This document shows, piece by piece, positions 1 through 64,000 of a stretch of 64,000 nucleotides of DNA. Numbering within the stretch: the first letter of the stretch is position 1; the number at the start of each line of letters is the position of its first letter. The stretch is from Pseudomonadota bacterium (GTDB lineage Bacteria > Desulfobacterota > Desulfobulbia > Desulfobulbales > SURF-16), in the NCBI GenBank assembly GCA_018822545.1, contig JAHJKA010000055.1, positions 1-64,000 of the forward strand. The letters run 5' to 3'. A program made the position numbers and the translations under genes. The notes beneath the pieces were generated by a model. That model did no database searches, was not told the DNA's origin, and worked only from the letters and a program-made list of their open reading frames with translations.

Positions 1-317
1 AGCCACGGCTGGACAAAGGCCTTGTCAAATTCGGCAGGGGAAAAAACCCGCCGACAGGGCTCGCCGGTGGTGCCGCCGGTCTCTGAGAGAAGCAGGGTTG
101 ACAATTCGTTATGAAATCTACGGGGGATAAAATCCTGAAGGGGTCGCCTCCGTAGTTCACTGACCGCCATGACGCCCAGGCGATAAAAATCATCCCTACC
201 GGCAATCTCGGCCGCAACATCAAAACCTAAGAACTCTTGACGCTCCAGCCAGTATGGCGTGCCCTGCTCAGGGTCAAAATGGATGGCAAGGATTTCCCTT
301 ATATGGGTGTTCTTCAT
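1..317 (-). CDS. Acyl/aryl-activating enzyme (AMP-ligase family), 3' part missing
   Basis: Only the first ~105 residues are inside the window; the reading frame is open to the edge. The N-terminus reads MKNTHIREILAIHFDPEQGT and the motif SETGGTTGEP (about residues 78-87) is the Thr/Ser/Gly-rich ATP-binding loop of ANL adenylating enzymes, closest in style to phenylacetate-CoA ligase, CapK or LuxE-like proteins. Such enzymes activate a carboxylic acid as acyl-AMP and pass it to CoA or a carrier. The ATG overlaps the stop of the upstream RND gene as ATGA (314-317), so the two are translationally coupled. Together with the reductase and aminotransferase upstream it suggests conversion of an activated acid to an aldehyde and then an amine. 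The substrate is unknown. Confidence 0.75.
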   Translation of the reverse strand, partial: MKNTHIREILAIHFDPEQGTPYWLERQEFLGFDVAAEIAGRDDFYRLGVMAVSELRRRPLQDFIPRRFHNELSTLLLSETGGTTGEPCRRVFSPAEFDKAFVQPW

Positions 318-2296
318 CTCTCTTTTTTCCCGACAAGAAGAAGTACAGGCAACAAAAACAGATCGCAGATCAGAGCCAAAGCCAAGGCCCCGGAAATCAA
401 CAGCCCGAAGTTACGGAGCGGAATAAAGGGCGAGGCCAGAAATCCCAGAAATCCGGTGCCGGCCACCAGGGTTGTGGTAATGATGGCCGGCCCAACATGG
501 TCCAGGGCATTTTGCAGACGACGGGTGAGATCCAACCCCACCTCCTCACTGCGCAGGCGATGCAGAAAATGGATGGAGTCATCCACCACAATACCAAAGA
601 CGATACTGGCCACCGTGACCGTGGCCACACTCAAAGGAATCACCAACCAGCCCATGGCAGCAATAATAAAAAAGACTGGCAGGAAATTGGGAATAATAGC
701 CAGCAGACCATAGCGCAGGGAGCGCAGGGACAACCCCATAATCACCGAGATCGACAGAAAGGCAAAGGCAAAACTGTTCATCAGCGAGGAGAACAGGGCC
801 TTTTGACCACGGGTATAAAGCGGCACCGAACCTGTGACATAGGGCTGCGGTTGGTTGCCGAGATTTTTCTGGAGATACTCTTCAAGATCCTCGGCCAGGG
901 CTAAGGTGGGTTCCGAGGCTAGGGTTTTCATCAGAAACGTTGCCCGCTCCGGCCTTGCCGCCATCCCTTCCAGGGTGAGGATCCTGGGCAGCTGCAGGCC
1001 TGTTGCGGTGGTGGTGGTAACAACCTCGCCAGATTCAAAATAATAGAAGATATGGGTGATCACCGGATGTTTCTCCCCATAGTTCGCCATAATCTTCTGG
1101 AGTTCAACATTACTCAGCCTACTGCTCGCCAGATCAACCTCAAAGGGAGTCAGACCGAGGCCGGCCCCTTCAATGGCCTGATAATTTTGGCGAACCACGT
1201 CATCATCGTTAAAAAAATCGAGAATCAACGAACCAGTGCTGAGCCGGGCCAGGCCAAAACAGGCGATCAGGGTACACAGCAGAAAAATCGTCAGCAGCCC
1301 GTAACGAAAGCGATTAAGAGAGACAGCCATGGTGGCGGCAATGGAGACCGGTTTGCGCCCGCCAGCCTTAAAAAAGACTGCCATCAGGATGAAGGCGCTC
1401 AACAGGGCAAGCAGACTGGCCACCATGCCCCAGATCCCGAGCTGACGCACCGGCAGATAGCTGGACAAAGTAAGGGAGAGAAAACCGAAGGTGGTGGTAA
1501 TCCCGGAAAGCAGACAAGGCGGCGCCACCAGCGTAAAGAGATCAATACTAGTCTGATGCTCGTCATCCGGCACCTTGGCCACCAGATGGATGGCATGGGC
1601 GATACCCAGGATCATGGTAAGAGGTGGCAAGGCAAGAAGCACCATATTGAGGCGAACCCCGACCAGAGCCATGACCCCGGTTATCTGCAGGGCTGGCAGA
1701 AAACCACAGGCCAAGACAAGGAGAACATTATTAAGGTCACGGATAAAATACCAGACACCCAGGGCCAAAATCAGCAACACCACCGGAAAAAGGGTCTGGG
1801 TGGCCTGGGCGGAAAGACTGTCCAGCATGGCGGTGAGATACCAGACCCCGCCCAAAGAATAAGAGGTGTCGAATCTGCCGAGAACCTCCTCAACATCAGC
1901 CAGGAGGCCGTCCAGCTCCATTGGACCCATGTCGGTTCGAGGCATGACAAAAAACAGTCCCTTCTCTTTTTCGGTGCCCTCTTCCACCACCATGGCATGG
2001 ATGGCCCCGGCATTTACCTCAGCGCTTAAGGCCTCCTCAACATCTTCCATGACAAAAAGATCGGTACCGGGGAGATAGACGATCAGCGGATCGGTGATCT
2101 CATAGCGCCGGCCAAATTCCTGATACTGGAGCCAATGGACATCATCAGCCGACTGCCACACCTCCAGAGAATTATCCACCTGGCTACGCAGGGTAAACAA
2201 GGACAGGACCAGGGTCATCCCCAAGAAAAGAGCCAAGGTCAAAGTACGATGCCTGTTGAGCAGACAGGCAAAATTACGAAAGAAACCAGCCATCAT
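314..2296 (-). CDS. RND/MMPL-family transporter, probable lipid exporter
   Basis: About 660 residues, with the two-fold layout of the MMPL/HpnN-type RND proteins: one N-terminal membrane helix, a periplasmic loop, a group of helices, a second periplasmic loop and a second group of helices. The second half has the sequence GIVVDDSIHFLHRL, the usual acidic proton-relay segment. The corresponding first-half segment reads ILGIAHAIHLVAK and lacks the acidic pair. The family exports hydrophobic molecules such as hopanoids and mycobacterial lipids across the inner membrane. I chose the ATG at 2296 because it forms ATGA with the aminotransferase stop and follows a purine-rich AAGGAAGGG; an in-frame start 30 bases upstream is possible. 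No matching outer-membrane factor is visible here. Confidence 0.85.
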   Translation of the reverse strand: MMAGFFRNFACLLNRHRTLTLALFLGMTLVLSLFTLRSQVDNSLEVWQSADDVHWLQYQEFGRRYEITDPLIVYLPGTDLFVMEDVEEALSAEVNAGAIHAMVVEEGTEKEKGLFFVMPRTDMGPMELDGLLADVEEVLGRFDTSYSLGGVWYLTAMLDSLSAQATQTLFPVVLLILALGVWYFIRDLNNVLLVLACGFLPALQITGVMALVGVRLNMVLLALPPLTMILGIAHAIHLVAKVPDDEHQTSIDLFTLVAPPCLLSGITTTFGFLSLTLSSYLPVRQLGIWGMVASLLALLSAFILMAVFFKAGGRKPVSIAATMAVSLNRFRYGLLTIFLLCTLIACFGLARLSTGSLILDFFNDDDVVRQNYQAIEGAGLGLTPFEVDLASSRLSNVELQKIMANYGEKHPVITHIFYYFESGEVVTTTTATGLQLPRILTLEGMAARPERATFLMKTLASEPTLALAEDLEEYLQKNLGNQPQPYVTGSVPLYTRGQKALFSSLMNSFAFAFLSISVIMGLSLRSLRYGLLAIIPNFLPVFFIIAAMGWLVIPLSVATVTVASIVFGIVVDDSIHFLHRLRSEEVGLDLTRRLQNALDHVGPAIITTTLVAGTGFLGFLASPFIPLRNFGLLISGALALALICDLFLLPVLLLVGKKER

Positions 2297-3753
2297 CCCT
2301 TCCTTTTCAAAATCGAACCCGCCCAAGGCGTGATAAATTTTAAACCAGCTGAACCTATGGCATGGTTGACTCTACTTTTAACCAGGTCCTTTGGGCCCTG
2401 ACTGAGAATATTATCAAGGGCGCCGATGAAGTAATCAATTTCATTCTCCGTGACGATGAGCGGTGGATAGACCCGGAGCACCGAGCGGTTATTGAGCATC
2501 AGGGTACCAAGGATACCATGTTGCTTTAAAAGAGCAGCAGCCACCATGCCAGGCAGATGCTCTTTTAAAACATTGCGCAGACCAGGAATCTTAGCGGGTA
2601 GATACTGGGCCTTATCAACCACATGCTCATCAAATTCAATGCCCACCATGAGTCCCCTGCCTCGTACGTCCCGAATCCAGTCTGGATGTTTGTCCTTCAT
2701 GGCCCGCAGACCAGCAAGGAGCCTGTCGCCTAATTGTTTGGCACGCTGGCTCAAATTTTCCTGGTCGCAAACCTCCAGGGCCGCCATGGCAGCGGCGCAA
2801 CTGGTGGTCCGGCCACCAAAGGTTGAGGTCTGCACCAGACAGTCGTGGGGATTGTCATAGGCGGTCTCAAAAACCTTGGTGGTGGCGATGGTGGCGCCGA
2901 TGGAGGCCAGACCTCCGCCCAGTGACTTGGCGATAACCAGCAGATCCGGCACCACCCCTTCCTGCTCACAGGCAAACATGGTGCCGGTGCGACACATACC
3001 GGTCTGGATCTCATCAAGGATGAGCAACACCCCGTAGCGATTACAGATCTCGCGGACCTGGCGCAGATAGCCATCCGGCGGGACAATGACCCCTGCCTCC
3101 CCCTGAATAGGCTCAAGGATGACGGCAGCCACTGACTCATCACCTTTTTGTTGAAGATTGTAGAGCAAAAGCTCAATGGCCTCAGCATCGCCGAAGGGAA
3201 CGGTTTTACCTGGCAGCAGGGGGAAATATTCCCGCAATTTTTGACCACCGGTGACAGACAAGGCCCCCAGAGTTTTGCCATGCAGGGAATTTTCCGCATA
3301 GATAAACATGGACCGTTTCCCTTTAAAATAGCGGGCCGCAAGCTTCAGGGCAGCCTCCACAGCCTCGGCCCCTGAATTACAGAAATAGAAACGGTCAAGG
3401 CTGCCGGGGGTAAGCAGACTCAAATTATGGGCCAGACAGGCAGCATAGGGCGACAGAAGTTCCTTAGACAAATCCACCTTATCCTTAGTGAGCACATCAA
3501 GGATAGCCGCCTTGACTACCGGATGGTTATGACCAAGGTTTAGGGCACCATAGGAAGAGACAAAATCAAGAATCTCACGCCCTGTGCCATCAATAATGGT
3601 AGTACCCTGGGCAGAACGGGGCTGAATGCTCGTGTACTCACCCATTTCCAGCAGGGCCACCAGACCAGGATTGATATGTTTTTTAAAGAGATCAACACAT
3701 TCCTTGTAGGGCTTTTTTTCAACATCCTGCAAAGCAATCCAATTCTTTCTCAT
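2293..3753 (-). CDS. Class III PLP-dependent aminotransferase (putrescine/ornithine-aminotransferase-like)
   Basis: 486 residues. Class III aminotransferase signatures are clear: FCNSGAEAVEAALKLAAR for the PLP phosphate region, LILDEIQTGMCRTG for the cofactor aspartate, and VIAKSLGGG with the Schiff-base lysine. A C-terminal extension (about the last 30 residues) goes beyond the usual fold. The nearest well-known relatives use putrescine, ornithine or other omega-amines, but in this operon, directly after a fatty-acyl-type reductase, amination of a long-chain aldehyde is an attractive alternative (inference). Start at 3753 follows GAGGAT at a good spacing. It lies 31 bases after the reductase and overlaps the transporter by four bases. 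Confidence 0.88.
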   Translation of the reverse strand: MRKNWIALQDVEKKPYKECVDLFKKHINPGLVALLEMGEYTSIQPRSAQGTTIIDGTGREILDFVSSYGALNLGHNHPVVKAAILDVLTKDKVDLSKELLSPYAACLAHNLSLLTPGSLDRFYFCNSGAEAVEAALKLAARYFKGKRSMFIYAENSLHGKTLGALSVTGGQKLREYFPLLPGKTVPFGDAEAIELLLYNLQQKGDESVAAVILEPIQGEAGVIVPPDGYLRQVREICNRYGVLLILDEIQTGMCRTGTMFACEQEGVVPDLLVIAKSLGGGLASIGATIATTKVFETAYDNPHDCLVQTSTFGGRTTSCAAAMAALEVCDQENLSQRAKQLGDRLLAGLRAMKDKHPDWIRDVRGRGLMVGIEFDEHVVDKAQYLPAKIPGLRNVLKEHLPGMVAAALLKQHGILGTLMLNNRSVLRVYPPLIVTENEIDYFIGALDNILSQGPKDLVKSRVNHAIGSAGLKFITPWAGSILKRKG

Positions 3754-3784
3754 GGGCTTATCCTCGTAGTCACTCTAAAAAAAT

Positions 3785-5221
3785 CTATGCTACCAAATAG
3801 GGACGGCGTTGAAAAAACTCTTCCAGGGCCGTGGCTGTCCGCAGGGCCTCCATGGTGTTACCTTCCATGGCAATATTGCCATCAAAAAAACCGCGCTGGG
3901 GTGAAAGGCGGCCACTGACCACCTGCAAGAAGATCTCCGGACGCACCTTATAGCCAAAAGCACCCTCACCATGGCTGATGATTGCCGCCAGACAGCCATT
4001 CTTGACAACCAAACTCCGGCGCGCTGAACCACCCACCTCAAGCCAGAATGTACAGGTAAGAGAGACAAGGTTGGCAATGAGTTGCTGACCAATGATGGCA
4101 GGCAGAAACTGCTCAAAATAATCCTCAATTTCCTGGCGCTCCTGCCCGGCAATATCGTGTTCTGACTTGCCCTCATTCTTGCAAGCCAAAAAGAAGCTAA
4201 AGGCCTGCAAAAGTTCCTCAGCCTCAACGGATGTGCAAAAACTTTTCCCCATCACCCCTTCAAAAGAGCGCCGATCAAAAAGCACTGACAAATCAAGATA
4301 GGGGGCATACATGGCCGTCTTGCGGGCGATAATCCGTTCCGGCTGACTTGGCGGCAGTGTAACAAACACATCCTCAGCTACCAACTCCGCAACTTTACGA
4401 CCAAAAGCTTCATTAAACACATCCTCAAGTAAACTGTTAGCACAGGGCGTATGGCAGACAACATGATAGGTTTTACCAGTGATATCCGGAGATTGAGAGA
4501 TATGCAACAGGGCTTTTGTGACGTCATCATCAAAGATAAAGGGCAGATGACAGGAGTGCTGGCCCTCAATCCTGATGGCGGATGTTTTGCCAGTCTGCAT
4601 TTTGCTGGTCAGGAGGATGCGAAAAACCGCATCGAGAAAAATGAAAGGGCCAAAGGTATTAACAGAATTTTGTGAGGGCTGCCGTTCAAGAATAATACTG
4701 GGCCGATAGATGGTGACAGCTGTATCGCCTGACGTAATACGTTCATGAAGCCAGCGCTCTGCCCGGAACTTGCTTTCCTCATAACCATTACGAAACTGCT
4801 GACCGCAATCAAGATCATCTTCAGCAAATATACCGGGATGGGTGCCACAAACAAAGGCGGTGGAAACATGGTGGAGATGGGCACCAGCCTCTTGAGCCAA
4901 AGCGTAAACATTTTTTACCCCATTAATATTAACCGCTTCATAATCAGCCAGAGCCTTGCTTTTAAAATCAGTACGGGCAGCAAGATGAAAAATCCCTCGG
5001 ATAGAAAGACAGAGCTCCCGGTAGACTGCTTCGTCAAGACCAAGCAGTGGTAAAGAAACATCCCCCTGCAGATATTCGATATCCGCCAAAGCACCAGCTT
5101 CTGCAAAGGGCATGATCTGACGACTCAGGGCAACAACCTTCTTCCCGGCAGCAGCAAGGGCCCTGACCAGGGGGCGTCCCACCACACCCGTTGCACCGGT
5201 AACAAGAATGGTTTCAACCAT
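3785..5221 (-). CDS. NAD(P)-dependent reductase (extended SDR, fatty-acyl-reductase-like) with SCP2-like C-terminal domain
   Basis: 478 residues. Residues 5-12 carry the Rossmann fingerprint TGATGVVG; the catalytic Ser/Thr segment HVSTAFV and the YEESK (YxxxK) motif follow, as in NAD_binding_4 thioester/acyl-CoA reductases and male-sterility-type proteins. The final ~120 residues end in FFDGNIAMEGNTMEAL, which resembles SCP2/sterol-carrier domains that hold lipid chains. The combination suggests a reductase acting on a bound acyl chain. The ATG overlaps the previous stop as TAATG, so the two genes are translationally coupled. The aldehyde product would be a natural substrate for the next gene's aminotransferase. 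The exact reaction is inferred, not shown. Confidence 0.75.
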   Translation of the reverse strand: MVETILVTGATGVVGRPLVRALAAAGKKVVALSRQIMPFAEAGALADIEYLQGDVSLPLLGLDEAVYRELCLSIRGIFHLAARTDFKSKALADYEAVNINGVKNVYALAQEAGAHLHHVSTAFVCGTHPGIFAEDDLDCGQQFRNGYEESKFRAERWLHERITSGDTAVTIYRPSIILERQPSQNSVNTFGPFIFLDAVFRILLTSKMQTGKTSAIRIEGQHSCHLPFIFDDDVTKALLHISQSPDITGKTYHVVCHTPCANSLLEDVFNEAFGRKVAELVAEDVFVTLPPSQPERIIARKTAMYAPYLDLSVLFDRRSFEGVMGKSFCTSVEAEELLQAFSFFLACKNEGKSEHDIAGQERQEIEDYFEQFLPAIIGQQLIANLVSLTCTFWLEVGGSARRSLVVKNGCLAAIISHGEGAFGYKVRPEIFLQVVSGRLSPQRGFFDGNIAMEGNTMEALRTATALEEFFQRRPYLVA

Positions 5222-6429
5222 TAATCAACCACCTGCAGAGCGGCCTGCTCCTGCCAAAGACGAACGGCATCCCGCGATTCAGTAACCGACGGAATCTCCT
5301 CAACCAGATTGCGCAGATTTCTGGCCATATTGGCAATGTATTGTTCCTTTAACGCTTCGTCATTGTAGGTCAAGCACTTGCGACTCCAGGCCAGACAATG
5401 ACCGCAGGCCGTACAACCCAACCGGCATTGCGGTTTACGCCGGGCAAAAAAAGCCAGAAAACCATCCAAGGCCTGATTATCGATAATGACATCCAGAGGG
5501 GGCAGTTTCGTGCCATCTTGATTTTCACGAAAGGCCAGCCAGTGGGGCCAACCAAGAAGATCAAGCAGGTTACCGGAGAACTCCTGGGCAAGATAACTTC
5601 GGCAAAGACGAAGTATCTCAGCAGCAGGCAGACCACGACCGGCAATCTTGAAATAGTTTATTCCGGTTTCCTCCCAGAGATACAAATCCTCGGGCCGGAT
5701 CCAGGGGCTTTTCAAGAACTCGCCTTCGTTCTGAAGTTTCTGCAGAAAGCACCAGTTGAGATAATATTGGTTGTAAGGAATACCGGCCCCGCCGCGCAGA
5801 TGGCTCTGCGAACCCATGGAGGCCACGCAATAATGATTATATTTAAAGTGACACTGGCTGATGCAGACCGGATTGACAATCACCTCAAGAGGCACTTGGC
5901 TTGCCGCGCAGGCCGCTTCAAGAAACTGAAAATCCCGATTCACCTCAACATCAAGAACCACCCGCTTGGCACCGGCAGCTCGATACTGTTCAATGCCGGC
6001 CAGGGCTCCCACATAGCCGATGGTGGACGTGACCACCTCGAGCTGCGGGAATTTTCGACTGATGATCTCGACAAGATAGGGAATGGCCACCGTTACCGAA
6101 GCAACACCGCAATCAACCAGAAAACCAAGCAACTCCTCAAGATTCTTTCTGCCCTCGTGGGTGTATTCCATATTGGCATAACTAGGGGCGTTAAACAGAT
6201 AATTAAAGACAATGCCCCGCTCCGTGGCCTCGCTGACATGGCGAGCAAACTGGCTGCGATTTACAGCCGGCAGATATTTAGCGGGCCGAGCCGAGTTAAA
6301 GGCTCCCTCCTGAAAAGAGCCATAAATCTCATAAATCTGACCGCCACTATCGGCGAACTCTGCATTCAATGCAGCAAGGCCATCTAAAAAATCTGTGGTA
6401 AAAGGGGTGGGGACCGTGAATTTCCGCAT
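5221..6429 (-). CDS. U32-peptidase-family protein, probable Fe-S protein (UbiU/UbiV-like superfamily)
   Basis: 402 residues. It has the TIM-barrel-like pattern of the U32 family (COG0826), with a cysteine group PVCISQCHFKYNHYC near residues 190-204 and a second group CRLGCTACGHC near 330-340. Characterised U32 members UbiU/UbiV (O2-independent ubiquinone hydroxylation), TrhP and RlhA bind or are predicted to bind a 4Fe-4S cluster through conserved cysteines and act in anaerobic hydroxylation. Whether this one hydroxylates a lipid or precursor is inference from its place between a cytochrome and a reductase. Start ATG at 6429, four bases after the cytochrome stop codon, with a weak GATGAG Shine-Dalgarno sequence. 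Confidence 0.75.
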   Translation of the reverse strand: MRKFTVPTPFTTDFLDGLAALNAEFADSGGQIYEIYGSFQEGAFNSARPAKYLPAVNRSQFARHVSEATERGIVFNYLFNAPSYANMEYTHEGRKNLEELLGFLVDCGVASVTVAIPYLVEIISRKFPQLEVVTSTIGYVGALAGIEQYRAAGAKRVVLDVEVNRDFQFLEAACAASQVPLEVIVNPVCISQCHFKYNHYCVASMGSQSHLRGGAGIPYNQYYLNWCFLQKLQNEGEFLKSPWIRPEDLYLWEETGINYFKIAGRGLPAAEILRLCRSYLAQEFSGNLLDLLGWPHWLAFRENQDGTKLPPLDVIIDNQALDGFLAFFARRKPQCRLGCTACGHCLAWSRKCLTYNDEALKEQYIANMARNLRNLVEEIPSVTESRDAVRLWQEQAALQVVD

Positions 6430-6432
6430 GAA

Positions 6433-7446
6433 TTATCTCATCTTCTCCGCAGACAGGGAGATAGTTTTGGCTAAAAGAAGAATGGCCGGCGTGGAACCAG
6501 CCAAGGTGGTATGGCGCTCAAGTCTGATTTCCAGACTATCAACATGCTGAAGGGTATCGGCAAGAGCAATTGTGATTCTTTTCACATCACCATTCATCAG
6601 GGGCATCTGTTCATTACTGACTATAGCAACATTTTCACCAAGCACCTTCTTTGCCTGTAATAAGCGAACCGTCACCTTAATATTTTTTTCACCAAAGGTG
6701 CCAGTGGGTAAATTATGGGGCAAATTATTTGTAATCGCGATCTCTACCCTGCCTTTTGGTAGCGTTTGCTCAAGACCAAGAACGGCCAGATGAATGGAAC
6801 CAAAAGCAAGCTCCATCTTGTCTAAAGAAATCCCATGACTTCGGGTGGAAACCTCATCTTCAAAGGCAACCAAGGCGTTGGAGAAAAAATTGGTGCCTTG
6901 ACTGGCTGTTCGCTGCCTGGGGGCGGCATGGCAGGCCAGACAGGTCGGCACCTCTTTTCGCTCAGCAATGACCTGGTATTCGTCATAGGTTTCGCCATGG
7001 CAGGCCGCGCATATTTCAACGCTGAGATAAAAGCCATCCTCATCCTGAACCGGATGAGGGTGCAAGAGGGCGGATGATTTATGGGGCCCATGCATCCTGC
7101 CTTGGGAGAGATGACAACTGATACAGGAGACACCCTCGTCGCGGTTAAAGGATCGTGCCTCGGTGTTGCCCTGACGGATCTCTAAGGGAGCATGACAGCC
7201 GAGACACTCCTCACCCCCACCAGCTTGGAATGCTTCCTGAAAAGAAACGTTCTGATAGGCATGGGCATGGGCGGAATCAGACCACTCATTAAATTGAAGG
7301 ACATGGCAGGAACCACAGTCAGCAGCCTTGGGCCCCTCTTTTTTGTCCTCTTGGTAGGTGGTGAGGTGTTGGAAGGAAGCGCAGCCGCCACTACAGGCCA
7401 GCCAAAGCGCCGTCAGCAGAATTTTTTTTAGATAATTTTTCAACAA
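6433..7446 (-). CDS. Multihaem cytochrome c lipoprotein (five CxxCH motifs)
   Basis: 337 residues. The N-terminus is a lipoprotein signal (basic KNYLKK, hydrophobic stretch, cysteine in LWLAC or a few residues later), so it is probably anchored in a membrane and faces the periplasm. Five haem c sites are visible: CGSCH, CLGCH, CISCH, CAACH and CLACH, all in the first ~180 residues, with extra histidines as possible sixth ligands. The spacing recalls cytochrome c554/NrfH-type multihaem proteins. The C-terminal third has no haem site and looks beta-rich. The only in-frame start before a stop codon upstream is TTG at 7446, which suggests modest translation. It is the first gene of the 7446-1 operon; it may supply or take electrons for the U32-family protein, which is inference. 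Confidence 0.85.
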   Translation of the reverse strand: MLKNYLKKILLTALWLACSGGCASFQHLTTYQEDKKEGPKAADCGSCHVLQFNEWSDSAHAHAYQNVSFQEAFQAGGGEECLGCHAPLEIRQGNTEARSFNRDEGVSCISCHLSQGRMHGPHKSSALLHPHPVQDEDGFYLSVEICAACHGETYDEYQVIAERKEVPTCLACHAAPRQRTASQGTNFFSNALVAFEDEVSTRSHGISLDKMELAFGSIHLAVLGLEQTLPKGRVEIAITNNLPHNLPTGTFGEKNIKVTVRLLQAKKVLGENVAIVSNEQMPLMNGDVKRITIALADTLQHVDSLEIRLERHTTLAGSTPAILLLAKTISLSAEKMR

Positions 7447-7666
7447 TATCTTCTTTCAGAGAAATGACGAGACTAAAGACCTACCGCAAGCACTTGATGA
7501 TCTTTTACCGTTATCATGGGTGCAACGACAAGGAGAAAGTCTTACAGGTTCCTTGTTTTTTATAATACAAAAAATGTTTCTCCCCCTTATCAAATATGCA
7601 TATAATAACCTATCACACGATACCCAAGAGCCGCCAAACTTACTTTCATTCCATATGGAGATTGCC

Positions 7667-8287
7667 ATGAAGAAAAGAATTTTCCCTTTAATATTGCTTC
7701 TTCTTGTCACACCGGCATTTGCTGGGGCTGACGGTTGGTCCGGCAATGTTAATGCCCTTTTGGGTGTCAAAATGCTCGACGATAGTGATTGGGGAGATTT
7801 TGACAACCAGATCGAAGCAGGGGTGATGGCTGATTTCAGCAGGGATTCATGGCCGCTGAGCCTGAGCGCCAATCTCCTCTATTCAAGCGACAGTAACTCC
7901 GACTATCACGACAACGAAATTAACGATACCTACTACTATACCTATTATGCCGAAGATGCCACCACGGTGGAGCTCAATCTTGGGGTGAAAAAAATCTGGC
8001 CTCTGACTGATCGTTTTAATGTGTATGTCGCGGGTGGACTTGCCGTCATCTATGGCGAGATGGAAATCACCCGAGCCAACAATCTCTCCGGAACCTACCG
8101 CGATTCCGACAACGAGGATGATACCGGCTATGGAGGCTGGGGGGCGGTGGGCGGCTATGTCACCCTTACCCGTCATATCAATGTGGGGCTGGATCTACGA
8201 TACTCCTCAGCCGAAATCGACATGTATAATGAAGAGATTGATGCTGGCGGTTTCCATGCCGGCCTACTGGTGGGTTACGCCTGGTAA
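7667..8287 (+). CDS. Small outer-membrane beta-barrel protein
   Basis: 206 residues starting MKKRIFPLILLLLVTPAFAG, a classical Sec signal peptide with AxA cleavage near residue 20. The rest alternates polar and aromatic residues, is rich in Tyr, Asp and Gly, and ends with aromatic Trp (VGYAW), the usual terminal signature of outer-membrane barrels. The size suggests an eight-stranded OmpA/OmpW-like porin-type barrel. ATG 7667 was chosen over an earlier in-frame start at 7520 because a TGGAG sequence lies six bases before it and the signal peptide begins there. It is divergent from the cytochrome operon and ends at a clear hairpin terminator. Function unknown. Confidence 0.8.
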   Translation: MKKRIFPLILLLLVTPAFAGADGWSGNVNALLGVKMLDDSDWGDFDNQIEAGVMADFSRDSWPLSLSANLLYSSDSNSDYHDNEINDTYYYTYYAEDATTVELNLGVKKIWPLTDRFNVYVAGGLAVIYGEMEITRANNLSGTYRDSDNEDDTGYGGWGAVGGYVTLTRHINVGLDLRYSSAEIDMYNEEIDAGGFHAGLLVGYAW

Positions 8288-8348
8288 CGACAAGAAACAG
8301 AACCAATATGTTTAGTGTATAAACATTAGACAGTACACAATTTTGCAT

Positions 8349-8391
8349 AAAGAAAAGGCGGCCAGGATAAATTTCTGACCGCCTTTTCTTT
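8349..8391. terminator. Bidirectional rho-independent terminator
   Basis: Arms 8349-8363 and 8377-8391 form a near-perfect stem (AAAGAAAAGGCGGCC paired with GACCGCCTTTTCTTT) with A-rich sequence on one side and T-rich on the other. It lies between the converging ends of the small outer-membrane protein gene and the sugar-transferase gene and can serve both. Confidence 0.85.
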
Positions 8392-8507
8392 ATGGACACT
8401 ACACACCTGGGGCAATGAAAGCAGTTTCTTATGCCTTTTGGCAACATCGCAAAGCGCTCAAAAATGCACATTGCCGATAGCAACCAACATCCCCTACAAC
8501 TGAAATC

Positions 8508-9890
8508 TCACCTTGCGCCACGCCGAAACAGGACAATCTTGACAGTTTGAAAAATGATGAACAAATCAAAGGAGAGGGACAGATTTTTCAAGTAAAAAAG
8601 ATCATATTCGAGTTTCCTTAAAGCATCCTCTTCTGAAGCTCCATAAGGATAGCAGACCTGTGCCCAACCTGTAATCCCGGGCTTAACAACATGACGTACA
8701 GAGTAAAAGGGGATCGTCTTGGCCAGTTCCCGGACAAAAACAGGGCGCTCCGGACGAGGCCCGACAAAACTCATATCTCCTCGCAATACGTTGTACATTT
8801 GCGGAATTTCATCAATTCTGGTCTTACGGATGATTGCACCAAACCTTGTGACCCGACTATCTTCCTGAACAGCCCAAACAGCTCCATTTTTTTCCGCATC
8901 CTGACACATTGAGCGGAACTTAATAACCTCAAATACAGAACCATGTTTCCCAACGCGCTGCTGACGGTAAAAAACCGGTCCAGGCGATTCCAGTTTTATA
9001 ATTAATGCTGTGAGTAAGGTAATTGGCAGCGAGACAATAAGACCAACAAAGGAAATAATAACGTCGAGAAGCCGTTTCATTCTTTCGGTTACACGGGTTG
9101 CATGAAAACCATTGGAAAAAAGAAACCAGGAGGGGTTCACTTTTTCAACGGGCATTTTCCCGGTAAGATCCTCATAGAAGGCGACACCATCGACTATCTC
9201 TATCCCCATAAACTTATAAGAAATGAGGTCATGCATTGAAAGCTGGCCCCTTCTTTCATCAAGGGCTAAAATAATTTTTTCAATTTTACGGGTCAGGCAA
9301 AGCTCGCGCAGGTCGTGGCACTCCTTTGTTAATGGATTTCCACTAGAGGAATTACACTCTCCTTGCAAATCCACCTGCTCAACGATCTTATAACCTGAAT
9401 CTTGTTTGCCCTCGACCGTTGCGATAATTTTCCGTGCAAAATCGCCACCGCCCACAACGGCAATGGGCTGGGAAAATAATTTTCGTTCAAGCACCCAGAA
9501 ATAAAGAAATCTCCACGAAGCAACAGTAAGGCAGATTGCTAAATATGCTGAGAGAAAAACCCTTGTAGAAATTATGACAACAGGAAAGAGGTAATAGAGA
9601 AGGGCAAGGGCAATACACCCAAACCCAAAGGCCTGGGTTATCCTGGTCAAATTGTCAGCAATGCCTGTGACAATCCCCAAGTCATAGAGATCAAAATAAT
9701 AGAGGCATAATTGAAATATGAGCGTTACGAGAACTGCCCGGAATGAATACAGGAAAATATCATTACCAAATTGAGCAGCTCCCTCCCATAGAAAATAAAC
9801 CCCATTCAAGGAGAGAAAAATTAATGCCCCTTCTCCTATAAAAAAAATAATACTTCGTGTCGGGTAGTATTTATTAAAAATGTAAGGCAT
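8508..9890 (-). CDS. Initiating sugar transferase, exosortase/PEP-CTERM-associated (EpsB-like)
   Basis: 460 residues. Four or five N-terminal membrane helices (to about residue 140), a CoA-binding-like Rossmann region with AVVGGGDFARK, a further helix near 275, and the C-terminal bacterial sugar-transferase domain: KLESPGPVFYRQQRVGKHG, FEVIKFRSM, KTRIDEIPQMYNVLRGDMSF and VGPRPERP. Such enzymes move the first sugar phosphate onto undecaprenyl phosphate in the inner membrane (WbaP/WcaJ type). The length and neighbours fit the exosortase-linked subfamily. I prefer ATG 9890 with AGGTG seven bases before it to the GTG at 9899. It is the last gene of the export operon that starts at 14574. Confidence 0.92.
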   Translation of the reverse strand: MPYIFNKYYPTRSIIFFIGEGALIFLSLNGVYFLWEGAAQFGNDIFLYSFRAVLVTLIFQLCLYYFDLYDLGIVTGIADNLTRITQAFGFGCIALALLYYLFPVVIISTRVFLSAYLAICLTVASWRFLYFWVLERKLFSQPIAVVGGGDFARKIIATVEGKQDSGYKIVEQVDLQGECNSSSGNPLTKECHDLRELCLTRKIEKIILALDERRGQLSMHDLISYKFMGIEIVDGVAFYEDLTGKMPVEKVNPSWFLFSNGFHATRVTERMKRLLDVIISFVGLIVSLPITLLTALIIKLESPGPVFYRQQRVGKHGSVFEVIKFRSMCQDAEKNGAVWAVQEDSRVTRFGAIIRKTRIDEIPQMYNVLRGDMSFVGPRPERPVFVRELAKTIPFYSVRHVVKPGITGWAQVCYPYGASEEDALRKLEYDLFYLKNLSLSFDLFIIFQTVKIVLFRRGAR

Positions 9891-9982
9891 AGAATGCACC
9901 TATTATTACCAAAACAGAAGCTCATAACATTATGATTTCATAGGCCTATAGTTCTTTAAATATTGAGTGCTCGTGAGGCTTT

Positions 9983-10840
9983 CTATTTATAATTATAATG
10001 ATAATCGTAACTTGAATTCTTATACAAAACAGATTCAACCGTACTTTCTTTATACGCATTGAAAACAACACCGATAATCTTTTCAGGCCCCAGTGTTTCT
10101 GCAAATTTTTTCACTAATTCTTTACTGGAGGCGCCCCAGCGGACCACCAAAATCACACCATCAACCCTTTTCGCCAGAATACTTGTTTCAGACGCCACAA
10201 CGGTAGGCGCACTATCAAAAAGAATAATGCGATCCTCGTACCGTTCAGTAAGCTCATCAATGAAAGAAGTTATTTTTGTAGATGTTAGAAGTTCAGCTGG
10301 ATTATGAGGCGTTCGTCCGCTCGGTATTAAAGACAACTTATGTTGCCCTGTTTGCCTAATCAAAAGGGAGAGCTCGACGTTATCCTGCAGGTAATCGACA
10401 AGACCAGTCTGATTGGAAACACCAAATAATTTTGCCAAATTGGGTCGCCGAAAATCACAATCAACCATGAGGGCGTGATGTTCCATTTCCTCAGCCAAGG
10501 CAACGCCAAGGTTAGCACAGACGAAACCTTTCCCCTCATTGGGAACCAGACTGGTTATCAAAATTGTTCGAGGCCGTTTGGCAGGATGAGCATGTAGAAT
10601 AGTGCCACGAAGACGCCGAAAGCTCTCGATAACAGAAGAATCAGGCTCAGTGGCCAGCAACAAACGTTCATCCCAGTGATGTCGTGTAGGAATCACGGCT
10701 GTGGGGGAGATATTTTTTTTCTGCTCAGAAGGCGCGATTGAGGGCTGGAGAACACCCCCACCCTCCTTTTCTTTATTGCCTTGATTGCCAGAGGCGTACA
10801 CCGGTACCCCCTTTTCCAGCGCGTCACTATATTTTCCCAC
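9983..10840 (-). CDS. XrtA-associated tyrosine autokinase (BY-kinase, CpsD/CapB-like)
   Basis: 285 residues. Walker A' HALMVDCDFRRPNLAKLFG and Walker B-like RIILFDSAP are intact, and the last ten residues hold a tyrosine cluster (YDYHYNY) that would be autophosphorylated. The Walker A loop reads PNEGKGFVCANLG: the lysine is present, but the Ser/Thr that normally follows it and binds Mg is Gly (codon GGT). The protein would act with the adjacent chain-length protein at the inner membrane to control polymer length and export. AAGGAG lies seven bases before the ATG. Activity is uncertain because of the loop change. Confidence 0.87.
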   Translation of the reverse strand: MGKYSDALEKGVPVYASGNQGNKEKEGGGVLQPSIAPSEQKKNISPTAVIPTRHHWDERLLLATEPDSSVIESFRRLRGTILHAHPAKRPRTILITSLVPNEGKGFVCANLGVALAEEMEHHALMVDCDFRRPNLAKLFGVSNQTGLVDYLQDNVELSLLIRQTGQHKLSLIPSGRTPHNPAELLTSTKITSFIDELTERYEDRIILFDSAPTVVASETSILAKRVDGVILVVRWGASSKELVKKFAETLGPEKIIGVVFNAYKESTVESVLYKNSSYDYHYNYK

Positions 10841-10929
10841 AATTGTACTCCTTCACAAATAGAGAGCCTGCAAGAACTCTTCTCCTTCATTGGAGATTAT
10901 CATTAAAAAGAGCAACTGCTTATTCAGAG

Positions 10930-12474
10930 TCAGATAACTACCACACCTTTTTGCCAGAAAAAGACCATGACAGAAACTAAACCGACAAAAAAAAGCAAAC
11001 AGAAAAAATAACTCAGCAAAGAGATAACTTGAGACCGCTTCTTCTCTTTATGAGTAACAACCAGGGGCACTGAACAAAGTACTGGAAGTTTCAAAAACTG
11101 CTCCACCTCATTTGCGTCCTTAAATGACGTATCGAGAAAATCAAAAAAGAGGATAAGAGCGACCCCACCACCCAACCCAATTGCCAAGGAACTCAGCATG
11201 ATCTTGAAAAAATCAGGTTTAAGTGGTTTGACGGGGAGGTAGGCAGAATCAACAATCCGAAACTGGCTGCCCTTTTGACGCCTTTCCAGAGTTTCAGCAG
11301 ACTCAGCAGCGAGACTCTGGGAGACAAGGTTTTCGTAATGTTTTTTCAGCTCATAATAATCTCGAGTTATCGCAGCCCATTCCGCCTCACGAACCGGGGT
11401 ATTGTCGACCCATTGTTGATATTTCCTTACCTGCTCCTGGATCTTGTCCCCGTGAGAGCGCAAACTCTTCAGATTAAGTTCAATTTCTTTAAGTTGCCCA
11501 GAGAGTTTGCCTGACATCAGACTGTCATCACTCCCCTTATTTTCACCATCACCTTGAGAACTGCTCTGACTCTGTCCCTGTGCCTCTTCCAGTTGCCGGA
11601 TCTGTTTCGCCAGTTGCTTTACAGAGGGATGCTCCGGAGTATATTTAGCCAATAAATTCTTCATAGCTTGCCGGGCTGTTTCCAGATCATAGAGGTCGGA
11701 ATTGCTTTCAGCCTCACCAGAGGTTCTGGACAGATTCTTGATCTGTAAATCATTTTGTTGCTGGACAAGAAGTCGTGTCTGCTCGAGATTTTGGATATTT
11801 GATTGAACGACCTGATACTGCTCCTGCAATGCATTCAACCTGTTCATGTTCCCGACACGTTGATCCGGCATTTCGTTATAATACTTAAGCTTATAATCCC
11901 GCATGAGTGCTTCTTTTTTGTCAATGGTCTCTTTGGCTATTTTTAATTCATATTGAACATAGTCAGTTGTCTCAGATGCCCTCTCCTCACGAAAACGAAG
12001 GTTTTCCTCAATAAATTTTGAAGCAAGCGCATTGGTTACAAGCATTGCTTTACGTGGATCTTCATTTTCAAAGGATACCTGAAAAACATCCCCACTTTTT
12101 TTATCTGTAACAATATCTATATATTGGTCCCGCATAATGACGATCACATCTTCCATTGGAAGCTTTTTAAGCGCATCTTTATAAAGATCAAATGCCTTAA
12201 CAATACTTTCGAGACTCCCCCTGCTTGTCACATGTTGACTGACAGTATTAACCATCACTTCAATCTTCTTATTGACATCAGGTGTTAATGTTGAAGGTTT
12301 TATTTGTTGCTGTTCATACATGATCAGCGATGATGATTGATAAACCTTAGGGGTCTTCAGATAAACGACAAAACCGCAAGAAATGGAAATCAGAATAACG
12401 ACAATGATTACCTTATCCCAGCGCAGGAGCAAATCAGCATATTTCTTAAGGAGCTGATATTGGTTCTTATCCAT
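10930..12474 (-). CDS. Wzz-type chain-length determinant, XrtA system
   Basis: 514 residues. One helix near 21-36 and another near 435-455, plus a third at the very C-terminus (YFFCLLFFVGLVSVMVFFW), flank a long periplasmic coiled-coil region (about 150-390). A proline-rich segment AYLPVKPLKPDFFK precedes the second helix, and FDFLDTSFKDANEVEQFL follows it, both typical of Wzz/GumC co-polymerases. It would set polymer length together with the BY-kinase encoded just downstream. AAGGAA precedes the ATG at a normal distance. Operon position and length match the PEP-CTERM-associated chain-length family. Confidence 0.92.
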   Translation of the reverse strand: MDKNQYQLLKKYADLLLRWDKVIIVVILISISCGFVVYLKTPKVYQSSSLIMYEQQQIKPSTLTPDVNKKIEVMVNTVSQHVTSRGSLESIVKAFDLYKDALKKLPMEDVIVIMRDQYIDIVTDKKSGDVFQVSFENEDPRKAMLVTNALASKFIEENLRFREERASETTDYVQYELKIAKETIDKKEALMRDYKLKYYNEMPDQRVGNMNRLNALQEQYQVVQSNIQNLEQTRLLVQQQNDLQIKNLSRTSGEAESNSDLYDLETARQAMKNLLAKYTPEHPSVKQLAKQIRQLEEAQGQSQSSSQGDGENKGSDDSLMSGKLSGQLKEIELNLKSLRSHGDKIQEQVRKYQQWVDNTPVREAEWAAITRDYYELKKHYENLVSQSLAAESAETLERRQKGSQFRIVDSAYLPVKPLKPDFFKIMLSSLAIGLGGGVALILFFDFLDTSFKDANEVEQFLKLPVLCSVPLVVTHKEKKRSQVISLLSYFFCLLFFVGLVSVMVFFWQKGVVVI

Positions 12475-12559
12475 GATATTTCCTTACTCTCTCAGAAAAT
12501 AATATTGACGTTTTTAGCACAACAGCTTTTCCAATCCTCATCGGGGAACTGCAAACAAC

Positions 12560-13855
12560 CTACCATCTGTAGAAATCTTTATTGAGGCCCAACTCAAAAA
12601 ACACACGGTTATCATCATAGCATCGCCATGACACATCAGCCTCCTGACTGCTATAGTCGTAACGAACAGATGCCACAAACCATCTGCCAAAAGAATAGGA
12701 CAAAGAAGCACCGGCCTGTAGCTTTTCCTCCTTATCTGCAGGCCTCAGTTCCCAGTATCTATCTTCTCGAAACGAACAACTGACAGAAGAAAGGAGATAC
12801 TGGGTCAAGGTATAACTGATTACCGTTTCAATCTGCCAATAACGACTCAAGTCGCCCTCTGAGGTCCCATTAAATTGCTGCTCATCAATGCCCCCCTCGC
12901 CACTCAACGAGATGCTGCCCTGCTGCATTTTTTTATTGAGTTGCATGCGGTAATAAAAGGATTTTTCATCCTCCAGCACATCGCGAAGCAAAAATTCAAC
13001 GCCACCTTCAAACCGTAAATCTGCTGTTGACGACACCTGCCTTTCAAAACCAAGACTGGCCCTTGAAATTTCATAATCATTCTGCTGCACTTCTACATAC
13101 TTGTTTTCAGCATAACCACCATGACCAAATAACTTTGTCTCGGCAGAGGGATGGTAGTAAATATATAAATCGCCTGAATGCTTCTCCAGGTCAGCCTCCT
13201 GCTTAAAATTACCCCTGGTAAAAGAATAGTCAGCCTGGACCTGCCAATGCTGGCCAAACAGATGAGCGACAGACATACCCGGTATCTGCTTTACGTAATC
13301 ATCATATGCGTCCTGCTCATTGTCCAACACCAGGTTAACATATGACAACTTGATAAAACTCTGTTTGGCATAGTCATAGTCAAGCCCGACAGCCACATTG
13401 TTGGTCCAGTAGCGTTTTCTCCCACGAGAATCGGCTAACACTATCCCTGTCTCGTCATCATTATAGGGATCTTCCGCCTGAACAAAGGTATCTCTGACAT
13501 AACAAGAGACATGTTCAGTCACGTGCATATCATATCGGCCGGATAGCCAATGATCCCATCGCTCCGAGGCAGTAAGATCGCTATATATTACCGAAGGGGT
13601 GTATTGAAAGAAAAGTGAATGATACTGAGTTGTATCTTTGAAAATTAAGGTGGGAGAAAAAGCTGTGGTCCACTCAGAGACATGATCCCTATTTGTCCGA
13701 TAGATGTTAGAATCATACTCTTGCCGGACGGTGCCACCACCGGAAATAACGGCTTGGTCAGCTTCTGCCCCTGAAAATGCCGCTAAAACTATGATACTGG
13801 CAACCTTCAGGGGAAAAGAAATCCTCTTTGTCATGGGCAATCTAAAATAGTTCAT
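12560..13855 (-). CDS. Outer-membrane beta-barrel protein of the XrtA/EPS locus
   Basis: 431 residues from the chosen start MNYFRLPMTKRIS, followed by a hydrophobic signal sequence ending near SGAEA. The remainder is a run of amphipathic beta-strands rich in Tyr, Arg, Asp and Gln and ends in an aromatic residue (FYRW), as in outer-membrane barrels. A protein of this kind regularly sits between the export protein and the chain-length protein in exosortase-A loci and is thought to be the outer-membrane conduit or its partner. Earlier in-frame starts exist up to 13927 but lack a Shine-Dalgarno sequence and would spoil the signal peptide. The start is uncertain by a few codons. Confidence 0.8.
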   Translation of the reverse strand: MNYFRLPMTKRISFPLKVASIIVLAAFSGAEADQAVISGGGTVRQEYDSNIYRTNRDHVSEWTTAFSPTLIFKDTTQYHSLFFQYTPSVIYSDLTASERWDHWLSGRYDMHVTEHVSCYVRDTFVQAEDPYNDDETGIVLADSRGRKRYWTNNVAVGLDYDYAKQSFIKLSYVNLVLDNEQDAYDDYVKQIPGMSVAHLFGQHWQVQADYSFTRGNFKQEADLEKHSGDLYIYYHPSAETKLFGHGGYAENKYVEVQQNDYEISRASLGFERQVSSTADLRFEGGVEFLLRDVLEDEKSFYYRMQLNKKMQQGSISLSGEGGIDEQQFNGTSEGDLSRYWQIETVISYTLTQYLLSSVSCSFREDRYWELRPADKEEKLQAGASLSYSFGRWFVASVRYDYSSQEADVSWRCYDDNRVFFELGLNKDFYRW

Positions 13856-13953
13856 ATCATCTCTACTCAATTCAACGTTCAGGAAAATCATTATCTCGCG
13901 CCCATGGTGACGCCGAGACATAAGCATATCAGATAATTATGATGACAATTTTC

Positions 13954-14574
13954 TTATGGGACGATGAGAGTATCACCAGGGTTCAGGGACAGATTCATAC
14001 CAAGATCCTTACCATCAATAAATTTGTCATAATTGAAATGGATAATTGTCTCTTTACTGTCCTGCTTTCGAACAACTATCACCTTTTCCTTTTTGGCCCA
14101 TTCAGCAAAACCACCGGCACGGGCGATGGCTTGGACGATTGAAACAGGATAGTTGAGATTATACTCACCAGGTCTGGTGATCTGGCCGAGAACATAATAC
14201 ATTCTACTCTTGCTTTCCTTCAGAGTGACCGTGACGCTTGGATCAGCGATAAATTTACCGACGTTTTTACTGATTATCTTGGAGAGGGCTTCAGGGGAAA
14301 GGCCTTGCGCAAAAACATCACCAACTAAGGGCAATGATATGCGGCCATCGAGACGGACAAAAACAACTTTTGAAATATCCGGCTCATGCCAAACTGAAAT
14401 TTCAAGGACATCCCCTATCCCTAGGAGATATTCTTTTTCAACTGGGGGCAGAGTCTGTTTATTCCCTGAATCAGCATAGCAAACGACGGAAAGGCCAAAG
14501 AAGTGAAAAAAGGTTCCTAACATCATCAAACGTAAAAGATGCGTACGCCAAACACATGATTTCACCAATTTCAT
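13954..14574 (-). CDS. Polysaccharide export protein, XrtA-associated (Wza-like)
   Basis: 206 residues. MKLVKSCVWRTHLLRLMML begins the signal sequence, followed by the poly_export domain (EYLLGIGDVLEISVWHEPDI, VRLDGRISLPLVGDVFAQG) and a SLBB domain (YYVLGQITRPGEYNL ... IARAGGFAEWA). It lacks the long C-terminal helix of E. coli Wza, as XrtA-linked members do. It would form the periplasmic/outer-membrane channel. The ATG at 14574 has a strong AGGGGG Shine-Dalgarno sequence; an earlier in-frame start at 14655 does not. It is the first gene of the 14574-8508 operon. Confidence 0.92.
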   Translation of the reverse strand: MKLVKSCVWRTHLLRLMMLGTFFHFFGLSVVCYADSGNKQTLPPVEKEYLLGIGDVLEISVWHEPDISKVVFVRLDGRISLPLVGDVFAQGLSPEALSKIISKNVGKFIADPSVTVTLKESKSRMYYVLGQITRPGEYNLNYPVSIVQAIARAGGFAEWAKKEKVIVVRKQDSKETIIHFNYDKFIDGKDLGMNLSLNPGDTLIVP

Positions 14575-14732
14575 GAATATGCCCCCTTGCTTAAAGAATC
14601 TATGACAGTTCAAAAAACATACATTCAGCATACGCATAGAAAATAAATTACGCAAAAAAAGTTCATTCTTCAGATGAAAATTTTCACAAATTGGTTTTGC
14701 ACACCAAAAATACCCCTAATTTCAGATAGGCG

Positions 14733-14748
14733 CGCAAATCAAATACCG
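14733..14748 (-). promoter_or_regulatory. Candidate sigma-54 -24/-12 box for the EPS export operon
   Basis: Minus strand CGGTATTTGATTTGCG has the invariant GG-N10-GC spacing and an exact TTGC. Predicted start of transcription is near 14722, giving a leader of about 150 bases before the ATG at 14574. The -24 half is otherwise weak. Confidence 0.35.
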
Positions 14749-14888
14749 TTGCATTCAGATGAGCGCTATGTGGCATCGGATAACAACTTGAGCTGTTCAC
14801 AAAAGTTCGTGGCCGTGACACCCATACAAGTTCAGCATGACAGAAATAACTCACTGAGTTTAAGGAAAACACTGAAAAATAATTTTTA

Positions 14889-14908
14889 ACAGGGGAGCTT
14901 ACCCCTGT
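14889..14908. repeat. Inverted repeat, possible hairpin in the leader region
   Basis: ACAGGGG and CCCCTGT are separated by six bases. On the minus strand the stem is followed by TTAAAAATTATTTTT, so it could be a weak terminator or attenuator for transcripts heading to the EPS export operon. No riboswitch family is recognised. Confidence 0.45.
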
Positions 14909-15153
14909 CCGCCTATGCTATGGAGAGGAAAACAAATCATGAAAAACATCTTGATATAGAACTGAAGGGGAATGTCTTAGAAAGGCTAGAATTAAAAAAT
15001 GTTCTTTATTGCGAAGAAGAGATATTCACCCCAAAAAAAATTCCAAACTCTCTTACCAGAAAGGAAGATTTATTGTTTTATCAGCCACACTTGTGGTGAG
15101 GATTTTTTTTCAATGCGCAGTTGGCCTGACACTACGCAGCAAGGTCATAAAAA

Positions 15154-15187
15154 AAAGGGCAGAGCCGCCTGCGCGACTCTGCCCTTT
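15154..15187 (-). terminator. Rho-independent terminator of the PEP-CTERM gene
   Basis: An 11-bp stem (AAAGGGCAGAG with CTCTGCCCTTT) and a 12-base loop, followed on the minus strand by a run of T. It lies 24 bases after the stop codon at 15212. Confidence 0.9.
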
Positions 15188-15211
15188 CACTGTTTAGCCG
15201 ATTCTCTTAGC

Positions 15212-16000
15212 TTATGCTTTCTTCCTGCGGAAACGCCGCCCGGCAAACCCTGCCAGGCCAGTACCGAAGAGCAGCATGGTGGCTGGCTCGGGTACTTCAC
15301 CACCTCCTCCTGGAGGCTCAACGTATACGGTACCGATGCCGTCAAGGAAGGCATAGCCACCATGTCCGCCATAGCCACAGTCAGCAACGAACATCTCAAT
15401 GTCAATAATGTCCCCTATGCTGAAGGTGGAGAGATCATACTGGTACTGGCCGGTCTTGTACCAGAGAGGCGAATAGCCGTCAGAGCCGGCAAGTGTCCAG
15501 CCCGATCCTGGGGTAGCAGCATCGGTGGCGTTCGCGGAAAAACTGCCAAGCACCGAACCATTTTGCAAAACATTAATGCTGAAGAACGGCTGATCAGCCA
15601 CAGGGTGGCTGGGATCGACAAGCATGGCCCCCCAGTTCACATAGAGGGTCTCAGTGAGGTCTCCCGCACCAATGGTGTCGCTCTGGGAAAGTTTGGTCGC
15701 GTGATAACTCCCATTAATGTCATTAATCTTGACCATCTTCGTACCCGTGTACGGATTGACGTCAACGGTCTCCCCATAACCGCTGTACGTGTTATCGATA
15801 ACCACAGGGGCGGGCTGACCATAAAGAGTAGTAGTCCAGTCAGGGCTACTTGTGGGATTTGAATAGACACTCCCATAGGTTACGGTCCAGCCAGTCGTGG
15901 TGCCATCCTCAAACCCGCCGTTAATAAAGAGCGCTGAGGCTGGTTGGCTTACCATCAGCAACGCACTCGCTGCCATAATTCCAATTCCAATTTTTTTCAT
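15212..16000 (-). CDS. PEP-CTERM sorting-domain protein (matrix protein 1)
   Basis: 262 residues. Signal peptide MKKIGIGIMAASALLMVS..ASA; mature region begins with FINGGFEDGTTTGWTV, the NGGFE..GW pattern of carbohydrate-binding-like PEP-CTERM anchor proteins. The C-terminus is VPEPATMLLFGTGLAGFAG followed by a basic cluster, the exact exosortase-A sorting signal: PEP motif, hydrophobic helix, Arg/Lys tail. XrtA should cleave it and release it to the EPS matrix. ATG 16000 is preceded by GGAGGGG; the frame is open to 16051 without a better start. A sigma-54-like box (16124-16139) and a motif site (16222-16273) lie upstream. Confidence 0.93.
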   Translation of the reverse strand: MKKIGIGIMAASALLMVSQPASALFINGGFEDGTTTGWTVTYGSVYSNPTSSPDWTTTLYGQPAPVVIDNTYSGYGETVDVNPYTGTKMVKINDINGSYHATKLSQSDTIGAGDLTETLYVNWGAMLVDPSHPVADQPFFSINVLQNGSVLGSFSANATDAATPGSGWTLAGSDGYSPLWYKTGQYQYDLSTFSIGDIIDIEMFVADCGYGGHGGYAFLDGIGTVYVEPPGGGGEVPEPATMLLFGTGLAGFAGRRFRRKKA

Positions 16001-16123
16001 TTTTCCCCTCCATAAGTTGCAATAACTAAAAAAATATTTGGGACCATGCAAATCCTGATTTTTTGTGCATCACCTCCTGATCATAAGGATATGAGTGCAT
16101 ATCGAATCTTGTTTTTTATGAAT

Positions 16124-16139
16124 TGCAAAATTAGTTCCC
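16124..16139 (-). promoter_or_regulatory. Candidate sigma-54 box for the 15212-16000 PEP-CTERM gene
   Basis: Minus strand GGGAACTAATTTTGCA: GG-N10-GC with exact TTGCA and matching A and C in the -24 half. Transcription would start near 16113, giving a leader of about 113 bases. The motif copies at 16226 and 16257 lie about 87 and 118 bases upstream. Confidence 0.5.
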
Positions 16140-16221
16140 TGCTGTAAAATTATTTTTTTATCTGTATAATTAAGGGGATAGGCAGAAGAGATGCTTACGG
16201 GGGCACTGTATAAAGAGTGTA

Positions 16222-16273
16222 AAATCCGGAAATCCGATCTTTCATTTTCCAATATTCCGGGCATCCGATCTAA
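16222..16273. promoter_or_regulatory. Motif-site pair (variant of the CCGGAAAACAG element) between divergent genes
   Basis: Two direct copies of an element of the form ATTCCGGNNATCCGATCT occur, starting near 16225 (ATCCGGAAATCCGATCT) and 16255 (TTCCGGGCATCCGATCT). The first contains ATCCGGAAA, shared with the other copies of the motif. Placed between the PEP-CTERM gene and prsT, they could serve both directions. Confidence 0.5.
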
Positions 16274-16506
16274 GCGTTACCCTCCGTCTTTACCTTCGGA
16301 CAACTAGTAAGCTTGCGAACTATCTTTTCACATTGCACACCTACTTTAATGTGCTACTTAAGTCGTTGCCGCTTCAAGCTAAGGACTAAAAAAAACAATT
16401 TCCTGTTCCTCATCATATCGACCTTGATATCCACATCCTATTTTCATAGAGTATAGATTCGGGTAACTTTCAGGCATTCACTCTGCAGACTCTATTAGGT
16501 GTTATT
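16274..16506. other. Remainder of divergent intergenic region
   Basis: Holds the start region of the TPR gene: AGGTG at 16497-16501 before the ATG at 16507. No convincing promoter is visible; a GG-N10-GC match at 16472 lies too close to the start codon. Confidence 0.4.
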
Positions 16507-18789
16507 ATGACGACTCAGAATAAAAACCTCGGATGTTTTTTATTATGCGCGCTCCTCCTGCTGACGATCTCTTGCAGCAACCAACAAGATAAAAAAATGG
16601 GCCACTACAAAAAAGGGCTGGAATATGTGACAGCAGATAACACCAAGGCTGCCATTCTGGAATTTCGTAATGCTGTCCAGATCGACCCCAAGTTTGCCGA
16701 TGCCCGCTATCAACTCGCCCTTGCCTATCTAAAAACAGGTGACGGCAAGCAGGCCTTCAAACAATTTGAGAGAGCCGCGAGCCTGGATCCTAAAAATACT
16801 GATGCCCTGCTCAAATCAGCAGAAATGTATTTTCTTGGCAAAGCGACCAAAGAAAGCCGGGAACGGATCGAGAAGTTATTGAAAATAGACCCCGAATTTT
16901 CGCAGGCCTATGCCCTTCTTGCCAACATTGAGTTAAGTGAACAGGAACTAAATAAAGCGCAAGATGCCATCAACAGGGCCTTACAAATCGACCCGAAACA
17001 ATGGCGCTATTATCTCATTCAATCGACTATTCTTTCAGCCCTCAAAGATTTTGATGGTGCCGTAAAAGCCAACCTCAAAGCCATTGACCTGGATACAAAC
17101 AATATCAGCGGACACATGGCCTTGGTAGGGCTCTATGCCAGTTGGAACAAGCTGGATGAGGCGGAAAAAACTCTCAAAAATATTATCTCCACCTTTCCAG
17201 ACCGCCCGGCGCCCTATGTTGAGCTGGCCAAGTTTTACATAAACACAGGCAAAAATGATGCGGCAGAAGAAACCATTAAAGAAGTCATAAACATAAAAAA
17301 AGACAGCGCTGATCTTCTCGTTGTTCTCGGCAACTTATATCACCAATCAAACAAGAACGATTTGGCCGAAGAGGCATATAACCAGGCCTTTAGAAAAAGC
17401 GACAAACCAGAGGACATTAAGGCTATTTTAGCAAACTTCCATTTTGAGACAGGCAGATACCCCCAGGCCCAGGAAGAAATTGATGAGGTTTTCAAGAGCA
17501 ATGCCGACCAATCTCTGGCCCAGCTCGTCAAGGCAAAACTGCTGCTACTTGCAGGAAAAAATACTGAAGCCCTGCCCATCATCGACAAAATCATTAAGGA
17601 TTTCCCGAAATGGGGTGAGGCCTATTATCTGAAAGGTCAGGCTCACCTGAACCGAGGAGAAACCCTGCTGTCATACAATGCCCTTGATCTGGCCCGGCAA
17701 TACGCACCAAACGACTCTAAAATTCGGACGCTCATCGCTTATCATCACTTTCTGAAACAAGATTTTCCTGAGGCCAAACAAGAAGCGGAACAGGCATTGC
17801 GTCTTCAGGGTAATAATTTCCGGGCGGCTATCATCTTGGGCAAATCGCTTCTCGGCATGGGTGAAACTGAAAAAGCCCTCCAGTTCTTTGAAACCATGGA
17901 GCAACAGGCCCCTACCAATCTTGAAATTCTGTACAACAAGGCCCTTTGCCAAATTGCCTCAAAGCAATTGATCAAAGCCACAGCGACCCTTGAAAAAACA
18001 TTATCCATCAACAAGGACTACAGCCCTGCCCTGGCAACCCTCACCGCTATATTGATTAAACAGAAAAGTTACTCCGCTGGCGTGGCACGGGTCAGACAAC
18101 AGATTGAGAAATCTCCAGACAACCCTAATCTCTTATTATTTCTGGCAAACCTGCTAAAAGGAGACAAAAATTCTCAGGACGAAGCCCTTGATCTCTTCAG
18201 GAAGGTGCAAAAGCTTGTGCCTGAGGCGCCAGAACCTTATCTCTTGGAAGCCCAACTCCTGGTAAAACTTGGAAAAACAGCAGATGCCATCAATGAGTAT
18301 CGCCTCTTACTGAACAAAGATCCTCATTTCACAGCAGGTCATATGGCACTTGGAGTTCTTCTGGAGGAGAATGGCGATCATCAGGGCGCCCAAGAATCTT
18401 ACAAAAAAGCCCTGTCAATTGATCCGAAATTTGCCCCGGCGGCAAACAACTTAGCGTGGTCCCTTGCTCAAGATGATGACGCCGACCTGGGTGAGGCCTT
18501 ACGGTTAGCGCTCCTGGCCAAAGAACAACTTCCAGAAGACCCGCTCATTACAGATACACTCGGCATGATCCATTACAAAAGGGGTTCCTTTAAACTCGCT
18601 TTGACCCAGTTCCTGTTTGCCGTGGAAAAGGCAACGGACAACCCAACCCTCCGCTACCATCTGGCATTGGCTCTTCACAGCGACGGCCAACATGAAAAGG
18701 CCAAACAAGAGCTTGAGAAATGTCTACAAATTAACAATGACTTCCCGGACCGGGACAATGCCAGAAAGCTTTTAGCTGAGATGGGTTAG
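16507..18789 (+). CDS. prsT: PrsT-like TPR lipoprotein of the XrtA/PEP-CTERM system
   Basis: 760 residues. The N-terminus is a lipoprotein-type signal (CFLLCALLLLTISCSN, lipidated Cys about residue 23). Almost all the rest is tandem tetratricopeptide repeats with the usual spacing (for example residues ~45-130, AKAAILEFRNAVQIDPKFADARYQLALAYL pattern broken into repeated units), so a long superhelical solenoid for protein contacts is expected in the periplasm or at the outer membrane. Size, lipobox and placement match PrsT, the TPR lipoprotein that occurs with exosortase-A loci. AGGTG precedes the ATG by six bases. The gene for a phosphatase follows after 20 bases. Confidence 0.88.
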   Translation: MTTQNKNLGCFLLCALLLLTISCSNQQDKKMGHYKKGLEYVTADNTKAAILEFRNAVQIDPKFADARYQLALAYLKTGDGKQAFKQFERAASLDPKNTDALLKSAEMYFLGKATKESRERIEKLLKIDPEFSQAYALLANIELSEQELNKAQDAINRALQIDPKQWRYYLIQSTILSALKDFDGAVKANLKAIDLDTNNISGHMALVGLYASWNKLDEAEKTLKNIISTFPDRPAPYVELAKFYINTGKNDAAEETIKEVINIKKDSADLLVVLGNLYHQSNKNDLAEEAYNQAFRKSDKPEDIKAILANFHFETGRYPQAQEEIDEVFKSNADQSLAQLVKAKLLLLAGKNTEALPIIDKIIKDFPKWGEAYYLKGQAHLNRGETLLSYNALDLARQYAPNDSKIRTLIAYHHFLKQDFPEAKQEAEQALRLQGNNFRAAIILGKSLLGMGETEKALQFFETMEQQAPTNLEILYNKALCQIASKQLIKATATLEKTLSINKDYSPALATLTAILIKQKSYSAGVARVRQQIEKSPDNPNLLLFLANLLKGDKNSQDEALDLFRKVQKLVPEAPEPYLLEAQLLVKLGKTADAINEYRLLLNKDPHFTAGHMALGVLLEENGDHQGAQESYKKALSIDPKFAPAANNLAWSLAQDDDADLGEALRLALLAKEQLPEDPLITDTLGMIHYKRGSFKLALTQFLFAVEKATDNPTLRYHLALALHSDGQHEKAKQELEKCLQINNDFPDRDNARKLLAEMG

Positions 18790-18809
18790 AAAGGTCACAA
18801 CCTCTTGAG

Positions 18810-19472
18810 ATGGAACGGACATTTGTCATAGCTGACATACATGGATGTCACCTCCCATTCCTTCATCTTTTAGAAAAGATGGATCTCCACCCTGATCGCG
18901 ACCGTCTTGTCTTTCTTGGCGATTATGTCAACAGGGGGCCTCACAGCAAAGAACTTCTCTCTGAGCTTATTGATCTCAAAAGAAAGATGCCTCACATTAT
19001 CTTTCTCAAAGGGAATCATGAGGTAATGCTTCTTGACTATTTGAAAGGTCAAAACAAAGAACTTTTTCTTTCGGCAGGGGGCCTCGAAACGATCAAGAGC
19101 TATGATGCCGACATTACCGATCACACCTCACTTGCAGCAAATTTGCCCGCGAGTCATCACCACTTCCTGAAGAATCTTCTGCCCTACTGGGAGGATGACA
19201 ACTTTATCTATGTCCATGCAGGACTTGAACCAGACAAGCACATGAGCCAACAACGGCCGCAATGGTTATACTGGGCTGAGAGAGAGAAATTCATCCACAC
19301 GACCTATTCTCTGTCAAAGAGAATTATATTCGGACATTTTGAGCAACAAGAGCCCTTAATTATGTCTGACAAAATCGGCATTGACTGTGGCGCTGTTTAT
19401 GGCGGTTTTCTAACCTGTCTCATCCTCCCGGACTTACAATTTCTAAAGGTTACATCTCCACGATATTGGTAG
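18810..19472 (+). CDS. PPP-family serine/threonine phosphatase-like metallophosphoesterase
   Basis: 220 residues. Metal-binding motifs of the PPP/ApaH family in order: DIHGC (residues 8-12), GDYVNRGPHS (about 37-46), LKGNHEVM (about 67-74), and a C-terminal VHAGLEPD and FGHFE. The second motif has Asn where many members have Asp (GDxVDRG), a substitution also common in bacterial relatives. Likely hydrolyses phosphoprotein or nucleotide phosphates in the cytosol. It follows prsT closely and probably shares its transcript. Its last 23 bases overlap the tail of the converging GGDEF gene. It might act on BY-kinase phosphotyrosine or other signals; that is speculation. Confidence 0.85.
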   Translation: MERTFVIADIHGCHLPFLHLLEKMDLHPDRDRLVFLGDYVNRGPHSKELLSELIDLKRKMPHIIFLKGNHEVMLLDYLKGQNKELFLSAGGLETIKSYDADITDHTSLAANLPASHHHFLKNLLPYWEDDNFIYVHAGLEPDKHMSQQRPQWLYWAEREKFIHTTYSLSKRIIFGHFEQQEPLIMSDKIGIDCGAVYGGFLTCLILPDLQFLKVTSPRYW

Positions 19473-20667
19473 AATCCATCGACGCCCGTTCTGTAGAATT
19501 TCCTTTACCTTTAGGCTTTCTTCGCATCAAAAAGCTTGAGATTTCTTCCTTGGCAGCCTTTTCCAATTTCTTAAAGGAGATGACCATACCGACATCATAC
19601 CTTCCCTTTTTTGTAGCCCCTACCCGGACAACAGAACCAATAAGAAAAAGGGGCTCCGTGTTCATAATGGGAATACTTACTTCGATGTTTGCCCCCACAT
19701 CAAGCTGATTTCCTGTCTCAAACAACATGCCACCCATGGAAATATTCTTACTGGCACCATGAATGAGAGCGCCAGGATCAAACCCGATTTCTTTAATCTT
19801 AATTGCCCGGACGAGTCTACTGCGTGAACAAGATCGTTGTTTTTTCTCGGCAAAGAGAGCGATATTATTTTTACCCATCGCTTTTGCGCGATAAAGAGCT
19901 TTATCGGCCATGCTAAGCAAGGCATAGCCATCATGGGCATCAGCAGGAAAGGAGGCAATTCCCCCACTCATAGTGAGAGACCGTGTTATCCCGTCAACTT
20001 TGATACTTAAGCCCTCAACTTTTTCTCGAATCCTTTCGGCAAGCACCAAAGCATTTTTCTCGCTGGTATTAGGCATAACAACGACCAATTCCTCTCCGCC
20101 ATAGCGTATGGCCACATCATCCGTCCGGGATTCTTCCCGGATAACATTAGCTATACTCGCCAGAGCATTGTCTCCAGCTTGATGCCCGAAGGTATCATTG
20201 AAAAATTTAAAGTCATCAACATCTATAAACAAAACAGCAAGCTCAGTATTATGTCGTTTTGCTTGGGCAAGATGACCGTTGAGGATTTCCCAAAGACATC
20301 CCCTGTTAAGAAGTCCGGTTAGATTATCATGGCGCGAGTCGCTCAATGCCTTCTCTAACACCTCAAACTCAACAATCTTTGGGTTCTTAAAAAAATGACC
20401 TGAGAGACTTAAATAGTCGGCAATGACCGTGAGCAGATCAACATCCCGCCCTAAGAAGGAGTACAAAGCCTCCCGGTGATCAACGATATCAAACCAAATT
20501 TTCCGAGCCTCGTCAGGAGGCATGTTAAGGTCAGTCAACATCTTAATGACTGCTTGACAAACTCCATCTCCTTCATTTTCGATAAGGGAATTGATCTCTT
20601 CGATGAATTTTTTATCATCCGGTGAAGTGATTTTACTGTTCAAAACAGTGGTCATTAATAATTCCAT
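19450..20667 (-). CDS. Diguanylate cyclase with C-terminal PilZ domain (GGDEF-PilZ)
   Basis: 405 residues. An N-terminal helical region (1-110) without a recognised domain; GGDEF domain about 112-275 with the active-site loop GGEEL (190-194) and an inhibitory I-site RTDD (181-184) exactly five residues ahead of it, so feedback-inhibited c-di-GMP synthesis is expected. A PilZ domain follows (about 278-390) with RxxxR (278-282) and NxSxxG (308-313), the c-di-GMP-binding residues. No membrane segment, so cytosolic. The protein both makes and senses c-di-GMP. GGGAG precedes the ATG. Upstream at 20927-20942 is a strong sigma-54-like box and at 21042-21057 a palindromic motif copy. Confidence 0.9.
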   Translation of the reverse strand: MELLMTTVLNSKITSPDDKKFIEEINSLIENEGDGVCQAVIKMLTDLNMPPDEARKIWFDIVDHREALYSFLGRDVDLLTVIADYLSLSGHFFKNPKIVEFEVLEKALSDSRHDNLTGLLNRGCLWEILNGHLAQAKRHNTELAVLFIDVDDFKFFNDTFGHQAGDNALASIANVIREESRTDDVAIRYGGEELVVVMPNTSEKNALVLAERIREKVEGLSIKVDGITRSLTMSGGIASFPADAHDGYALLSMADKALYRAKAMGKNNIALFAEKKQRSCSRSRLVRAIKIKEIGFDPGALIHGASKNISMGGMLFETGNQLDVGANIEVSIPIMNTEPLFLIGSVVRVGATKKGRYDVGMVISFKKLEKAAKEEISSFLMRRKPKGKGNSTERASMDSTNIVEM

Positions 20668-20926
20668 ATAACACTCCCATTCTGATACTTATTGGCACTA
20701 CACAATTGATACCTCACCCACTCAAACTTTTACATTTTTCATTCAGAGCTTTAGACAGACATGATTCTACAATAAATGTTCAAAGTATTCATTGGATAGG
20801 CAATTGGCAGCATCTCACTTGTAAACACTTTCCCCACCTTCATCTTCAAAAAGAGCATGCCTGCTGCACCAAAGAAACTTAAACGCCACAGCCACCCCAA
20901 TTCCCAAGGCCGATCAACATCAAAAT

Positions 20927-20942
20927 AGCAATATCCAGGCCA
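20927..20942 (-). promoter_or_regulatory. Candidate sigma-54 box for the GGDEF-PilZ gene
   Basis: Minus strand TGGCCTGGATATTGCT: TGGC, GG-N10-GC spacing, exact TTGC plus final T. Among the closest of the boxes to the sigma-54 consensus in this window. The palindromic motif lies about 106 bases upstream. Confidence 0.6.
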
Positions 20943-21041
20943 CCGAGGCCTTAATTCAAAACAAACAAATATTACGAGCTGTTAGGAGTATGATCACCAA
21001 GATTGGATGGTCATTATTCATCGAGACCAAAACAACAATCC

Positions 21042-21057
21042 GTTTTTCCGGAAAAAC
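21042..21057. promoter_or_regulatory. Palindromic motif site GTTTTTCCGGAAAAAC
   Basis: A perfect 16-bp palindrome whose right half CCGGAAAAAC is the recurring CCGGAAAACAG element with one extra A. It is downstream of the XrtA ATPase gene but sits at the right distance to activate the box at 20927-20942. Confidence 0.5.
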
Positions 21058-21087
21058 AAGGGCTGATGAAAAGTTAGATTCAGGGAA

Positions 21088-22695
21088 TTACTCATTAGAA
21101 ACAGGTAGAATTATTTCCAACTCTACCCTGCGCATGCCCCCACCGGTTTGAGGGAATGATATTGCTTCTTCCGATGAAGATTCAGAGATAACGCCGAAAG
21201 TGGTAATTTGCGCCACATCAACACCTCTGCCTTCAAGAAAAGTCTTAACGATGTCCGCCCTGAACTTTGCCAGTTTTTTATTATAAAGGGGCGTCCCCGA
21301 TCTATCCGTGTACCCCCTGATAACAATCCGGCCGCCATCAATATTCATAAAACGCTCCGAAAAAACCTTCAAGCCTTCGATATATTCAGGTGCAGGGGAG
21401 ATTGAATCTGATTGAAAATAAATTTGCATTTTTCTGTCAGAACTTGGCAGTGGAGAAATAGTCGATTTGGCTTTATTGGTCGGTTCACTGACGGTTGCAG
21501 GAGCGACGATTCCACCTTTATCAGAGGAAGATGATGGGTGAAGCACCTCACCTGGATCTTGATTTTCTTTCTGTCCTAATGCACTTAGGACAATGTGAGC
21601 CATTTCATTCCAGAGCCCCTGTTTTGCACCATTTTCACCAGAGGAATTAACTGAAGGGGGTACCGATGAAACCAATGGCGAGATGCTTGTTTCCTGAACG
21701 CTGACAGCACTCGAAGAATGCGTAGAAAGCATTCTTGCTAATTCATCAGAAAAAAACCACCCTAAACCCAGCAACATTATTGCCAGACCAAATAAAAGAT
21801 ATCTCTTTTGAAGGAACAATCGCCAGGGATAAGGATGTTGTTTTTTGTGATTAATTTCACGATGAACATCTTGCCTGGCAATGTCTGCTTGCAGTGATAT
21901 ATCAACCTCCGCACAACACTCCTTAACCGTTTTCCTCCCAATTGTTTTTTCCCCACGAACAAAACCTGTCAACAAACATCTATCGCAAAGGATATTGATC
22001 AGACGAGGATATCCATGGGTATATTTATATATTTCCTCAACAGCATCCTTCTTAAAAATAGCCCCTTTGGCACCGGCCTTAAAAAGACGAAATTGAATAT
22101 ATTTAGCAACCTCACTGCAGGTTAACGGTTTAATATTATAACTAATTGTTATCCTTTGCCTGATGGCCTTATTTTCATCCTGCAAGAGAATATCATTAAA
22201 CTCATTTTGACCGACAAAGAAGATATTAATCAGTTTATTACCATCGACCTCAATATTAGAGAGACATCGGATATCTTCAAGAATGTTCTGCTTCGTTCGT
22301 TGAGCCTCATCAATAACCAGTAATACTTTCTTGCCACTATAATAATTTTTCTCAAGAAACCTCCTGAAACTCTCAAGAAATTCGCCTTTTGTATCAAATC
22401 TATCCTGTACGCCAAAGGCATAGGCAATATAATTATACAATTCAAGGGTCGAAAGATCTGGATCCTGAATAGTAGCAATTAAGGTGTCACTCCCTTGCCC
22501 TTTAAGAAGTGCATTAATTAATGTAGTTTTGCCAGTGCCAACATCGCCAGTAAGAAGAAGAAAACTTTTATTACCAAGAACACCGTACTGTAAAATTGCC
22601 AGCGCCTCTTTATGCTTTTCCCCCAACCACAAAAATCTCGGATCCGTATTAATCTGAAACGGATTCTGGGTAAGGTGATAGAAATCTTCAAACAT
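21088..22695 (-). CDS. XrtA-associated AAA ATPase fused to an OmpA-like domain
   Basis: 535 residues. Cytosolic AAA domain of the ExeA/GspA type: MFEDFYHLTQNPFQINTDPR start, Walker A GDVGTGKTT (50-58), Walker B VLLVIDEAQ (124-132), typical of the exosortase-associated ATPase. A single membrane helix (about 299-315), a Ser/Thr/Pro-rich periplasmic linker (320-415), then a C-terminal OmpA/MotB domain (about 420-530) with IRGYTDRSGT and a conserved Asn/Arg-rich end, expected to bind peptidoglycan. The layout would let a cytosolic ATPase pull on or anchor to the cell wall, as ExeA does through a different peptidoglycan domain. ATG 22695 has GGAGG before it; the frame is open to 22740. Confidence 0.85.
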   Translation of the reverse strand: MFEDFYHLTQNPFQINTDPRFLWLGEKHKEALAILQYGVLGNKSFLLLTGDVGTGKTTLINALLKGQGSDTLIATIQDPDLSTLELYNYIAYAFGVQDRFDTKGEFLESFRRFLEKNYYSGKKVLLVIDEAQRTKQNILEDIRCLSNIEVDGNKLINIFFVGQNEFNDILLQDENKAIRQRITISYNIKPLTCSEVAKYIQFRLFKAGAKGAIFKKDAVEEIYKYTHGYPRLINILCDRCLLTGFVRGEKTIGRKTVKECCAEVDISLQADIARQDVHREINHKKQHPYPWRLFLQKRYLLFGLAIMLLGLGWFFSDELARMLSTHSSSAVSVQETSISPLVSSVPPSVNSSGENGAKQGLWNEMAHIVLSALGQKENQDPGEVLHPSSSSDKGGIVAPATVSEPTNKAKSTISPLPSSDRKMQIYFQSDSISPAPEYIEGLKVFSERFMNIDGGRIVIRGYTDRSGTPLYNKKLAKFRADIVKTFLEGRGVDVAQITTFGVISESSSEEAISFPQTGGGMRRVELEIILPVSNE

Positions 22696-23138
22696 ATTGA
22701 AGCCCCCTCCGATATGGCCCACAAAAAAGTTTGGCGCCAAAACAGCATCAAGAAAATTCAGTAACTACCACTTGTGCCGTTCATAGCATTCAAAAGCTCC
22801 ACCGTTGCTTATTGCCGGTTAGCAATATCCTATCATCATTAAATTCAACCTCTAAATCAAGAGCAACCTATTTCCACAAGCTTTCCAACCAGGAATCTTT
22901 CATAGTCTACACATACCCATCGCATCTTTCTCAACACAAAAAATCGTTACATTTCTGGCAAAATCTATGCACTTTGCATTAGGTCAGACTTATGTTAAGA
23001 AAATGTTCACGCTGATCTTAACTAAAAAAAATAGCCTTGCAGACCTGGCACATTATAGAATTTCTCTCCAAGGCCCCGTTTTCCTCAAGTTAACTTGAAG
23101 TCTTTTGCTGATAGAAACTGCAGAGGGAGCATATTGCC
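22696..23138. other. Divergent intergenic region between the ATPase and the CheY-like gene
   Basis: No gene. Contains a perfect 14-bp palindrome (23085-23098) and a GTTAAGA/TCTTAAC inverted repeat (22994-23022). There is a TGGCAC at 23046-23051 but no -12 partner. Confidence 0.5.
23085..23098. promoter_or_regulatory. Palindromic operator-like site TCAAGTTAACTTGA
   Basis: A perfect 14-bp palindrome 40 bases upstream of the response-regulator start codon. Its symmetry and place fit a dimeric regulator's site, but no binder is known. Confidence 0.4.
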
Positions 23139-23507
23139 ATGAAAAAAATATTAATAATTGATGATGAACCGCTCGTCAGAAATGTCTTAAAAACCATGCT
23201 TGAAAAGGCCGGCTACGAGGTCAAAGAGGCATCTAACGGCGACGACGGCATCCATCTCTTCCACACATTCTCTCCTCAGTTAATTATCACTGACATTGTC
23301 ATGCCGGTCAAAAACGGCATTGAAGTCATTATGGAAATCAGGGAAACGAATCCCACCGTCAAATTCATCGCAATTTCTGGGGGAGGCTATGTCCCCGCTG
23401 ACAAATACTTGACCCTTGCCAAAGCACTTGATGTCAGTATCTGCATGCTGAAACCTCTCGATTTCCAAGAACTTATCGCTGCCGTTAAAAACTTGATCGG
23501 TACTTGA
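23139..23507 (+). CDS. Single-domain response regulator (CheY-like)
   Basis: 122 residues. Receiver-domain residues are complete: the acidic pair DDE (8-10), phospho-acceptor Asp in IITDIVMPVKNG (about 49-60), and the conserved Lys in MLKPLDF (about 107). There is no output domain, so it must act by protein contact. GAGGGAG precedes the ATG. It is alone between divergent neighbours, so its kinase is not in view; placement beside the exosortase ATPase suggests a role in the same system, but that is inference. Confidence 0.9.
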   Translation: MKKILIIDDEPLVRNVLKTMLEKAGYEVKEASNGDDGIHLFHTFSPQLIITDIVMPVKNGIEVIMEIRETNPTVKFIAISGGGYVPADKYLTLAKALDVSICMLKPLDFQELIAAVKNLIGT

Positions 23508-23841
23508 AAAAAGCAACCCTTAGAAACTTTACTCCCTGCAATTTCCTTTCCCCAAATCCCCTATCCGTCATTTTAAAGGTACCAGGGATGAGTCATCCCA
23601 TTATCCTACTTATCCAACCTTAGCATCCCTTCAGGCAAACGAGGCCACCTCTCTCCCCTCGCCAATCATCTTTAAGAAGCCTTTTCTTAGAAACAAGGCC
23701 ATCCTAGAAAGAAATTGACTTTCTTGGAAGTTACTGCACAATAATCATTACTTGTTATCGGGTTCTATGACTCAATTTAAGAGTAGCCATGTCTTTTCTT
23801 CAAAGTAACTCTAGAACTTAAGCTCTTCACGAGGTGTACAA
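23508..23841. other. Intergenic region upstream of the UDP-sugar dehydrogenase
   Basis: No gene. It holds a dyad at 23585-23599 (GGGATGA G TCATCCC) and otherwise nothing recognised. Confidence 0.4.
23585..23599. promoter_or_regulatory. Dyad-symmetric site GGGATGAGTCATCCC
   Basis: Seven-base arms around a single central base. It may be an operator for the dehydrogenase gene or a short hairpin after the CheY-like gene (78 bases downstream of its stop). No T-run follows, so it is not a strong terminator. Confidence 0.35.
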
Positions 23842-25170
23842 ATGACATTGTCCTCTCTGGTGACTCTCCGTGGAAAAATAGACACCAATTCTTTCACCCT
23901 CGGCGTCATAGGCCTCGGCTATGTTGGTCTGCCTTTATGCCTAACATTTCTGCGCAAGGGCACCTCTGTTATAGGTTTCGACCTGGATTCCAGAAAGATC
24001 CAGCGTATCGAAAAAGGTGAAAGCTATATAAAACATATTCCATCTACCGAACTGGCCGAACATGTAAAAAGGGGCTCATTTACAGCAACCACAGACTTTG
24101 CTCAACTTAACAGACCAGATGCCCTTCTCATCTGCGTACCAACGCCCCTTACCAAGAATCGAGAGCCTGACCTCCAATATATCGAAGCCACCGGACGGGC
24201 CATTGCCCAAGCACTCCGCCCCGGTCAAATTATTGTTTTAGAAAGTACAACCTACCCCGGCACCACCGTCGAAATCCTCCAACCCATCCTTGAAGAAAGC
24301 GGTCTGAAGGCAGGCGTCGATTTTGCACTCGCCTTTTCCCCAGAACGCGAAGATCCCGGCAATCCCAAATTTGCCACCGCCAATATTGCCAAGGTGGTTG
24401 GTGGGATTGATGCATTGTCTTCTGAACTTGCTCAAAAGCTCTATAAAATAGCCCTGGAAACCGTGATTCCTGTGTCATCTACCCAAATCGCCGAGATGAC
24501 CAAACTCCTGGAAAATATCTTTCGGAGCGTTAACATTGCTCTGGTCAACGAGCTCAAGATCTTATGTCTACGGATGAACATCAGTGTCTGGGAGGTTATT
24601 GAAGCGGCCAGCACCAAACCCTTCGGCTTCATGCCTTTTTATCCAGGTCCAGGATTGGGAGGACACTGCATCCCCATCGACCCATTCTACCTCACCTCTA
24701 AAGCAAGGGAATTTGACATACCTACCCGCTTTATTGAACTCGCCGGTGAAATCAACTCCAACATGCCCTATTTTGTCGTGCAAAGAGTCATGGAGGCCTT
24801 AAACCAACACGGCAAATCTTTAAAAGGCGCGTCTCTTCTTCTTCTCGGGGCGGCCTATAAAAAGGATGTCGACGACGACAGGGAGTCCCCCACCTACAAG
24901 CTCCTTGATTTACTCTTAGAAAAAGGCGCCCATGTCGGTTACAACGATCCCCATATTCCGACACTTCGACCTGGACGTATGCATAGTTATAATTTAACCA
25001 GCACACCTCTCACTGCAGAAAATCTACGCGCAACTGATTGTGTCATCGTCGCCACAAACCATAGCGCCTATGACTACGATTTTATTCTTGAACATTCTAA
25101 GCTCATTGTTGATACGCGTAATGTCTTCACCGGCAAAAAAGGGGCGGCTGAAAAAGTTATTATGTCATAG
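23842..25170 (+). CDS. UDP-N-acetylglucosamine/hexose 6-dehydrogenase (WbpA-like)
   Basis: 442 residues. N-terminal NAD site GVIGLGYVGLP (21-31), ICVPTPLTKNREPDL and LAFSPEREDPGN signatures, then the catalytic Cys276 in GLGGHCIPIDP and a C-terminal UDP-binding domain with LLGAAYKKDVDDDRESP. The enzyme oxidises the C6 of a UDP-sugar to the uronic acid with two NAD. The pattern is closest to UDP-GlcNAc dehydrogenases (WbpA) rather than UDP-glucose ones. With the WbpP-like epimerase at 55034 it could supply UDP-GalNAcA or UDP-GlcNAcA for the EPS. GAGGTG lies before the ATG. It stands alone, unlinked to the main EPS operon. Confidence 0.88.
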   Translation: MTLSSLVTLRGKIDTNSFTLGVIGLGYVGLPLCLTFLRKGTSVIGFDLDSRKIQRIEKGESYIKHIPSTELAEHVKRGSFTATTDFAQLNRPDALLICVPTPLTKNREPDLQYIEATGRAIAQALRPGQIIVLESTTYPGTTVEILQPILEESGLKAGVDFALAFSPEREDPGNPKFATANIAKVVGGIDALSSELAQKLYKIALETVIPVSSTQIAEMTKLLENIFRSVNIALVNELKILCLRMNISVWEVIEAASTKPFGFMPFYPGPGLGGHCIPIDPFYLTSKAREFDIPTRFIELAGEINSNMPYFVVQRVMEALNQHGKSLKGASLLLLGAAYKKDVDDDRESPTYKLLDLLLEKGAHVGYNDPHIPTLRPGRMHSYNLTSTPLTAENLRATDCVIVATNHSAYDYDFILEHSKLIVDTRNVFTGKKGAAEKVIMS

Positions 25171-25523
25171 ACACAGCAACCCTTTCTTACGTTTGTGGTT
25201 GGTCAGACAAAGGAAAGAAGGAACACTCCCCATATTTCTATTGCACTTCAATCTCCGGCAATCAACAGCAAACCCTTGTCCACATCTTTATAATTTCTGC
25301 ACATCTCTACCTCTGATGTGTATTTGATATACATTCCTTGCCAATTACCAGACGAAATTTCAAGAGGGTTATCACTTACCTTCTTTGTAGTACGGGCCGG
25401 CACCGTTCATAATGATATTCAATTAAGAGGCTCCAGTGGCGTCAATGAATGCAACGGCAAGATCACGCCACAACCAAAACCTAACCCTTTTATATGCCAA
25501 CCAGGCAAGCCAATTCCAAGAAT

Positions 25524-25534
25524 CCGGAAAACAT
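25524..25534 (+). promoter_or_regulatory. Motif site CCGGAAAACAT
   Basis: Differs from the recurring CCGGAAAACAG only in the last base and shares the preceding AAT. It lies 98 bases before the sigma-54-like box. Confidence 0.55.
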
Positions 25535-25631
25535 ACCCGCATATCAGGAAAAAAATATTATTTCGAACTCCATCCCACGCCTTTCCACCGTTAACCCTCT
25601 GCAACAAAAGGTTTCTCAAGAAGTCTTCTGC

Positions 25632-25647
25632 AGGAATATTAATTGCA
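25632..25647 (+). promoter_or_regulatory. Candidate sigma-54 box for PEP-CTERM gene 2
   Basis: AGGAATATTAATTGCA: GG-N10-GC with exact TTGCA. Predicted transcription start near 25658, 47 bases before the GTG start. Confidence 0.5.
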
Positions 25648-25704
25648 TCTAAACTGGAATGATGCGTTAGGGGCAGGCAACAGAAAGTAAAACCAATACT
25701 CTTA

Positions 25705-26451
25705 GTGAAAAAAATGCGGCCAAACACGGGGTTGATACTGGGATTATTTTTACTACATGGCTTTATACCGCCGCTTGCGGAGGCTAGCCTCGTTGATTTT
25801 CACATCACCGGTTCTTTGACGGCGGGACCTTCCATTTTTGGCTGGGGGGACCAGTACCAAGGAATTGACCCCGATACAGGGCAGCCTAAGTTAGTCACAG
25901 ATATCCCTATCACCGGCGAGATAGACGTCGACCTTGACTATGACTTTTCCATCAACCACGGGGAAACATACGCTGTATATATTGACAACATGATTAGCAT
26001 AAGTGATTTAAATCTAGATCAGAACATTTCGTCTTTTGAGGAATATAACATCACTGCTGATTTCAACCCTTCTGTGCATACCCTTAATTTTGCATTGAAC
26101 CCTGAGCTATCGGTGCAGTATAGCCCATTCTTCGGGATGTATCTCCACGCGGATTATGGTTTTCAAGGCTTTGGATTTCCCGACTTTGATGTTCTCTACA
26201 ATGGACAAACCTATACGCTTGCTAGCCTCAGCGACGAACTTACCATCGATCTCCACGGCCACCTCGTCACCTTTAGCCCGACAAGGAGCATCTACGGTTG
26301 CGGAGACCTTGGCGCCATGGGTGGATTTGAAATCACCAATCTTGGCGATGCCGACCCTGATCCTGCTCCTGAGCCAGCCACCCTGCTCCTCTTTGGCGCC
26401 GGTCTGCTGGGCCTTTTCGGCAACCGTCTTCGTAAACAACATTCTTTATAA
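25705..26451 (+). CDS. PEP-CTERM sorting-domain protein (matrix protein 2)
   Basis: 248 residues. Start is GTG at 25705 (VKKMRPNTG); an ATG nine bases later is the alternative; neither has a strong Shine-Dalgarno sequence. Signal peptide to about residue 28 (LAEAS). The mature region is beta-rich, acidic and has no recognised domain. The C-terminus APEPATLLLFGAGLLGLFGN plus a basic end is the exosortase-A sorting signal; an alternating Asp-Pro run (DPDPAPEP) precedes it. Expected to be exported, processed by XrtA and held in the EPS matrix. Single-gene unit with its own candidate sigma-54 promoter. Confidence 0.9.
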   Translation: MKKMRPNTGLILGLFLLHGFIPPLAEASLVDFHITGSLTAGPSIFGWGDQYQGIDPDTGQPKLVTDIPITGEIDVDLDYDFSINHGETYAVYIDNMISISDLNLDQNISSFEEYNITADFNPSVHTLNFALNPELSVQYSPFFGMYLHADYGFQGFGFPDFDVLYNGQTYTLASLSDELTIDLHGHLVTFSPTRSIYGCGDLGAMGGFEITNLGDADPDPAPEPATLLLFGAGLLGLFGNRLRKQHSL

Positions 26452-26867
26452 ACAGCTAATTTACCAAGCAACGTCATGGCGAGGATCACCATTTAAAAAC
26501 CCTCACCAAGAAAATAAGTCCCATACAAAGAAACATCATGGCTTTGCCCTGGTCTTAAATTGTTCCTATTGTTCGGCGATGAGAACACTTCCGATGAACA
26601 AAGAAAGAGTGGTTCGTCTCGCAAATGTGAATATTTCAAGAGTGTTTTGGCTCAATATTTCCAAAAGCATAAGTCTCCTCCCATATATCTAGTTAATCTC
26701 GCGACCTTCTAACTAACTGATGAAACACACGCTTTTCATTATTTATGGCATTTCCTTGCAACCATTCACGCGAGAAACCACTTTTGCTTCACAAAAACTA
26801 TCTCACGTCCTTGGCCTCTTCGGCAGCCCCTTCTGGTTTGTTATTCCTTCCTCACCTTTTTCATTTT

Positions 26868-26878
26868 CCGGAAAACAG
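26868..26878 (+). promoter_or_regulatory. Motif site CCGGAAAACAG (exact copy 1)
   Basis: Preceded by TTTT, so locally TTTTCCGGAAAA. Lies 67 bases before the second copy and 177 bases before the box at 27055. Confidence 0.6.
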
Positions 26879-26934
26879 GAAACGTTCAAAGGCATTAGCG
26901 CGTCTTGCTTGACGGTACAGTCACCGATAGTAAT

Positions 26935-26945
26935 CCGGAAAACAG
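26935..26945 (+). promoter_or_regulatory. Motif site CCGGAAAACAG (exact copy 2)
   Basis: Preceded by AAT and followed by GATT. It lies 110 bases before the sigma-54-like box at 27055-27070. Confidence 0.6.
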
Positions 26946-27054
26946 GATTTTCATCTCTTCTTTCTCCCCTTCTGTCATTATCGACGCTTCCGTTTCTGTT
27001 CAGAAAAAAAATAACCCCCTGTTATTATTGACTTCTATTCAAGTGTTTTCCTCA

Positions 27055-27070
27055 TGGTATTTTTATTGCA
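27055..27070 (+). promoter_or_regulatory. Candidate sigma-54 box for the MshEN gene
   Basis: TGGTATTTTTATTGCA: TGG, N10 spacing and exact TTGCA. Transcription start would be near 27081. Confidence 0.55.
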
Positions 27071-27339
27071 AAGTTAAAAGAAGTTAAATTTGATTTTATT
27101 ATTTTTTAAAAGGGCCCTTATAAAATTAACTCCATGTTTTCCGAGGGCATAGTTGCTCTTGCTGCTCTTTGGAACAGGTCAAACAGGCCAGTTGCCAGAA
27201 AGAAAAAAAGGTACGGGACAAAATTAACATAATTCTGTAATGCGCCTTGCGTCAGGATAAGCAAGGTTGAAAAACAGCGCTACTCCACTTCTGACTTTGA
27301 GCAGAAAGAAACGCCATACTAAAAAAGGGGACCAGAAAA

Positions 27340-28188
27340 ATGAAAGCCAAATTTCCTATAGGTGAACTACTTATCAAAAAAAATCTGGTTTCTGAAGAAG
27401 AGATGGCTGAAGTTCTCAGAATCCAGGTAAGCAGCAACAGAAGGGTAGGATACCTCTTGATAAAAATGGGATTTATAGATAGCGATCAACTCATTTCTAC
27501 CCTTGCTGAGCAGCTAGAAATCCCTGTGATTGCAATTGACGAACAATTTTCCCCTGAAGTAAAAAAACTCATCCCTCGCTATCTCTGTCATAAATACAGC
27601 ATTCTCCCGCTTGCCAAAAAACCCCACAATGTTCTGTCTCTGGCCATGGTCGACCCATTAGACAGAGAGGCCATCTCAAGCATTGAAAATTTCACAGGCA
27701 TGGTTGTCGAACCGAACCTTGCAAGACATAGCGATGTAACAACAAGCATAAGCCGTAAAATCCCTTTTAGCGCCCAGGATATTTTCAACGAGCAGAGCTA
27801 TGGCCTGGCTGCGAAAGTCGCAACAGCATGTGTTTTAATCTTGTTTGTCATCTTAAGCGCTTTTGCTGCCCGTTATGTCTATGTTGAGAAATATGGGACC
27901 GTTCAAACGGTTGCCGACTCTACCGTTTACAAAAACCATGACATCATGGTTGACGTTAAAAAAAGCGGCAAAGTATCCCTATTGGGCCGAGGTGCAAGAG
28001 CCAGTGGTTTTTATTCGGTTACTTTTAATGACCTCGACTCACTACAGGCTTTCCTCCAAAAAAAAGAGACAGATTTCTCTGAAAAACAATACCAGTGGCT
28101 GACATGGACACTGGAAAACAGAATCAATCAAATTGATTTACAGAAAAATATCCAACGTGCTGCGGTAACGCAACCACCTCACGGGTAG
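27340..28188 (+). CDS. Stand-alone MshEN (T2SSE_N) domain protein with one membrane helix
   Basis: 282 residues. Residues 1-150 are a MshEN/T2SSE_N module (IGELLIKKNLVSEEEMAEVL ... RVGYLLIKMGFIDSDQLISTLAEQL), the domain that binds c-di-GMP in MshE-type ATPases through two consecutive RLGxxL-like segments. There is no ATPase domain. A membrane helix (about 163-185, VATACVLILFVILSAF) follows, then a ~95-residue periplasmic domain of unknown fold. It could transmit cytosolic c-di-GMP to the periplasm. AGGGGA precedes the ATG. It is followed by the large repeat protein gene and may be co-transcribed with it. Confidence 0.78.
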   Translation: MKAKFPIGELLIKKNLVSEEEMAEVLRIQVSSNRRVGYLLIKMGFIDSDQLISTLAEQLEIPVIAIDEQFSPEVKKLIPRYLCHKYSILPLAKKPHNVLSLAMVDPLDREAISSIENFTGMVVEPNLARHSDVTTSISRKIPFSAQDIFNEQSYGLAAKVATACVLILFVILSAFAARYVYVEKYGTVQTVADSTVYKNHDIMVDVKKSGKVSLLGRGARASGFYSVTFNDLDSLQAFLQKKETDFSEKQYQWLTWTLENRINQIDLQKNIQRAAVTQPPHG

Positions 28189-28342
28189 ACGACTATCCAC
28201 GCGACCAAAGCATAAAAAAAAATGGTACAGGTTTCCGGTTCACAGAACATCAGGGATCTTATATTTCACGATATCGTAAAATATTATTCCCGCCCTAGAG
28301 CATCACATCATCATCTAAACCATGCACACGGGGTAATAAAAT

Positions 28343-31300
28343 ATGCCTGAATACTCTTCACATACCTCGGTAGTATCAAAAGTGTGCCATATATTAAAAA
28401 TTGCCTTAACACTACCCTCTTTCCTGACGCTTTCATCACTTTTTCTACTAGGCATCCCGACGACTTCGGCAGCGGCCATCCTTTCCAGGATACAATTTGA
28501 ATGGGTGTACGATACAAACCAGCCCGGCCTGATGGGTTATCTGGTCTATCAGGAAAACCAACCCATCATAAATATTAACGACCCCAAAATCCTCTCCACT
28601 GAGTTAGATGTCTATCTTGTAACGGGGCAGCAAAACTCTTTTACCATTACGGCTTACGACAATCTGGGTAATGAAAGTGCGCCGTCAGCAACTTATATTA
28701 TTGATGTCCCCCCTGAAGAAACCACCGGCAATATTCCACCGGTAGCATCCATCGATATTTCTACAGTAAACGGGCCTGCGCCACTGACGGTTGATGTAAG
28801 TGCCAACAATTCTATCGACTACGACGGTACGCTTATTTCCTATAACTGGAATTTTGGCGATGGCAGCGTCTCCGTCTATGAAAATGATAATCATACCTTT
28901 GAAATACCCGGCACCTATATCATCATTCTTAAGGTCACTGACAACTCCGGCTCAGCCTCGACAACGCAAACCACTGTCACGATCACTGACCCTGAAGTTC
29001 TGCCCAACCAACCTCCCGTTCCCCTTCTCTATGCGTCACCACAGAGTGGGCCCTCGCCCTTGAATGTACTTTTTGACAGTACAGACTCAACGGATGCCGA
29101 CGGTTCTATTATCGACTACTCCTGGGATTTTGGCGATGGCAGTTCAAGTAATGGTATTTTCGTCAATTATACCTACACCGCAATCGGCACCTTTACCGGA
29201 AAATTGACCGTTATTGACGATGGCGGTGCTTCAGCCTCGGCGGAAACAATGATCAGTGTTTCCGCCGCTGACCCACTTAACACCCCTCCCCAGGCTGTCA
29301 TCAATGCCAGCCCTTTAACTGGTGCGGCCCCCCTGACAACCACTTTCTCCGCTGCAGACTCAACCGACGCTGACGGGGTGATCCTCTCCTACAACTGGGA
29401 TTTTGGTGATGGCTCTGTCACAAGCGGCGCCGAAGTTTCCCATCCCTATAGTACTGCAGGGACATATACTGCCACCCTTACCGTTACTGATGACATGGGG
29501 GATACAGGCCAGGCAAAAGTCACCATTTCGATCTCAGAAGAGTCATCTGCCACCACCGTCATATTCACCGACGACTTCTCAGCAGACACGAGTTCTTCCT
29601 ACACCAATATAAACGGCGCGCTCTCTGCCTCAAATGGGGCTGCCCACGGAGCGGACTGGCTCATTACCTTTGCCCACCACAACCTTTCCCTGGGCACAAG
29701 CGATCACTGGGTCGAAGCGGATCTTGCCTATAATGGTCTATCAAGCAGCGCTGGTCTTCTTGCCCGTGTCGATCCAGTTGCCCAGACAGGTTATTCCGCC
29801 TATTTTTCAGCAGGAAGAATAAACCTCAATCGCTTTGCCGGCACCGCACAAACCTGGATTGCCAGTGTCGATGGCGGATACACGAACGGAACTTATGCCG
29901 TAAGAATGGTGGTCAATGGCAGCACCATTCAGATTTATGTTGATGGAGTTCTCAAAATCCAAAAAACGGATATAAACTATCCCCAGGGTCTCCATGCCGG
30001 CTTACGTATTCACCGCGGGAGCGACAACGCTGATGTGACCGCCGACAATCTCACCGCCGGCATAGGAACACCTCCCCCATTCCCGCAACAAAACACACCG
30101 CCAGTGGCCCAAAGCACCAGTTTCACCACCACCGAGGACACAGCAGTCAATGGCGCCTTTATTGTCTCAGATCTCAACGGCGACCCCTTAACGTCCTCTA
30201 TTGTCAACAATGGCACCCTGGGCAACGTCGTCATCACCAATGCCCAGACCGGCACCTATAGCTATACCCCAAAGAAAAATGTTTCCGGTATAGACAGCTT
30301 TACCTACAAGGCCAACGACGGCATAGCCGACTCCAACATCGCCACAGTAAACGTGACGATCATACCGGTCAACGATCCACCGGTCACCGTCAACGGCACT
30401 GTGGCAACCACCGAAGACAAACCAACAAGCGGCACCCTCACCGCCACCGACATTGAAGGAGACGCCCTGACCTATAGCATCGTCACTAATGGCAGTTTGG
30501 GCACGGTATTAATCACCAGCACAAGCACCGGCACCTTCTCTTATACACCCAAGGCCAACGTCTGGGGCACCGACACCTTCACCTATAAGGCCTATGACGG
30601 CAAGGCTGCCTCAAATATCAGCACCGTGACAGTAACGATCGCCCCGGTCAACGATCCACCCATCGCCACCAGCGGCACCGTGGCAACCAATCAAGACGTC
30701 CCGATAAACGGCACCCTCACAGCCACTGACATTGAGGGCAACACTCTGAGCTACACCCTGGTCGCCAACGGCAGTTTGGGCACAGCAATCATCACCAACC
30801 CCAACACCGGCGCCTTCACCTATACCCCAAAAGCAAACACCTGGGGCACCGACAGCTTCACCTTCAAGGTAAGCGACGGCATTGCTGATTCCAATATCGG
30901 CACGGTTACCGTGGCCATCAATCAGGTCGTCAGCACGAGTGGCGTGATCGACGATTTCAGTAGCGATACCAGCACGAACTATACGGCCATCTCCGGCGCC
31001 CTGACCATTGCTGACGGCAAGGCCCATGGCCAGCAATGGTCAGAGACCAGGGTCTTGCATAGCACCGTATTCAGCAGTGATGATCAATTTGTCGAGGCCG
31101 ATGTCTCCTACTCCGGTTCTGTCCAGGGTGCCGGTCTGCTCATCCGGGTGGATTCGAGCCAAAATACCGGCTATCTCGCCTATTTTGAAGGCGGCAAACT
31201 CAACCTGGCCTCCTTTGCCGGCACCAGCAAACAATGGCTGGCCCAGTACAACGGCCTTTATACCGCAGGTATCTACCGGCTGCGCATTGAGGCACAAGGC

Positions 31301-31990
31301 AGTATGATAAGCCTGTCTGTCAATGGTATTACTGTGCTTACGCAGGAGGATGCAAAGTATTCCAGCGGCAGGCACGTTGGTCTTCGCTTCAACCAAGGCA
31401 GCAGCACCGCTGATATGTACCTGGACAACCTAAAAGCTGGACTACTGAGCGCTCCGCCGCCGGAAGAAAACACACCCTCTTCCATTGCCGACAGTTTCAG
31501 TACTGATACCAGCACGAACTATACGGCCATCTCCGGCACCCTGACCATTGCAGACGGCAAGGCCCATGGCCAGCAATGGACAGAGACCAGGGTCTTGCAT
31601 AACACCGCCTTCAGCAGTGATGATCAATTTGTCGAGGCCGATGTCTCCTACTCCGGTTCTGTCCAGGGTGCCGGTCTGCTCATCCGGGTGGAACCGAGTC
31701 AAGGCACTGGTTATCTTGCCTATTTTGAAGGCGGCCGACTCAACCTGGCCGCCATTGCCGGCACCAGCAAACAGTGGCTTGCTCAATACGATGGCTCTTA
31801 TACCGCAGGCACCTACCGACTGCGCATAGAGGCACAAGGCAGCATGATAAGCTTGTCTGTCAATGGCATAACTGTGCTTACGCAGGAGGATGCAAAGTAT
31901 TCCAGCGGCAGGCACGTTGGTCTTCGCTTCAACCAGGGCAGCAGCACTGCTGATATGTACCTGGACAACCTGATCGCCGGAATACTCTAG
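28343..31990 (+). CDS. Large secreted repeat protein (PKD, cadherin-like and lectin-like repeats), probable matrix adhesin
   Basis: 1215 residues. Signal sequence in the first ~45; an FN3-like region (50-125); three PKD repeats (about 130-215, 222-310, 313-400) with the WDFGDGS motif; a lectin/LamG-like domain (about 408-572); three tandem-95/cadherin-like repeats (about 583-865) with FxYTPKANxxGTDxFTYK; and two near-identical C-terminal lectin-like domains (about 870-1035 and 1050-1215) starting with FSxDTSTNYTAISG. No PEP-CTERM, LPXTG or membrane anchor is seen, so it may be released or bound to polysaccharide by its carbohydrate-binding-like domains. GGGGT precedes the ATG. Encoded between the MshEN gene and a secreted TIM-barrel-like protein, it probably contributes to the matrix. 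Confidence 0.87.
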   Translation: MPEYSSHTSVVSKVCHILKIALTLPSFLTLSSLFLLGIPTTSAAAILSRIQFEWVYDTNQPGLMGYLVYQENQPIININDPKILSTELDVYLVTGQQNSFTITAYDNLGNESAPSATYIIDVPPEETTGNIPPVASIDISTVNGPAPLTVDVSANNSIDYDGTLISYNWNFGDGSVSVYENDNHTFEIPGTYIIILKVTDNSGSASTTQTTVTITDPEVLPNQPPVPLLYASPQSGPSPLNVLFDSTDSTDADGSIIDYSWDFGDGSSSNGIFVNYTYTAIGTFTGKLTVIDDGGASASAETMISVSAADPLNTPPQAVINASPLTGAAPLTTTFSAADSTDADGVILSYNWDFGDGSVTSGAEVSHPYSTAGTYTATLTVTDDMGDTGQAKVTISISEESSATTVIFTDDFSADTSSSYTNINGALSASNGAAHGADWLITFAHHNLSLGTSDHWVEADLAYNGLSSSAGLLARVDPVAQTGYSAYFSAGRINLNRFAGTAQTWIASVDGGYTNGTYAVRMVVNGSTIQIYVDGVLKIQKTDINYPQGLHAGLRIHRGSDNADVTADNLTAGIGTPPPFPQQNTPPVAQSTSFTTTEDTAVNGAFIVSDLNGDPLTSSIVNNGTLGNVVITNAQTGTYSYTPKKNVSGIDSFTYKANDGIADSNIATVNVTIIPVNDPPVTVNGTVATTEDKPTSGTLTATDIEGDALTYSIVTNGSLGTVLITSTSTGTFSYTPKANVWGTDTFTYKAYDGKAASNISTVTVTIAPVNDPPIATSGTVATNQDVPINGTLTATDIEGNTLSYTLVANGSLGTAIITNPNTGAFTYTPKANTWGTDSFTFKVSDGIADSNIGTVTVAINQVVSTSGVIDDFSSDTSTNYTAISGALTIADGKAHGQQWSETRVLHSTVFSSDDQFVEADVSYSGSVQGAGLLIRVDSSQNTGYLAYFEGGKLNLASFAGTSKQWLAQYNGLYTAGIYRLRIEAQGSMISLSVNGITVLTQEDAKYSSGRHVGLRFNQGSSTADMYLDNLKAGLLSAPPPEENTPSSIADSFSTDTSTNYTAISGTLTIADGKAHGQQWTETRVLHNTAFSSDDQFVEADVSYSGSVQGAGLLIRVEPSQGTGYLAYFEGGRLNLAAIAGTSKQWLAQYDGSYTAGTYRLRIEAQGSMISLSVNGITVLTQEDAKYSSGRHVGLRFNQGSSTADMYLDNLIAGIL
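30951..31985 (+). repeat. Tandem 540-bp direct repeat inside the adhesin gene
   Basis: The segment starting at 30951 recurs at 31491 with an offset of exactly 540 bases (180 codons). Long blocks are identical (for example 31079-31150 and 31619-31690), while codon changes are few, which indicates a recent in-frame duplication of the C-terminal lectin-like domain. A more divergent relative is at about 29566-30060. Confidence 0.9.
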
Positions 31991-32019
31991 CCGCACATAT
32001 GCAGGGCGAGGAAATTATA

Positions 32020-33660
32020 ATGAAATCAAATTCCTACAAGCTGATCCTCCTCATACTCGCAATCTTTATTTTGCCCTCCCTCTGCCAGGCGCAGCTCTGG
32101 CCCCATATTAAAACCTTCGGTTTTGATTACGGCTTTCCACGCGATACTTCTGAGCTGCAATGGCTTGCCACCCATCATGATGTGGTCATTGGTGCCGGGG
32201 ACTGGCAAACCAAGAAAATGACTGAAGATCAGTTTGACACTTTAAAAGCGGCAAATCCCAACGTCATCATCATCCCATATGTTGTTATTCAGGCATTCAC
32301 CTTCCCGCCCATGAAAGATTTCATGACGGCCTGGGCCACCACTAACGGTTACAAAGAAGAGGATCTCTATCTCCATTATTATGCTGACACGATTGTCAAA
32401 ACCAGAACCAAGGTAACAAAAACATCGAACACAGGCACCCCCTCTGACCGTGTTTGCGATATCAACGGCACCCTTCTGGCAGATGGCATGACGAGTAATT
32501 TTTACATTTCTCTGGGCTATGGGGGAGGAACAGCCAACACCATCGAAGAGGCACGAATCTACCAATACTGGAACGCCGGTTTTGAACCACGCATGAATCA
32601 TCTCTCTCAGGCCTGGAAAGAAACCTATAAAGCATATATTCTTGATGTACTGACATCCGCCCCAAACAAATATTGCGACGGTGTCATGCTGGACACCTAC
32701 CAGGGTGTGTTTGACAATGAAGGCTACCTGCCTAACATGAACACCCTCATTGAGGTCAGGAACGCCGGCTACGGTGCCGATGATACGGTCGCCAGAACAT
32801 GGTATTCAGAACAGATTGCCCTATACGTTGGCGTTCTACGAGAGTTTCTAAAAACTGCCACAGGCAAGTCAAAGATCCATATCATTCCGAATTTTGGCGA
32901 ATTAAGCTATACCTACGACAATTACAAGTTCGGCTGTGAAGACCAGTTTGCAACAAACAAAATCGATGCCGGAACCATCGAATACACTCACTCTCCCAGC
33001 AAGAGTTACTATTTTACCCAGGACTATTTCAAAAAACATTATGAAGTCATGGAGGCCGGGCCGGTATCCTTCTACAACCACCTGGATAGCGCTTGGTATC
33101 AATGGGGCGGAACCCCACCCATAGGCGGCAAACAATTCATGATTGGTGCCCTGTACCTGTTCAATCACCCAAGCGCTTACTTCGCGATACATTATGGAAG
33201 TTCCGCCAAGTATGGCCCCGAGCCCACCTTCGCCGATTCGCATTGGGACAAGATGCTGGAGTATGACATCGGTACGCCCATGGTCAATGCTGAGGAAGAC
33301 TTCTGGGGGGTCAAAAATACAGCCAGGGCATATCTTGTTGAACATGAGGAGCCGGGGCTATGGAACCCTCTTCTTGGCAGAAATGACCCACGTGGCAGAT
33401 TCGTCTTGGCACGGGATTACACGAAGGCTTTGGTCATTGTCCGCTTCGAACGCTCAAACAATAACACGGCTGAGGAGCTTGGCACAGAGCCACGGACCTA
33501 TGACCTTGGCGGCAACTTCCACCGACTGCTCGAAGATAATACCCTGGGGCCGCTCATCACGACCATAACCCTTGGCCTTGCCGAAGGGGCCATTCTCATC
33601 AGGGACATATCAGGCCTTCCTGCCCCAAAATGGCAGAGAGTCAAGGTGATAAAAAACTAA
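32020..33660 (+). CDS. Secreted putative glycoside-hydrolase-like TIM-barrel protein
   Basis: 546 residues from ATG 32020 (SD GAGGA); a signal peptide MKSNSYKLILLILAIFILPS ends near CQAQ. The body has features of TIM-barrel glycoside hydrolases: IIPYVVIQAF, a central DGVMLDTYQGVF (candidate acidic catalytic residues), HIIPNFGELSYT and a beta-rich C-terminal domain from about residue 440. It resembles the uncharacterised putative glycoside hydrolases found with polysaccharide loci; I cannot assign a family number. It might trim or release the EPS. It lies directly after the adhesin gene, co-oriented, and ends at the hairpin at 33752. Confidence 0.65.
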   Translation: MKSNSYKLILLILAIFILPSLCQAQLWPHIKTFGFDYGFPRDTSELQWLATHHDVVIGAGDWQTKKMTEDQFDTLKAANPNVIIIPYVVIQAFTFPPMKDFMTAWATTNGYKEEDLYLHYYADTIVKTRTKVTKTSNTGTPSDRVCDINGTLLADGMTSNFYISLGYGGGTANTIEEARIYQYWNAGFEPRMNHLSQAWKETYKAYILDVLTSAPNKYCDGVMLDTYQGVFDNEGYLPNMNTLIEVRNAGYGADDTVARTWYSEQIALYVGVLREFLKTATGKSKIHIIPNFGELSYTYDNYKFGCEDQFATNKIDAGTIEYTHSPSKSYYFTQDYFKKHYEVMEAGPVSFYNHLDSAWYQWGGTPPIGGKQFMIGALYLFNHPSAYFAIHYGSSAKYGPEPTFADSHWDKMLEYDIGTPMVNAEEDFWGVKNTARAYLVEHEEPGLWNPLLGRNDPRGRFVLARDYTKALVIVRFERSNNNTAEELGTEPRTYDLGGNFHRLLEDNTLGPLITTITLGLAEGAILIRDISGLPAPKWQRVKVIKN

Positions 33661-33751
33661 GATTTACAACACCCACCACGAATACCATGCGATACCGTCT
33701 TCGCGGGATTAACAGTGAAGCTATTCCGCGCCGCTCCACCTGCAACGGCCT

Positions 33752-33786
33752 CATTGTCGGCTGAAGCCTGTCTTCAACCGACAATG
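33752..33786. terminator. Long hairpin between converging genes
   Basis: Arms CATTGTCGGCTGAAG and CTTCAACCGACAATG pair at 14 of 15 positions around a five-base loop. The stem includes the stop codon of the deacetylase gene at 33774, and there is no T-run. It probably ends transcription from either side or stabilises 3' ends. Confidence 0.6.
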
Positions 33787-34964
33787 AAAGCTCTCAGCAA
33801 AACCAAGGCCTTGAGGACTTGACGGTACTTCCTGGCCAACCAGTTGTTTTGATATTCCTTCAGCACCTGAACCAAATACCGACCACCCGGATATATTATC
33901 TGACCATGACACGCAATACTGGGGACACCGATCCGCTTAATAAGTTGAGGATCATCACCTGGGCGATTACGAACAGGTGAGGAATCAGCCGAGCCAAGGG
34001 TAACCGCCCGATACTCTTGCAACGCCAGAATCTGACTGCGTTCATTATAGCCACCGCCCGGCCAGCATAAAAACTCAGTCTGCCGTCCCAATTTCTCTGC
34101 AAAAACCTTTCTGGTCCCACCAAGCTCAAAGCCATATCTTGCCTGTTGTTCTTCCTCGCTTTCATATCTGCCGTTACTCTCCTTGCCCTGCCGCATTTTC
34201 TGCACCTGCTCGACAAGTTTCTGACGCCAATGTTGCTCGGCAAAAAAGGCTTCCCCTCCTTGTTTCGCCACAAAGCCTACCAGGCCCTTCTCTTCATCAG
34301 GATCAGGAAAATACCTTGTGGCGGCAAGGGACTTCTGGTGCTCATAGATCGGGGTGCCAAGGGGCACAGCTGACTTTTGCGGCTCGCGAAGATAAAATGG
34401 TTTCTGCTCGGGAAAAGCATTCCAATCAAGCCAGTAATAGCCATCATCAGGGTGGTGAAAATCGACGATTTCCGGGCCGGTTGGATACCAGGTATGGCTC
34501 ATGGCATGAGCCTCGACCTCAAGGGGGCCATGATCGGCAAGGGTCCGCAGTTCTGGCCAGGACATAAAGCCGCGCATTGGTAAATCTTCTTCCCGGCATT
34601 TTCCGGCCCAGACATCATCAAGGGAGGGCCGCACGGTTTCCTCAGGGTCCACAAAATCAGGATTAACAAAGACCGTACCCTTGCAACCATACTTCCTAAG
34701 CAGAGGCGCGACATAGGTCCAGTTGTCCAGATAGCCGTCATCAAAGGTCAACACCACCGAACGGCAGGGCAAGACATGTTCGCCAGCCACATGCCTGTAC
34801 AAATCGTTAAGATCAACAGTCGTGTAGCCTTCCTGGACCAACCAGCGCAGATGATCTTCAAAGATGTCTGCCGGTACCGTAAGGTAAGACCATTTCCAGT
34901 CAGGCATTTTAAGCCCCACCGAGTGGTACATGACCACAGGAATACCAAGCCGATTATCGCTCAT
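33774..34964 (-). CDS. Polysaccharide deacetylase (CE4 family)
   Basis: 396 residues. CE4 catalytic signatures: VVMYHSVG near the N-terminus, VVLTFDDGYLDNW with the Asp pair, and a zinc-type HxxxH in EAHAMSHTWY. The barrel is interrupted and extended by an insertion (about 160-290) and ends with a C-terminal helical region. No signal peptide, so a cytosolic or precursor-level role (removing acetyl groups from N-acetylhexosamines) is possible. It is last in the EPS synthesis operon, immediately after the CapK-like gene with no gap. Confidence 0.88.
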   Translation of the reverse strand: MSDNRLGIPVVMYHSVGLKMPDWKWSYLTVPADIFEDHLRWLVQEGYTTVDLNDLYRHVAGEHVLPCRSVVLTFDDGYLDNWTYVAPLLRKYGCKGTVFVNPDFVDPEETVRPSLDDVWAGKCREEDLPMRGFMSWPELRTLADHGPLEVEAHAMSHTWYPTGPEIVDFHHPDDGYYWLDWNAFPEQKPFYLREPQKSAVPLGTPIYEHQKSLAATRYFPDPDEEKGLVGFVAKQGGEAFFAEQHWRQKLVEQVQKMRQGKESNGRYESEEEQQARYGFELGGTRKVFAEKLGRQTEFLCWPGGGYNERSQILALQEYRAVTLGSADSSPVRNRPGDDPQLIKRIGVPSIACHGQIIYPGGRYLVQVLKEYQNNWLARKYRQVLKALVLLRAFIVG

Positions 34965-36302
34965 TTACGCACTCCGCACATTCTGCATTTCATTGACCAC
35001 ATAGCGGTGCTTACCTACTCTGGTTCGATCGATGCGTTCCACAACCAGCACCGAGAAGATCAGCTCATTCCCCATTTTGCCACGGAGAACAGTCCCGAGC
35101 TCAGCCTCAAGGTTGGCAGCCAGGGATTTTGCCTCCACTCCTGATTCGGCAACCACATGGAGGACAATCTTATTTTCAGCTTTCTGGACAAATTGGAAAG
35201 CCCGCACCCAGCCCTTGCCATCCATGAGGTGGGTGAAAAGGCTGGTATAAAATCTGCTCCCGTCTGCTCCCCTCAGAAAGTCACCTGAGCGGGCGACATT
35301 GAGATCCATGAGAGGGTACCCCCGCCCACAGGCACAACTCTCCACTCTTGGTCGTCCCAAATCTCCAATCTGATAGCGCAGCAGAGGCTGAGCATAATTA
35401 TAGAGAGGGGTGATGACAATTTCACTATCCCCGTCATTTCCATGTCCAGAACCCACAAATTCAATCCGGTTCCAGTCAATAAAAAGATGCATGCCGCCCT
35501 CAGGACATTCGCAGGCAACACACGGTGTTTCTCTGCTCCCATATTGATTATAGACTTTGCAACCAAACACCCTTTCAATGACCAGCCGCTGTTCCGGGTA
35601 AAGCACCTCGGCAGATGAAAAAACACCTTTTATACCTGTCGGCCGATAGCCTTCCGACTCGAGAAATCGGGCAAAATCAGCAAGCACCGAGGAGTACCCA
35701 TAGATAATGGTAGGCCGTAATTGTTTGGTCACCTGCCACCACTTGAAGAGATCTTTCTCCGTGTACTTATAAACCGGGACAGCAAAGGATCCGCCTAGTT
35801 TGGCACGCCACCGTTGCCATGGAGTTGGCGGCAAGGTCCTGTCATTGTTACCCCATAATTCAAGGCGAAGTTCTCCAGGCTGCCAGCCCGCCCAGCCAAA
35901 GACAAAATCCATCCAGGCCGCCATCCGTGTATAGAGAATATTGTCGGAAATAAACTGCACAGGCTTGCCGGTTGAGCCGCCGCTATGATTGACAAAACTT
36001 TGCTGCCCGTGGTCTGTTTCACTGACCAGATTCACATACTCTTGACGCAGGATGTCCTTGTCCAAGACAGGTAAGCGTACCCAATCCCCAGGAAAATCCA
36101 TGGCAGCCGGGTCAAGGCCCAAGGCCTGAAATTCTTTTTTATAGTAAGGCACATGACTCGCCGCATGGCAGGCAAGTTTTCTGGTCTGCACATCACTGGC
36201 CTCCTGCAATTGCGCCAAGGACAGCCACTGCTTGCGAGAAAGATCATCAATCACTCCGAGCCGTTGCCGACGCCGAACCTTATAAATCAGTGCAGAAAGC
36301 AT
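34965..36302 (-). CDS. CapK/phenylacetate-CoA-ligase-like adenylating enzyme
   Basis: 445 residues. The nucleotide-binding loop reads FVNHSGGSTGKPVQF (about 103-117), with YGSRETPCVACEC and the cysteine-containing LGRPRVESCACGRGYP further on, as in the CapK/PaaK-like proteins found in capsule and EPS loci. Such proteins are thought to activate an organic acid for transfer to the polymer or sugar. Substrate unknown. AGGAG lies ten bases before the ATG. Placed between a glycosyltransferase gene and a deacetylase gene; the four-cysteine stretch may bind zinc. Confidence 0.85.
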   Translation of the reverse strand: MLSALIYKVRRRQRLGVIDDLSRKQWLSLAQLQEASDVQTRKLACHAASHVPYYKKEFQALGLDPAAMDFPGDWVRLPVLDKDILRQEYVNLVSETDHGQQSFVNHSGGSTGKPVQFISDNILYTRMAAWMDFVFGWAGWQPGELRLELWGNNDRTLPPTPWQRWRAKLGGSFAVPVYKYTEKDLFKWWQVTKQLRPTIIYGYSSVLADFARFLESEGYRPTGIKGVFSSAEVLYPEQRLVIERVFGCKVYNQYGSRETPCVACECPEGGMHLFIDWNRIEFVGSGHGNDGDSEIVITPLYNYAQPLLRYQIGDLGRPRVESCACGRGYPLMDLNVARSGDFLRGADGSRFYTSLFTHLMDGKGWVRAFQFVQKAENKIVLHVVAESGVEAKSLAANLEAELGTVLRGKMGNELIFSVLVVERIDRTRVGKHRYVVNEMQNVRSA

Positions 36303-36345
36303 GCGTTTATTTCTCCTGTTTTATAATGCCGCAAATACCACCAAC

Positions 36346-37479
36346 CTATCGAATACCGGCATGCGCGGCCATGACCTGCTCATACAATTGACCGTAACGC
36401 TCAGCTGTCTGAGCCATGGAGTATTCAGCAACCACCTTCTGGCGATTTGCCGCCCCCATTTTGCTTGCCATGTCCGGTTGGGTCAATAAAACCGCAATCT
36501 TTGCCGCCAGGGCCTCCGGGTTTTCCGGATCCACCAACAACCCATTCACCCCATCCTGTACAACCTCAGGAATGCCGCCGACGCTGGTTGAAACCACCGG
36601 CAGTTGACAGGCCATGGCCTCCAGCAGAACCATAGGTAATCCCTCGCGGCGCGAAGAGAGGACAAAGAGATCAGCATGCGGCAAAAGGGCATCCACGTCT
36701 GTCCGGTTGCCAAGCAGGAATACCGCCTTCTGCAGATCCAGCTCACGGATTGTCTTCTCGAGCAATGGCCGCAACTCCCCTTCACCCACCAGGACCAGAC
36801 TGAGATTTATTTGTTTCTGCATGAGCAATTTCATGGCCCGCAGCAAGGTAACCTGATCCTTGGCCTCGGTAAGCCGGCCCACGGAAATCATTATTTTGCC
36901 ACCACCGGAGGACGGCAGAATCTTTTGACCGACTTTTTCTCTGTTTACGGGCCGAAAACGTTTTATATCAACCCCGTTTAAAATGACCTGAATTGCGCTG
37001 GCAGGAATATCAAGCTGCGTGACAAAATAATTTTTCAGATCTTCGGACACGGTGGTGAAATGCGCTACCTGCCTGGCCGCCCGGCGACAGGCCTCCTGCA
37101 AAGATGGCGTACGGGAGATGGAGAACTTGGCATGTTCGGTAAAAACGACGCCCTTAACACGCGACAGCCTCACCCCCTGGGCCACCCTTCTATAGAGAGG
37201 GATATGGTGAACATGGAGGACATCCACCTGTAATTTATTCAAAATCCTGGCCACAATGAACGGCCGCAGCAAAAAGGAAAGACGAGTCATATCAAAGCTA
37301 TGACAGGGCACACCGAGCCGGGATAACACCTCGGGCATGGCCCCTGATGAGCGGTACATAAAAAGCACCATAGGGTCAAAACGACTGCGATCGAGGTTAT
37401 TGCAGACATGGGCGGCAACCATTTCCGAGCCGCCAATTTGCGGTGAGTATATGAGGTGAGCAACACGACAGATCGGCAT
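36346..37479 (-). CDS. Glycosyltransferase family 4-like (GT-B fold)
   Basis: 377 residues. N-terminal acceptor region with YSPQIGGSEMVAAHVCNNL; C-terminal donor region with SVGRLTEAKDQVTLLRAM, LLGNRTDVDALLPHADLFVLSSRREGLPMVLLEAMA and GIPEVVQDGVNGLLV (ExxxxxxxE motif). Transfers a sugar from a nucleotide donor to the lipid-linked EPS repeat unit in the cytosol. ATG 37479 preceded by TGAGGT is better than the far upstream start at 37542, which would overlap the acyltransferase gene. Confidence 0.9.
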   Translation of the reverse strand: MPICRVAHLIYSPQIGGSEMVAAHVCNNLDRSRFDPMVLFMYRSSGAMPEVLSRLGVPCHSFDMTRLSFLLRPFIVARILNKLQVDVLHVHHIPLYRRVAQGVRLSRVKGVVFTEHAKFSISRTPSLQEACRRAARQVAHFTTVSEDLKNYFVTQLDIPASAIQVILNGVDIKRFRPVNREKVGQKILPSSGGGKIMISVGRLTEAKDQVTLLRAMKLLMQKQINLSLVLVGEGELRPLLEKTIRELDLQKAVFLLGNRTDVDALLPHADLFVLSSRREGLPMVLLEAMACQLPVVSTSVGGIPEVVQDGVNGLLVDPENPEALAAKIAVLLTQPDMASKMGAANRQKVVAEYSMAQTAERYGQLYEQVMAAHAGIR

Positions 37480-37519
37480 GGTAAACCTCAGGAGCAAACG
37501 TTGTCCGGAACAAAACTTT

Positions 37520-38326
37520 CTAAGAAAGAGCCAGATCAGCATGGACCTTCAGGTACTGCTGATAGCGATCCTCCCCCACGATATCTTTGATTTCTTCGGG
37601 AATCGGCAGTTTCCTGACAATGCGCATCGGATTCCCCGCCACCTGACAGAAGGGGGGGACATCATGACTGATATGGGTGCCGATCCGGGCTACCACCCCG
37701 TCACCAATGGTTACCCCGGGATAGACAACTGTTTCCAAGGGGAGAAAACAAAAATCACCAATCGTAATGGGCCGGATGCTTTCCGGTGTGGGCAAACCAC
37801 CACTTGGCTTCAGCCGGCTCACAACATCATCAATGGGATGGCCAGGATTATCGGTAATAATCTTCGAGACTATCAGGCAGTGGCGGCCAATGGTTATCTT
37901 TTTCCCTACCCGCAAACGAACCTGTGGCCCAATATAGGTACTGTCGCCAACCACCAGTTCAGGGTTATCCAGCACCTTAAGACCTGCAAATATCGTATTA
38001 TCAAAAATACGCACATTGTCGCCGAGAGTCACCCGCAGAGGACCTTTAATGGTTGCCGAGCCATTACCTGCATATTCCATATGGAGATTCTTACCCACTG
38101 ACACACATTGCGACTTGAACATGGGCTCATAATAAACGATTCTCCAGAAATTATGCCAAAGGGCTCTGCGTAACACCCTTTCATTGTAAAGGAATGAATA
38201 CAGCTTCCGGTTATACGGCATGGGAAATCCCCGCATGGCATGAATGCCCCTATAGATCTTGTCATAAAATGGGGATTCCCTTTTACTGATCTTCAGTCGC
38301 ATTCTTGCAAAAAAACCGTCCGTCAT
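37520..38326 (-). CDS. Left-handed beta-helix acyltransferase (hexapeptide-repeat)
   Basis: 268 residues. Hexapeptide repeats run from about residue 85 to 240 (LRVTLGDNVRIFDNTIFAG, VVGDSTYIGPQVRLRVGKKI, ITIGDFCFLPLETVVYPGVT, IGDGVVARIGTHI), as in LbH O-acetyltransferases of the WcaF/NodL group. Acetyl-CoA or similar would be used to acylate a sugar of the repeat unit. GGAG lies six bases before the ATG. No membrane segments. Confidence 0.87.
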   Translation of the reverse strand: MTDGFFARMRLKISKRESPFYDKIYRGIHAMRGFPMPYNRKLYSFLYNERVLRRALWHNFWRIVYYEPMFKSQCVSVGKNLHMEYAGNGSATIKGPLRVTLGDNVRIFDNTIFAGLKVLDNPELVVGDSTYIGPQVRLRVGKKITIGRHCLIVSKIITDNPGHPIDDVVSRLKPSGGLPTPESIRPITIGDFCFLPLETVVYPGVTIGDGVVARIGTHISHDVPPFCQVAGNPMRIVRKLPIPEEIKDIVGEDRYQQYLKVHADLALS

Positions 38327-38365
38327 AAATCACTCCATTCTGGTGGAATATTCTGCCATTAAAAG

Positions 38366-39205
38366 TTAGCGTATCTGCCAATAGTCGAGGAGATCACGAT
38401 TCATAATTCCTGACATTTTTTCGATATCAGGAAGGCAGGTATCCACCAGCCCTGCCCAGGTTGCCTCAGACATAACAGGGAATTCTTCTGGCCCAGCCTT
38501 TTTCAGGAGAGCATTTTTCACCAGTTTACTTTTTGAAAGGCTGTTTGCCAGCAAGCTCAAGTTGTTCTCTTTCATCCAGTGCGACACATTTCTCAGCTTG
38601 ATAAACAGTTCATAGGAACGGGGTTTTTTTGACTCATTCACCTTTTTGTCTGAAAATTGAGGAAAAATATCTTCCTTAACCCCAAGAAACGCATAAATCT
38701 GCGCAAGAATATCACGGGGCTCTTTCACCAACTCCTCAAAAAGGCAGATATAAACCTGCTCTGCCGAAAACAACTCAAGATATTTTTCAATGAATTTACT
38801 GTAGAGACTAATTTCTATGGCAAGAGGATGATCAACTAAGAATCTGTCAAAATCATACCTGTAACCTGTGAACATGACGAAATGTTTATATTGTGAATAG
38901 ATTCGGACAACCGGACTCCGCAGGATAAAAATCAATTTCACATCCGGCACGAGTTTCTTCATTCTCTCCGGACATTCTTTATGGTGAAAATAGGTGGGAG
39001 AAATGTCACCGGCAATCATCCCCTCCCGGCAGTCTGAGAAAAAATCGTTATACCAACCCACCCCATTGGCAAAATTATTATTAAAAAAATCGAGTTCTTT
39101 CATCTTTTCATACAAAAAGATGTGGGGGTGCTGCTTCAACCACTCATAAAGTTGCGTCGTGCCGCACTTTATCGGTCCAGGACATATAAAATCAGGTAAG
39201 CGCAT
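38366..39205 (-). CDS. Sulfotransferase (PAPS-dependent), copy 1
   Basis: 279 residues. The PAPS 5'-phosphosulfate loop is PGPIKCGTTQLYEWL (residues 8-22), and the 3'-phosphate site LIFILRSPVVRIYSQYKHF follows around residue 90-108 with the conserved Arg and Ser. This layout is that of heparan-type carbohydrate sulfotransferases. It would transfer sulfate to an EPS sugar in the cytosol. First of three different sulfotransferases in this operon. Confidence 0.88.
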   Translation of the reverse strand: MRLPDFICPGPIKCGTTQLYEWLKQHPHIFLYEKMKELDFFNNNFANGVGWYNDFFSDCREGMIAGDISPTYFHHKECPERMKKLVPDVKLIFILRSPVVRIYSQYKHFVMFTGYRYDFDRFLVDHPLAIEISLYSKFIEKYLELFSAEQVYICLFEELVKEPRDILAQIYAFLGVKEDIFPQFSDKKVNESKKPRSYELFIKLRNVSHWMKENNLSLLANSLSKSKLVKNALLKKAGPEEFPVMSEATWAGLVDTCLPDIEKMSGIMNRDLLDYWQIR

Positions 39206-39257
39206 AACGTCTAGTTCCTTTTGCCTCTTCTTTTCCTAAAAACCTCATGTCTTCATA

Positions 39258-40739
39258 TCAATTTGGCCCCGATCTTCCCTTCCATGAAGGAATCAGAGCC
39301 GTTGCCCGTTGGGCAAGACGAAACTGTGGGAAGAAACCAAGGGCGGTGAGAACGCCTAGAAAACAAACCATCACCAAAACTTTACCGGCCACATCACTGA
39401 TCAGGTAGCCGGTATCCAGAAAAAACATGATGGTTGCAGCTGCCCCGCCCACAACCATAAGCTGAAGAATTCTTCGCCACTCAAAGGCAATGGCGATAGA
39501 CCGTCTGGCAACAACCACGTTGAGCAAAAAAAACAGCCCAAAAGAAATCAGGGTGGAGACAGCGGCCCCATGGGCGCCGTATGCGGGAATCAGCATGATA
39601 TTCCCCCAGACATTGCATAGAAAAGTAAGGCCAACCAGTACTGAGAAAATGCCTGTCTTGTGATGCACAAAGAGGCCGACATTTACCACGGAACAGAGGG
39701 CAAAAAGGACGTAACCCCAGGCTACCAGAGCAACGAGGGAATATGCCGACCAGTATTCCCGGGCGGTCAGAATATGAACGATTTCTTTTGCCATACCGCC
39801 AATTGCCAAAGCAACGCTGGATGCGGCCACCAGAAGGAAGGTAAACATCTGGCCATATCTTTGGGCCGCATTCTCCTGTTTTGCAATAACAAAACGCTTT
39901 GGCTCCCATATCAACATAAATGGCCCGCTCACCAATATACTCACCAGCATCCCGAATTTGTAGCCAATGGCATACAGTCCTGTTTCCTCCAAGCCGACCA
40001 TGTGTTGCAGAAAAAAACGGTCGGCTGAGTGCAACGCCACCATGGTTACCGCCGCTGGCACCAAAGGCAAGGAATAGGCGAGCATTTTTTTGATCAGTCC
40101 CCAGTCGACACTCAGACCAATACGCTTTACAAAAGGCGGCAAAAGAAACAGCGTAATGACAAAAAAGATTGAGGTCTGGGCAACAAACATTCCCCAGATC
40201 CCCCACCCCAGACCGGCAACCAAAAGTATACTTAACAAGCCAACTCCGAGGCGCTGACAGACCTCCCAGAGGGCAAAGCGGCGCGATTGATCCCTGACCC
40301 GCATTTCGGTCATGACGATGGTCACGATCAGGGAAAGTTGCCCTTCCGCAAGAACAAGACGTAACAGATTGGCATCTCCATGCATATCAAGCAGTCCTGT
40401 AAAAAAAGAGGCCTGCAGATAGAGGGGTAGAAAAAGCACACTCGGCACCACCAGGGTTAACAACATGGCACTGCTCAGCACCAGTCGCTCACTCACCTTA
40501 TTTTTTTCACTTGCCCAAAATTTATATACGGTCACAGGAAGTTGCAGGCCCATAATCAAGACCGCCACATCCATAATAATCGCAAAGATACTCAGCTTTC
40601 CGTAATCTGCCGGGGCTAGATAGACTGTATAGATGGGCAACAAGAGAATTTGCAGTGAACGTGCCGCCATCCTCCCCAGCCAGTAGATCATGGCATGATG
40701 AAAAAAACTTTTTTCCCGTTTTGCCTTTTCCATCACCAC
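39258..40739 (-). CDS. Lipid-linked oligosaccharide flippase (Wzx-like)
   Basis: 493 residues with about 12-14 predicted membrane helices and the MOP/polysaccharide-synthase pattern (starting MIYWLGRMAARSLQILLLPI). It would flip undecaprenyl-linked repeat units to the periplasm. The start is GTG at 40739, immediately after the Wzy stop codon, with GAGG eight bases before; a GTG and an ATG follow within two codons. Confidence 0.88.
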   Translation of the reverse strand: MVMEKAKREKSFFHHAMIYWLGRMAARSLQILLLPIYTVYLAPADYGKLSIFAIIMDVAVLIMGLQLPVTVYKFWASEKNKVSERLVLSSAMLLTLVVPSVLFLPLYLQASFFTGLLDMHGDANLLRLVLAEGQLSLIVTIVMTEMRVRDQSRRFALWEVCQRLGVGLLSILLVAGLGWGIWGMFVAQTSIFFVITLFLLPPFVKRIGLSVDWGLIKKMLAYSLPLVPAAVTMVALHSADRFFLQHMVGLEETGLYAIGYKFGMLVSILVSGPFMLIWEPKRFVIAKQENAAQRYGQMFTFLLVAASSVALAIGGMAKEIVHILTAREYWSAYSLVALVAWGYVLFALCSVVNVGLFVHHKTGIFSVLVGLTFLCNVWGNIMLIPAYGAHGAAVSTLISFGLFFLLNVVVARRSIAIAFEWRRILQLMVVGGAAATIMFFLDTGYLISDVAGKVLVMVCFLGVLTALGFFPQFRLAQRATALIPSWKGRSGPN

Positions 40740-42002
40740 CTATATAACCTCACCTTTTTCCGAGGATATTTTGACCAATCCCTCGGAGAGAAGCAAAAGT
40801 ATCGGCACCATAAGAGAATAGGCCTGGGAGAGAAAGAAAGCGGCAACCATATAGGTGATCAGGGCAACTCGTGTACAGACCGCCAACAGTTCCATGGCCT
40901 TCTGGTCACCACTCACCTGAAATTGAGCCAAGGCCAAGCTGCAGTTTCGCCAGATGAGCCTAAGCAGCAGCAGATAAAGGATTAGTCCGCCCAACCCCAA
41001 CTCCAGAGCAACCTGGAGATAGGAATTGTGCAGGGCGCGCCAACGACCATACTCTTCACCCATGGCCGTAATGGAGTTTGTCACCCCGACGCCGGTTATG
41101 GGATTTGCAACCACTAATTGAATACTGCTGAGCCACAGACTCAGGCGACCAACCCCACCCTCCTCCACATTGACAACATTGTAATCCTCACCGCTCAACA
41201 CCTCCTGCCAGCGCCCTTTAACCGTTTCCGCAGCTGGGCTCATGACAAAAAAAACTAGCAGGGCCACCACAAAAAAACGCTGCCAGGGTTTAAGGTTCTT
41301 CCCGGTGCTGAAAAAAAGGAGGGCAGAAGCTACCCCGAGGGCCAGCAGGCCGCCACGGGAACCCGTACTCACAACACCCAGAACCTGACAGACAAGCATT
41401 CCACCCCAGAACATCTTTCCCTTCAACCTGGCCTGCAAAAAACAAAACAGGGTCAACGGAATAATAACAGCTATAATCATGGCTATATCATTGGGATCAT
41501 ATGTGGCCCCCACGCTGAGCCTCTGCAGATCGATACTCCTGTAACGAACGACAGAATCGACAAAAAGCATAGCCGTAACCAGCGACCCGGCCGCCAAGGA
41601 AACAACAACTACAATTTTTTTAAGTTGGTCAGACCGCTGGACAACAGGAAGCCAGAAGAAAAAAAGCACTGCATTGATAAGCAGGATAGTACGCCACCCC
41701 TTAAAGGCCATCCGGGGCCAGTCAGAAAAAAGAATAACCGCAAAGCCCAAAAAGAGAAAAAGCAGCATCAATTTCCCACCGGCAAACTTTCCCTCCCTTA
41801 TTGTCTGAGGACCACCGACAGCAAAAAAGGAGACACCAGTCAAGGCGACACTGATAAGGCCAAGCCGGGTGCCAGCCAAAACAGGAAACACCTCAGCGGG
41901 CCTTGCCACAACAACAAAGAGTGAAAGACAGACACACCAGAAATAGAAAAAATTCGCCCGTGGCACAAGCACAGTCTGTTCCGCATGGGTTTGCATATCC
42001 AA
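40740..42002 (-). CDS. O-antigen ligase/polymerase-family membrane protein (Wzy-like)
   Basis: 420 residues with about 11 membrane helices and a large periplasmic loop (about 255-315) containing GRLSLWLSSIQLV, ITGVGVTNSI and RALHNSYLQVALELGLGG, the O-antigen ligase/polymerase signature. In this locus it most likely polymerises the repeat units (Wzy) rather than ligating to lipid A. Adjacent to Wzx with no spacing. Confidence 0.87.
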   Translation of the reverse strand: MDMQTHAEQTVLVPRANFFYFWCVCLSLFVVVARPAEVFPVLAGTRLGLISVALTGVSFFAVGGPQTIREGKFAGGKLMLLFLFLGFAVILFSDWPRMAFKGWRTILLINAVLFFFWLPVVQRSDQLKKIVVVVSLAAGSLVTAMLFVDSVVRYRSIDLQRLSVGATYDPNDIAMIIAVIIPLTLFCFLQARLKGKMFWGGMLVCQVLGVVSTGSRGGLLALGVASALLFFSTGKNLKPWQRFFVVALLVFFVMSPAAETVKGRWQEVLSGEDYNVVNVEEGGVGRLSLWLSSIQLVVANPITGVGVTNSITAMGEEYGRWRALHNSYLQVALELGLGGLILYLLLLRLIWRNCSLALAQFQVSGDQKAMELLAVCTRVALITYMVAAFFLSQAYSLMVPILLLLSEGLVKISSEKGEVI

Positions 42003-42027
42003 TCAATCCGTTACTGGTAAAGGTTAG

Positions 42028-42948
42028 CTACTTGGCAGACTGAGAACGGGTGGACCGACTCAGTATATTGCCACCCTCATTGCCAACTGGCCCTAAGGCC
42101 TGAAAACATCCTTCAATTTTTTTTACATAAAACGCCTTCATCACCGTCCGCAGTGTGGCCGCCACCAGGCCAAGCAGTAACCGCCCACCCACCTGATTGC
42201 CGGCAAATTTCGCTCTGCAGCGCTCTGCAAAAGTATTGTCCTGTTTATCCTGGCCAGCCAAGACCCCCCCAAAAATCTTGGCAAGTTGCTCTTCCTGCCA
42301 GCGGATTCTGGCCAGATATTTCCAGTAATCCGACAACTGGGGCGGTTCATAGAAAACGCGGTGTCTGATAATGTGAAAGTGCTCCTTGGCCACCAGCAAT
42401 TGCAGAAAGGTGTCATCAGCCGTCACCCCGTTCGGGATGCCGGAAATATTCCTCTTGGCAAATTCCCTGGCCAGAGAGGGCCGATGGACCGCATACAGAC
42501 CGCCGGCCAGAAAATCCTGTTTCAGCGGAATCTGGAGAAAACCGGTAAAACGTTGACCCAGGCCGAGTCCTCGAAATCTTGGCCAGAAAGAACAACCGAC
42601 CAAGGTGGCTGTTCTTGGCTCACTGCTGAGAAGGCGAGACAAGGCCTCAATGGCCCCTGCTTCCGGCACCACGTCGCCATCCGAAAAAACAAGGATGGCA
42701 TGCCGGTTTTCCGTAAAGGCGGCATTCCAGGCCTTGACTTTTGACGGCTGGCTCAACTCCCTGAGCTCCAGGTTGGGCAGGCTCTGACAGAGGTCGCGGA
42801 CGATGTCGGCAGTGCTGTCGGTGCAACCATTGGCGTAGACCTTGATTTCACACGCCAGGCCCTGACAGTTTTCGGCAATGGCCCGCACGGTTTCGGCTAT
42901 ATGCTTCTGCTCGTTATGGGCAAGAATGCAGACACAAAGATCGTTCAC
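42028..42948 (-). CDS. Glycosyltransferase family 2, copy 1
   Basis: 306 residues. GT-A fold: VCILAHNEQKHIAETV at the N-terminus, YANGCTDSTADI nucleotide-binding Asp segment and VFSDGDVVPEAGAIEAL as the DxD metal site. Transfers a sugar in the cytosol, probably to the lipid-linked chain. The start overlaps the stop of the upstream sulfotransferase by four bases (ATGA), so translation is coupled. Confidence 0.88.
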   Translation of the reverse strand: MNDLCVCILAHNEQKHIAETVRAIAENCQGLACEIKVYANGCTDSTADIVRDLCQSLPNLELRELSQPSKVKAWNAAFTENRHAILVFSDGDVVPEAGAIEALSRLLSSEPRTATLVGCSFWPRFRGLGLGQRFTGFLQIPLKQDFLAGGLYAVHRPSLAREFAKRNISGIPNGVTADDTFLQLLVAKEHFHIIRHRVFYEPPQLSDYWKYLARIRWQEEQLAKIFGGVLAGQDKQDNTFAERCRAKFAGNQVGGRLLLGLVAATLRTVMKAFYVKKIEGCFQALGPVGNEGGNILSRSTRSQSAK

Positions 42949-43985
42949 ACCGACTCCTCTAAAGCTTTATCCCCTTTACCACAACCTCTCTCCAGATTCT
43001 GGCGCACTGGTGATTGACTGTAAAGCCTTTCGTAATCAGGCTCCGGTCCTTCACTGTAGAAATCCAGACCAAAGCCCTTGACTACCTTAAGAATTCTAGT
43101 GCTTTGCTCCAACGAAAAATATCTCTGCCAGCCTTTGAGTGGATCACCGCCCTTCGACACCTGGGAAAAAGAGGCCGTGGTCATACTCGGCTTTTCCAGT
43201 CGAGCCTTTGCCTCATCAGGCAACGGCAGTCCCCAGGTCACGAAAAGTTTCGTCAGTTCATCAAGGCCGTCACGCACCAAACGCTCATAGCACACAAGGT
43301 GAAAAGGTAAGGGAGGCTCGACGGTGAGCGCCGCGTAATACTCCATGCACCAGGAAACGGCGATATACTCTTCCACACTGCCAAGGCCTTCGCACACCCC
43401 TTGCAAATGAGGATAGACCCGAAAAAATTCATGATCAGCCGGGGCTTTAGTCGGTCGGGGCCAGCCCTTTTGCAGGTAAGAGGCGATACAGGCACAGGGA
43501 TGGCGGATAATCAAAGCGGGCGGCCGTATCGGGAAGGTGTGAGCCAGCCAGTCGAGCAGCATATTGGCCCGTACAAACTTGACGATCCACAAACGGGTAT
43601 GGCAGGCCTGCACCAGGGAAACATGGGACATAGTCCAGGAATTGCGGAGTTTGCCAAGGAGGATCTTCTGGAGAAACTTTTCACCCTCCGGCCAGTCCGT
43701 TCCCCGGGCAACCATGGTCTCCCACTTGAAACCGGCCCGTCTGGCTTGGGGAACCTGGCCAAGATGGAGTGGCTCAAAAAGAATGGAACTACCCGGCACC
43801 ATATTCACCAACTCAGCCAGCCAGGTGGTCCCTGCCCGAGGAGCACCTGCAATGACCAGGGTATCTTCCATACGGTAGTCACTGGGGGCATAAAATTTGA
43901 GCAGAAGCGGCACAAGGATACCATGCAGCCGCAGATCAAGCAGATTAAGGAGTTTATGCTGTGAAATCCTGCCAAACACTTTCAT
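42945..43985 (-). CDS. Sulfotransferase (PAPS-dependent), copy 2
   Basis: 346 residues. PAPS-binding loop VIAGAPRAGTTWLAELV (about 45-61) and a 3'-phosphate Arg-Ser-type segment near ALIIRHPCACIASYLQ. Longer than copy 1 and clearly distinct in sequence, so it probably sulfates a different site or sugar. Coupled to the following glycosyltransferase. Confidence 0.87.
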   Translation of the reverse strand: MKVFGRISQHKLLNLLDLRLHGILVPLLLKFYAPSDYRMEDTLVIAGAPRAGTTWLAELVNMVPGSSILFEPLHLGQVPQARRAGFKWETMVARGTDWPEGEKFLQKILLGKLRNSWTMSHVSLVQACHTRLWIVKFVRANMLLDWLAHTFPIRPPALIIRHPCACIASYLQKGWPRPTKAPADHEFFRVYPHLQGVCEGLGSVEEYIAVSWCMEYYAALTVEPPLPFHLVCYERLVRDGLDELTKLFVTWGLPLPDEAKARLEKPSMTTASFSQVSKGGDPLKGWQRYFSLEQSTRILKVVKGFGLDFYSEGPEPDYERLYSQSPVRQNLERGCGKGDKALEESV

Positions 43986-44043
43986 TTTCTTATCCCAATG
44001 ATCATTTTACAAATATGAAAAAGCGTGGAAGAACCAAACCATT

Positions 44044-45192
44044 TTAACGTTCCACCTTTTCCCAAACCGCCTGTTGTCTAGCTGCCACAAAGCGCCAGAA
44101 TCCTAGCAAAGCAGCGAGATTGACCACACAAAAATAATAGGGGAGATAGACAAGGTAACACGTGCGCAACCCCGTTATCAGGAAACCAAGAACAGCCAGC
44201 AGATAAAAACCACCTTGGCCCATGAGCAACAGAAAATAGGCGGCATCCTTATACATAAAGATGTTTGAAATAAGGAGAGCAAGCAGCAAAAACGGCGCCA
44301 ACCACCTGAGAATTTTATGGGAGATAAAGGCAAACCACATGCCAAAACTCAAGGAGCCACCACCGTTCAGGAAATCTGCCAGGTACTGGTAGCCACCGGC
44401 AACGATCCGGCCCTTACGCTTGAACTCGTTGTGGGCCAGCGGCACAACCTCTTCGACGGCCAGGGCATTTTCCTCGTAGACAATGCGCTGCCTCTGCACG
44501 GGGGCCTGCATGGAAAGGGTGAAGTCGTCAAGAATAGTGCCCAAAGAAAGGGAGCGAAATAAATCTCTCCGCATGGCAAACAAGGCGCCATCAACCCCGA
44601 CCATACTGCCCAAGCGGGCCTCTGCCTGCTGCACCGCTGCTTCGTAACGCATATAGAGGCTTTCTCCAGCCACCTCTTGTTCACCACGGGCCCGGACAAG
44701 GACATGGCCGCATACCACTCCAACCTCCGGATCGGCAAAGGGCGCCAGCAACTCCTGGCAGCTTGTCTCCCCCACCATGACATTGGCATCACCAAAGATG
44801 AGGATATCACCTCGAGCCTGGGCAACCGCGATGTTCAGAGCATTGGCCTTACCGGCCCGGGGTTGATAGGTAATAATCTGCACTCCCCCTGGTTTGTCGG
44901 CAAACTCCTTGAGAATCAGATTGGTTTTATCGGTGGAGCCGTCTGACACAATGATAATTTCATGATCTGCCGCGCCGAAGTCAAGGGCCAGACAATTTTC
45001 AACCTTGGCACGGATTACCTCTTCCTCATTATGGGCGGCAATAATCATCGAGACCTTGCCGGAGAAACTCTCTCTGCGCCACGGCCTTGCAAAAAGAGGG
45101 GCCAGAATGAGCACAAAGAGCGGGTAGCCGACAAAGGTCCAGACCAGCAGACAAAAACTCAACCAGAGAAAAACGGTAACAAAGACCATCAC
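44044..45192 (-). CDS. Membrane glycosyltransferase family 2, copy 2
   Basis: 382 residues. An N-terminal helix, then the GT2 domain with VSMIIAAHNEEEVIRAKV, IIIVSDGSTDKTN and IFGDANVMVGE, GTILDDFTLSM (acceptor site region), and about four C-terminal helices, as in polymerising or processive polysaccharide synthases. The QxxRW motif of true processive enzymes is replaced by a degenerate EFKRKGRI. Located in the inner membrane. Overlaps the upstream glycosyltransferase stop by four bases. Confidence 0.87.
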   Translation of the reverse strand: MMVFVTVFLWLSFCLLVWTFVGYPLFVLILAPLFARPWRRESFSGKVSMIIAAHNEEEVIRAKVENCLALDFGAADHEIIIVSDGSTDKTNLILKEFADKPGGVQIITYQPRAGKANALNIAVAQARGDILIFGDANVMVGETSCQELLAPFADPEVGVVCGHVLVRARGEQEVAGESLYMRYEAAVQQAEARLGSMVGVDGALFAMRRDLFRSLSLGTILDDFTLSMQAPVQRQRIVYEENALAVEEVVPLAHNEFKRKGRIVAGGYQYLADFLNGGGSLSFGMWFAFISHKILRWLAPFLLLALLISNIFMYKDAAYFLLLMGQGGFYLLAVLGFLITGLRTCYLVYLPYYFCVVNLAALLGFWRFVAARQQAVWEKVER

Positions 45193-46316
45193 TGTCCCTC
45201 CACGCTGACCTGACGATATAAATCCTCCAGCCGCCCTACCCGTGCTTCAATACTGAAAAACTCCTGAACCCGACGCTTGCCCTCCACCGCAAAGCGCTGA
45301 TAGAGCTCCTGGTCGGTGAGAACGTCAGCAAGGCCACGAGCAAAGACAACCGGCTGTTCCGGGGGCACCAATCTGCCACTCACGCCATCCTCGATGATCT
45401 CCGGCACCCCCCCTACCGCAGTGGCAACCACCGGTTTGCCCATAGCCATGGCCTCCAGCACCACATTGGGAATACCCTCAGAGCGTGAAGGCAAGGCCAC
45501 CACATCCGCTTCAGCCACATAGTTACCCGGGGTTTCGCTAAAGCCCGCAAAGTGGACCTTTTGGGTCAGACCAAGGCGGCTGGTCTGCTCTTGCAAGGCG
45601 TGCTTCTCTTGACCATCTCCCACTAGAACAAGATGAACATCTGCAATCTGGCCAACAAGGAGAGCAAAGGCCTCCAGGAGAACATCCAAACCCTTTTCCG
45701 GGCTGAAGCGTCCTATGGAGACAATAAATCTGCAGTCGCCGGTCATGCCGACTCTGTCCCGAACACTTGGCAGACCAGTGGCCATCGCCATGGGCCTGGC
45801 AAGATCCACAGCATTGTGGAGCACCTGCACCCGCCTGGTATTGTGACCGCCAAAAACCTTGTTCCGCTGGGCCATGGAGACGAGCACCGTCCGGTGAGCG
45901 GCCAACTGAAGGATATTGTCCACCAGATTGTAGAACTTGACCTTGATGTTCTCGTGGGTTGTACCGTGCATAAAGCAGATCCATTTCACCGGGACGAGAA
46001 ACCTGGCAAAAAAACCAAGAAAGGACGGCTTATACCCATGGGTCTGGACCACATCCAGATTTTCCTCCCTGATCTCACGGATAACCTGGCGAATCAGGTA
46101 CAAATACGACCTGTTCTTTTGTTCCAGAAAACGAACCGGAATACCGCGCTCGCGTGCTGCCTGCAAAAAGAGGGTCTCCCCTTCATCATTGTATCTGAAA
46201 TCGTAGAGGTAAATCTCGACCACCTCCGGATTGAGATTTTCAATGAGCTGAAAAATCCCCTTCACCGGACCGGTAACAGAATCTGCGGCTATGAGAAGCA
46301 TAACCTTAAGTGCCAT
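45189..46316 (-). CDS. Glycosyltransferase family 4-like, copy 2
   Basis: 375 residues. GT-B donor region: IVSIGRFSPEKGLDVLLEAF, VHFAGFSETPGNYVAEADVVALPSRSEGIPNVVLEAMA and GVPEIIEDGVSGRLV with the family's ExxxxxxxE. Cytosolic. A purine-rich GGGGGG precedes the ATG. Fourth sugar-adding enzyme of the operon (with 36346, 42028 and 44044), suggesting a repeat unit of at least four sugars plus the initiating one; this count is an inference. Confidence 0.9.
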   Translation of the reverse strand: MALKVMLLIAADSVTGPVKGIFQLIENLNPEVVEIYLYDFRYNDEGETLFLQAARERGIPVRFLEQKNRSYLYLIRQVIREIREENLDVVQTHGYKPSFLGFFARFLVPVKWICFMHGTTHENIKVKFYNLVDNILQLAAHRTVLVSMAQRNKVFGGHNTRRVQVLHNAVDLARPMAMATGLPSVRDRVGMTGDCRFIVSIGRFSPEKGLDVLLEAFALLVGQIADVHLVLVGDGQEKHALQEQTSRLGLTQKVHFAGFSETPGNYVAEADVVALPSRSEGIPNVVLEAMAMGKPVVATAVGGVPEIIEDGVSGRLVPPEQPVVFARGLADVLTDQELYQRFAVEGKRRVQEFFSIEARVGRLEDLYRQVSVEGQ

Positions 46317-46394
46317 AAGAGCCCCCCCGATACAGCAAGCGCCTTATCATCATTACAAGAGGACTATCTCCGCCTTTCTGGCCGTGGCCGATCC

Positions 46395-47609
46395 CTACTC
46401 CCATACACCCTCCAGACGGTCAGATGGCGGACCCACGGCCACTGTACTCTTTATAGTCTTGCGCAACCCATAGGCGATCCAGGTAAAAAAGGGCAGAGGG
46501 TCTTGAAGATCAAAATCATCGCGATAGACCCACCAGCCGGCAAGGGAAAAGAAATCGGCAAGAAAGCGCGTTTTATCATGACTGCTCTTAAGCTGAGGCC
46601 AAAATGCACGCAGATCGCCGCCGAGCCAGCGCGATTTCACCCCGGTGGCAAAACTGGCAACCGGCTCCACATCACCATCAACAGCAATGCGATAGATGAG
46701 CCAAGGGAAATCAACCCCTGAGGCAATGGCTTGGGCCACCGACCCCCAGAATCTTGGGTTTATGTCGATGAGGTATGGGGTGCCGGTGTGCGGATCCACG
46801 ATAAAATCGGCCTGGCAGACGCCATGCCACTCCATGGCCTCAAGCAGTTTCTGTAAATGTGACTCAGCCTGCTCGCTGCGGATACTTTGACGCAGAACCG
46901 CCTGACCAAATCGAACGGGATACTCCCTGAGCTGCTTGTAAGCAACCTTGGCACGCAACTGCCCCCGGCAAAAGAGCATTGCCACACAATGGGTCTCGCC
47001 CCCCATCTTCTCCTGGACAAAAAACCGTTCCCATGGTTGGCCGCAGTAAGATGCCCCGCCAAGAAGCTCGCCAAGATCAGCAGCCGAACCCACTTCCGCG
47101 ATGCCCCAGCCGCCGCCCCCCTGATTGGGCTTGATCAAGACAGGATAGCGCAGCGCATGGCACAAAGACATTTCGGCCTGCAGGTTGAGAGCTGTCAAAG
47201 AGCGGGGATGAGGAACGCCAAGGGTGTCGGCCAAGGCGCCCCATCTCTCCTTATTATGAGCGGCCAGAATCTGTTGATAATCAGGAATCACCAACTTGAC
47301 ATAGCGGCTCAATTCATCCTTATATTTCGCCACCAAAAAGGTTTCCTCAAGGACAGGAATAAGGACATCAGCCTGCCATTCTTTGATGTGGCGAAGCAGG
47401 CAATCTTTAAAGGCCTCGGGTTCGCTGAAGGGAGATGGATAGACGAAGCTGCCATGGGCGTACCTGGAAGCGGCAGCCATCGCCCAGGGCTCAGCATCGC
47501 CAACAACCACCTTGCAGCCTTGTTTACCAAGACTGCGCACGATGTTATAGGCCACCCTGCTCTTACCGGAGGTGACGATAACAGTCTGTTTTTGTGCGCT
47601 TGTCTCCAT
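46395..47609 (-). CDS. ATP-grasp ligase
   Basis: 404 residues. ATP-grasp fold with RYPVLIKPNQGGGGWGIAEV (lysine and glycine-rich loop, about 150-170), an acidic metal segment TPYLIDINPRFWGSV (about 300), and an N-terminal pre-ATP-grasp Rossmann region. It joins a carboxylate to an amine, probably attaching an amino acid or similar group to a sugar precursor or polymer. GGGAG precedes the ATG. Together with the FemAB, DegT-like and decarboxylase genes upstream it suggests an amino-acid decoration. Confidence 0.86.
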   Translation of the reverse strand: METSAQKQTVIVTSGKSRVAYNIVRSLGKQGCKVVVGDAEPWAMAAASRYAHGSFVYPSPFSEPEAFKDCLLRHIKEWQADVLIPVLEETFLVAKYKDELSRYVKLVIPDYQQILAAHNKERWGALADTLGVPHPRSLTALNLQAEMSLCHALRYPVLIKPNQGGGGWGIAEVGSAADLGELLGGASYCGQPWERFFVQEKMGGETHCVAMLFCRGQLRAKVAYKQLREYPVRFGQAVLRQSIRSEQAESHLQKLLEAMEWHGVCQADFIVDPHTGTPYLIDINPRFWGSVAQAIASGVDFPWLIYRIAVDGDVEPVASFATGVKSRWLGGDLRAFWPQLKSSHDKTRFLADFFSLAGWWVYRDDFDLQDPLPFFTWIAYGLRKTIKSTVAVGPPSDRLEGVWE

Positions 47610-47675
47610 AAATCTCCCAGCGTTTCCTGCCCCGACAGCTCAACTGCCGACACGATGGCCAAGGCAACAATAGAT

Positions 47676-48617
47676 TCAGCGTAACATCTTTATCTGAAGT
47701 ATTAAGTATCGCAACTCGGTCCGGAAATAGTCATACCACCCTTTAATACCAAGCCCGCTTACAGAAAGCGGTGTATAATTCATGGCCGCCATTTCCTGGC
47801 CAAGTTTATACTGAATGAAAAGAACCTCATGTTTTTGGAGACCTTGCTTCCACTTGGCAAGGCTCTTGCGATTTGGATCAGATTTAACATTGGTATGCAG
47901 TTGTTGTTGATTTTCCGGAATGCGGTCAGCGTAGCCGCTGGTCACATCCTTTTTGGAAGCACGAGCACCAAGAAAATCTAGAATTTCCGCCATGACCTCC
48001 GCAGTATTTTCTATGAGTTTCTCATAGTGCACACAATAAAGGTTTTTATTTTTTCTGTTTTGCTCGACGATCTTGGCCCTCTTCCTGAATTGCCAGACAA
48101 AGTAGGGTAGCGAATGGCCCATAACCTTGCCGGAATAGAGACAGCTGGCGTTTTTCTGGGAATTAAAGATTGCCCGTGGATCGCGCATCACAAAAATATT
48201 CTTTGCCTCGCCAAATGTCTTTTGGACATCTTCGAGAATATCAATATAATAACCGGCCTTGTGTACAAAGATTGGTGAAGAAGTCTCCTCAAAATATTCT
48301 AGCATACAGTGGTGCAAGATATCCTTAAAGTTGAGCGGATAACCGACTGCTTGCAACTTCTCAAAAAGAACCTGTCGATCAATTTTCCATTCTTTAAAAC
48401 GAATATCAGCGAACAATTCATCAAGATAGCCATGCAGGCTCTGGTCATCGGCAATGGTTTCATATTGTTCCGGAATAAGACGGTGTATTGCCCCTGGGAA
48501 ACCCGCCTCAATGCCAACCGCGACATCCTCATACTCATCCAAAAGCCGGCAGAGAAAAGTAGAGCCAGACCTGCTGATATAGTTAACAAACACAAAACTT
48601 TTTTCTTTTGTATCCAT
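47676..48617 (-). CDS. Sulfotransferase (PAPS-dependent), copy 3
   Basis: 313 residues. PAPS loop FVNYISRSGSTFLCRLLDEY and 3'-phosphate segment IFVMRDPRAIFNSQKN (Arg and Ser spaced as in carbohydrate sulfotransferases). I chose the ATG at 48617 with GGAGAG before it; the frame is open to 48689 inside the previous gene. It starts four bases after the DegT-like stop codon. Third of three different sulfotransferases in this operon. Confidence 0.88.
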   Translation of the reverse strand: MDTKEKSFVFVNYISRSGSTFLCRLLDEYEDVAVGIEAGFPGAIHRLIPEQYETIADDQSLHGYLDELFADIRFKEWKIDRQVLFEKLQAVGYPLNFKDILHHCMLEYFEETSSPIFVHKAGYYIDILEDVQKTFGEAKNIFVMRDPRAIFNSQKNASCLYSGKVMGHSLPYFVWQFRKRAKIVEQNRKNKNLYCVHYEKLIENTAEVMAEILDFLGARASKKDVTSGYADRIPENQQQLHTNVKSDPNRKSLAKWKQGLQKHEVLFIQYKLGQEMAAMNYTPLSVSGLGIKGWYDYFRTELRYLILQIKMLR

Positions 48618-48621
48618 AGGG

Positions 48622-49830
48622 TCACTCTCCACAGGTGCCGCAGCCCTCGGCCACGGAAATTCTCCCAAATTCGATGGTTTCGAGCCCATCGAGACAGGCG
48701 CAAACCCTTTTGGCTATGTTGCGGGCAATCTTCTCATTCACGGCCAGATGGGTGGGCAGGGTAACGAGACGATTGGCAATTTCCCTGGCCCCCGGTGTCG
48801 GCCTCCCGTCCCCAGCCAGGCTGGTGCTCAGGGCAGGTAAATCACAAAGGGCGTGGGGATAAAATTGGCGGATCCCGAGCATGGCCAATGACTGTGCGTC
48901 CTGCTGATTACTCACCAGAAGAGGATAGCGGATCAAGGGAGGCATACCTGCCAGATCACCGCCACCTCCTTCTTTAGCAAACAGGATATGATAAATATGG
49001 CCAATGGCAGACCGATGCCGATTGAGACGAGCCAGTGCAGAGAGGCTTGCCGAGCCAATTCGCTGATAGAGCAAGGGCATGGCGCTAACGCTAAAAGCAG
49101 GGTCATATACTGTGCGGCCAAGGCCCAAGGGTAATTTTTCCAGAATCCAGTAGAAATAGGGCCGGGAAAATATCTGCACGACGAAGGGAAGCAGGCAGTG
49201 AGGTGACTTGGCCGTAAGCACATCAAAATCATGATCCAGGCGGACCAACTCCGGCGCCTTGCTGGCGATCAGGGCTCCACCCCCTCCAAGCGGCAGAGGC
49301 TTACCGCGCCCAAAACTAAACACCGTAAAATCAGCGGCACGCCCCTGTTGTGATGCAGCATTTGCCTCCGTCAGATATTGGGCTGAATCCTCGACACAAA
49401 CAATCCCACTCTCATGCGCGATCCTTGCAAGGCTATTGATATCGCTTTGAACACCGAGAAGATGCTGACCGACCACGGCCAGGGTCCGTGAGTTTATTTT
49501 CCGCTTCACATCAGCAAGATCAGGCTGAAAGGTATGGGGGTCCATATCATAGACCGCAACTTTACAGCCGGCCTTGACCACGGCAGCAGCTAAAGAATAG
49601 CATGTATAGCCCGGTACCAGTATTTCACAAGAGCTGACAGTGCGCTTTTGGGCCAAGGCCTCAAAAAGAAGAGCGAGCAGGCCACGAGCGCTACTGGCCA
49701 AGACACAGACCTCAGCGTTTACATAACGCCGCAGGTCGTTTTCGAAATCGCCGACTCCAGGAAAAAAGCTACTGGCCAGAGCCCGGAAGGGCAGTCGTGC
49801 CTCTGCGGGTGGAAGAGCAAAAAAAGTCAT
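48622..49830 (-). CDS. DegT/DnrJ/EryC1-family aminotransferase-like protein
   Basis: 402 residues. PLP-fold of sugar aminotransferases: ILVPGYTCYSLAAAVVKAGC, CVEDSAQYL, and FSFGRGKPLPLGGGGAL with the Schiff-base lysine. The region between about residue 215 and 310 departs from typical family members. It may aminate a keto-sugar or related intermediate. Start ATG 49830 overlaps the FemAB stop as ATGA; the frame is open to 49896. The last residues contain Cys-Gly-Thr-Cys, possibly a metal site. Confidence 0.82.
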   Translation of the reverse strand: MTFFALPPAEARLPFRALASSFFPGVGDFENDLRRYVNAEVCVLASSARGLLALLFEALAQKRTVSSCEILVPGYTCYSLAAAVVKAGCKVAVYDMDPHTFQPDLADVKRKINSRTLAVVGQHLLGVQSDINSLARIAHESGIVCVEDSAQYLTEANAASQQGRAADFTVFSFGRGKPLPLGGGGALIASKAPELVRLDHDFDVLTAKSPHCLLPFVVQIFSRPYFYWILEKLPLGLGRTVYDPAFSVSAMPLLYQRIGSASLSALARLNRHRSAIGHIYHILFAKEGGGGDLAGMPPLIRYPLLVSNQQDAQSLAMLGIRQFYPHALCDLPALSTSLAGDGRPTPGAREIANRLVTLPTHLAVNEKIARNIAKRVCACLDGLETIEFGRISVAEGCGTCGE

Positions 49831-50870
49831 CGATCGATATACTTCCTCAGTCGCGGCCCACAATAATTGGCAATCGGAAGCGGCAAATGCCGCCAAATCT
49901 TCTCGGCGGCCTGCCGGCAGCCCCCCGACATTTCATGCTTGGTAAAGGCCAGTGAATCTTCTCTCTTGTACCAATACAAAGGGCGTGGCTGTGCACCCCA
50001 TTGCTTTTTAAAGACGTAGGTTCCTTCCTCCGGTGTTGAACGGCCGAAATCAAAACGGCTAAAACTGTTATCCGCGGCATATTCCAAAAAAGTCCAGTAG
50101 AGCAGCATATTAGGGCTTAAGATACTGAATTCCCGTAATGCCGAGGCCCAAGGAATGGTAACACTGTCGCCATGGCTCAATGTGATGCCAGCGGCCACAG
50201 GTAGGGTATCTTTATAGATCACTGCCACAGTTGCCCTCTTGCCATATCCAGCAATAATGGCCCGCATCCATTTCTCCGAGTGGACAGGAGAGCCAAGATC
50301 GCGCATATTTCGGGCAAAGACCTGATAAAAATCATCCAGCAATTCTGCACCGCCACGCCGGGAGACGAGACCGGCCTTGCCGCCCCTGTTTATCTGACTC
50401 CGCAATTTCGACTTGAAGCCCTTCCATAATTGGTCTGCAGAGCCAGGTAAATCAAGAACCATGCGACATTTATTTGTCACCTGACAAAACTGCCCTGTCC
50501 TTTCGACAACAGCCTCAGCCTGTGCCATCCTAATCTCCAAACCGGCATCAAACTCATCCGCCAAATGAAGTGCTCGCTCTAACAAAGCTTGGGCAACCGC
50601 ACCGCTGTCGGCAAGGATTCCCCCATAGTCACAGAACGGTAACGACACAAGGTTACCACGGCCCCATGGTTTCCGGATCAAAGCCAAGGGTAAAACACCC
50701 ACAAGACCATGCTGGCTGTAAGCAGCAAGATTAAACATGGGGTGGCCGTAGCTATTTTCCACGGCCTGTTGCCATGCTGATGAAAGATAGACACCACCGC
50801 CATCATGGGCCTGAACATAGTTATCCCAAGCTTGCTGATCCGATAGATTGATATTTTTTATCTCTACCAT
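49827..50870 (-). CDS. FemAB-type acyl/aminoacyl transferase, XrtA/PEP-CTERM-associated
   Basis: 347 residues, two GNAT-like halves of the Fem family: LSSAWQQAVENSYGHPMFNL and PFCDYGGILADSG in the first, VAVIYKDTLPVAAGITLSHG and FDFGRSTPEEGTYVFKKQWGA in the second. The exosortase-linked subfamily is known as a marker of XrtA loci; family members add amino acids from aminoacyl-tRNA or transfer acyl groups. AGGA precedes the ATG at 50870; the frame is open to 51002 but that start overlaps the decarboxylase gene. Confidence 0.88.
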   Translation of the reverse strand: MVEIKNINLSDQQAWDNYVQAHDGGGVYLSSAWQQAVENSYGHPMFNLAAYSQHGLVGVLPLALIRKPWGRGNLVSLPFCDYGGILADSGAVAQALLERALHLADEFDAGLEIRMAQAEAVVERTGQFCQVTNKCRMVLDLPGSADQLWKGFKSKLRSQINRGGKAGLVSRRGGAELLDDFYQVFARNMRDLGSPVHSEKWMRAIIAGYGKRATVAVIYKDTLPVAAGITLSHGDSVTIPWASALREFSILSPNMLLYWTFLEYAADNSFSRFDFGRSTPEEGTYVFKKQWGAQPRPLYWYKREDSLAFTKHEMSGGCRQAAEKIWRHLPLPIANYCGPRLRKYIDR

Positions 50871-50970
50871 CTGTTTCCTGGAGCGTTGCTCTCTGGATAA
50901 AAAACTGCGCCCCTCTGCAAAATCACTGCTGTTATCGAGATCGTTTTCCAGGGGCTTGACACCAATCTTT

Positions 50971-52398
50971 TCACAGCAGCGCAGATATGGTATCGCACCC
51001 AACCAGATCTGCGTATGTTTCCCTTCTGCGAATTTCTGTCACCCCCCCACGCTCATCAACAATAATGACAGGAGGACGGGGAAAGGCAAAAGAGTTGGAA
51101 AAAGCGGTGAAATAGGCGCCGGCATCCATGATTGCCAGAATATCTCCCTGGCTGAGGCCTGATGGCAGCAGCTTCATTCTTACTGTCCAATCGGCCGTTG
51201 TACACACCCGGCCCACAATGCTGAAACTTTTGTTGCGGGGAGCCTGGGCCCTTTTAATGTCAAAAATCTCATGGTATTGAAAGTCCATGGGCAGGGTAAG
51301 GTTGAGCTTACCCGCTTCGCCGATTAAAAAAGTGACATCATTGGTCCGTTCTTTACGGCTCCGAATCTTGGTCAATAAAATCCCAGCTCGAGATGTTACA
51401 AAGCGACCGGGCTCCATGAGAAGTTTTGGCAGAGGCATCTGCAGGGCCCCGCACTTATCTTCAATTTTTTGGACAACATTGTCCAGAAAATGCTCTATCG
51501 GTTCAAAATCGCCGTGATCGGGCGGCAGTGGGACGATCTGCAAGGCCCGGGATAGCACAAACTCAATGCCGCTCATCTGTTTGCTCGTCGGCACACCAAT
51601 CCCGCCGCCTATATCGAGATAGGGCACAGTGGCACCTGTTTCCGCAAGCAATGCCTTCATAAAATCAAGGGCTTTCAGCGCGTAATGAATGTGGGTTTTG
51701 CTATTGCGAGCCCCGGAGGTCGCATTGAAATGAATACAGTTGAAATTAAAGTTCTCGTTGTCAGAAGCCAATAGCTTTGCTACCTCAAAGGCCTCACCAC
51801 TTTTCACCGACAGACCGAACTGGCTTGTTTCATTAAAGCCAAGGCGAACCCCAACATTTGCCTTGCGGCCGACCTTCTTCACCGCCAGCTTCAGTGCCGC
51901 GACCTCTTCAACGGCATCGACATTAATCGCCAACACCCCATGTTGAACTGCGAGCTCAAGGCTATCCGGATCTTTATTCACCCCGTTGTAGACAATTTTT
52001 TCCCCTGGCACCCCAAGCTTACAGGCCAGCCACAGCTCATAGGGCGAAATAACCTCCGCACCCAGGCCGGCGCTATGAAGTTCCTGCAAAACCCCGGGGA
52101 TGGGGGTCGTTTTATAAGAAACAAGAGCCCTGGAGCCGTTTATTTTCTGGTCAAGAGCGGTTTGGATACTCAGCGCATCGAGAAGAAGACGCTCTCTATT
52201 GAAAATCATCAACGGGGTGCCATACTGTTTAGCCAAATCTTCAAGCAAAACATCGCCGAAGGCGAGATGGTTATCACGCACATCAACCCCCCACATTCTG
52301 GGATCAGGAAGCGGTAAGCGTTGTTGCCGTCTTTTATTGAAGGCCGACAACTGCCTGGTCATGAGATGTATGGTGTTGCGCAGCAAACGGCTCAGCAT
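50971..52398 (-). CDS. PLP-dependent decarboxylase, exosortase-A-associated (LysA-like)
   Basis: 475 residues. Alanine-racemase/ornithine-decarboxylase fold: SYKTTPIPGVLQELHSAG carries the PLP lysine, YLDIGGGIG the phosphate-binding glycine loop, and the C-terminal barrel has a conserved MDAGAYFTAF. The exosortase subfamily of diaminopimelate-decarboxylase-like enzymes is a marker of XrtA loci. A poly-G tract of 14 bases (minus strand) lies 26 bases upstream of the ATG, before the Shine-Dalgarno GAGGGGT. Confidence 0.9.
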   Translation of the reverse strand: MLSRLLRNTIHLMTRQLSAFNKRRQQRLPLPDPRMWGVDVRDNHLAFGDVLLEDLAKQYGTPLMIFNRERLLLDALSIQTALDQKINGSRALVSYKTTPIPGVLQELHSAGLGAEVISPYELWLACKLGVPGEKIVYNGVNKDPDSLELAVQHGVLAINVDAVEEVAALKLAVKKVGRKANVGVRLGFNETSQFGLSVKSGEAFEVAKLLASDNENFNFNCIHFNATSGARNSKTHIHYALKALDFMKALLAETGATVPYLDIGGGIGVPTSKQMSGIEFVLSRALQIVPLPPDHGDFEPIEHFLDNVVQKIEDKCGALQMPLPKLLMEPGRFVTSRAGILLTKIRSRKERTNDVTFLIGEAGKLNLTLPMDFQYHEIFDIKRAQAPRNKSFSIVGRVCTTADWTVRMKLLPSGLSQGDILAIMDAGAYFTAFSNSFAFPRPPVIIVDERGGVTEIRRRETYADLVGCDTISALL

Positions 52399-52423
52399 GT
52401 AACCCCTCTCAGCAACATCGTAT

Positions 52424-52437
52424 CCCCCCCCCCCCCC
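52424..52437. repeat. Homopolymer tract C14 (G14 on the gene's strand) upstream of the decarboxylase
   Basis: Fourteen consecutive C in a short intergenic stretch between the deacetylase and decarboxylase genes. A tract this long is prone to slipped-strand changes, so it could vary expression of the downstream gene, or be a sequencing artefact. Confidence 0.75.
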
Positions 52438-52448
52438 AAATTTTCTCT

Positions 52449-53264
52449 CTAGGAGTTCGGCAGTGGTACGAAATCAAAATCATTCAACAACCGTTCAAAA
52501 CGGATCATGGTTTTATCAAGATTGTTGTAGTGCCGGAACCTCGACAAGAGCCGCGCCTCACTGAAACGGGGCTGGCCATGGTCAATTTCCCACGGATGGA
52601 GATAGAAGACAAAGGACTGCTTTTCTTGCTCATTAATGCGCTTCAGGGCAAATTTGGTAAACCAGTAGGGAAAAAGACGAAAATAGCCCCCACCGGAAAC
52701 CGGGATATTTTTCCCGAAAATACGCGCCGTTGAGATGGGGAACTCCTCCAGACCTTGCTCGGCGTGGGTATAACGAAAACGGGGAGAGTCAGGAATGCCG
52801 TACCTGTCGTGGACAATAGGAAAAATACTGGAATCCAGAGTAAATCCGGTCTCCTTCAAAATACCCAAGGCCCACAGGGAGTTGCTGGTAATCGAATAAC
52901 TGGGAGCCCGATAGGCTGTAATCTTCCGCTGGCAGATGCCTTCCAGGATATTTTTCGCCATGACAGTATCATGCCGGAACTCTTCCGGGGTCAGGTCATA
53001 GATATTCCTGTGCCAGTAACTATGACAGCCTATCTCATGGCCATCTTCCATAATGGCCCGAACAACTTCCGGATGCTTCTCGGCGACCCAGCCCAAAACA
53101 AAGAAAGTAGCTCGCACATCATACTTCTTAAGCATCTGTAAGATGTGATTGGTGTTGGTCTGCACTCGCTGGTCCATCCCGTGCCAGTCCTGCGGAGAAA
53201 CGATATCCGCAAAGGCTGCAACCTGGAAATAATCCTCAACATCAATGGTCAGATAATTTTTCAT
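52449..53264 (-). CDS. Polysaccharide deacetylase, exosortase-A-associated (DUF3473 type)
   Basis: 271 residues. TIDVEDYFQVAAF at the N-terminus gives the Asp pair of the CE4 family; GHEIGCHSYWHRNIY gives the zinc His motif; the C-terminal DUF3473-like part ends near HPWEIDHGQPR. The typical start of this subfamily begins close to residue 1 here, which favours ATG 53264, although its GGGGAG is very close to the ATG; the longer frame begins at 53303. Without a signal peptide, it probably acts in the cytosol. Confidence 0.87.
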   Translation of the reverse strand: MKNYLTIDVEDYFQVAAFADIVSPQDWHGMDQRVQTNTNHILQMLKKYDVRATFFVLGWVAEKHPEVVRAIMEDGHEIGCHSYWHRNIYDLTPEEFRHDTVMAKNILEGICQRKITAYRAPSYSITSNSLWALGILKETGFTLDSSIFPIVHDRYGIPDSPRFRYTHAEQGLEEFPISTARIFGKNIPVSGGGYFRLFPYWFTKFALKRINEQEKQSFVFYLHPWEIDHGQPRFSEARLLSRFRHYNNLDKTMIRFERLLNDFDFVPLPNS

Positions 53265-53319
53265 ATCTCCCCGTGGCGATAAAAGTTTCGAAGCAGCGAG
53301 CATCTGCAGCGCCAGCCCC

Positions 53320-54186
53320 TTATTTCCCGCTGCCTGCCCCTTTGCTCATCAACATATTGGTAGCCCATAAAAGGACCAAGCCCAGAATAAAAACCAGCAT
53401 TCCGGAAAACTCATGCAAAAAGCCCTGGGCAACCTTTTCTCCATAGCGGCTTGCGAGCAGGGCGGTGGCGGTGAGGCGAACCATGTTCACAAAAATTGCA
53501 ATGGGGACAGCAGCAAAAAAGACCAGCCATTTCCGCCACGTAGAGTAATGCGCAAACCAAGCCAGGGCGGCACTCAGGGCGAACATGGTGGTAAGAGAGC
53601 GGAGGCCGGAACAGGCATCCACCACTTCGAGGGTAGTTTCAACAAGATACAAAACATTCCCTTCCCGATAGACCGTGACCCCAAACAGCTGGATGATCTT
53701 CTCGGTCATGGCCGTTGAATAAAGCTGCATGGGAAAGGCTATCTTGTTCCAGAGAATAGCGGGAATGGGAATCATGAAAACAAGATATGCGATGGGAACA
53801 AAGAGCAGGGCTGCACACCTGCGGCCAAAAAAATAAAGCACTAAGCCCCAAAGAACAATGAGCAAAGATGTCTGCTGCATGAAATTCAAAGATGCCACGG
53901 TTGCAAGAACCAACAAGGTAAGTCCGCCGAGTAGAATCATCAGGCCCCAGTTACTGGGCCGAACTACTTCCTTTTGCAACTTCTCCCGCAGCGAAAAAAT
54001 CATACAGAGGCTGACCAGAGGAATAAAATAGCCGTGAGAGAAATTATCATTCACGGCCCAGGTCTTGGCGAGTTGCACCAGAACGTGATAGTAAAGACCT
54101 GCCAGGGCAAGCAGAACAACCGACAGACGAACCACTCCTTGATCCATCAGGATAGTTTTGCACTTCATCATGCTCATTTTCATCAT
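53320..54186 (-). CDS. xrtA: Exosortase A (XrtA/EpsH)
   Basis: 288 residues with about eight membrane helices. The three catalytic residues are all present: Cys192 in EVVDACSGLRSL, Arg237 in NMVRLTATAL, and His258 in GFLHEFSGM. This transpeptidase-like membrane enzyme cleaves PEP-CTERM proteins, here the three in this window, at their C-terminal helix. The gene overlaps epsI by four bases; the start ATG 54186 is followed directly by a second ATG. Length is near the exosortase core, with EpsI as a separate protein rather than a fused domain. Confidence 0.95.
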   Translation of the reverse strand: MMKMSMMKCKTILMDQGVVRLSVVLLALAGLYYHVLVQLAKTWAVNDNFSHGYFIPLVSLCMIFSLREKLQKEVVRPSNWGLMILLGGLTLLVLATVASLNFMQQTSLLIVLWGLVLYFFGRRCAALLFVPIAYLVFMIPIPAILWNKIAFPMQLYSTAMTEKIIQLFGVTVYREGNVLYLVETTLEVVDACSGLRSLTTMFALSAALAWFAHYSTWRKWLVFFAAVPIAIFVNMVRLTATALLASRYGEKVAQGFLHEFSGMLVFILGLVLLWATNMLMSKGAGSGK

Positions 54187-54863
54187 CTCGCAGGCAGAAA
54201 ATTCTGTAGCTCGCTCATGACAAGGCCAGAAAAGTCAGCGGCCAAAGCCTCAGCCTCACTTAGATCGGAACCCTCGGGGACATCGACAATAATACGAATA
54301 AATGAACCGTCACTGCGCCCCAGAAAAAGCGAATCAAGAACACGGTAGACCCTCTCCAGGTACTCAGAAGCAATGATTCGCCCACGGTTCTGATACCAAT
54401 AATAGACAACCTGGAGGTCGTTGCGGTTACGGATGATCATCTCTGTAATCACCACCGGCTCTGCGGCCCCATGGGCCGGCCGAATTTCACGGGGTTTTAC
54501 CTCCGCAATACCCCAACCTGAACCAGGGAGACAATTTTTCGGAGAATGGTAGCCCTGCCTGTCGTTGACCGTGTCATAGTAAGCAGCATAAAGGCTCACC
54601 CGTTGAGCACCATCTCTCTGATAGCGGTAGCTGATATAATCTGTGACGCCGAGCATTTCGACCACGGCAGAAGAAGAGAACTGAGTAGCCTGCAGGGCAT
54701 AGGGCCCCAGAGACTTGGGAAAATTACTTAATGGCTGCAGGATCGGGGTAGCCCTGGTACCGCTTACCCCTTGCAGCAGTAGAAAAACTGCGGCAAAACA
54801 GACAAGAACCACTGCAGCCCGGGGTAGGGAGAGACGGAGAAATCCGGCAGACTGTTTGTTCAT
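54183..54863 (-). CDS. epsI: EpsI-family exosortase accessory protein (DUF3485)
   Basis: 226 residues. One N-terminal helix (AAVVLVCFAAVFLLL) anchors it in the membrane, and the periplasmic region carries the HSPKNCLPGSGW signature that marks EpsI proteins. It is usually fused to or beside the exosortase. I chose ATG 54863 because GGAAGAG lies five bases before it and overlaps the alternative start at 54875. Confidence 0.9.
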   Translation of the reverse strand: MNKQSAGFLRLSLPRAAVVLVCFAAVFLLLQGVSGTRATPILQPLSNFPKSLGPYALQATQFSSSAVVEMLGVTDYISYRYQRDGAQRVSLYAAYYDTVNDRQGYHSPKNCLPGSGWGIAEVKPREIRPAHGAAEPVVITEMIIRNRNDLQVVYYWYQNRGRIIASEYLERVYRVLDSLFLGRSDGSFIRIIVDVPEGSDLSEAEALAADFSGLVMSELQNFLPAR

Positions 54864-55033
54864 TATCTCTTCCAAAAGACCACCTCAGGGTGAGAACAAA
54901 ACGTTTCTTGTTACGTCATGATAATTTCAGATTCCGCATCAGGAGCAACGACAACACCTTCACATTAAAAAAAAACAGGAAAAGCCAAGAAATGCGGGCC
55001 GCTGCTCGGCCTTGGTCAGTGGGCAGTCCTGCT

Positions 55034-56080
55034 TTAGCCGAGATTTTCAACATACCACTTGACGGTCATCTCCATCCCTTTTTTGACATCCACTTCGGGG
55101 GCATAGCCCAGATATTTACGGGCCAAACTGATATCAGCAAGGGAATGCCGCACATCCCCAGCCCGCTCTGGGCCATAATGCGGCTCGATTGTTTGCACCT
55201 CGGGTAGAGAGGCAGCCACTCCAGCCCGGATACTTGCAAAAAGCTCATTCAAGGAGGTCCGCTCACCAAAGGCAATATTGTACACCCTGTTCACGGCACT
55301 GCTCTCCGTGCTGAGCGCACTCAAACAATTGGCCTGGACGACATTGTCTATATAACAGAAATCCCGACTTGTTTCGCCATCACCATTGACCACAGGGGCT
55401 TCCTTTCGAAGGAGCTGCCCCATCCACTTGGGAATAACGGCAGCATAGGCCCCTTCCGGGTCTTGTCGTTTGCCGAACACATTGAAGTAGCGAAGGCCAA
55501 TGGACTCCATACCGTAAGTCCGGGCAAAAACATCGGCGTAAAGTTCGTTCACATATTTGGTTACTGCATATGGAGAGAGAGGCCGGCCGATCTGGTCCTC
55601 CACCTTGGGCAACCCAGGATGATCGCCATAGGTGGAGGAGGAGGCTGCATAAACAAATCGTTTCACTTTGGCATCACGGGCAGCCACCAGCATATTGAGA
55701 AAACCGTCGATGTTTGACTGATTCGTCAGGATAGGGTCTTCAATGGAGCGGGGCACACTGCCCAACGCTGCCTGGTGCAGGACAAAATCGACTCCTTTAC
55801 AGGCGGCCCGACAATCGTCGAGATCCCTGATATCTCCCTTATGAAAACGAAAACAACTCCAGGCTTCGGGCCCTACAGAGCTTTGTACAGCATCCAGGTT
55901 TTTCTGTTTACCTGTGGAAAAATTATCAAGCCCCACCACCTTTTGGCCAAACAGCAGAAGAGCCTCCAAAAGATTTGAACCGATAAACCCTGCCACTCCG
56001 GTAATCAACCAAGTTCTCTGTTGTTTGTTCAGTTTATCTTGTAAAATCGTATCCCCAACCATCGAGCCCCCAAGATCCAT
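55034..56080 (-). CDS. UDP-N-acetylglucosamine 4-epimerase-like (WbpP/TviC-type) SDR
   Basis: 348 residues. NAD site [11 protein letters not shown] (about 27-37), catalytic AASSSTYGD and YAVTK (YxxxK), and the extended [16 protein letters not shown]-like region typical of WbpP/TviC epimerases, which interconvert UDP-GlcNAc and UDP-GalNAc (or their uronic acids). It starts the EPS operon reading toward 33774. The start could be ATG 56080 or 56062; the latter has GGGGG before it. With the dehydrogenase at 23842 it could make a GalNAcA donor. Confidence 0.86.
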
Positions 56081-56420
56081 GGGGCGCCAAAGCGACCCCT
56101 AAAAGAAATCCCTACCATACCTGCCATTCTGCCCGAAAAACTTTTTCCCCATTAATAGTTATCATGCGGACGTTTTTTTTGTCTAGCAGACATTTATTGT
56201 ATTTCCTACAACATCCCCATTTTCCTTTTTTGGGCAATGTGGTTGAGATAACCTTATTTCTACAAGGGTCAAAAGCATGGAGTTACTCGATCCATAACAA
56301 CCTACAGCAACCAACGTTTCCATCCTTGATGGTGATGCGATTCTCAAACACGAAATGATACTGGAAAATAAACACCCGCATACCACCTAACTCTTATTAT
56401 TACCAAATAATGCCAGTCTC
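56081..56420. other. Intergenic region upstream of the epimerase
   Basis: I see no gene, no motif copy and no clear sigma-54 box here, unlike most other XrtA-linked gene starts. Probably holds an ordinary sigma-70 promoter for the EPS operon, which I cannot place. Confidence 0.4.
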
Positions 56421-56457
56421 AAAAAAAACCGGCCTGCAAAAAATTGCAGACCGGTTT
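56421..56457 (-). terminator. Rho-independent terminator of PEP-CTERM gene 3
   Basis: Stem AAACCGGCCTGCA with TGCAGACCGGTTT (one mismatch), six-base loop, and a T-run on the minus strand; located 28 bases after the stop codon. Confidence 0.88.
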
Positions 56458-56484
56458 AAGGAAAATGCCTCAGCATTTAACAAG

Positions 56485-57219
56485 TTACTTTTTGGCAGCA
56501 CGTCTCCGACGAGCAGCTCCAGCAAGGCCGGCAAGTCCAGTACCAAAAAGAAACATGGTAGCGGGCTCTGGGACTTCATTATAGATGACGTCATTGGCGC
56601 ACCACTCTGTATAGCCTACGACGGAATTACCCGCGTCCCAAGCAATTTGATATGGGGTAAAATCATAAAACAAAGTCAACCCATCATAGGTGGGGCCGAA
56701 CATCGCGTCGAGCATAGTCAAGTCATCTGCTTCAATGCCGTTAGCATGCCCGTTCCGCTGTACTAAGCCGTCATTAACATCAGTGTATGTATAGTCGTAC
56801 CCTGCAGCAACTGCATAGAGGCCATCGGCAATAGGGCTTTGATTTGCATAGTTGGGAGGATTCAAAACCACATTAGAAGCCCGAACCATATAGTCCCAGC
56901 TATGGAAGTCCGCTCCCACCGAGGTATTAATAAAAAGGGTCGCATACAAGAGTCGGTTAGTGATAGAGAGAGATACCGACTGCAGGTAGCCGCTGGCATC
57001 ATCGACCTGAATGGTCATTGAATTGATCTCAGGCACACCGCCGATGCTATCGACATTATAATCTCTCCATTCTTGATAACTGGCCGGCACACTCGTGCTG
57101 ACATAATCAGGGAAATAGATCTTGTCATCCATCTGGGTTATGGTCAGTGCTGATGCCTCCCCAATCACCAATCCCCATCCGCATAGGGCCAAAGCCGCAC
57201 ACAATAATGTCTTTTTCAT
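56485..57219 (-). CDS. PEP-CTERM sorting-domain protein (matrix protein 3)
   Basis: 244 residues from ATG 57219 (SD GGAGGGG). Signal peptide MKKTLLCAALALCGWGLVIG; a mature beta-rich region without a known domain; C-terminus VPEPATMFLFGTGLAGLAGA followed by an Arg/Lys cluster, the exosortase-A sorting signal. Expected to be processed by XrtA. The frame is open to 57390 but that would remove the signal peptide from the N-terminus. A sigma-54-like box is at 57324-57339, and a motif site lies further upstream. Confidence 0.93.
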   Translation of the reverse strand: MKKTLLCAALALCGWGLVIGEASALTITQMDDKIYFPDYVSTSVPASYQEWRDYNVDSIGGVPEINSMTIQVDDASGYLQSVSLSITNRLLYATLFINTSVGADFHSWDYMVRASNVVLNPPNYANQSPIADGLYAVAAGYDYTYTDVNDGLVQRNGHANGIEADDLTMLDAMFGPTYDGLTLFYDFTPYQIAWDAGNSVVGYTEWCANDVIYNEVPEPATMFLFGTGLAGLAGAARRRRAAKK

Positions 57220-57323
57220 TTTTCCCCTCCAGCTTGTTGTAGTTTTGTCACAAATGACCGAGGACGACAACTGGACTTCCTCAACTTCTTCCCGTGCAGA
57301 TTTTTTGTCGTCAATGGTGTAAG

Positions 57324-57339
57324 AGCACAAGCTATGCCA
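57324..57339 (-). promoter_or_regulatory. Candidate sigma-54 box for PEP-CTERM gene 3
   Basis: Minus strand TGGCATAGCTTGTGCT: TGGCA exact, N10 spacing, GC and final T; the first T of the usual TTGC is G. Leader to the ATG would be about 94 bases. Confidence 0.6.
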
Positions 57340-57717
57340 ACAAGAAAATGCACCCGAACAAATACCTACAACCATTATGAAAAAAAACAAAAAACATCGT
57401 AACTAAAGAGGTTTATCGCATCTTATTTTTGCGAAATTAATAGAAAAACCCATTTGCAAACAACCAGCTTTTGACAAACACCTTTATTCTTCCAGTTATC
57501 CGAACTATCCAAGATGGAACTCGTTCACCAAGAATACAATTCCAACACAACCTATTGTTAAGAAAAGGAAAATTTAAAAAAAAACGGCATGCCAACAAAA
57601 GCACCAATGACATTAGCGCGAAAGACTGCCAGAAATTTATGCTGTAAAATTAAGGGATTTGGCACCGAACTGAGATTAAAACTCTCACCCAAGATATCTG
57701 TTCGCTTTTTCGGAAAA

Positions 57718-57728
57718 CCGGAAAACAG
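57718..57728 (+). promoter_or_regulatory. Motif site CCGGAAAACAG (exact copy 3)
   Basis: Preceded by TTTTTCGGAAAA, so two half-elements are side by side (57706-57728). It lies 379 bases before the box of PEP-CTERM gene 3, further than at other genes. Confidence 0.5.
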
Positions 57729-57784
57729 CTTATAGAAAGAAAAGGAGAAACGAAACGAAGAGGGAAAAAGAAACGGGTCTTAAA

Positions 57785-58324
57785 TCAAGTAGACATCTGC
57801 ACTGCTATTACAGCCTTGACAAACTGATCTTTAAAAGAAAGACCGGCCTCCCAAAGCTCGTTGTCTGAACTTGTTTTATGCCAGCACACTTCGGCAAAAC
57901 CATGCAAGAGAGGGGCAATGAATTCTTCCCCAAAATTAAAGAGCACCAAGCCCTGGCTCAACACCTGCTTGGTTGCCCGCACCCTCATCCCTCCCAAGGC
58001 AAGATCTATTGTTTGCGCATGCACATTTGAGTCGAAATCAACCATGATTGTCCTATCCCTATCAAAGGAAGACAAGGTAACAGGAAACTCCACCTTTTTC
58101 CGGATACATATCCTTCTTTCCGATGCCGGCTGATCAGATTTTACACTACCAAAAAAAGAAGGGGGAGATACGCCACAGGCCATTGCAGATTCAATAAAAT
58201 GACTACAATTAATGAAATTATCCGTGAGGCAGAATCGTTCAAAATGATCCTGAAGAGGAACAAAAACCCCGCCTGTTTTCAAACTGCACTCGAAACTGCT
58301 TTTGCAGAGGTAGCAACAAGTCAT
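57785..58324 (-). CDS. PilZ-domain protein with N-terminal cysteine motifs
   Basis: 179 residues. N-terminus MTCCYLCKSSFEC and a later CLTDNFINCSHF may bind a metal. The PilZ domain (about 68-170) has RxxxR in SERRICIRKKVEF and DLALGGMRV in place of D/NxSxxG, with the Ser changed to Ala. c-di-GMP binding is likely but may be weakened. No membrane segment. GGAGG precedes the ATG. It lies directly downstream of the sigma-54 activator gene and on the same strand, so a shared transcript is possible. Confidence 0.82.
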   Translation of the reverse strand: MTCCYLCKSSFECSLKTGGVFVPLQDHFERFCLTDNFINCSHFIESAMACGVSPPSFFGSVKSDQPASERRICIRKKVEFPVTLSSFDRDRTIMVDFDSNVHAQTIDLALGGMRVRATKQVLSQGLVLFNFGEEFIAPLLHGFAEVCWHKTSSDNELWEAGLSFKDQFVKAVIAVQMST

Positions 58325-58457
58325 CTTGCCTCCGGTAACATTGATACAATGTGCCTATGCCAATAGCTTCAGTCATTCTCTAAAAAGAATACTGAAAATT
58401 TATCGACCAATGTAGCTTTCAGCAAATAAACGGAAGCAAGAAATGAACCAGAAAATT

Positions 58458-59966
58458 TCACCTGAAGTTTTTGGGGGTAATCTGATACCGCTTATTTTTT
58501 TCATAGAGGGCTGTTTTGCCAAGCCCGAGCAGGTTAGCAACATCATGGGCCTTCCCTTTACATTTCCTGAATGCTGCGTCAATAATTTTCTTCTCGTAAG
58601 CCTCCATACTCTCCTTCAATGGTTGGCTCAACATGACATCATCACTGTCGGCATGAGCCACGTCGGCCTTTGGCGCAGATCGTATGCCGGTGATTCCGAA
58701 GTCAATATCAGATGCGGTGATCATGTTGTTGCGTGAATAAAGCACAGCCCGCTGAATAACATTTTCAAGCTCCCGGATATTACCAGGCCAATCATAATGG
58801 AGCAGGTTGGCAATAACATTATCAGGTAAAAAATCTATTTTTTTCTTAAAGACCTTTCTGTACTTTTTCAGAAAATGGGTTGCCAGAGGAACAATATCCT
58901 CTTTGCGCTCACGAAGTGGGGGCTGGTGTAAAGCGACAACATTGAGACGATAATAGAGATCCTGCCGAAATTTCCCTTTTTTAACAGCATCAACAAGATC
59001 CACATTTGTCGCGGCTATGACCCGAACATCTGATTTTACGGAGAAGGTCCCACCCACCCTGACAATCTCGCCATTCTCAAGAACTCGAAGCAAGGCAGCC
59101 TGCATACTTGGACTGACATCACCTATTTCATCGAGAAAGATGGTGCCACCGTCCACAATCTCGAACTTACCCTTCCGACAAGATGTTGCCCCGGTAAACG
59201 CCCCTTTTTCATAACCAAAAAGATCGCTCTCCAGTAAAGAATCCGAAACTGCCGCGCAATTAAACTTAAGAAAGGGCTTTCCTGCCCGGCTACTATAACG
59301 ATGAACCATATCAGCAACGATCTCTTTGCCAGTGCCGGACTCCCCGGTTATAAGAATAGTCACATCAGACTCGGCAACCTGGTAGATCATTTCCCGGAGT
59401 TTTCTAAGAGCCTTGCTCTCCCCCACCATAATGTCACTATTAGCAAGCCTGTCGATCTCCTTTTTTAAGATATTTACCTCTTGGGCGAGCTGCTCACGCA
59501 CCTTCACACTTTCACTTAATACAGAAATCTTTTCCTGTAGAACTTTCTCAACGTTATTTTGATACCTGGCAAGTTCCAATTCATTCTGCTTTCTCTTTGT
59601 GATATCCCGCATAACAAGCAAAATGAGGTTATGGCCATGATACCCTTCAAAAGGGACATAGGTATACTCAACATGCAGGTCTTCATAAATCTGGAGTTCT
59701 GACACTTCTCCATACTTGCGTGAGGATTCAGGGTGTTTGTGGGGACAGACAAGGTCTTCACAGAGGCCAACCTTGCCAAAGATCACATTTGAACATTTCT
59801 CGCCGGTCAGATCGCCAAGCTTAGAAATGGCGGCCTTATTCATTCTTTCAATGGTGCAATTATCTTTAATGATAAAGAGAAAGTCAGGCAGGACATCAAA
59901 TAACGCTTTATTATTACAGGCTAAACGTGACACCTCCTGCTGTGCATCTTGGAGTATTGATCCCAT
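58458..59966 (-). CDS. Sigma-54-dependent activator: PAS - AAA+ - Fis HTH
   Basis: 502 residues. PAS domain about 20-125 with four cysteines (37, 58, 69, 74) including CEDLVCPHKH; a coiled-coil linker (125-170); the AAA+ domain with Walker A GESGTGKE (208-215), the sigma-54 contact loop GAFTGA (255-260) and FLDEI; then a Fis-type helix-turn-helix at the end (DVANLLGLGKTALYEK). Unlike PrsR of other PEP-CTERM systems it has no receiver domain, so it senses a signal directly through PAS. AAGGAG precedes the ATG. The likely activator of the candidate sigma-54 promoters in this window. Motif copies lie upstream at 60087 and 60104. Confidence 0.92.
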   Translation of the reverse strand: MGSILQDAQQEVSRLACNNKALFDVLPDFLFIIKDNCTIERMNKAAISKLGDLTGEKCSNVIFGKVGLCEDLVCPHKHPESSRKYGEVSELQIYEDLHVEYTYVPFEGYHGHNLILLVMRDITKRKQNELELARYQNNVEKVLQEKISVLSESVKVREQLAQEVNILKKEIDRLANSDIMVGESKALRKLREMIYQVAESDVTILITGESGTGKEIVADMVHRYSSRAGKPFLKFNCAAVSDSLLESDLFGYEKGAFTGATSCRKGKFEIVDGGTIFLDEIGDVSPSMQAALLRVLENGEIVRVGGTFSVKSDVRVIAATNVDLVDAVKKGKFRQDLYYRLNVVALHQPPLRERKEDIVPLATHFLKKYRKVFKKKIDFLPDNVIANLLHYDWPGNIRELENVIQRAVLYSRNNMITASDIDFGITGIRSAPKADVAHADSDDVMLSQPLKESMEAYEKKIIDAAFRKCKGKAHDVANLLGLGKTALYEKNKRYQITPKNFR

Positions 59967-60336
59967 ACAAACAAACTCCTTACAGTGAGCAATCTACCAT
60001 CAGAAATTGGACCATTATAGACCCAAACCCCTACCCAAAAAAAAGCACCCTGACAATCGTGTTACCCTTTAGAATAGATGAAAAATCCGGAAAACAGAAA
60101 TTATTTTTTCCGGATTCCGGCAGAAGAGCCTCGGGAATCAGCTATTTTTTGATCTATTAATGAGCGGGCTCATTCTCAGCCCACGAGATAATACTCTGTT
60201 TTTTTTGATCTATTCGCTGAAAAACTGCGAAAGATAATCAGCGACCTGGACCTTAAGAAAATTTTTAAAAAAAGTTGCAGACCAAGGCCTACGTTCTTGG
60301 GAGCTGGAGGTGCGCTGTGAGGGCTGACCAATGCCC
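59967..60336. other. Intergenic region upstream of the sigma-54 activator
   Basis: No gene. It holds an inverted pair of motif copies (60084-60115) about 120 bases upstream of the activator start, consistent with autoregulation. Confidence 0.55.
60084..60115. promoter_or_regulatory. Inverted pair of motif sites upstream of the activator gene (exact copy 4)
   Basis: AATCCGGAAAACAG at 60084-60097 (core 60087-60097) faces TTTTCCGGATT at 60105-60115; the 11-bp arms AATCCGGAAAA and TTTTCCGGATT are perfect complements. It may be a dimeric activator site. As a hairpin it could also terminate minus-strand transcripts, because TTT follows. Confidence 0.55.
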
Positions 60337-61395
60337 CTAGAAAACCCAAGCCAAGGTCAGGGAACCATAACCACTAAGGCCAGCTTGTTCAGTGTAGATC
60401 TCTGTACTACGTAACATAAACATATTGAGCCGAAAACGTTGATACGCAAAGCCGAAACCAGCAAAAACAGAAGCCTGCTCGGGCACACGAGTGACACTGT
60501 GGCTATCCTCCTCCCACAGATTGCCATCAAGAAAAATGGTGTACGCAGTATAATTGAGTTCAATACCCGCCATCAAAAAAAAAGACCATACGCTTTGATG
60601 ATCATTGCCGACATCAGGGACTGAGGCCGTCCCTCCTTTGTAAACCGAGTTTGGCAGAGGTGACAAATGCAACCCCCAGCGGATAATCACCCCTGTATCC
60701 ACATCTGTAATTATATTGCCAAGGCTTGCGCCAAAATAACTTGAGAAATCAGCACTATAGCCATCGACACTTTGAGCTGAACTGTCATAAAGTTTCCACA
60801 TATGCTCATAATCAATATTGACGGCAGGTTCGTCATGGAGCTGATTATCCCAACCGTTTGGTTCACTTGATCCTGTTATTTTGTGGACAATTTTCTGGAC
60901 TTCTTCCGCTCGGGAGCTGGGCCCAACAATGCCAAGAAGAAGTCCGAATTTTTCTCCCTGCCCGTCTGTTCGATACTCATAATTGACACGTCCAAAAAGC
61001 ATCCCGGCATAAGGCACATCATCAACGACAAGCTGTTCTGATTGAATGTCTTCAGGGGTGACCATCATCTGCCCAAAAGTCAGAGGACGTCGGCGTTGCT
61101 TGCCAAGATCTTCTATTGAAGATAATCCATCAACAAATGCTGTGAATTGATCCGTTCTTATTTTATCTCCTTCCATGGCATGCCATGCCCCGAGGATCGA
61201 TAAAATAACCCCGTTGGTATAGCCCCGATCCTTACCGGAAAAAAGATCATTTTCAAAAACAAAGGCAATTGGCTCATGGCTCGAATCCTCCAGCTCATCA
61301 CACCAGGCCATACTGGTCAGGCTGCACAGAAAAAATAAAACAAGTGTCCCCCTCCCAAATCGCCATCCAGACGAGAACAAATGTTTCCAATCCAT
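60337..61395 (-). CDS. LpxR-like outer-membrane lipid A 3'-O-deacylase (DUF2219)
   Basis: 352 residues. Signal sequence ends near CDELEDSS; the mature N-terminus FVFENDLFSGKDRGYTNGVILS is the signature of the LpxR family, whose Asn-Asp pair is part of the active site. The rest is a beta-barrel ending LTLAWVF with an aromatic residue. In Salmonella LpxR removes the 3'-acyloxyacyl chain of lipid A. GGTGA precedes the ATG. Its relation to the neighbouring EPS genes is unclear. Confidence 0.85.
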   Translation of the reverse strand: MDWKHLFSSGWRFGRGTLVLFFLCSLTSMAWCDELEDSSHEPIAFVFENDLFSGKDRGYTNGVILSILGAWHAMEGDKIRTDQFTAFVDGLSSIEDLGKQRRRPLTFGQMMVTPEDIQSEQLVVDDVPYAGMLFGRVNYEYRTDGQGEKFGLLLGIVGPSSRAEEVQKIVHKITGSSEPNGWDNQLHDEPAVNIDYEHMWKLYDSSAQSVDGYSADFSSYFGASLGNIITDVDTGVIIRWGLHLSPLPNSVYKGGTASVPDVGNDHQSVWSFFLMAGIELNYTAYTIFLDGNLWEEDSHSVTRVPEQASVFAGFGFAYQRFRLNMFMLRSTEIYTEQAGLSGYGSLTLAWVF

Positions 61396-61576
61396 ATTTT
61401 CACCAAATCACCCAGGAAATAGTACCTAAATCCATAGGTTCTCATAGCACAGTGTAAGAGGCAAGAATAATATCAAGGGTTGTTTATAGGAACGAAAAGG
61501 CTGACGAAGCCCAAGGAGAGTGCACTGGCAACAAATGCAATTGAAGAATCGTGGAGGTTGAAAATCCACATAAAAA

Positions 61577-61608
61577 AAAAGGGCTTAGAGGAAAACCTCT
61601 AAGCCCTT
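61577..61608 (-). terminator. Rho-independent terminator of the tRNA transcript
   Basis: Stem GGGCTTAGAGG with CCTCTAAGCCC, four-base loop, T-run on the minus strand. Lies just after tRNA-Asp. Confidence 0.9.
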
Positions 61609-61616
61609 AATACTAA

Positions 61617-61693
61617 TGGCGGGAGCGACCGGGGTCGAACCGGCGACCTCCTGCGTGACAGGCAGGCGTTCTAACCAACTGAACTACGCCCCC
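61617..61693 (-). tRNA. tRNA-Asp(GTC)
   Basis: 77-base cloverleaf on the minus strand. Acceptor GGGGGCG pairs with CGCTCCC, discriminator G and encoded CCA; anticodon loop CTGTCAC gives GTC; TTCGAAC T-loop present. Confidence 0.96.
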
Positions 61694-61787
61694 GCAAAAA
61701 TCGTCACTATAAAAAAGCATTAAACCTTATAAAAGGTTTAAAACCTACAACCTTTCTTGATACTCGGTTGCAAAACCTTGATAACAC

Positions 61788-61863
61788 TGGTGGGCGGTAC
61801 AGGGATCGAACCTGTGACCCTCGGCTTGTAAGGCCGATGCTCTCCCAGCTGAGCTAACCGCCC
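61788..61863 (-). tRNA. tRNA-Val(TAC)
   Basis: 76-base cloverleaf on the minus strand. Acceptor GGGCGGT pairs with ACCGCCC, discriminator A and encoded CCA; anticodon loop CTTACAA gives TAC. Transcribed ahead of tRNA-Asp. Confidence 0.96.
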
Positions 61864-61877
61864 CAGAGTGAGGTGAT

Positions 61878-61906
61878 TATTTAACAAAGCATCAAGGCTA
61901 CGTCAA
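61878..61906 (-). promoter_or_regulatory. Sigma-70 promoter of the tRNA pair
   Basis: -35 TTGACG (61906-61901) and -10 TAAATA (61883-61878) are separated by 17 bases, with the tRNA-Val 5' end about 15 bases after the -10. Confidence 0.65.
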
Positions 61907-61969
61907 CGAAAAAAACTCTGTGTAAAAAAATAAAAACTTACCGACAACCTGCGATGATCCTTGCTTTTT

Positions 61970-64000
61970 TTAATGGGGGACCACCTGATCACCCATCTTC
62001 GCCAAATCGATCATCTCGGCACAAAATGGTTCCAGGGGGAAATCTTTAAAAAGCTCCTGGCCATCCTCCAAAACAAGGGCGGCCTCCAAAATCTGGTCAG
62101 CGTGTTCCATACCCCTGATATCAAGACTGTTTAATATCTTGGCAGGTATCTTTTCAAGATCTCGCTCATTGTCTTTGGGGATCAGGACATGGGTGATATT
62201 GCCTCGCCGCGCCGCCAGGAGCTTCTCCGTCAGACCTCCGATGGGCAGAACACGCCCGCGAAGGGTTATTTCCCCTGTCATGGCAATATCCTTACGAACC
62301 GGAATCTTAAGCAGCGCCGAGACAATGGAGGTGGCCATGGTGACACCGGCCGAAGGCCCATCCTTGGGAATCGCTCCTTCCGGAACATGGATATGGATGT
62401 CAAGCTTCTGATAAAAATCCTGAGAGAGCCCGAGACGTAAAGAGTTGGCCCGCACATAACTTAAGGCGGCCTGGGCCGACTCCTGCATAACATCACCGAG
62501 CTTGCCGGTGATTGTCAGCTTGCCGTTGCCAGGCATGAGAACGGTTTCGATCTGCAGGAGCTCACCGCCCACCTCTGTCCAGGCAAGACCGGTGGTAAGC
62601 CCCACCTGATCAAGATCTTCAGCCAGACCAAAGCGATGCTTAGGAGGGCCAAGATACTTACGGACAGACAGAGGCGTTACCCTGTAACGCTTCTCCTCAT
62701 TGCCCTTTTTCAGACGATCACGGGCGATTTTCCGACAGATACTGGCTACAGTCCGTTCAAGACTTCGCACCCCGGCCTCCCGGGTGTAACTGCGAACAAT
62801 CTCCAAAACGGCCTTTTCGGTAAAAGAGATATCTTTAGGCTTAAAGCCGTTTTCAAGAAGTTGCTTGGGTACCAGAAAATCCTTGGCAATCTGCAGCTTG
62901 TCCTCCTCGGTGTAGCCGCTGAGCTTAATCACCTCCATCCTGTCGCGGAGCGGTGGCGGTATGGAGTGGAGATTATTAGCAGTGGTGATAAAGAACACAT
63001 CTGACAAATCATAATCAAGATCAAGATAATGATCGACAAAGGTGCTGTTTTGCTCAGGATCAAGAACCTCAAGAAGGGCTGAGGAAGGATCGCCACGAAA
63101 ATCAGTGGACATCTTGTCGATCTCATCAAGACAGAATACGGGATTATTGACCTTCACCTTCTGCAGAGATTGAATGATTTTGCCAGGCATGGCACCAATA
63201 TAGGTTCGCCGATGGCCGCGGATTTCCGCCTCATCACGGACGCCACCCAGAGAAAGCCTGGCAAATTTGCGTCCCATGGCCCGGGCAACCGATTTTGAAA
63301 GCGATGTCTTACCAACGCCTGGAGGCCCCACCAGACAGAGAATGGGTCCTTTTATTTTCTTCACCTGGGCCTGAACTGCAAGATATTCAAGGATACGTTC
63401 TTTAGGCTCGGCAAGACCAAAATGATCCTCGTCAAGAATGACGTCGGCGCCCACAGCGTTCTTCTTGTCCCGCTTCTTTTCCAGCCAGGGCAAGCTCAAT
63501 ATGGCATCAATATAATTACGAACAACCGTGGCCTCAGCAGACATGGGCGACATGTGTTTCAGTTTCTTAAACTCAACATTTATTTTATCCCTGGCTGCTT
63601 TGGGAAGTTTTTTGGCATCAATATTCTTCTTGAGTTCATTCATCTCAGAAGCAGCATCATCATCCTGCCCCATCTCCTTCTGAATAACCCGTACCTGTTC
63701 AGCCAGATAATAATCCTTCTGGGTTTTCTCCATCTTCTGCTTGACCTGAGAGCGGATATTCTGCTCCAGGGTGGCAATCTCGCTTTCACGCTGCAGCAAA
63801 GACAAGACGAGCTCCATCCTTTGCTTCACGCTTATCGTGCTGAGAATCTGCTGTTTTTCAACGGTCTTCAACGGTAAATGGGACGACATGACATCAACCA
63901 GCTTAGATGCCTGGTCGATTTTCTCAAGGGAGATGGCGACTTCCTTGGGAATCTTCTTGGTAACCTTACGATAGAGACTAAATGAGCCAAAAAGCTGCCT
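61970..64000 (-). CDS. lon: Lon protease, N-terminus beyond the window
   Basis: About 676 codons are in view and the frame is open to 64000. Residues before the internal Met at 63889 ([20 protein letters not shown]) are Lon N-domain sequence, so the start lies outside. AAA+ module with Walker [10 protein letters not shown], Walker B CLDEIDKM, and the C-terminal protease domain with catalytic Ser in [12 protein letters not shown] and Lys in [15 protein letters not shown]. Cytosolic ATP-dependent protease of misfolded and regulatory proteins. Followed by the tRNA genes. Confidence 0.96.

Follow-up and report, generated by a model that had tools for sequence, protein, structure and literature searches.

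The presence of three sulfotransferase genes within a single exopolysaccharide (EPS) operon raises the question of whether the polymer is sulfated and, if so, whether at more than one position. Analysis of the window (a stretch of 64,000 nucleotides on contig C52 of this genome) indicates that the operon probably makes an exosortase-linked, Wzx/Wzy-type EPS and that this polymer is probably sulfated. The biofilm slime is regarded as probably sulfated because three sulfotransferases lie in the slime cluster and the genome is able to make the donor, PAPS.

The three minus-strand genes are present where the first-pass annotation had placed them, and each encodes a protein that matches a Pfam sulfotransferase family above its cut-off: Sulfotransfer_1 (PF00685) for ST1 (66 bits, cut-off 22) and Sulfotransfer_3 (PF13469) for ST2 and ST3 (34.4 and 51.4 bits, respectively, cut-off 27). 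As had been claimed, each carries a different version of the PAPS (5'-phosphosulfate) loop, reading KCGTT in ST1, RAGTT in ST2 and RSGST in ST3; the loop is followed by a 3'-phosphate motif (RSPVVRIYS, RHPCACIAS and RDPRAIFNS, respectively). In a 12-member alignment three residues never vary, namely the Arg and Ser of the latter motif and a single Glu (E157 in ST1); the loop Gly is almost as conserved. The annotated start of ST3 at 48617 is preferred over that of the longest open reading frame (48689) because it falls 4 bases past the upstream stop codon and has GGAGAG in front of it. None of the three proteins has a strongly hydrophobic segment. ST1, ST2 and ST3 are predicted to be three divergent PAPS-type sulfotransferases. 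Recent duplication of one of them is ruled out, as the best pairwise BLASTP alignment (ST1/ST3) shows 20% identity over 164 residues and the other pairs give short local matches only.

Table 1. Features of the EPS locus, with positions in the window and the supporting model or measurement.
Feature	Position	Strand	Evidence
Second EPS block: priming sugar transferase, tyrosine kinase, chain-length determinant, outer-membrane protein, export protein	8508..14655	-	TIGR03013 over cut-off; TIGR03018, TIGR03007, TIGR03016, TIGR03027 below
Polysaccharide deacetylase, PgaB-like	33774..34964	-	PF01522; TIGR03938 89.4 bits, below cut-off
AMP-binding enzyme	34965..36302	-	PF00501
GT4 glycosyltransferase	36346..37542	-	PF00534
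Hexapeptide acyltransferase	37520..38326	-	PF00132
ST1, predicted sulfotransferase, heparan-sulfate 3-O/N-sulfotransferase type, 279 aa	38366..39205	-	PF00685; GC 0.413
Wzx-type flippase	39258..40739	-	PF01943
Wzy-type polymerase / O-ligase	40740..42002	-	PF04932
GT2 glycosyltransferase	42028..42948	-	PF00535
ST2, predicted sulfotransferase, 346 aa	42945..43985	-	PF13469; GC 0.534
GT2 glycosyltransferase with membrane segments	44044..45192	-	PF00535, hydropathy
GT4 glycosyltransferase	45189..46316	-	PF00534
ATP-grasp enzyme	46395..47609	-	PF02786, PF15632
ST3, predicted sulfotransferase, 313 aa from ATG at 48617	47676..48617	-	PF13469; GC 0.429
DegT-type aminotransferase	48622..49896	-	PF01041 115.5 bits
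FemAB protein of XrtA systems	49827..51002	-	TIGR03019 265.9 bits, cut-off 260.35
PLP-dependent decarboxylase	50971..52398	-	PF02784
XrtA-system polysaccharide deacetylase	52449..53303	-	TIGR03006 382 bits, cut-off 276.2
Exosortase	53320..54186	-	PF09721; TIGR02602 over cut-off; TIGR03109 (XrtA) below
EpsI	54183..54875	-	TIGR02914
Nucleotide-sugar epimerase, TviC-like	55034..56080	-	NF011728 492.5 bits, below cut-off 760
PEP-CTERM protein, likely exosortase substrate	56485..57390	-	TIGR02595 26.7 bits, cut-off 16

The three genes lie downstream of the exosortase gene, amid glycosyltransferases, Wzx, Wzy, acyltransferase and deacetylases, and they fit tightly into the run of EPS genes, with overlaps or gaps that nowhere exceed 66 bases. 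Their placement within one Wzx/Wzy-type EPS operon is borne out, and the acyltransferase and polysaccharide deacetylases that had been described with them are present, the latter numbering two. The description of the locus as XrtA-linked holds in part. The exosortase passes the general exosortase model (TIGR02602), but at 197.4 bits it falls just under the cut-off of 208 for the XrtA model TIGR03109; the label rests on neighbouring genes that do pass their cut-offs, namely FemAB (TIGR03019), the deacetylase (TIGR03006), EpsB_2 (TIGR03013) and PrsT (TIGR02917), along with the PEP-CTERM protein. This setting also bears on the improbable alternative that at least one of the enzymes has a small glycolipid, LPS or a secreted metabolite as its acceptor and only happens to be located in an EPS operon. 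ST2 and ST3 weakly match the nodulation sulfotransferase NoeE and the best PDB sequence match of ST2 is SULT7A1 (E 0.0011); however, the NoeE scores (22.8 and 22.3 bits) are far under the cut-off of 500, and the tight packing of the genes in the EPS run argues against such a target.

A clue to an acceptor comes from ST1, which by sequence is nearest to heparan-sulfate sulfotransferases. It matches the 3-O- and N-sulfotransferases (3-OST/NDST) significantly (E 2.2e-22 to PDB 3rnl and 2.3e-20 to 3-OST-3A1) in an alignment that covers the catalytic-Glu segment and places KELDFF of ST1 against EPHFF of the heparan-sulfate enzymes, the shared Glu presumably being the catalytic residue. Because of this resemblance, the acceptor of ST1 is most likely a repeat unit containing an amino sugar or uronic acid. 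ST2 and ST3 have no sequence match to 3-OST/NDST at E up to 1, and no close characterised relative was found for either. A scan of the genome contigs by name returned no close relative of ST3, and among 58 genomes searched, weak matches to it occurred in five besides its own, the best by E-value being 29% identical.

Structural models of ST3 and ST2 raise a further alternative, namely that ST3 (or ST2) sulfates protein, its target being a PEP-CTERM or another surface protein. Tyrosylprotein sulfotransferases top the Foldseek lists for both models (E 3.0e-7 and 1.9e-5), and the nearest PEP-CTERM gene lies at 56485-57390. However, the AlphaFold models have low confidence values (mean pLDDT 53.6 for ST3 and 53.4 for ST2) and match carbohydrate and small-molecule sulfotransferases as well, while the corresponding sequence matches to tyrosylprotein sulfotransferases are not significant (E about 0.1); a protein target is accordingly judged very unlikely. 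Assignment of an acceptor from structure was dropped, as these models back the sulfotransferase fold and not the acceptor.

The three genes have different histories. ST1 and ST3 seem to have joined the operon late, their GC contents (Table 1) being lower than that of the 17 other operon genes (0.517, sd 0.020) and that of ST2. A cluster from another family (L126) contains a C-terminal ST2 fragment that is 77% identical, and in this related cluster ST2 stands together with Wzy, Wzx and a GT4 gene, ST1 being missing at the matching site; ST2 is part of a Wzy/Wzx block that also occurs in another family. These observations would also fit a polymer sulfated at fewer than three positions, in which case ST2 would be the original enzyme and ST1, ST3 or both would be recent, redundant or inactive. 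In the account of synechan given in PMC8205485, when one of its two sulfotransferase genes was deleted, neither bloom formation nor EPS accumulation changed substantially, which agrees with that possibility. Nevertheless, it is considered rather unlikely, as all three frames are open and retain the PAPS motifs together with the Arg, Ser and Glu that never vary, and the enzymes are too divergent for simple redundancy.

The first-pass annotation had called sulfated polysaccharides rare among described XrtA-linked EPS; sulfotransferases are indeed uncommon at exosortase/XrtA loci, but this locus is not unique. At least 7 of 80 exosortase stretches of the order contain one and 73 do not, the former count being a lower bound because the stretches reached no further than 16 kb downstream and 4 kb upstream, and many of them stopped at contig ends. 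The 80 were taken from the top of the match list, one on an already sampled contig being skipped. The count misses G007, which was not sampled, and G096, whose sulfotransferases fall beyond the stretch; a match of 935 aa in L049 was left out without a Pfam check. Six of 80 named FemAB/XrtA loci, only 44 of which are 15 kb or longer, carry a sulfotransferase, a 248-aa match in L200 being left out in the same way. A candidate in L079 proved to be NKWYS and was not counted. XrtA loci bearing sulfotransferases also occur in cultured strains, Alteromonas sediminis U0105 and Marinobacter xestospongiae JCM 17469. ST1-type genes lie near exosortases in 5 of 46 matches compared with 0.35 expected (48 matches less the gene itself and one fragment, against 102 exosortases excluding that of this locus, weaker fragments dropped). 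One other exosortase locus, in a genome of the same GTDB family (G007, contig C18; L135, L145), has three Pfam-confirmed sulfotransferases together with GT4 and polymerase-like genes; there, exosortase and EpsI form a single fusion protein, and the same contig carries a bifunctional ATP sulfurylase/APS kinase, neither of which is the arrangement here.

Described systems resemble this locus in part. The XrtA/PEP-CTERM EPS loci of Haft 2006 (PMC1569441) share the exosortase, EpsI, deacetylase, FemAB, EpsB_2, PrsT and PEP-CTERM protein, but the main text of that paper holds no sulfotransferase, whereas three occur here beside an exosortase below the XrtA cut-off. The synechan xss cluster of Synechocystis PCC 6803, as presented in the main text of PMC8205485, is likewise of Wzx/Wzy type and likewise has multiple sulfotransferases, which belong to distinct subfamilies; there are two of them, in a cyanobacterium, with polymer sulfate measured and no mention of an exosortase, whereas here three are predicted and an exosortase is present. 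The sulfated capsule locus of Vibrio sp. KMM 8419, as outlined in PMC11641403, also has three sulfotransferases, one of them assigned to the O-antigen, in a large polysaccharide locus with PAPS-synthesis genes, but it comprises 80 genes for an ABC-transporter capsule, in contrast to the exosortase-linked Wzx/Wzy system here. That of Cobetia marina KMM 1449, as outlined in PMC11766843, similarly combines a sulfotransferase and PAPS synthesis with polysaccharide genes and GDP-mannose synthesis, but is an ABC-transporter capsule and includes cysQ. The putative sulfated glycosaminoglycan (GAG) cluster of Pontiella sulfatireligans places a glycosaminoglycan-type sulfotransferase amid GT2/GT4 and transaminase genes; of its three sulfotransferases the other two are encoded outside the cluster, and an exosortase is absent from the main text (PMC7356697).

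The supply of PAPS differs in its arrangement from the Vibrio case, in which PAPS-synthesis genes fall within the locus and are termed a 'hallmark' of sulfated-polysaccharide clusters (in the text of PMC11641403). Here PAPS-synthesis genes are absent from the EPS cluster: the genome (85% complete, dsrA present) encodes two APS kinases, on contigs C37 and C55, one adjoining a mannose-1-phosphate guanylyltransferase (GDP-mannose) gene and the other adjoining another sulfotransferase. Because contig C52 is only 76,007 bases long, an APS kinase may be linked to the EPS cluster at a greater distance. A search of this genome, at 85% completeness, for a CysQ-family PAP phosphatase gave no match. Across the order, an APS kinase among the 150 matches listed lies within 20 kb of at least 10 of 103 exosortases (matches scoring roughly 87 bits and above, counting that of this locus), against 0.86 expected by uniform placement; by genus, with the same APS kinase matches and the 102 exosortases other than that of this locus, the figures are at least 7 of 43 against 1.7-2.6 expected, with P values much weaker than the raw one. 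Sulfate recycling by sulfatases was considered and rejected. The formylglycine site of sulfatases has the pattern [CS]xP[SA]R; since it is absent from the frames of the two genomic PF00884 matches, these probably do not belong to that class of sulfatase.

The sulfated polymer could be made as follows. The sulfate-respiration pathway, a likely source of APS given that dsrA is carried, would supply APS for conversion to PAPS by the APS kinases; in the cytoplasm ST1, ST2 and ST3 would move sulfate from PAPS onto sugars of the lipid-linked repeat unit, after which Wzx would flip the sulfated unit, Wzy would polymerise it and the chain would be exported. That the repeat unit is the acceptor and that all three enzymes are active, each at a different position, is what we infer. 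Counted in favour of a sulfated polymer are the Pfam matches, the intact PAPS motifs, the operon setting, the heparan likeness of ST1, the APS kinases, the occurrence of APS kinase and ST1-type genes near exosortases above expectation, and the three-sulfotransferase locus of G007. Counted against it are the location of the APS kinases on other contigs, the lack of a CysQ match, the 73 exosortase stretches without a sulfotransferase, the seemingly late addition of ST1 and ST3, the lack of close characterised relatives for ST2 and ST3, and the ranking of tyrosylprotein sulfotransferases first for the ST2 and ST3 models.

The 2021 synechan paper, in the text of PMC8205485, described sulfated polysaccharides as confined, within bacteria, to the cyanobacteria; since then such polymers and their gene clusters have been reported from marine heterotrophs (as described in PMC11641403 and PMC11766843). 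In granular sludge, by the account in PMC10483923, sulfated GAG-like material was found chemically and genome searches yielded few sulfotransferases; the present locus suggests candidate makers of that material. New heparan-type sulfotransferases would become available for testing. A tentative extension, itself doubtful, is that sulfate-respiring Desulfobulbales divert some of their APS through dedicated APS kinases into GAG-like, multiply sulfated exosortase-locus polysaccharides, with sulfotransferase sets swapped in and out so that the pattern of sulfation becomes specific to each lineage, comparable to the patterns that animals write on heparan sulfate. A candidate of this kind, defined by its genes in a carrier of a dissimilatory sulfite reductase gene, would tie sulfate respiration to biofilm chemistry and to metal or calcium binding.

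On the minus strand of the window, a long run of EPS genes extends from 56080 to 33774. That three PAPS sulfotransferases with differing PAPS loops lie within one EPS operon, as the first-pass annotation proposed, is borne out by Pfam cut-offs and by motif content. The PAPS loop reads KCGTT in ST1, RAGTT in ST2 and RSGST in ST3, and the second, 3'-phosphate motif is present in all three. When the three are aligned with nine further sulfotransferases, Arg96, Ser104 and Glu157 (numbered as in ST1) prove invariant and Gly15 almost invariant, and all 12 members match Sulfotransfer_3 with E-values up to 0.001. The start previously assigned to ST3 is also right, being an ATG at 48617 with GGAGAG upstream.

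Sulfotransferase genes and second EPS block of the window
Feature	Position	Strand	Content
ST1	38366-39205	minus	sulfotransferase domain above Pfam cut-off
ST2	42945-43985	minus	sulfotransferase domain above Pfam cut-off
ST3	47676-48617	minus	sulfotransferase domain above Pfam cut-off
Second EPS block	8508-14655		priming transferase, tyrosine kinase, chain-length and export genes

The genes upstream of the sulfotransferases encode an epimerase, EpsI, the exosortase, a deacetylase of the XrtA system, a PLP decarboxylase, a FemAB protein and a DegT aminotransferase. Interspersed with the sulfotransferases or following them are genes for an ATP-grasp enzyme, GT4 and GT2 glycosyltransferases, a Wzy-type polymerase and a Wzx-type flippase, as well as a hexapeptide acyltransferase, an AMP-binding enzyme and a PgaB-like deacetylase. 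At 197.4 bits the exosortase falls short of the XrtA cut-off of 208, and the XrtA label therefore depends on TIGR03019, TIGR03006, TIGR02595, TIGR03013 and TIGR02917, all of which pass their cut-offs in the window.

The PDB sequence matches of ST1 include the bacterial sulfotransferase 3rnl (2e-22) and, at 2e-20 to 2e-12, the 3-O- and N-sulfotransferases of heparan sulfate. Its segment KELDFFNNNFANGVGWYNDFF aligns with the segment of 3-OST-3A1 that contains the catalytic Glu. The PDB sequence matches of ST2 and ST3 are weak, and their low-confidence models matched sulfotransferase folds, with tyrosylprotein sulfotransferases at the top. Because a simple hydropathy scan found no 19-residue window above 1.6 in ST1, ST2 or ST3, cytosolic sulfation is the natural reading, and the three enzymes would sulfate the lipid-linked unit ahead of Wzx.

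In the host genome (3.34 Mb, 94 contigs, 84.8% complete), two APS kinases exceed the cut-off, on contigs C37 and C55, there are five sulfotransferase matches in all, and a search for the CysQ family found no such phosphatase. On C37 (L014:6964-10033) an epimerase is followed by a mannose-1-phosphate guanylyltransferase and then by APS kinase, as though GDP-mannose and PAPS supply were coupled. On C55 (L012:9585-11640), which also carries dsrA, an N-terminally extended APS kinase comes after the gene for a cobyrinic acid a,c-diamide synthase and is followed after 16 bases by a fifth type of sulfotransferase. At least nine more APS kinase/sulfotransferase pairs no more than about 2 kb apart were found by eye in other genomes of the order among the matches listed (genomes G067, G096, G073, G104, G137, G134, G085, G054 and G022); thus APS kinase frequently accompanies sulfotransferases in this order. 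Among the APS kinase matches listed, 10 of 103 exosortase hits have one within 20 kb, against 0.86 expected under uniform placement; the genus-level count is 7/43 against 1.7-2.6 (P 0.001 to 0.01). Of 46 matches to ST1-type genes, five lie no more than 20 kb from an exosortase, on four contigs (0.35 expected). Counting against a tight APS kinase-exosortase link, neither APS kinase of the host genome is on the EPS contig.

Of the 242 genomes of the order, probably Desulfobulbales, 95 have exosortases and at least 133 have Sulfotransfer_3. Many of the listed Sulfotransfer_3 matches sit in open reading frames 500-1000 residues long, so that fusions of a sulfotransferase domain into long proteins seem common in the order. 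Pfam-checked sulfotransferases occur in at least 7 of 80 exosortase stretches, one apiece and never two or more, a lower bound because these stretches are incomplete. Of 80 named loci found via the FemAB protein, six contain sulfotransferases (L193, L197, L206, L207, L214 and L220), all gammaproteobacterial by record title, with two each in L193 and L214. The first four of these XrtA loci have in common a sulfotransferase type whose loop reads SRFRSGST and which is encoded some 3-6 kb downstream of FemAB. In a genome of the same genus (G001), the exosortase locus encodes an NKWYS-family protein (L079:13012-13959) that is matched by the sulfotransferase profile and is possibly a distant relative. 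Sulfotransferases are uncommon at exosortase/XrtA loci, and three per locus is rare but not unique, since contig C18 of G007, from the same GTDB family, has an exosortase fused to EpsI along with three sulfotransferases and a bifunctional ATP sulfurylase/APS kinase. Contig C25 of G096 has two sulfotransferases, an exosortase and an APS kinase match.

The operon is a mosaic of parts with differing nearest relatives. Those of the exosortase core are in G122 (57-73% identity), those of Wzy, Wzx, ST2 and GT4 in G078, from another family (57-77%), and that of the epimerase in G002 (77%). No sulfotransferase lies between Wzx and GT4 in G078. The GC content of ST1 (0.413) and ST3 (0.429) contrasts with that of ST2 (0.534) and of the 17 other operon genes (0.517, sd 0.020). 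From this contrast and the G078 comparison, ST2 looks like an old component of the locus, and ST1 and ST3 like later arrivals. Relatives of ST1 occur in 33 of the 242 genomes and those of ST2 in six, the host included in both counts; the three other genomes of the genus have no ST1 relative. The order FemAB, DegT, ATP-grasp, GT4 is common to the window (46395-49896) and G050 (L087:6642-9207), the ATP-grasp enzymes being 55% identical, and only in the window does ST3 lie between DegT and ATP-grasp.

Sulfotransferases combined with polymer assembly are already known from published sulfated-polysaccharide clusters. The synechan cluster has two sulfotransferases with polymer-assembly genes (PMC8205485), that of Vibrio KMM 8419 has three with PAPS genes (PMC11641403), that of Cobetia joins sulfotransferase and PAPS genes (PMC11766843), and in Pontiella one of three lies inside the cluster (PMC7356697). 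The main text of the synechan paper does not mention an exosortase. In the literature searched, which included few subscription papers, no link was found between exosortase/PEP-CTERM and sulfotransferase, exosortase and APS kinase, or Desulfobulbales and sulfotransferase. The first-pass interpretation is supported in part. Three distinct sulfation sites stay a guess, and a less certain one because ST1 and ST3 look recent. A sulfated exosortase-linked EPS stands as the probable product of the locus, whose working resembles that of the four published clusters but whose exosortase setting and dsr-bearing host are unlike theirs.
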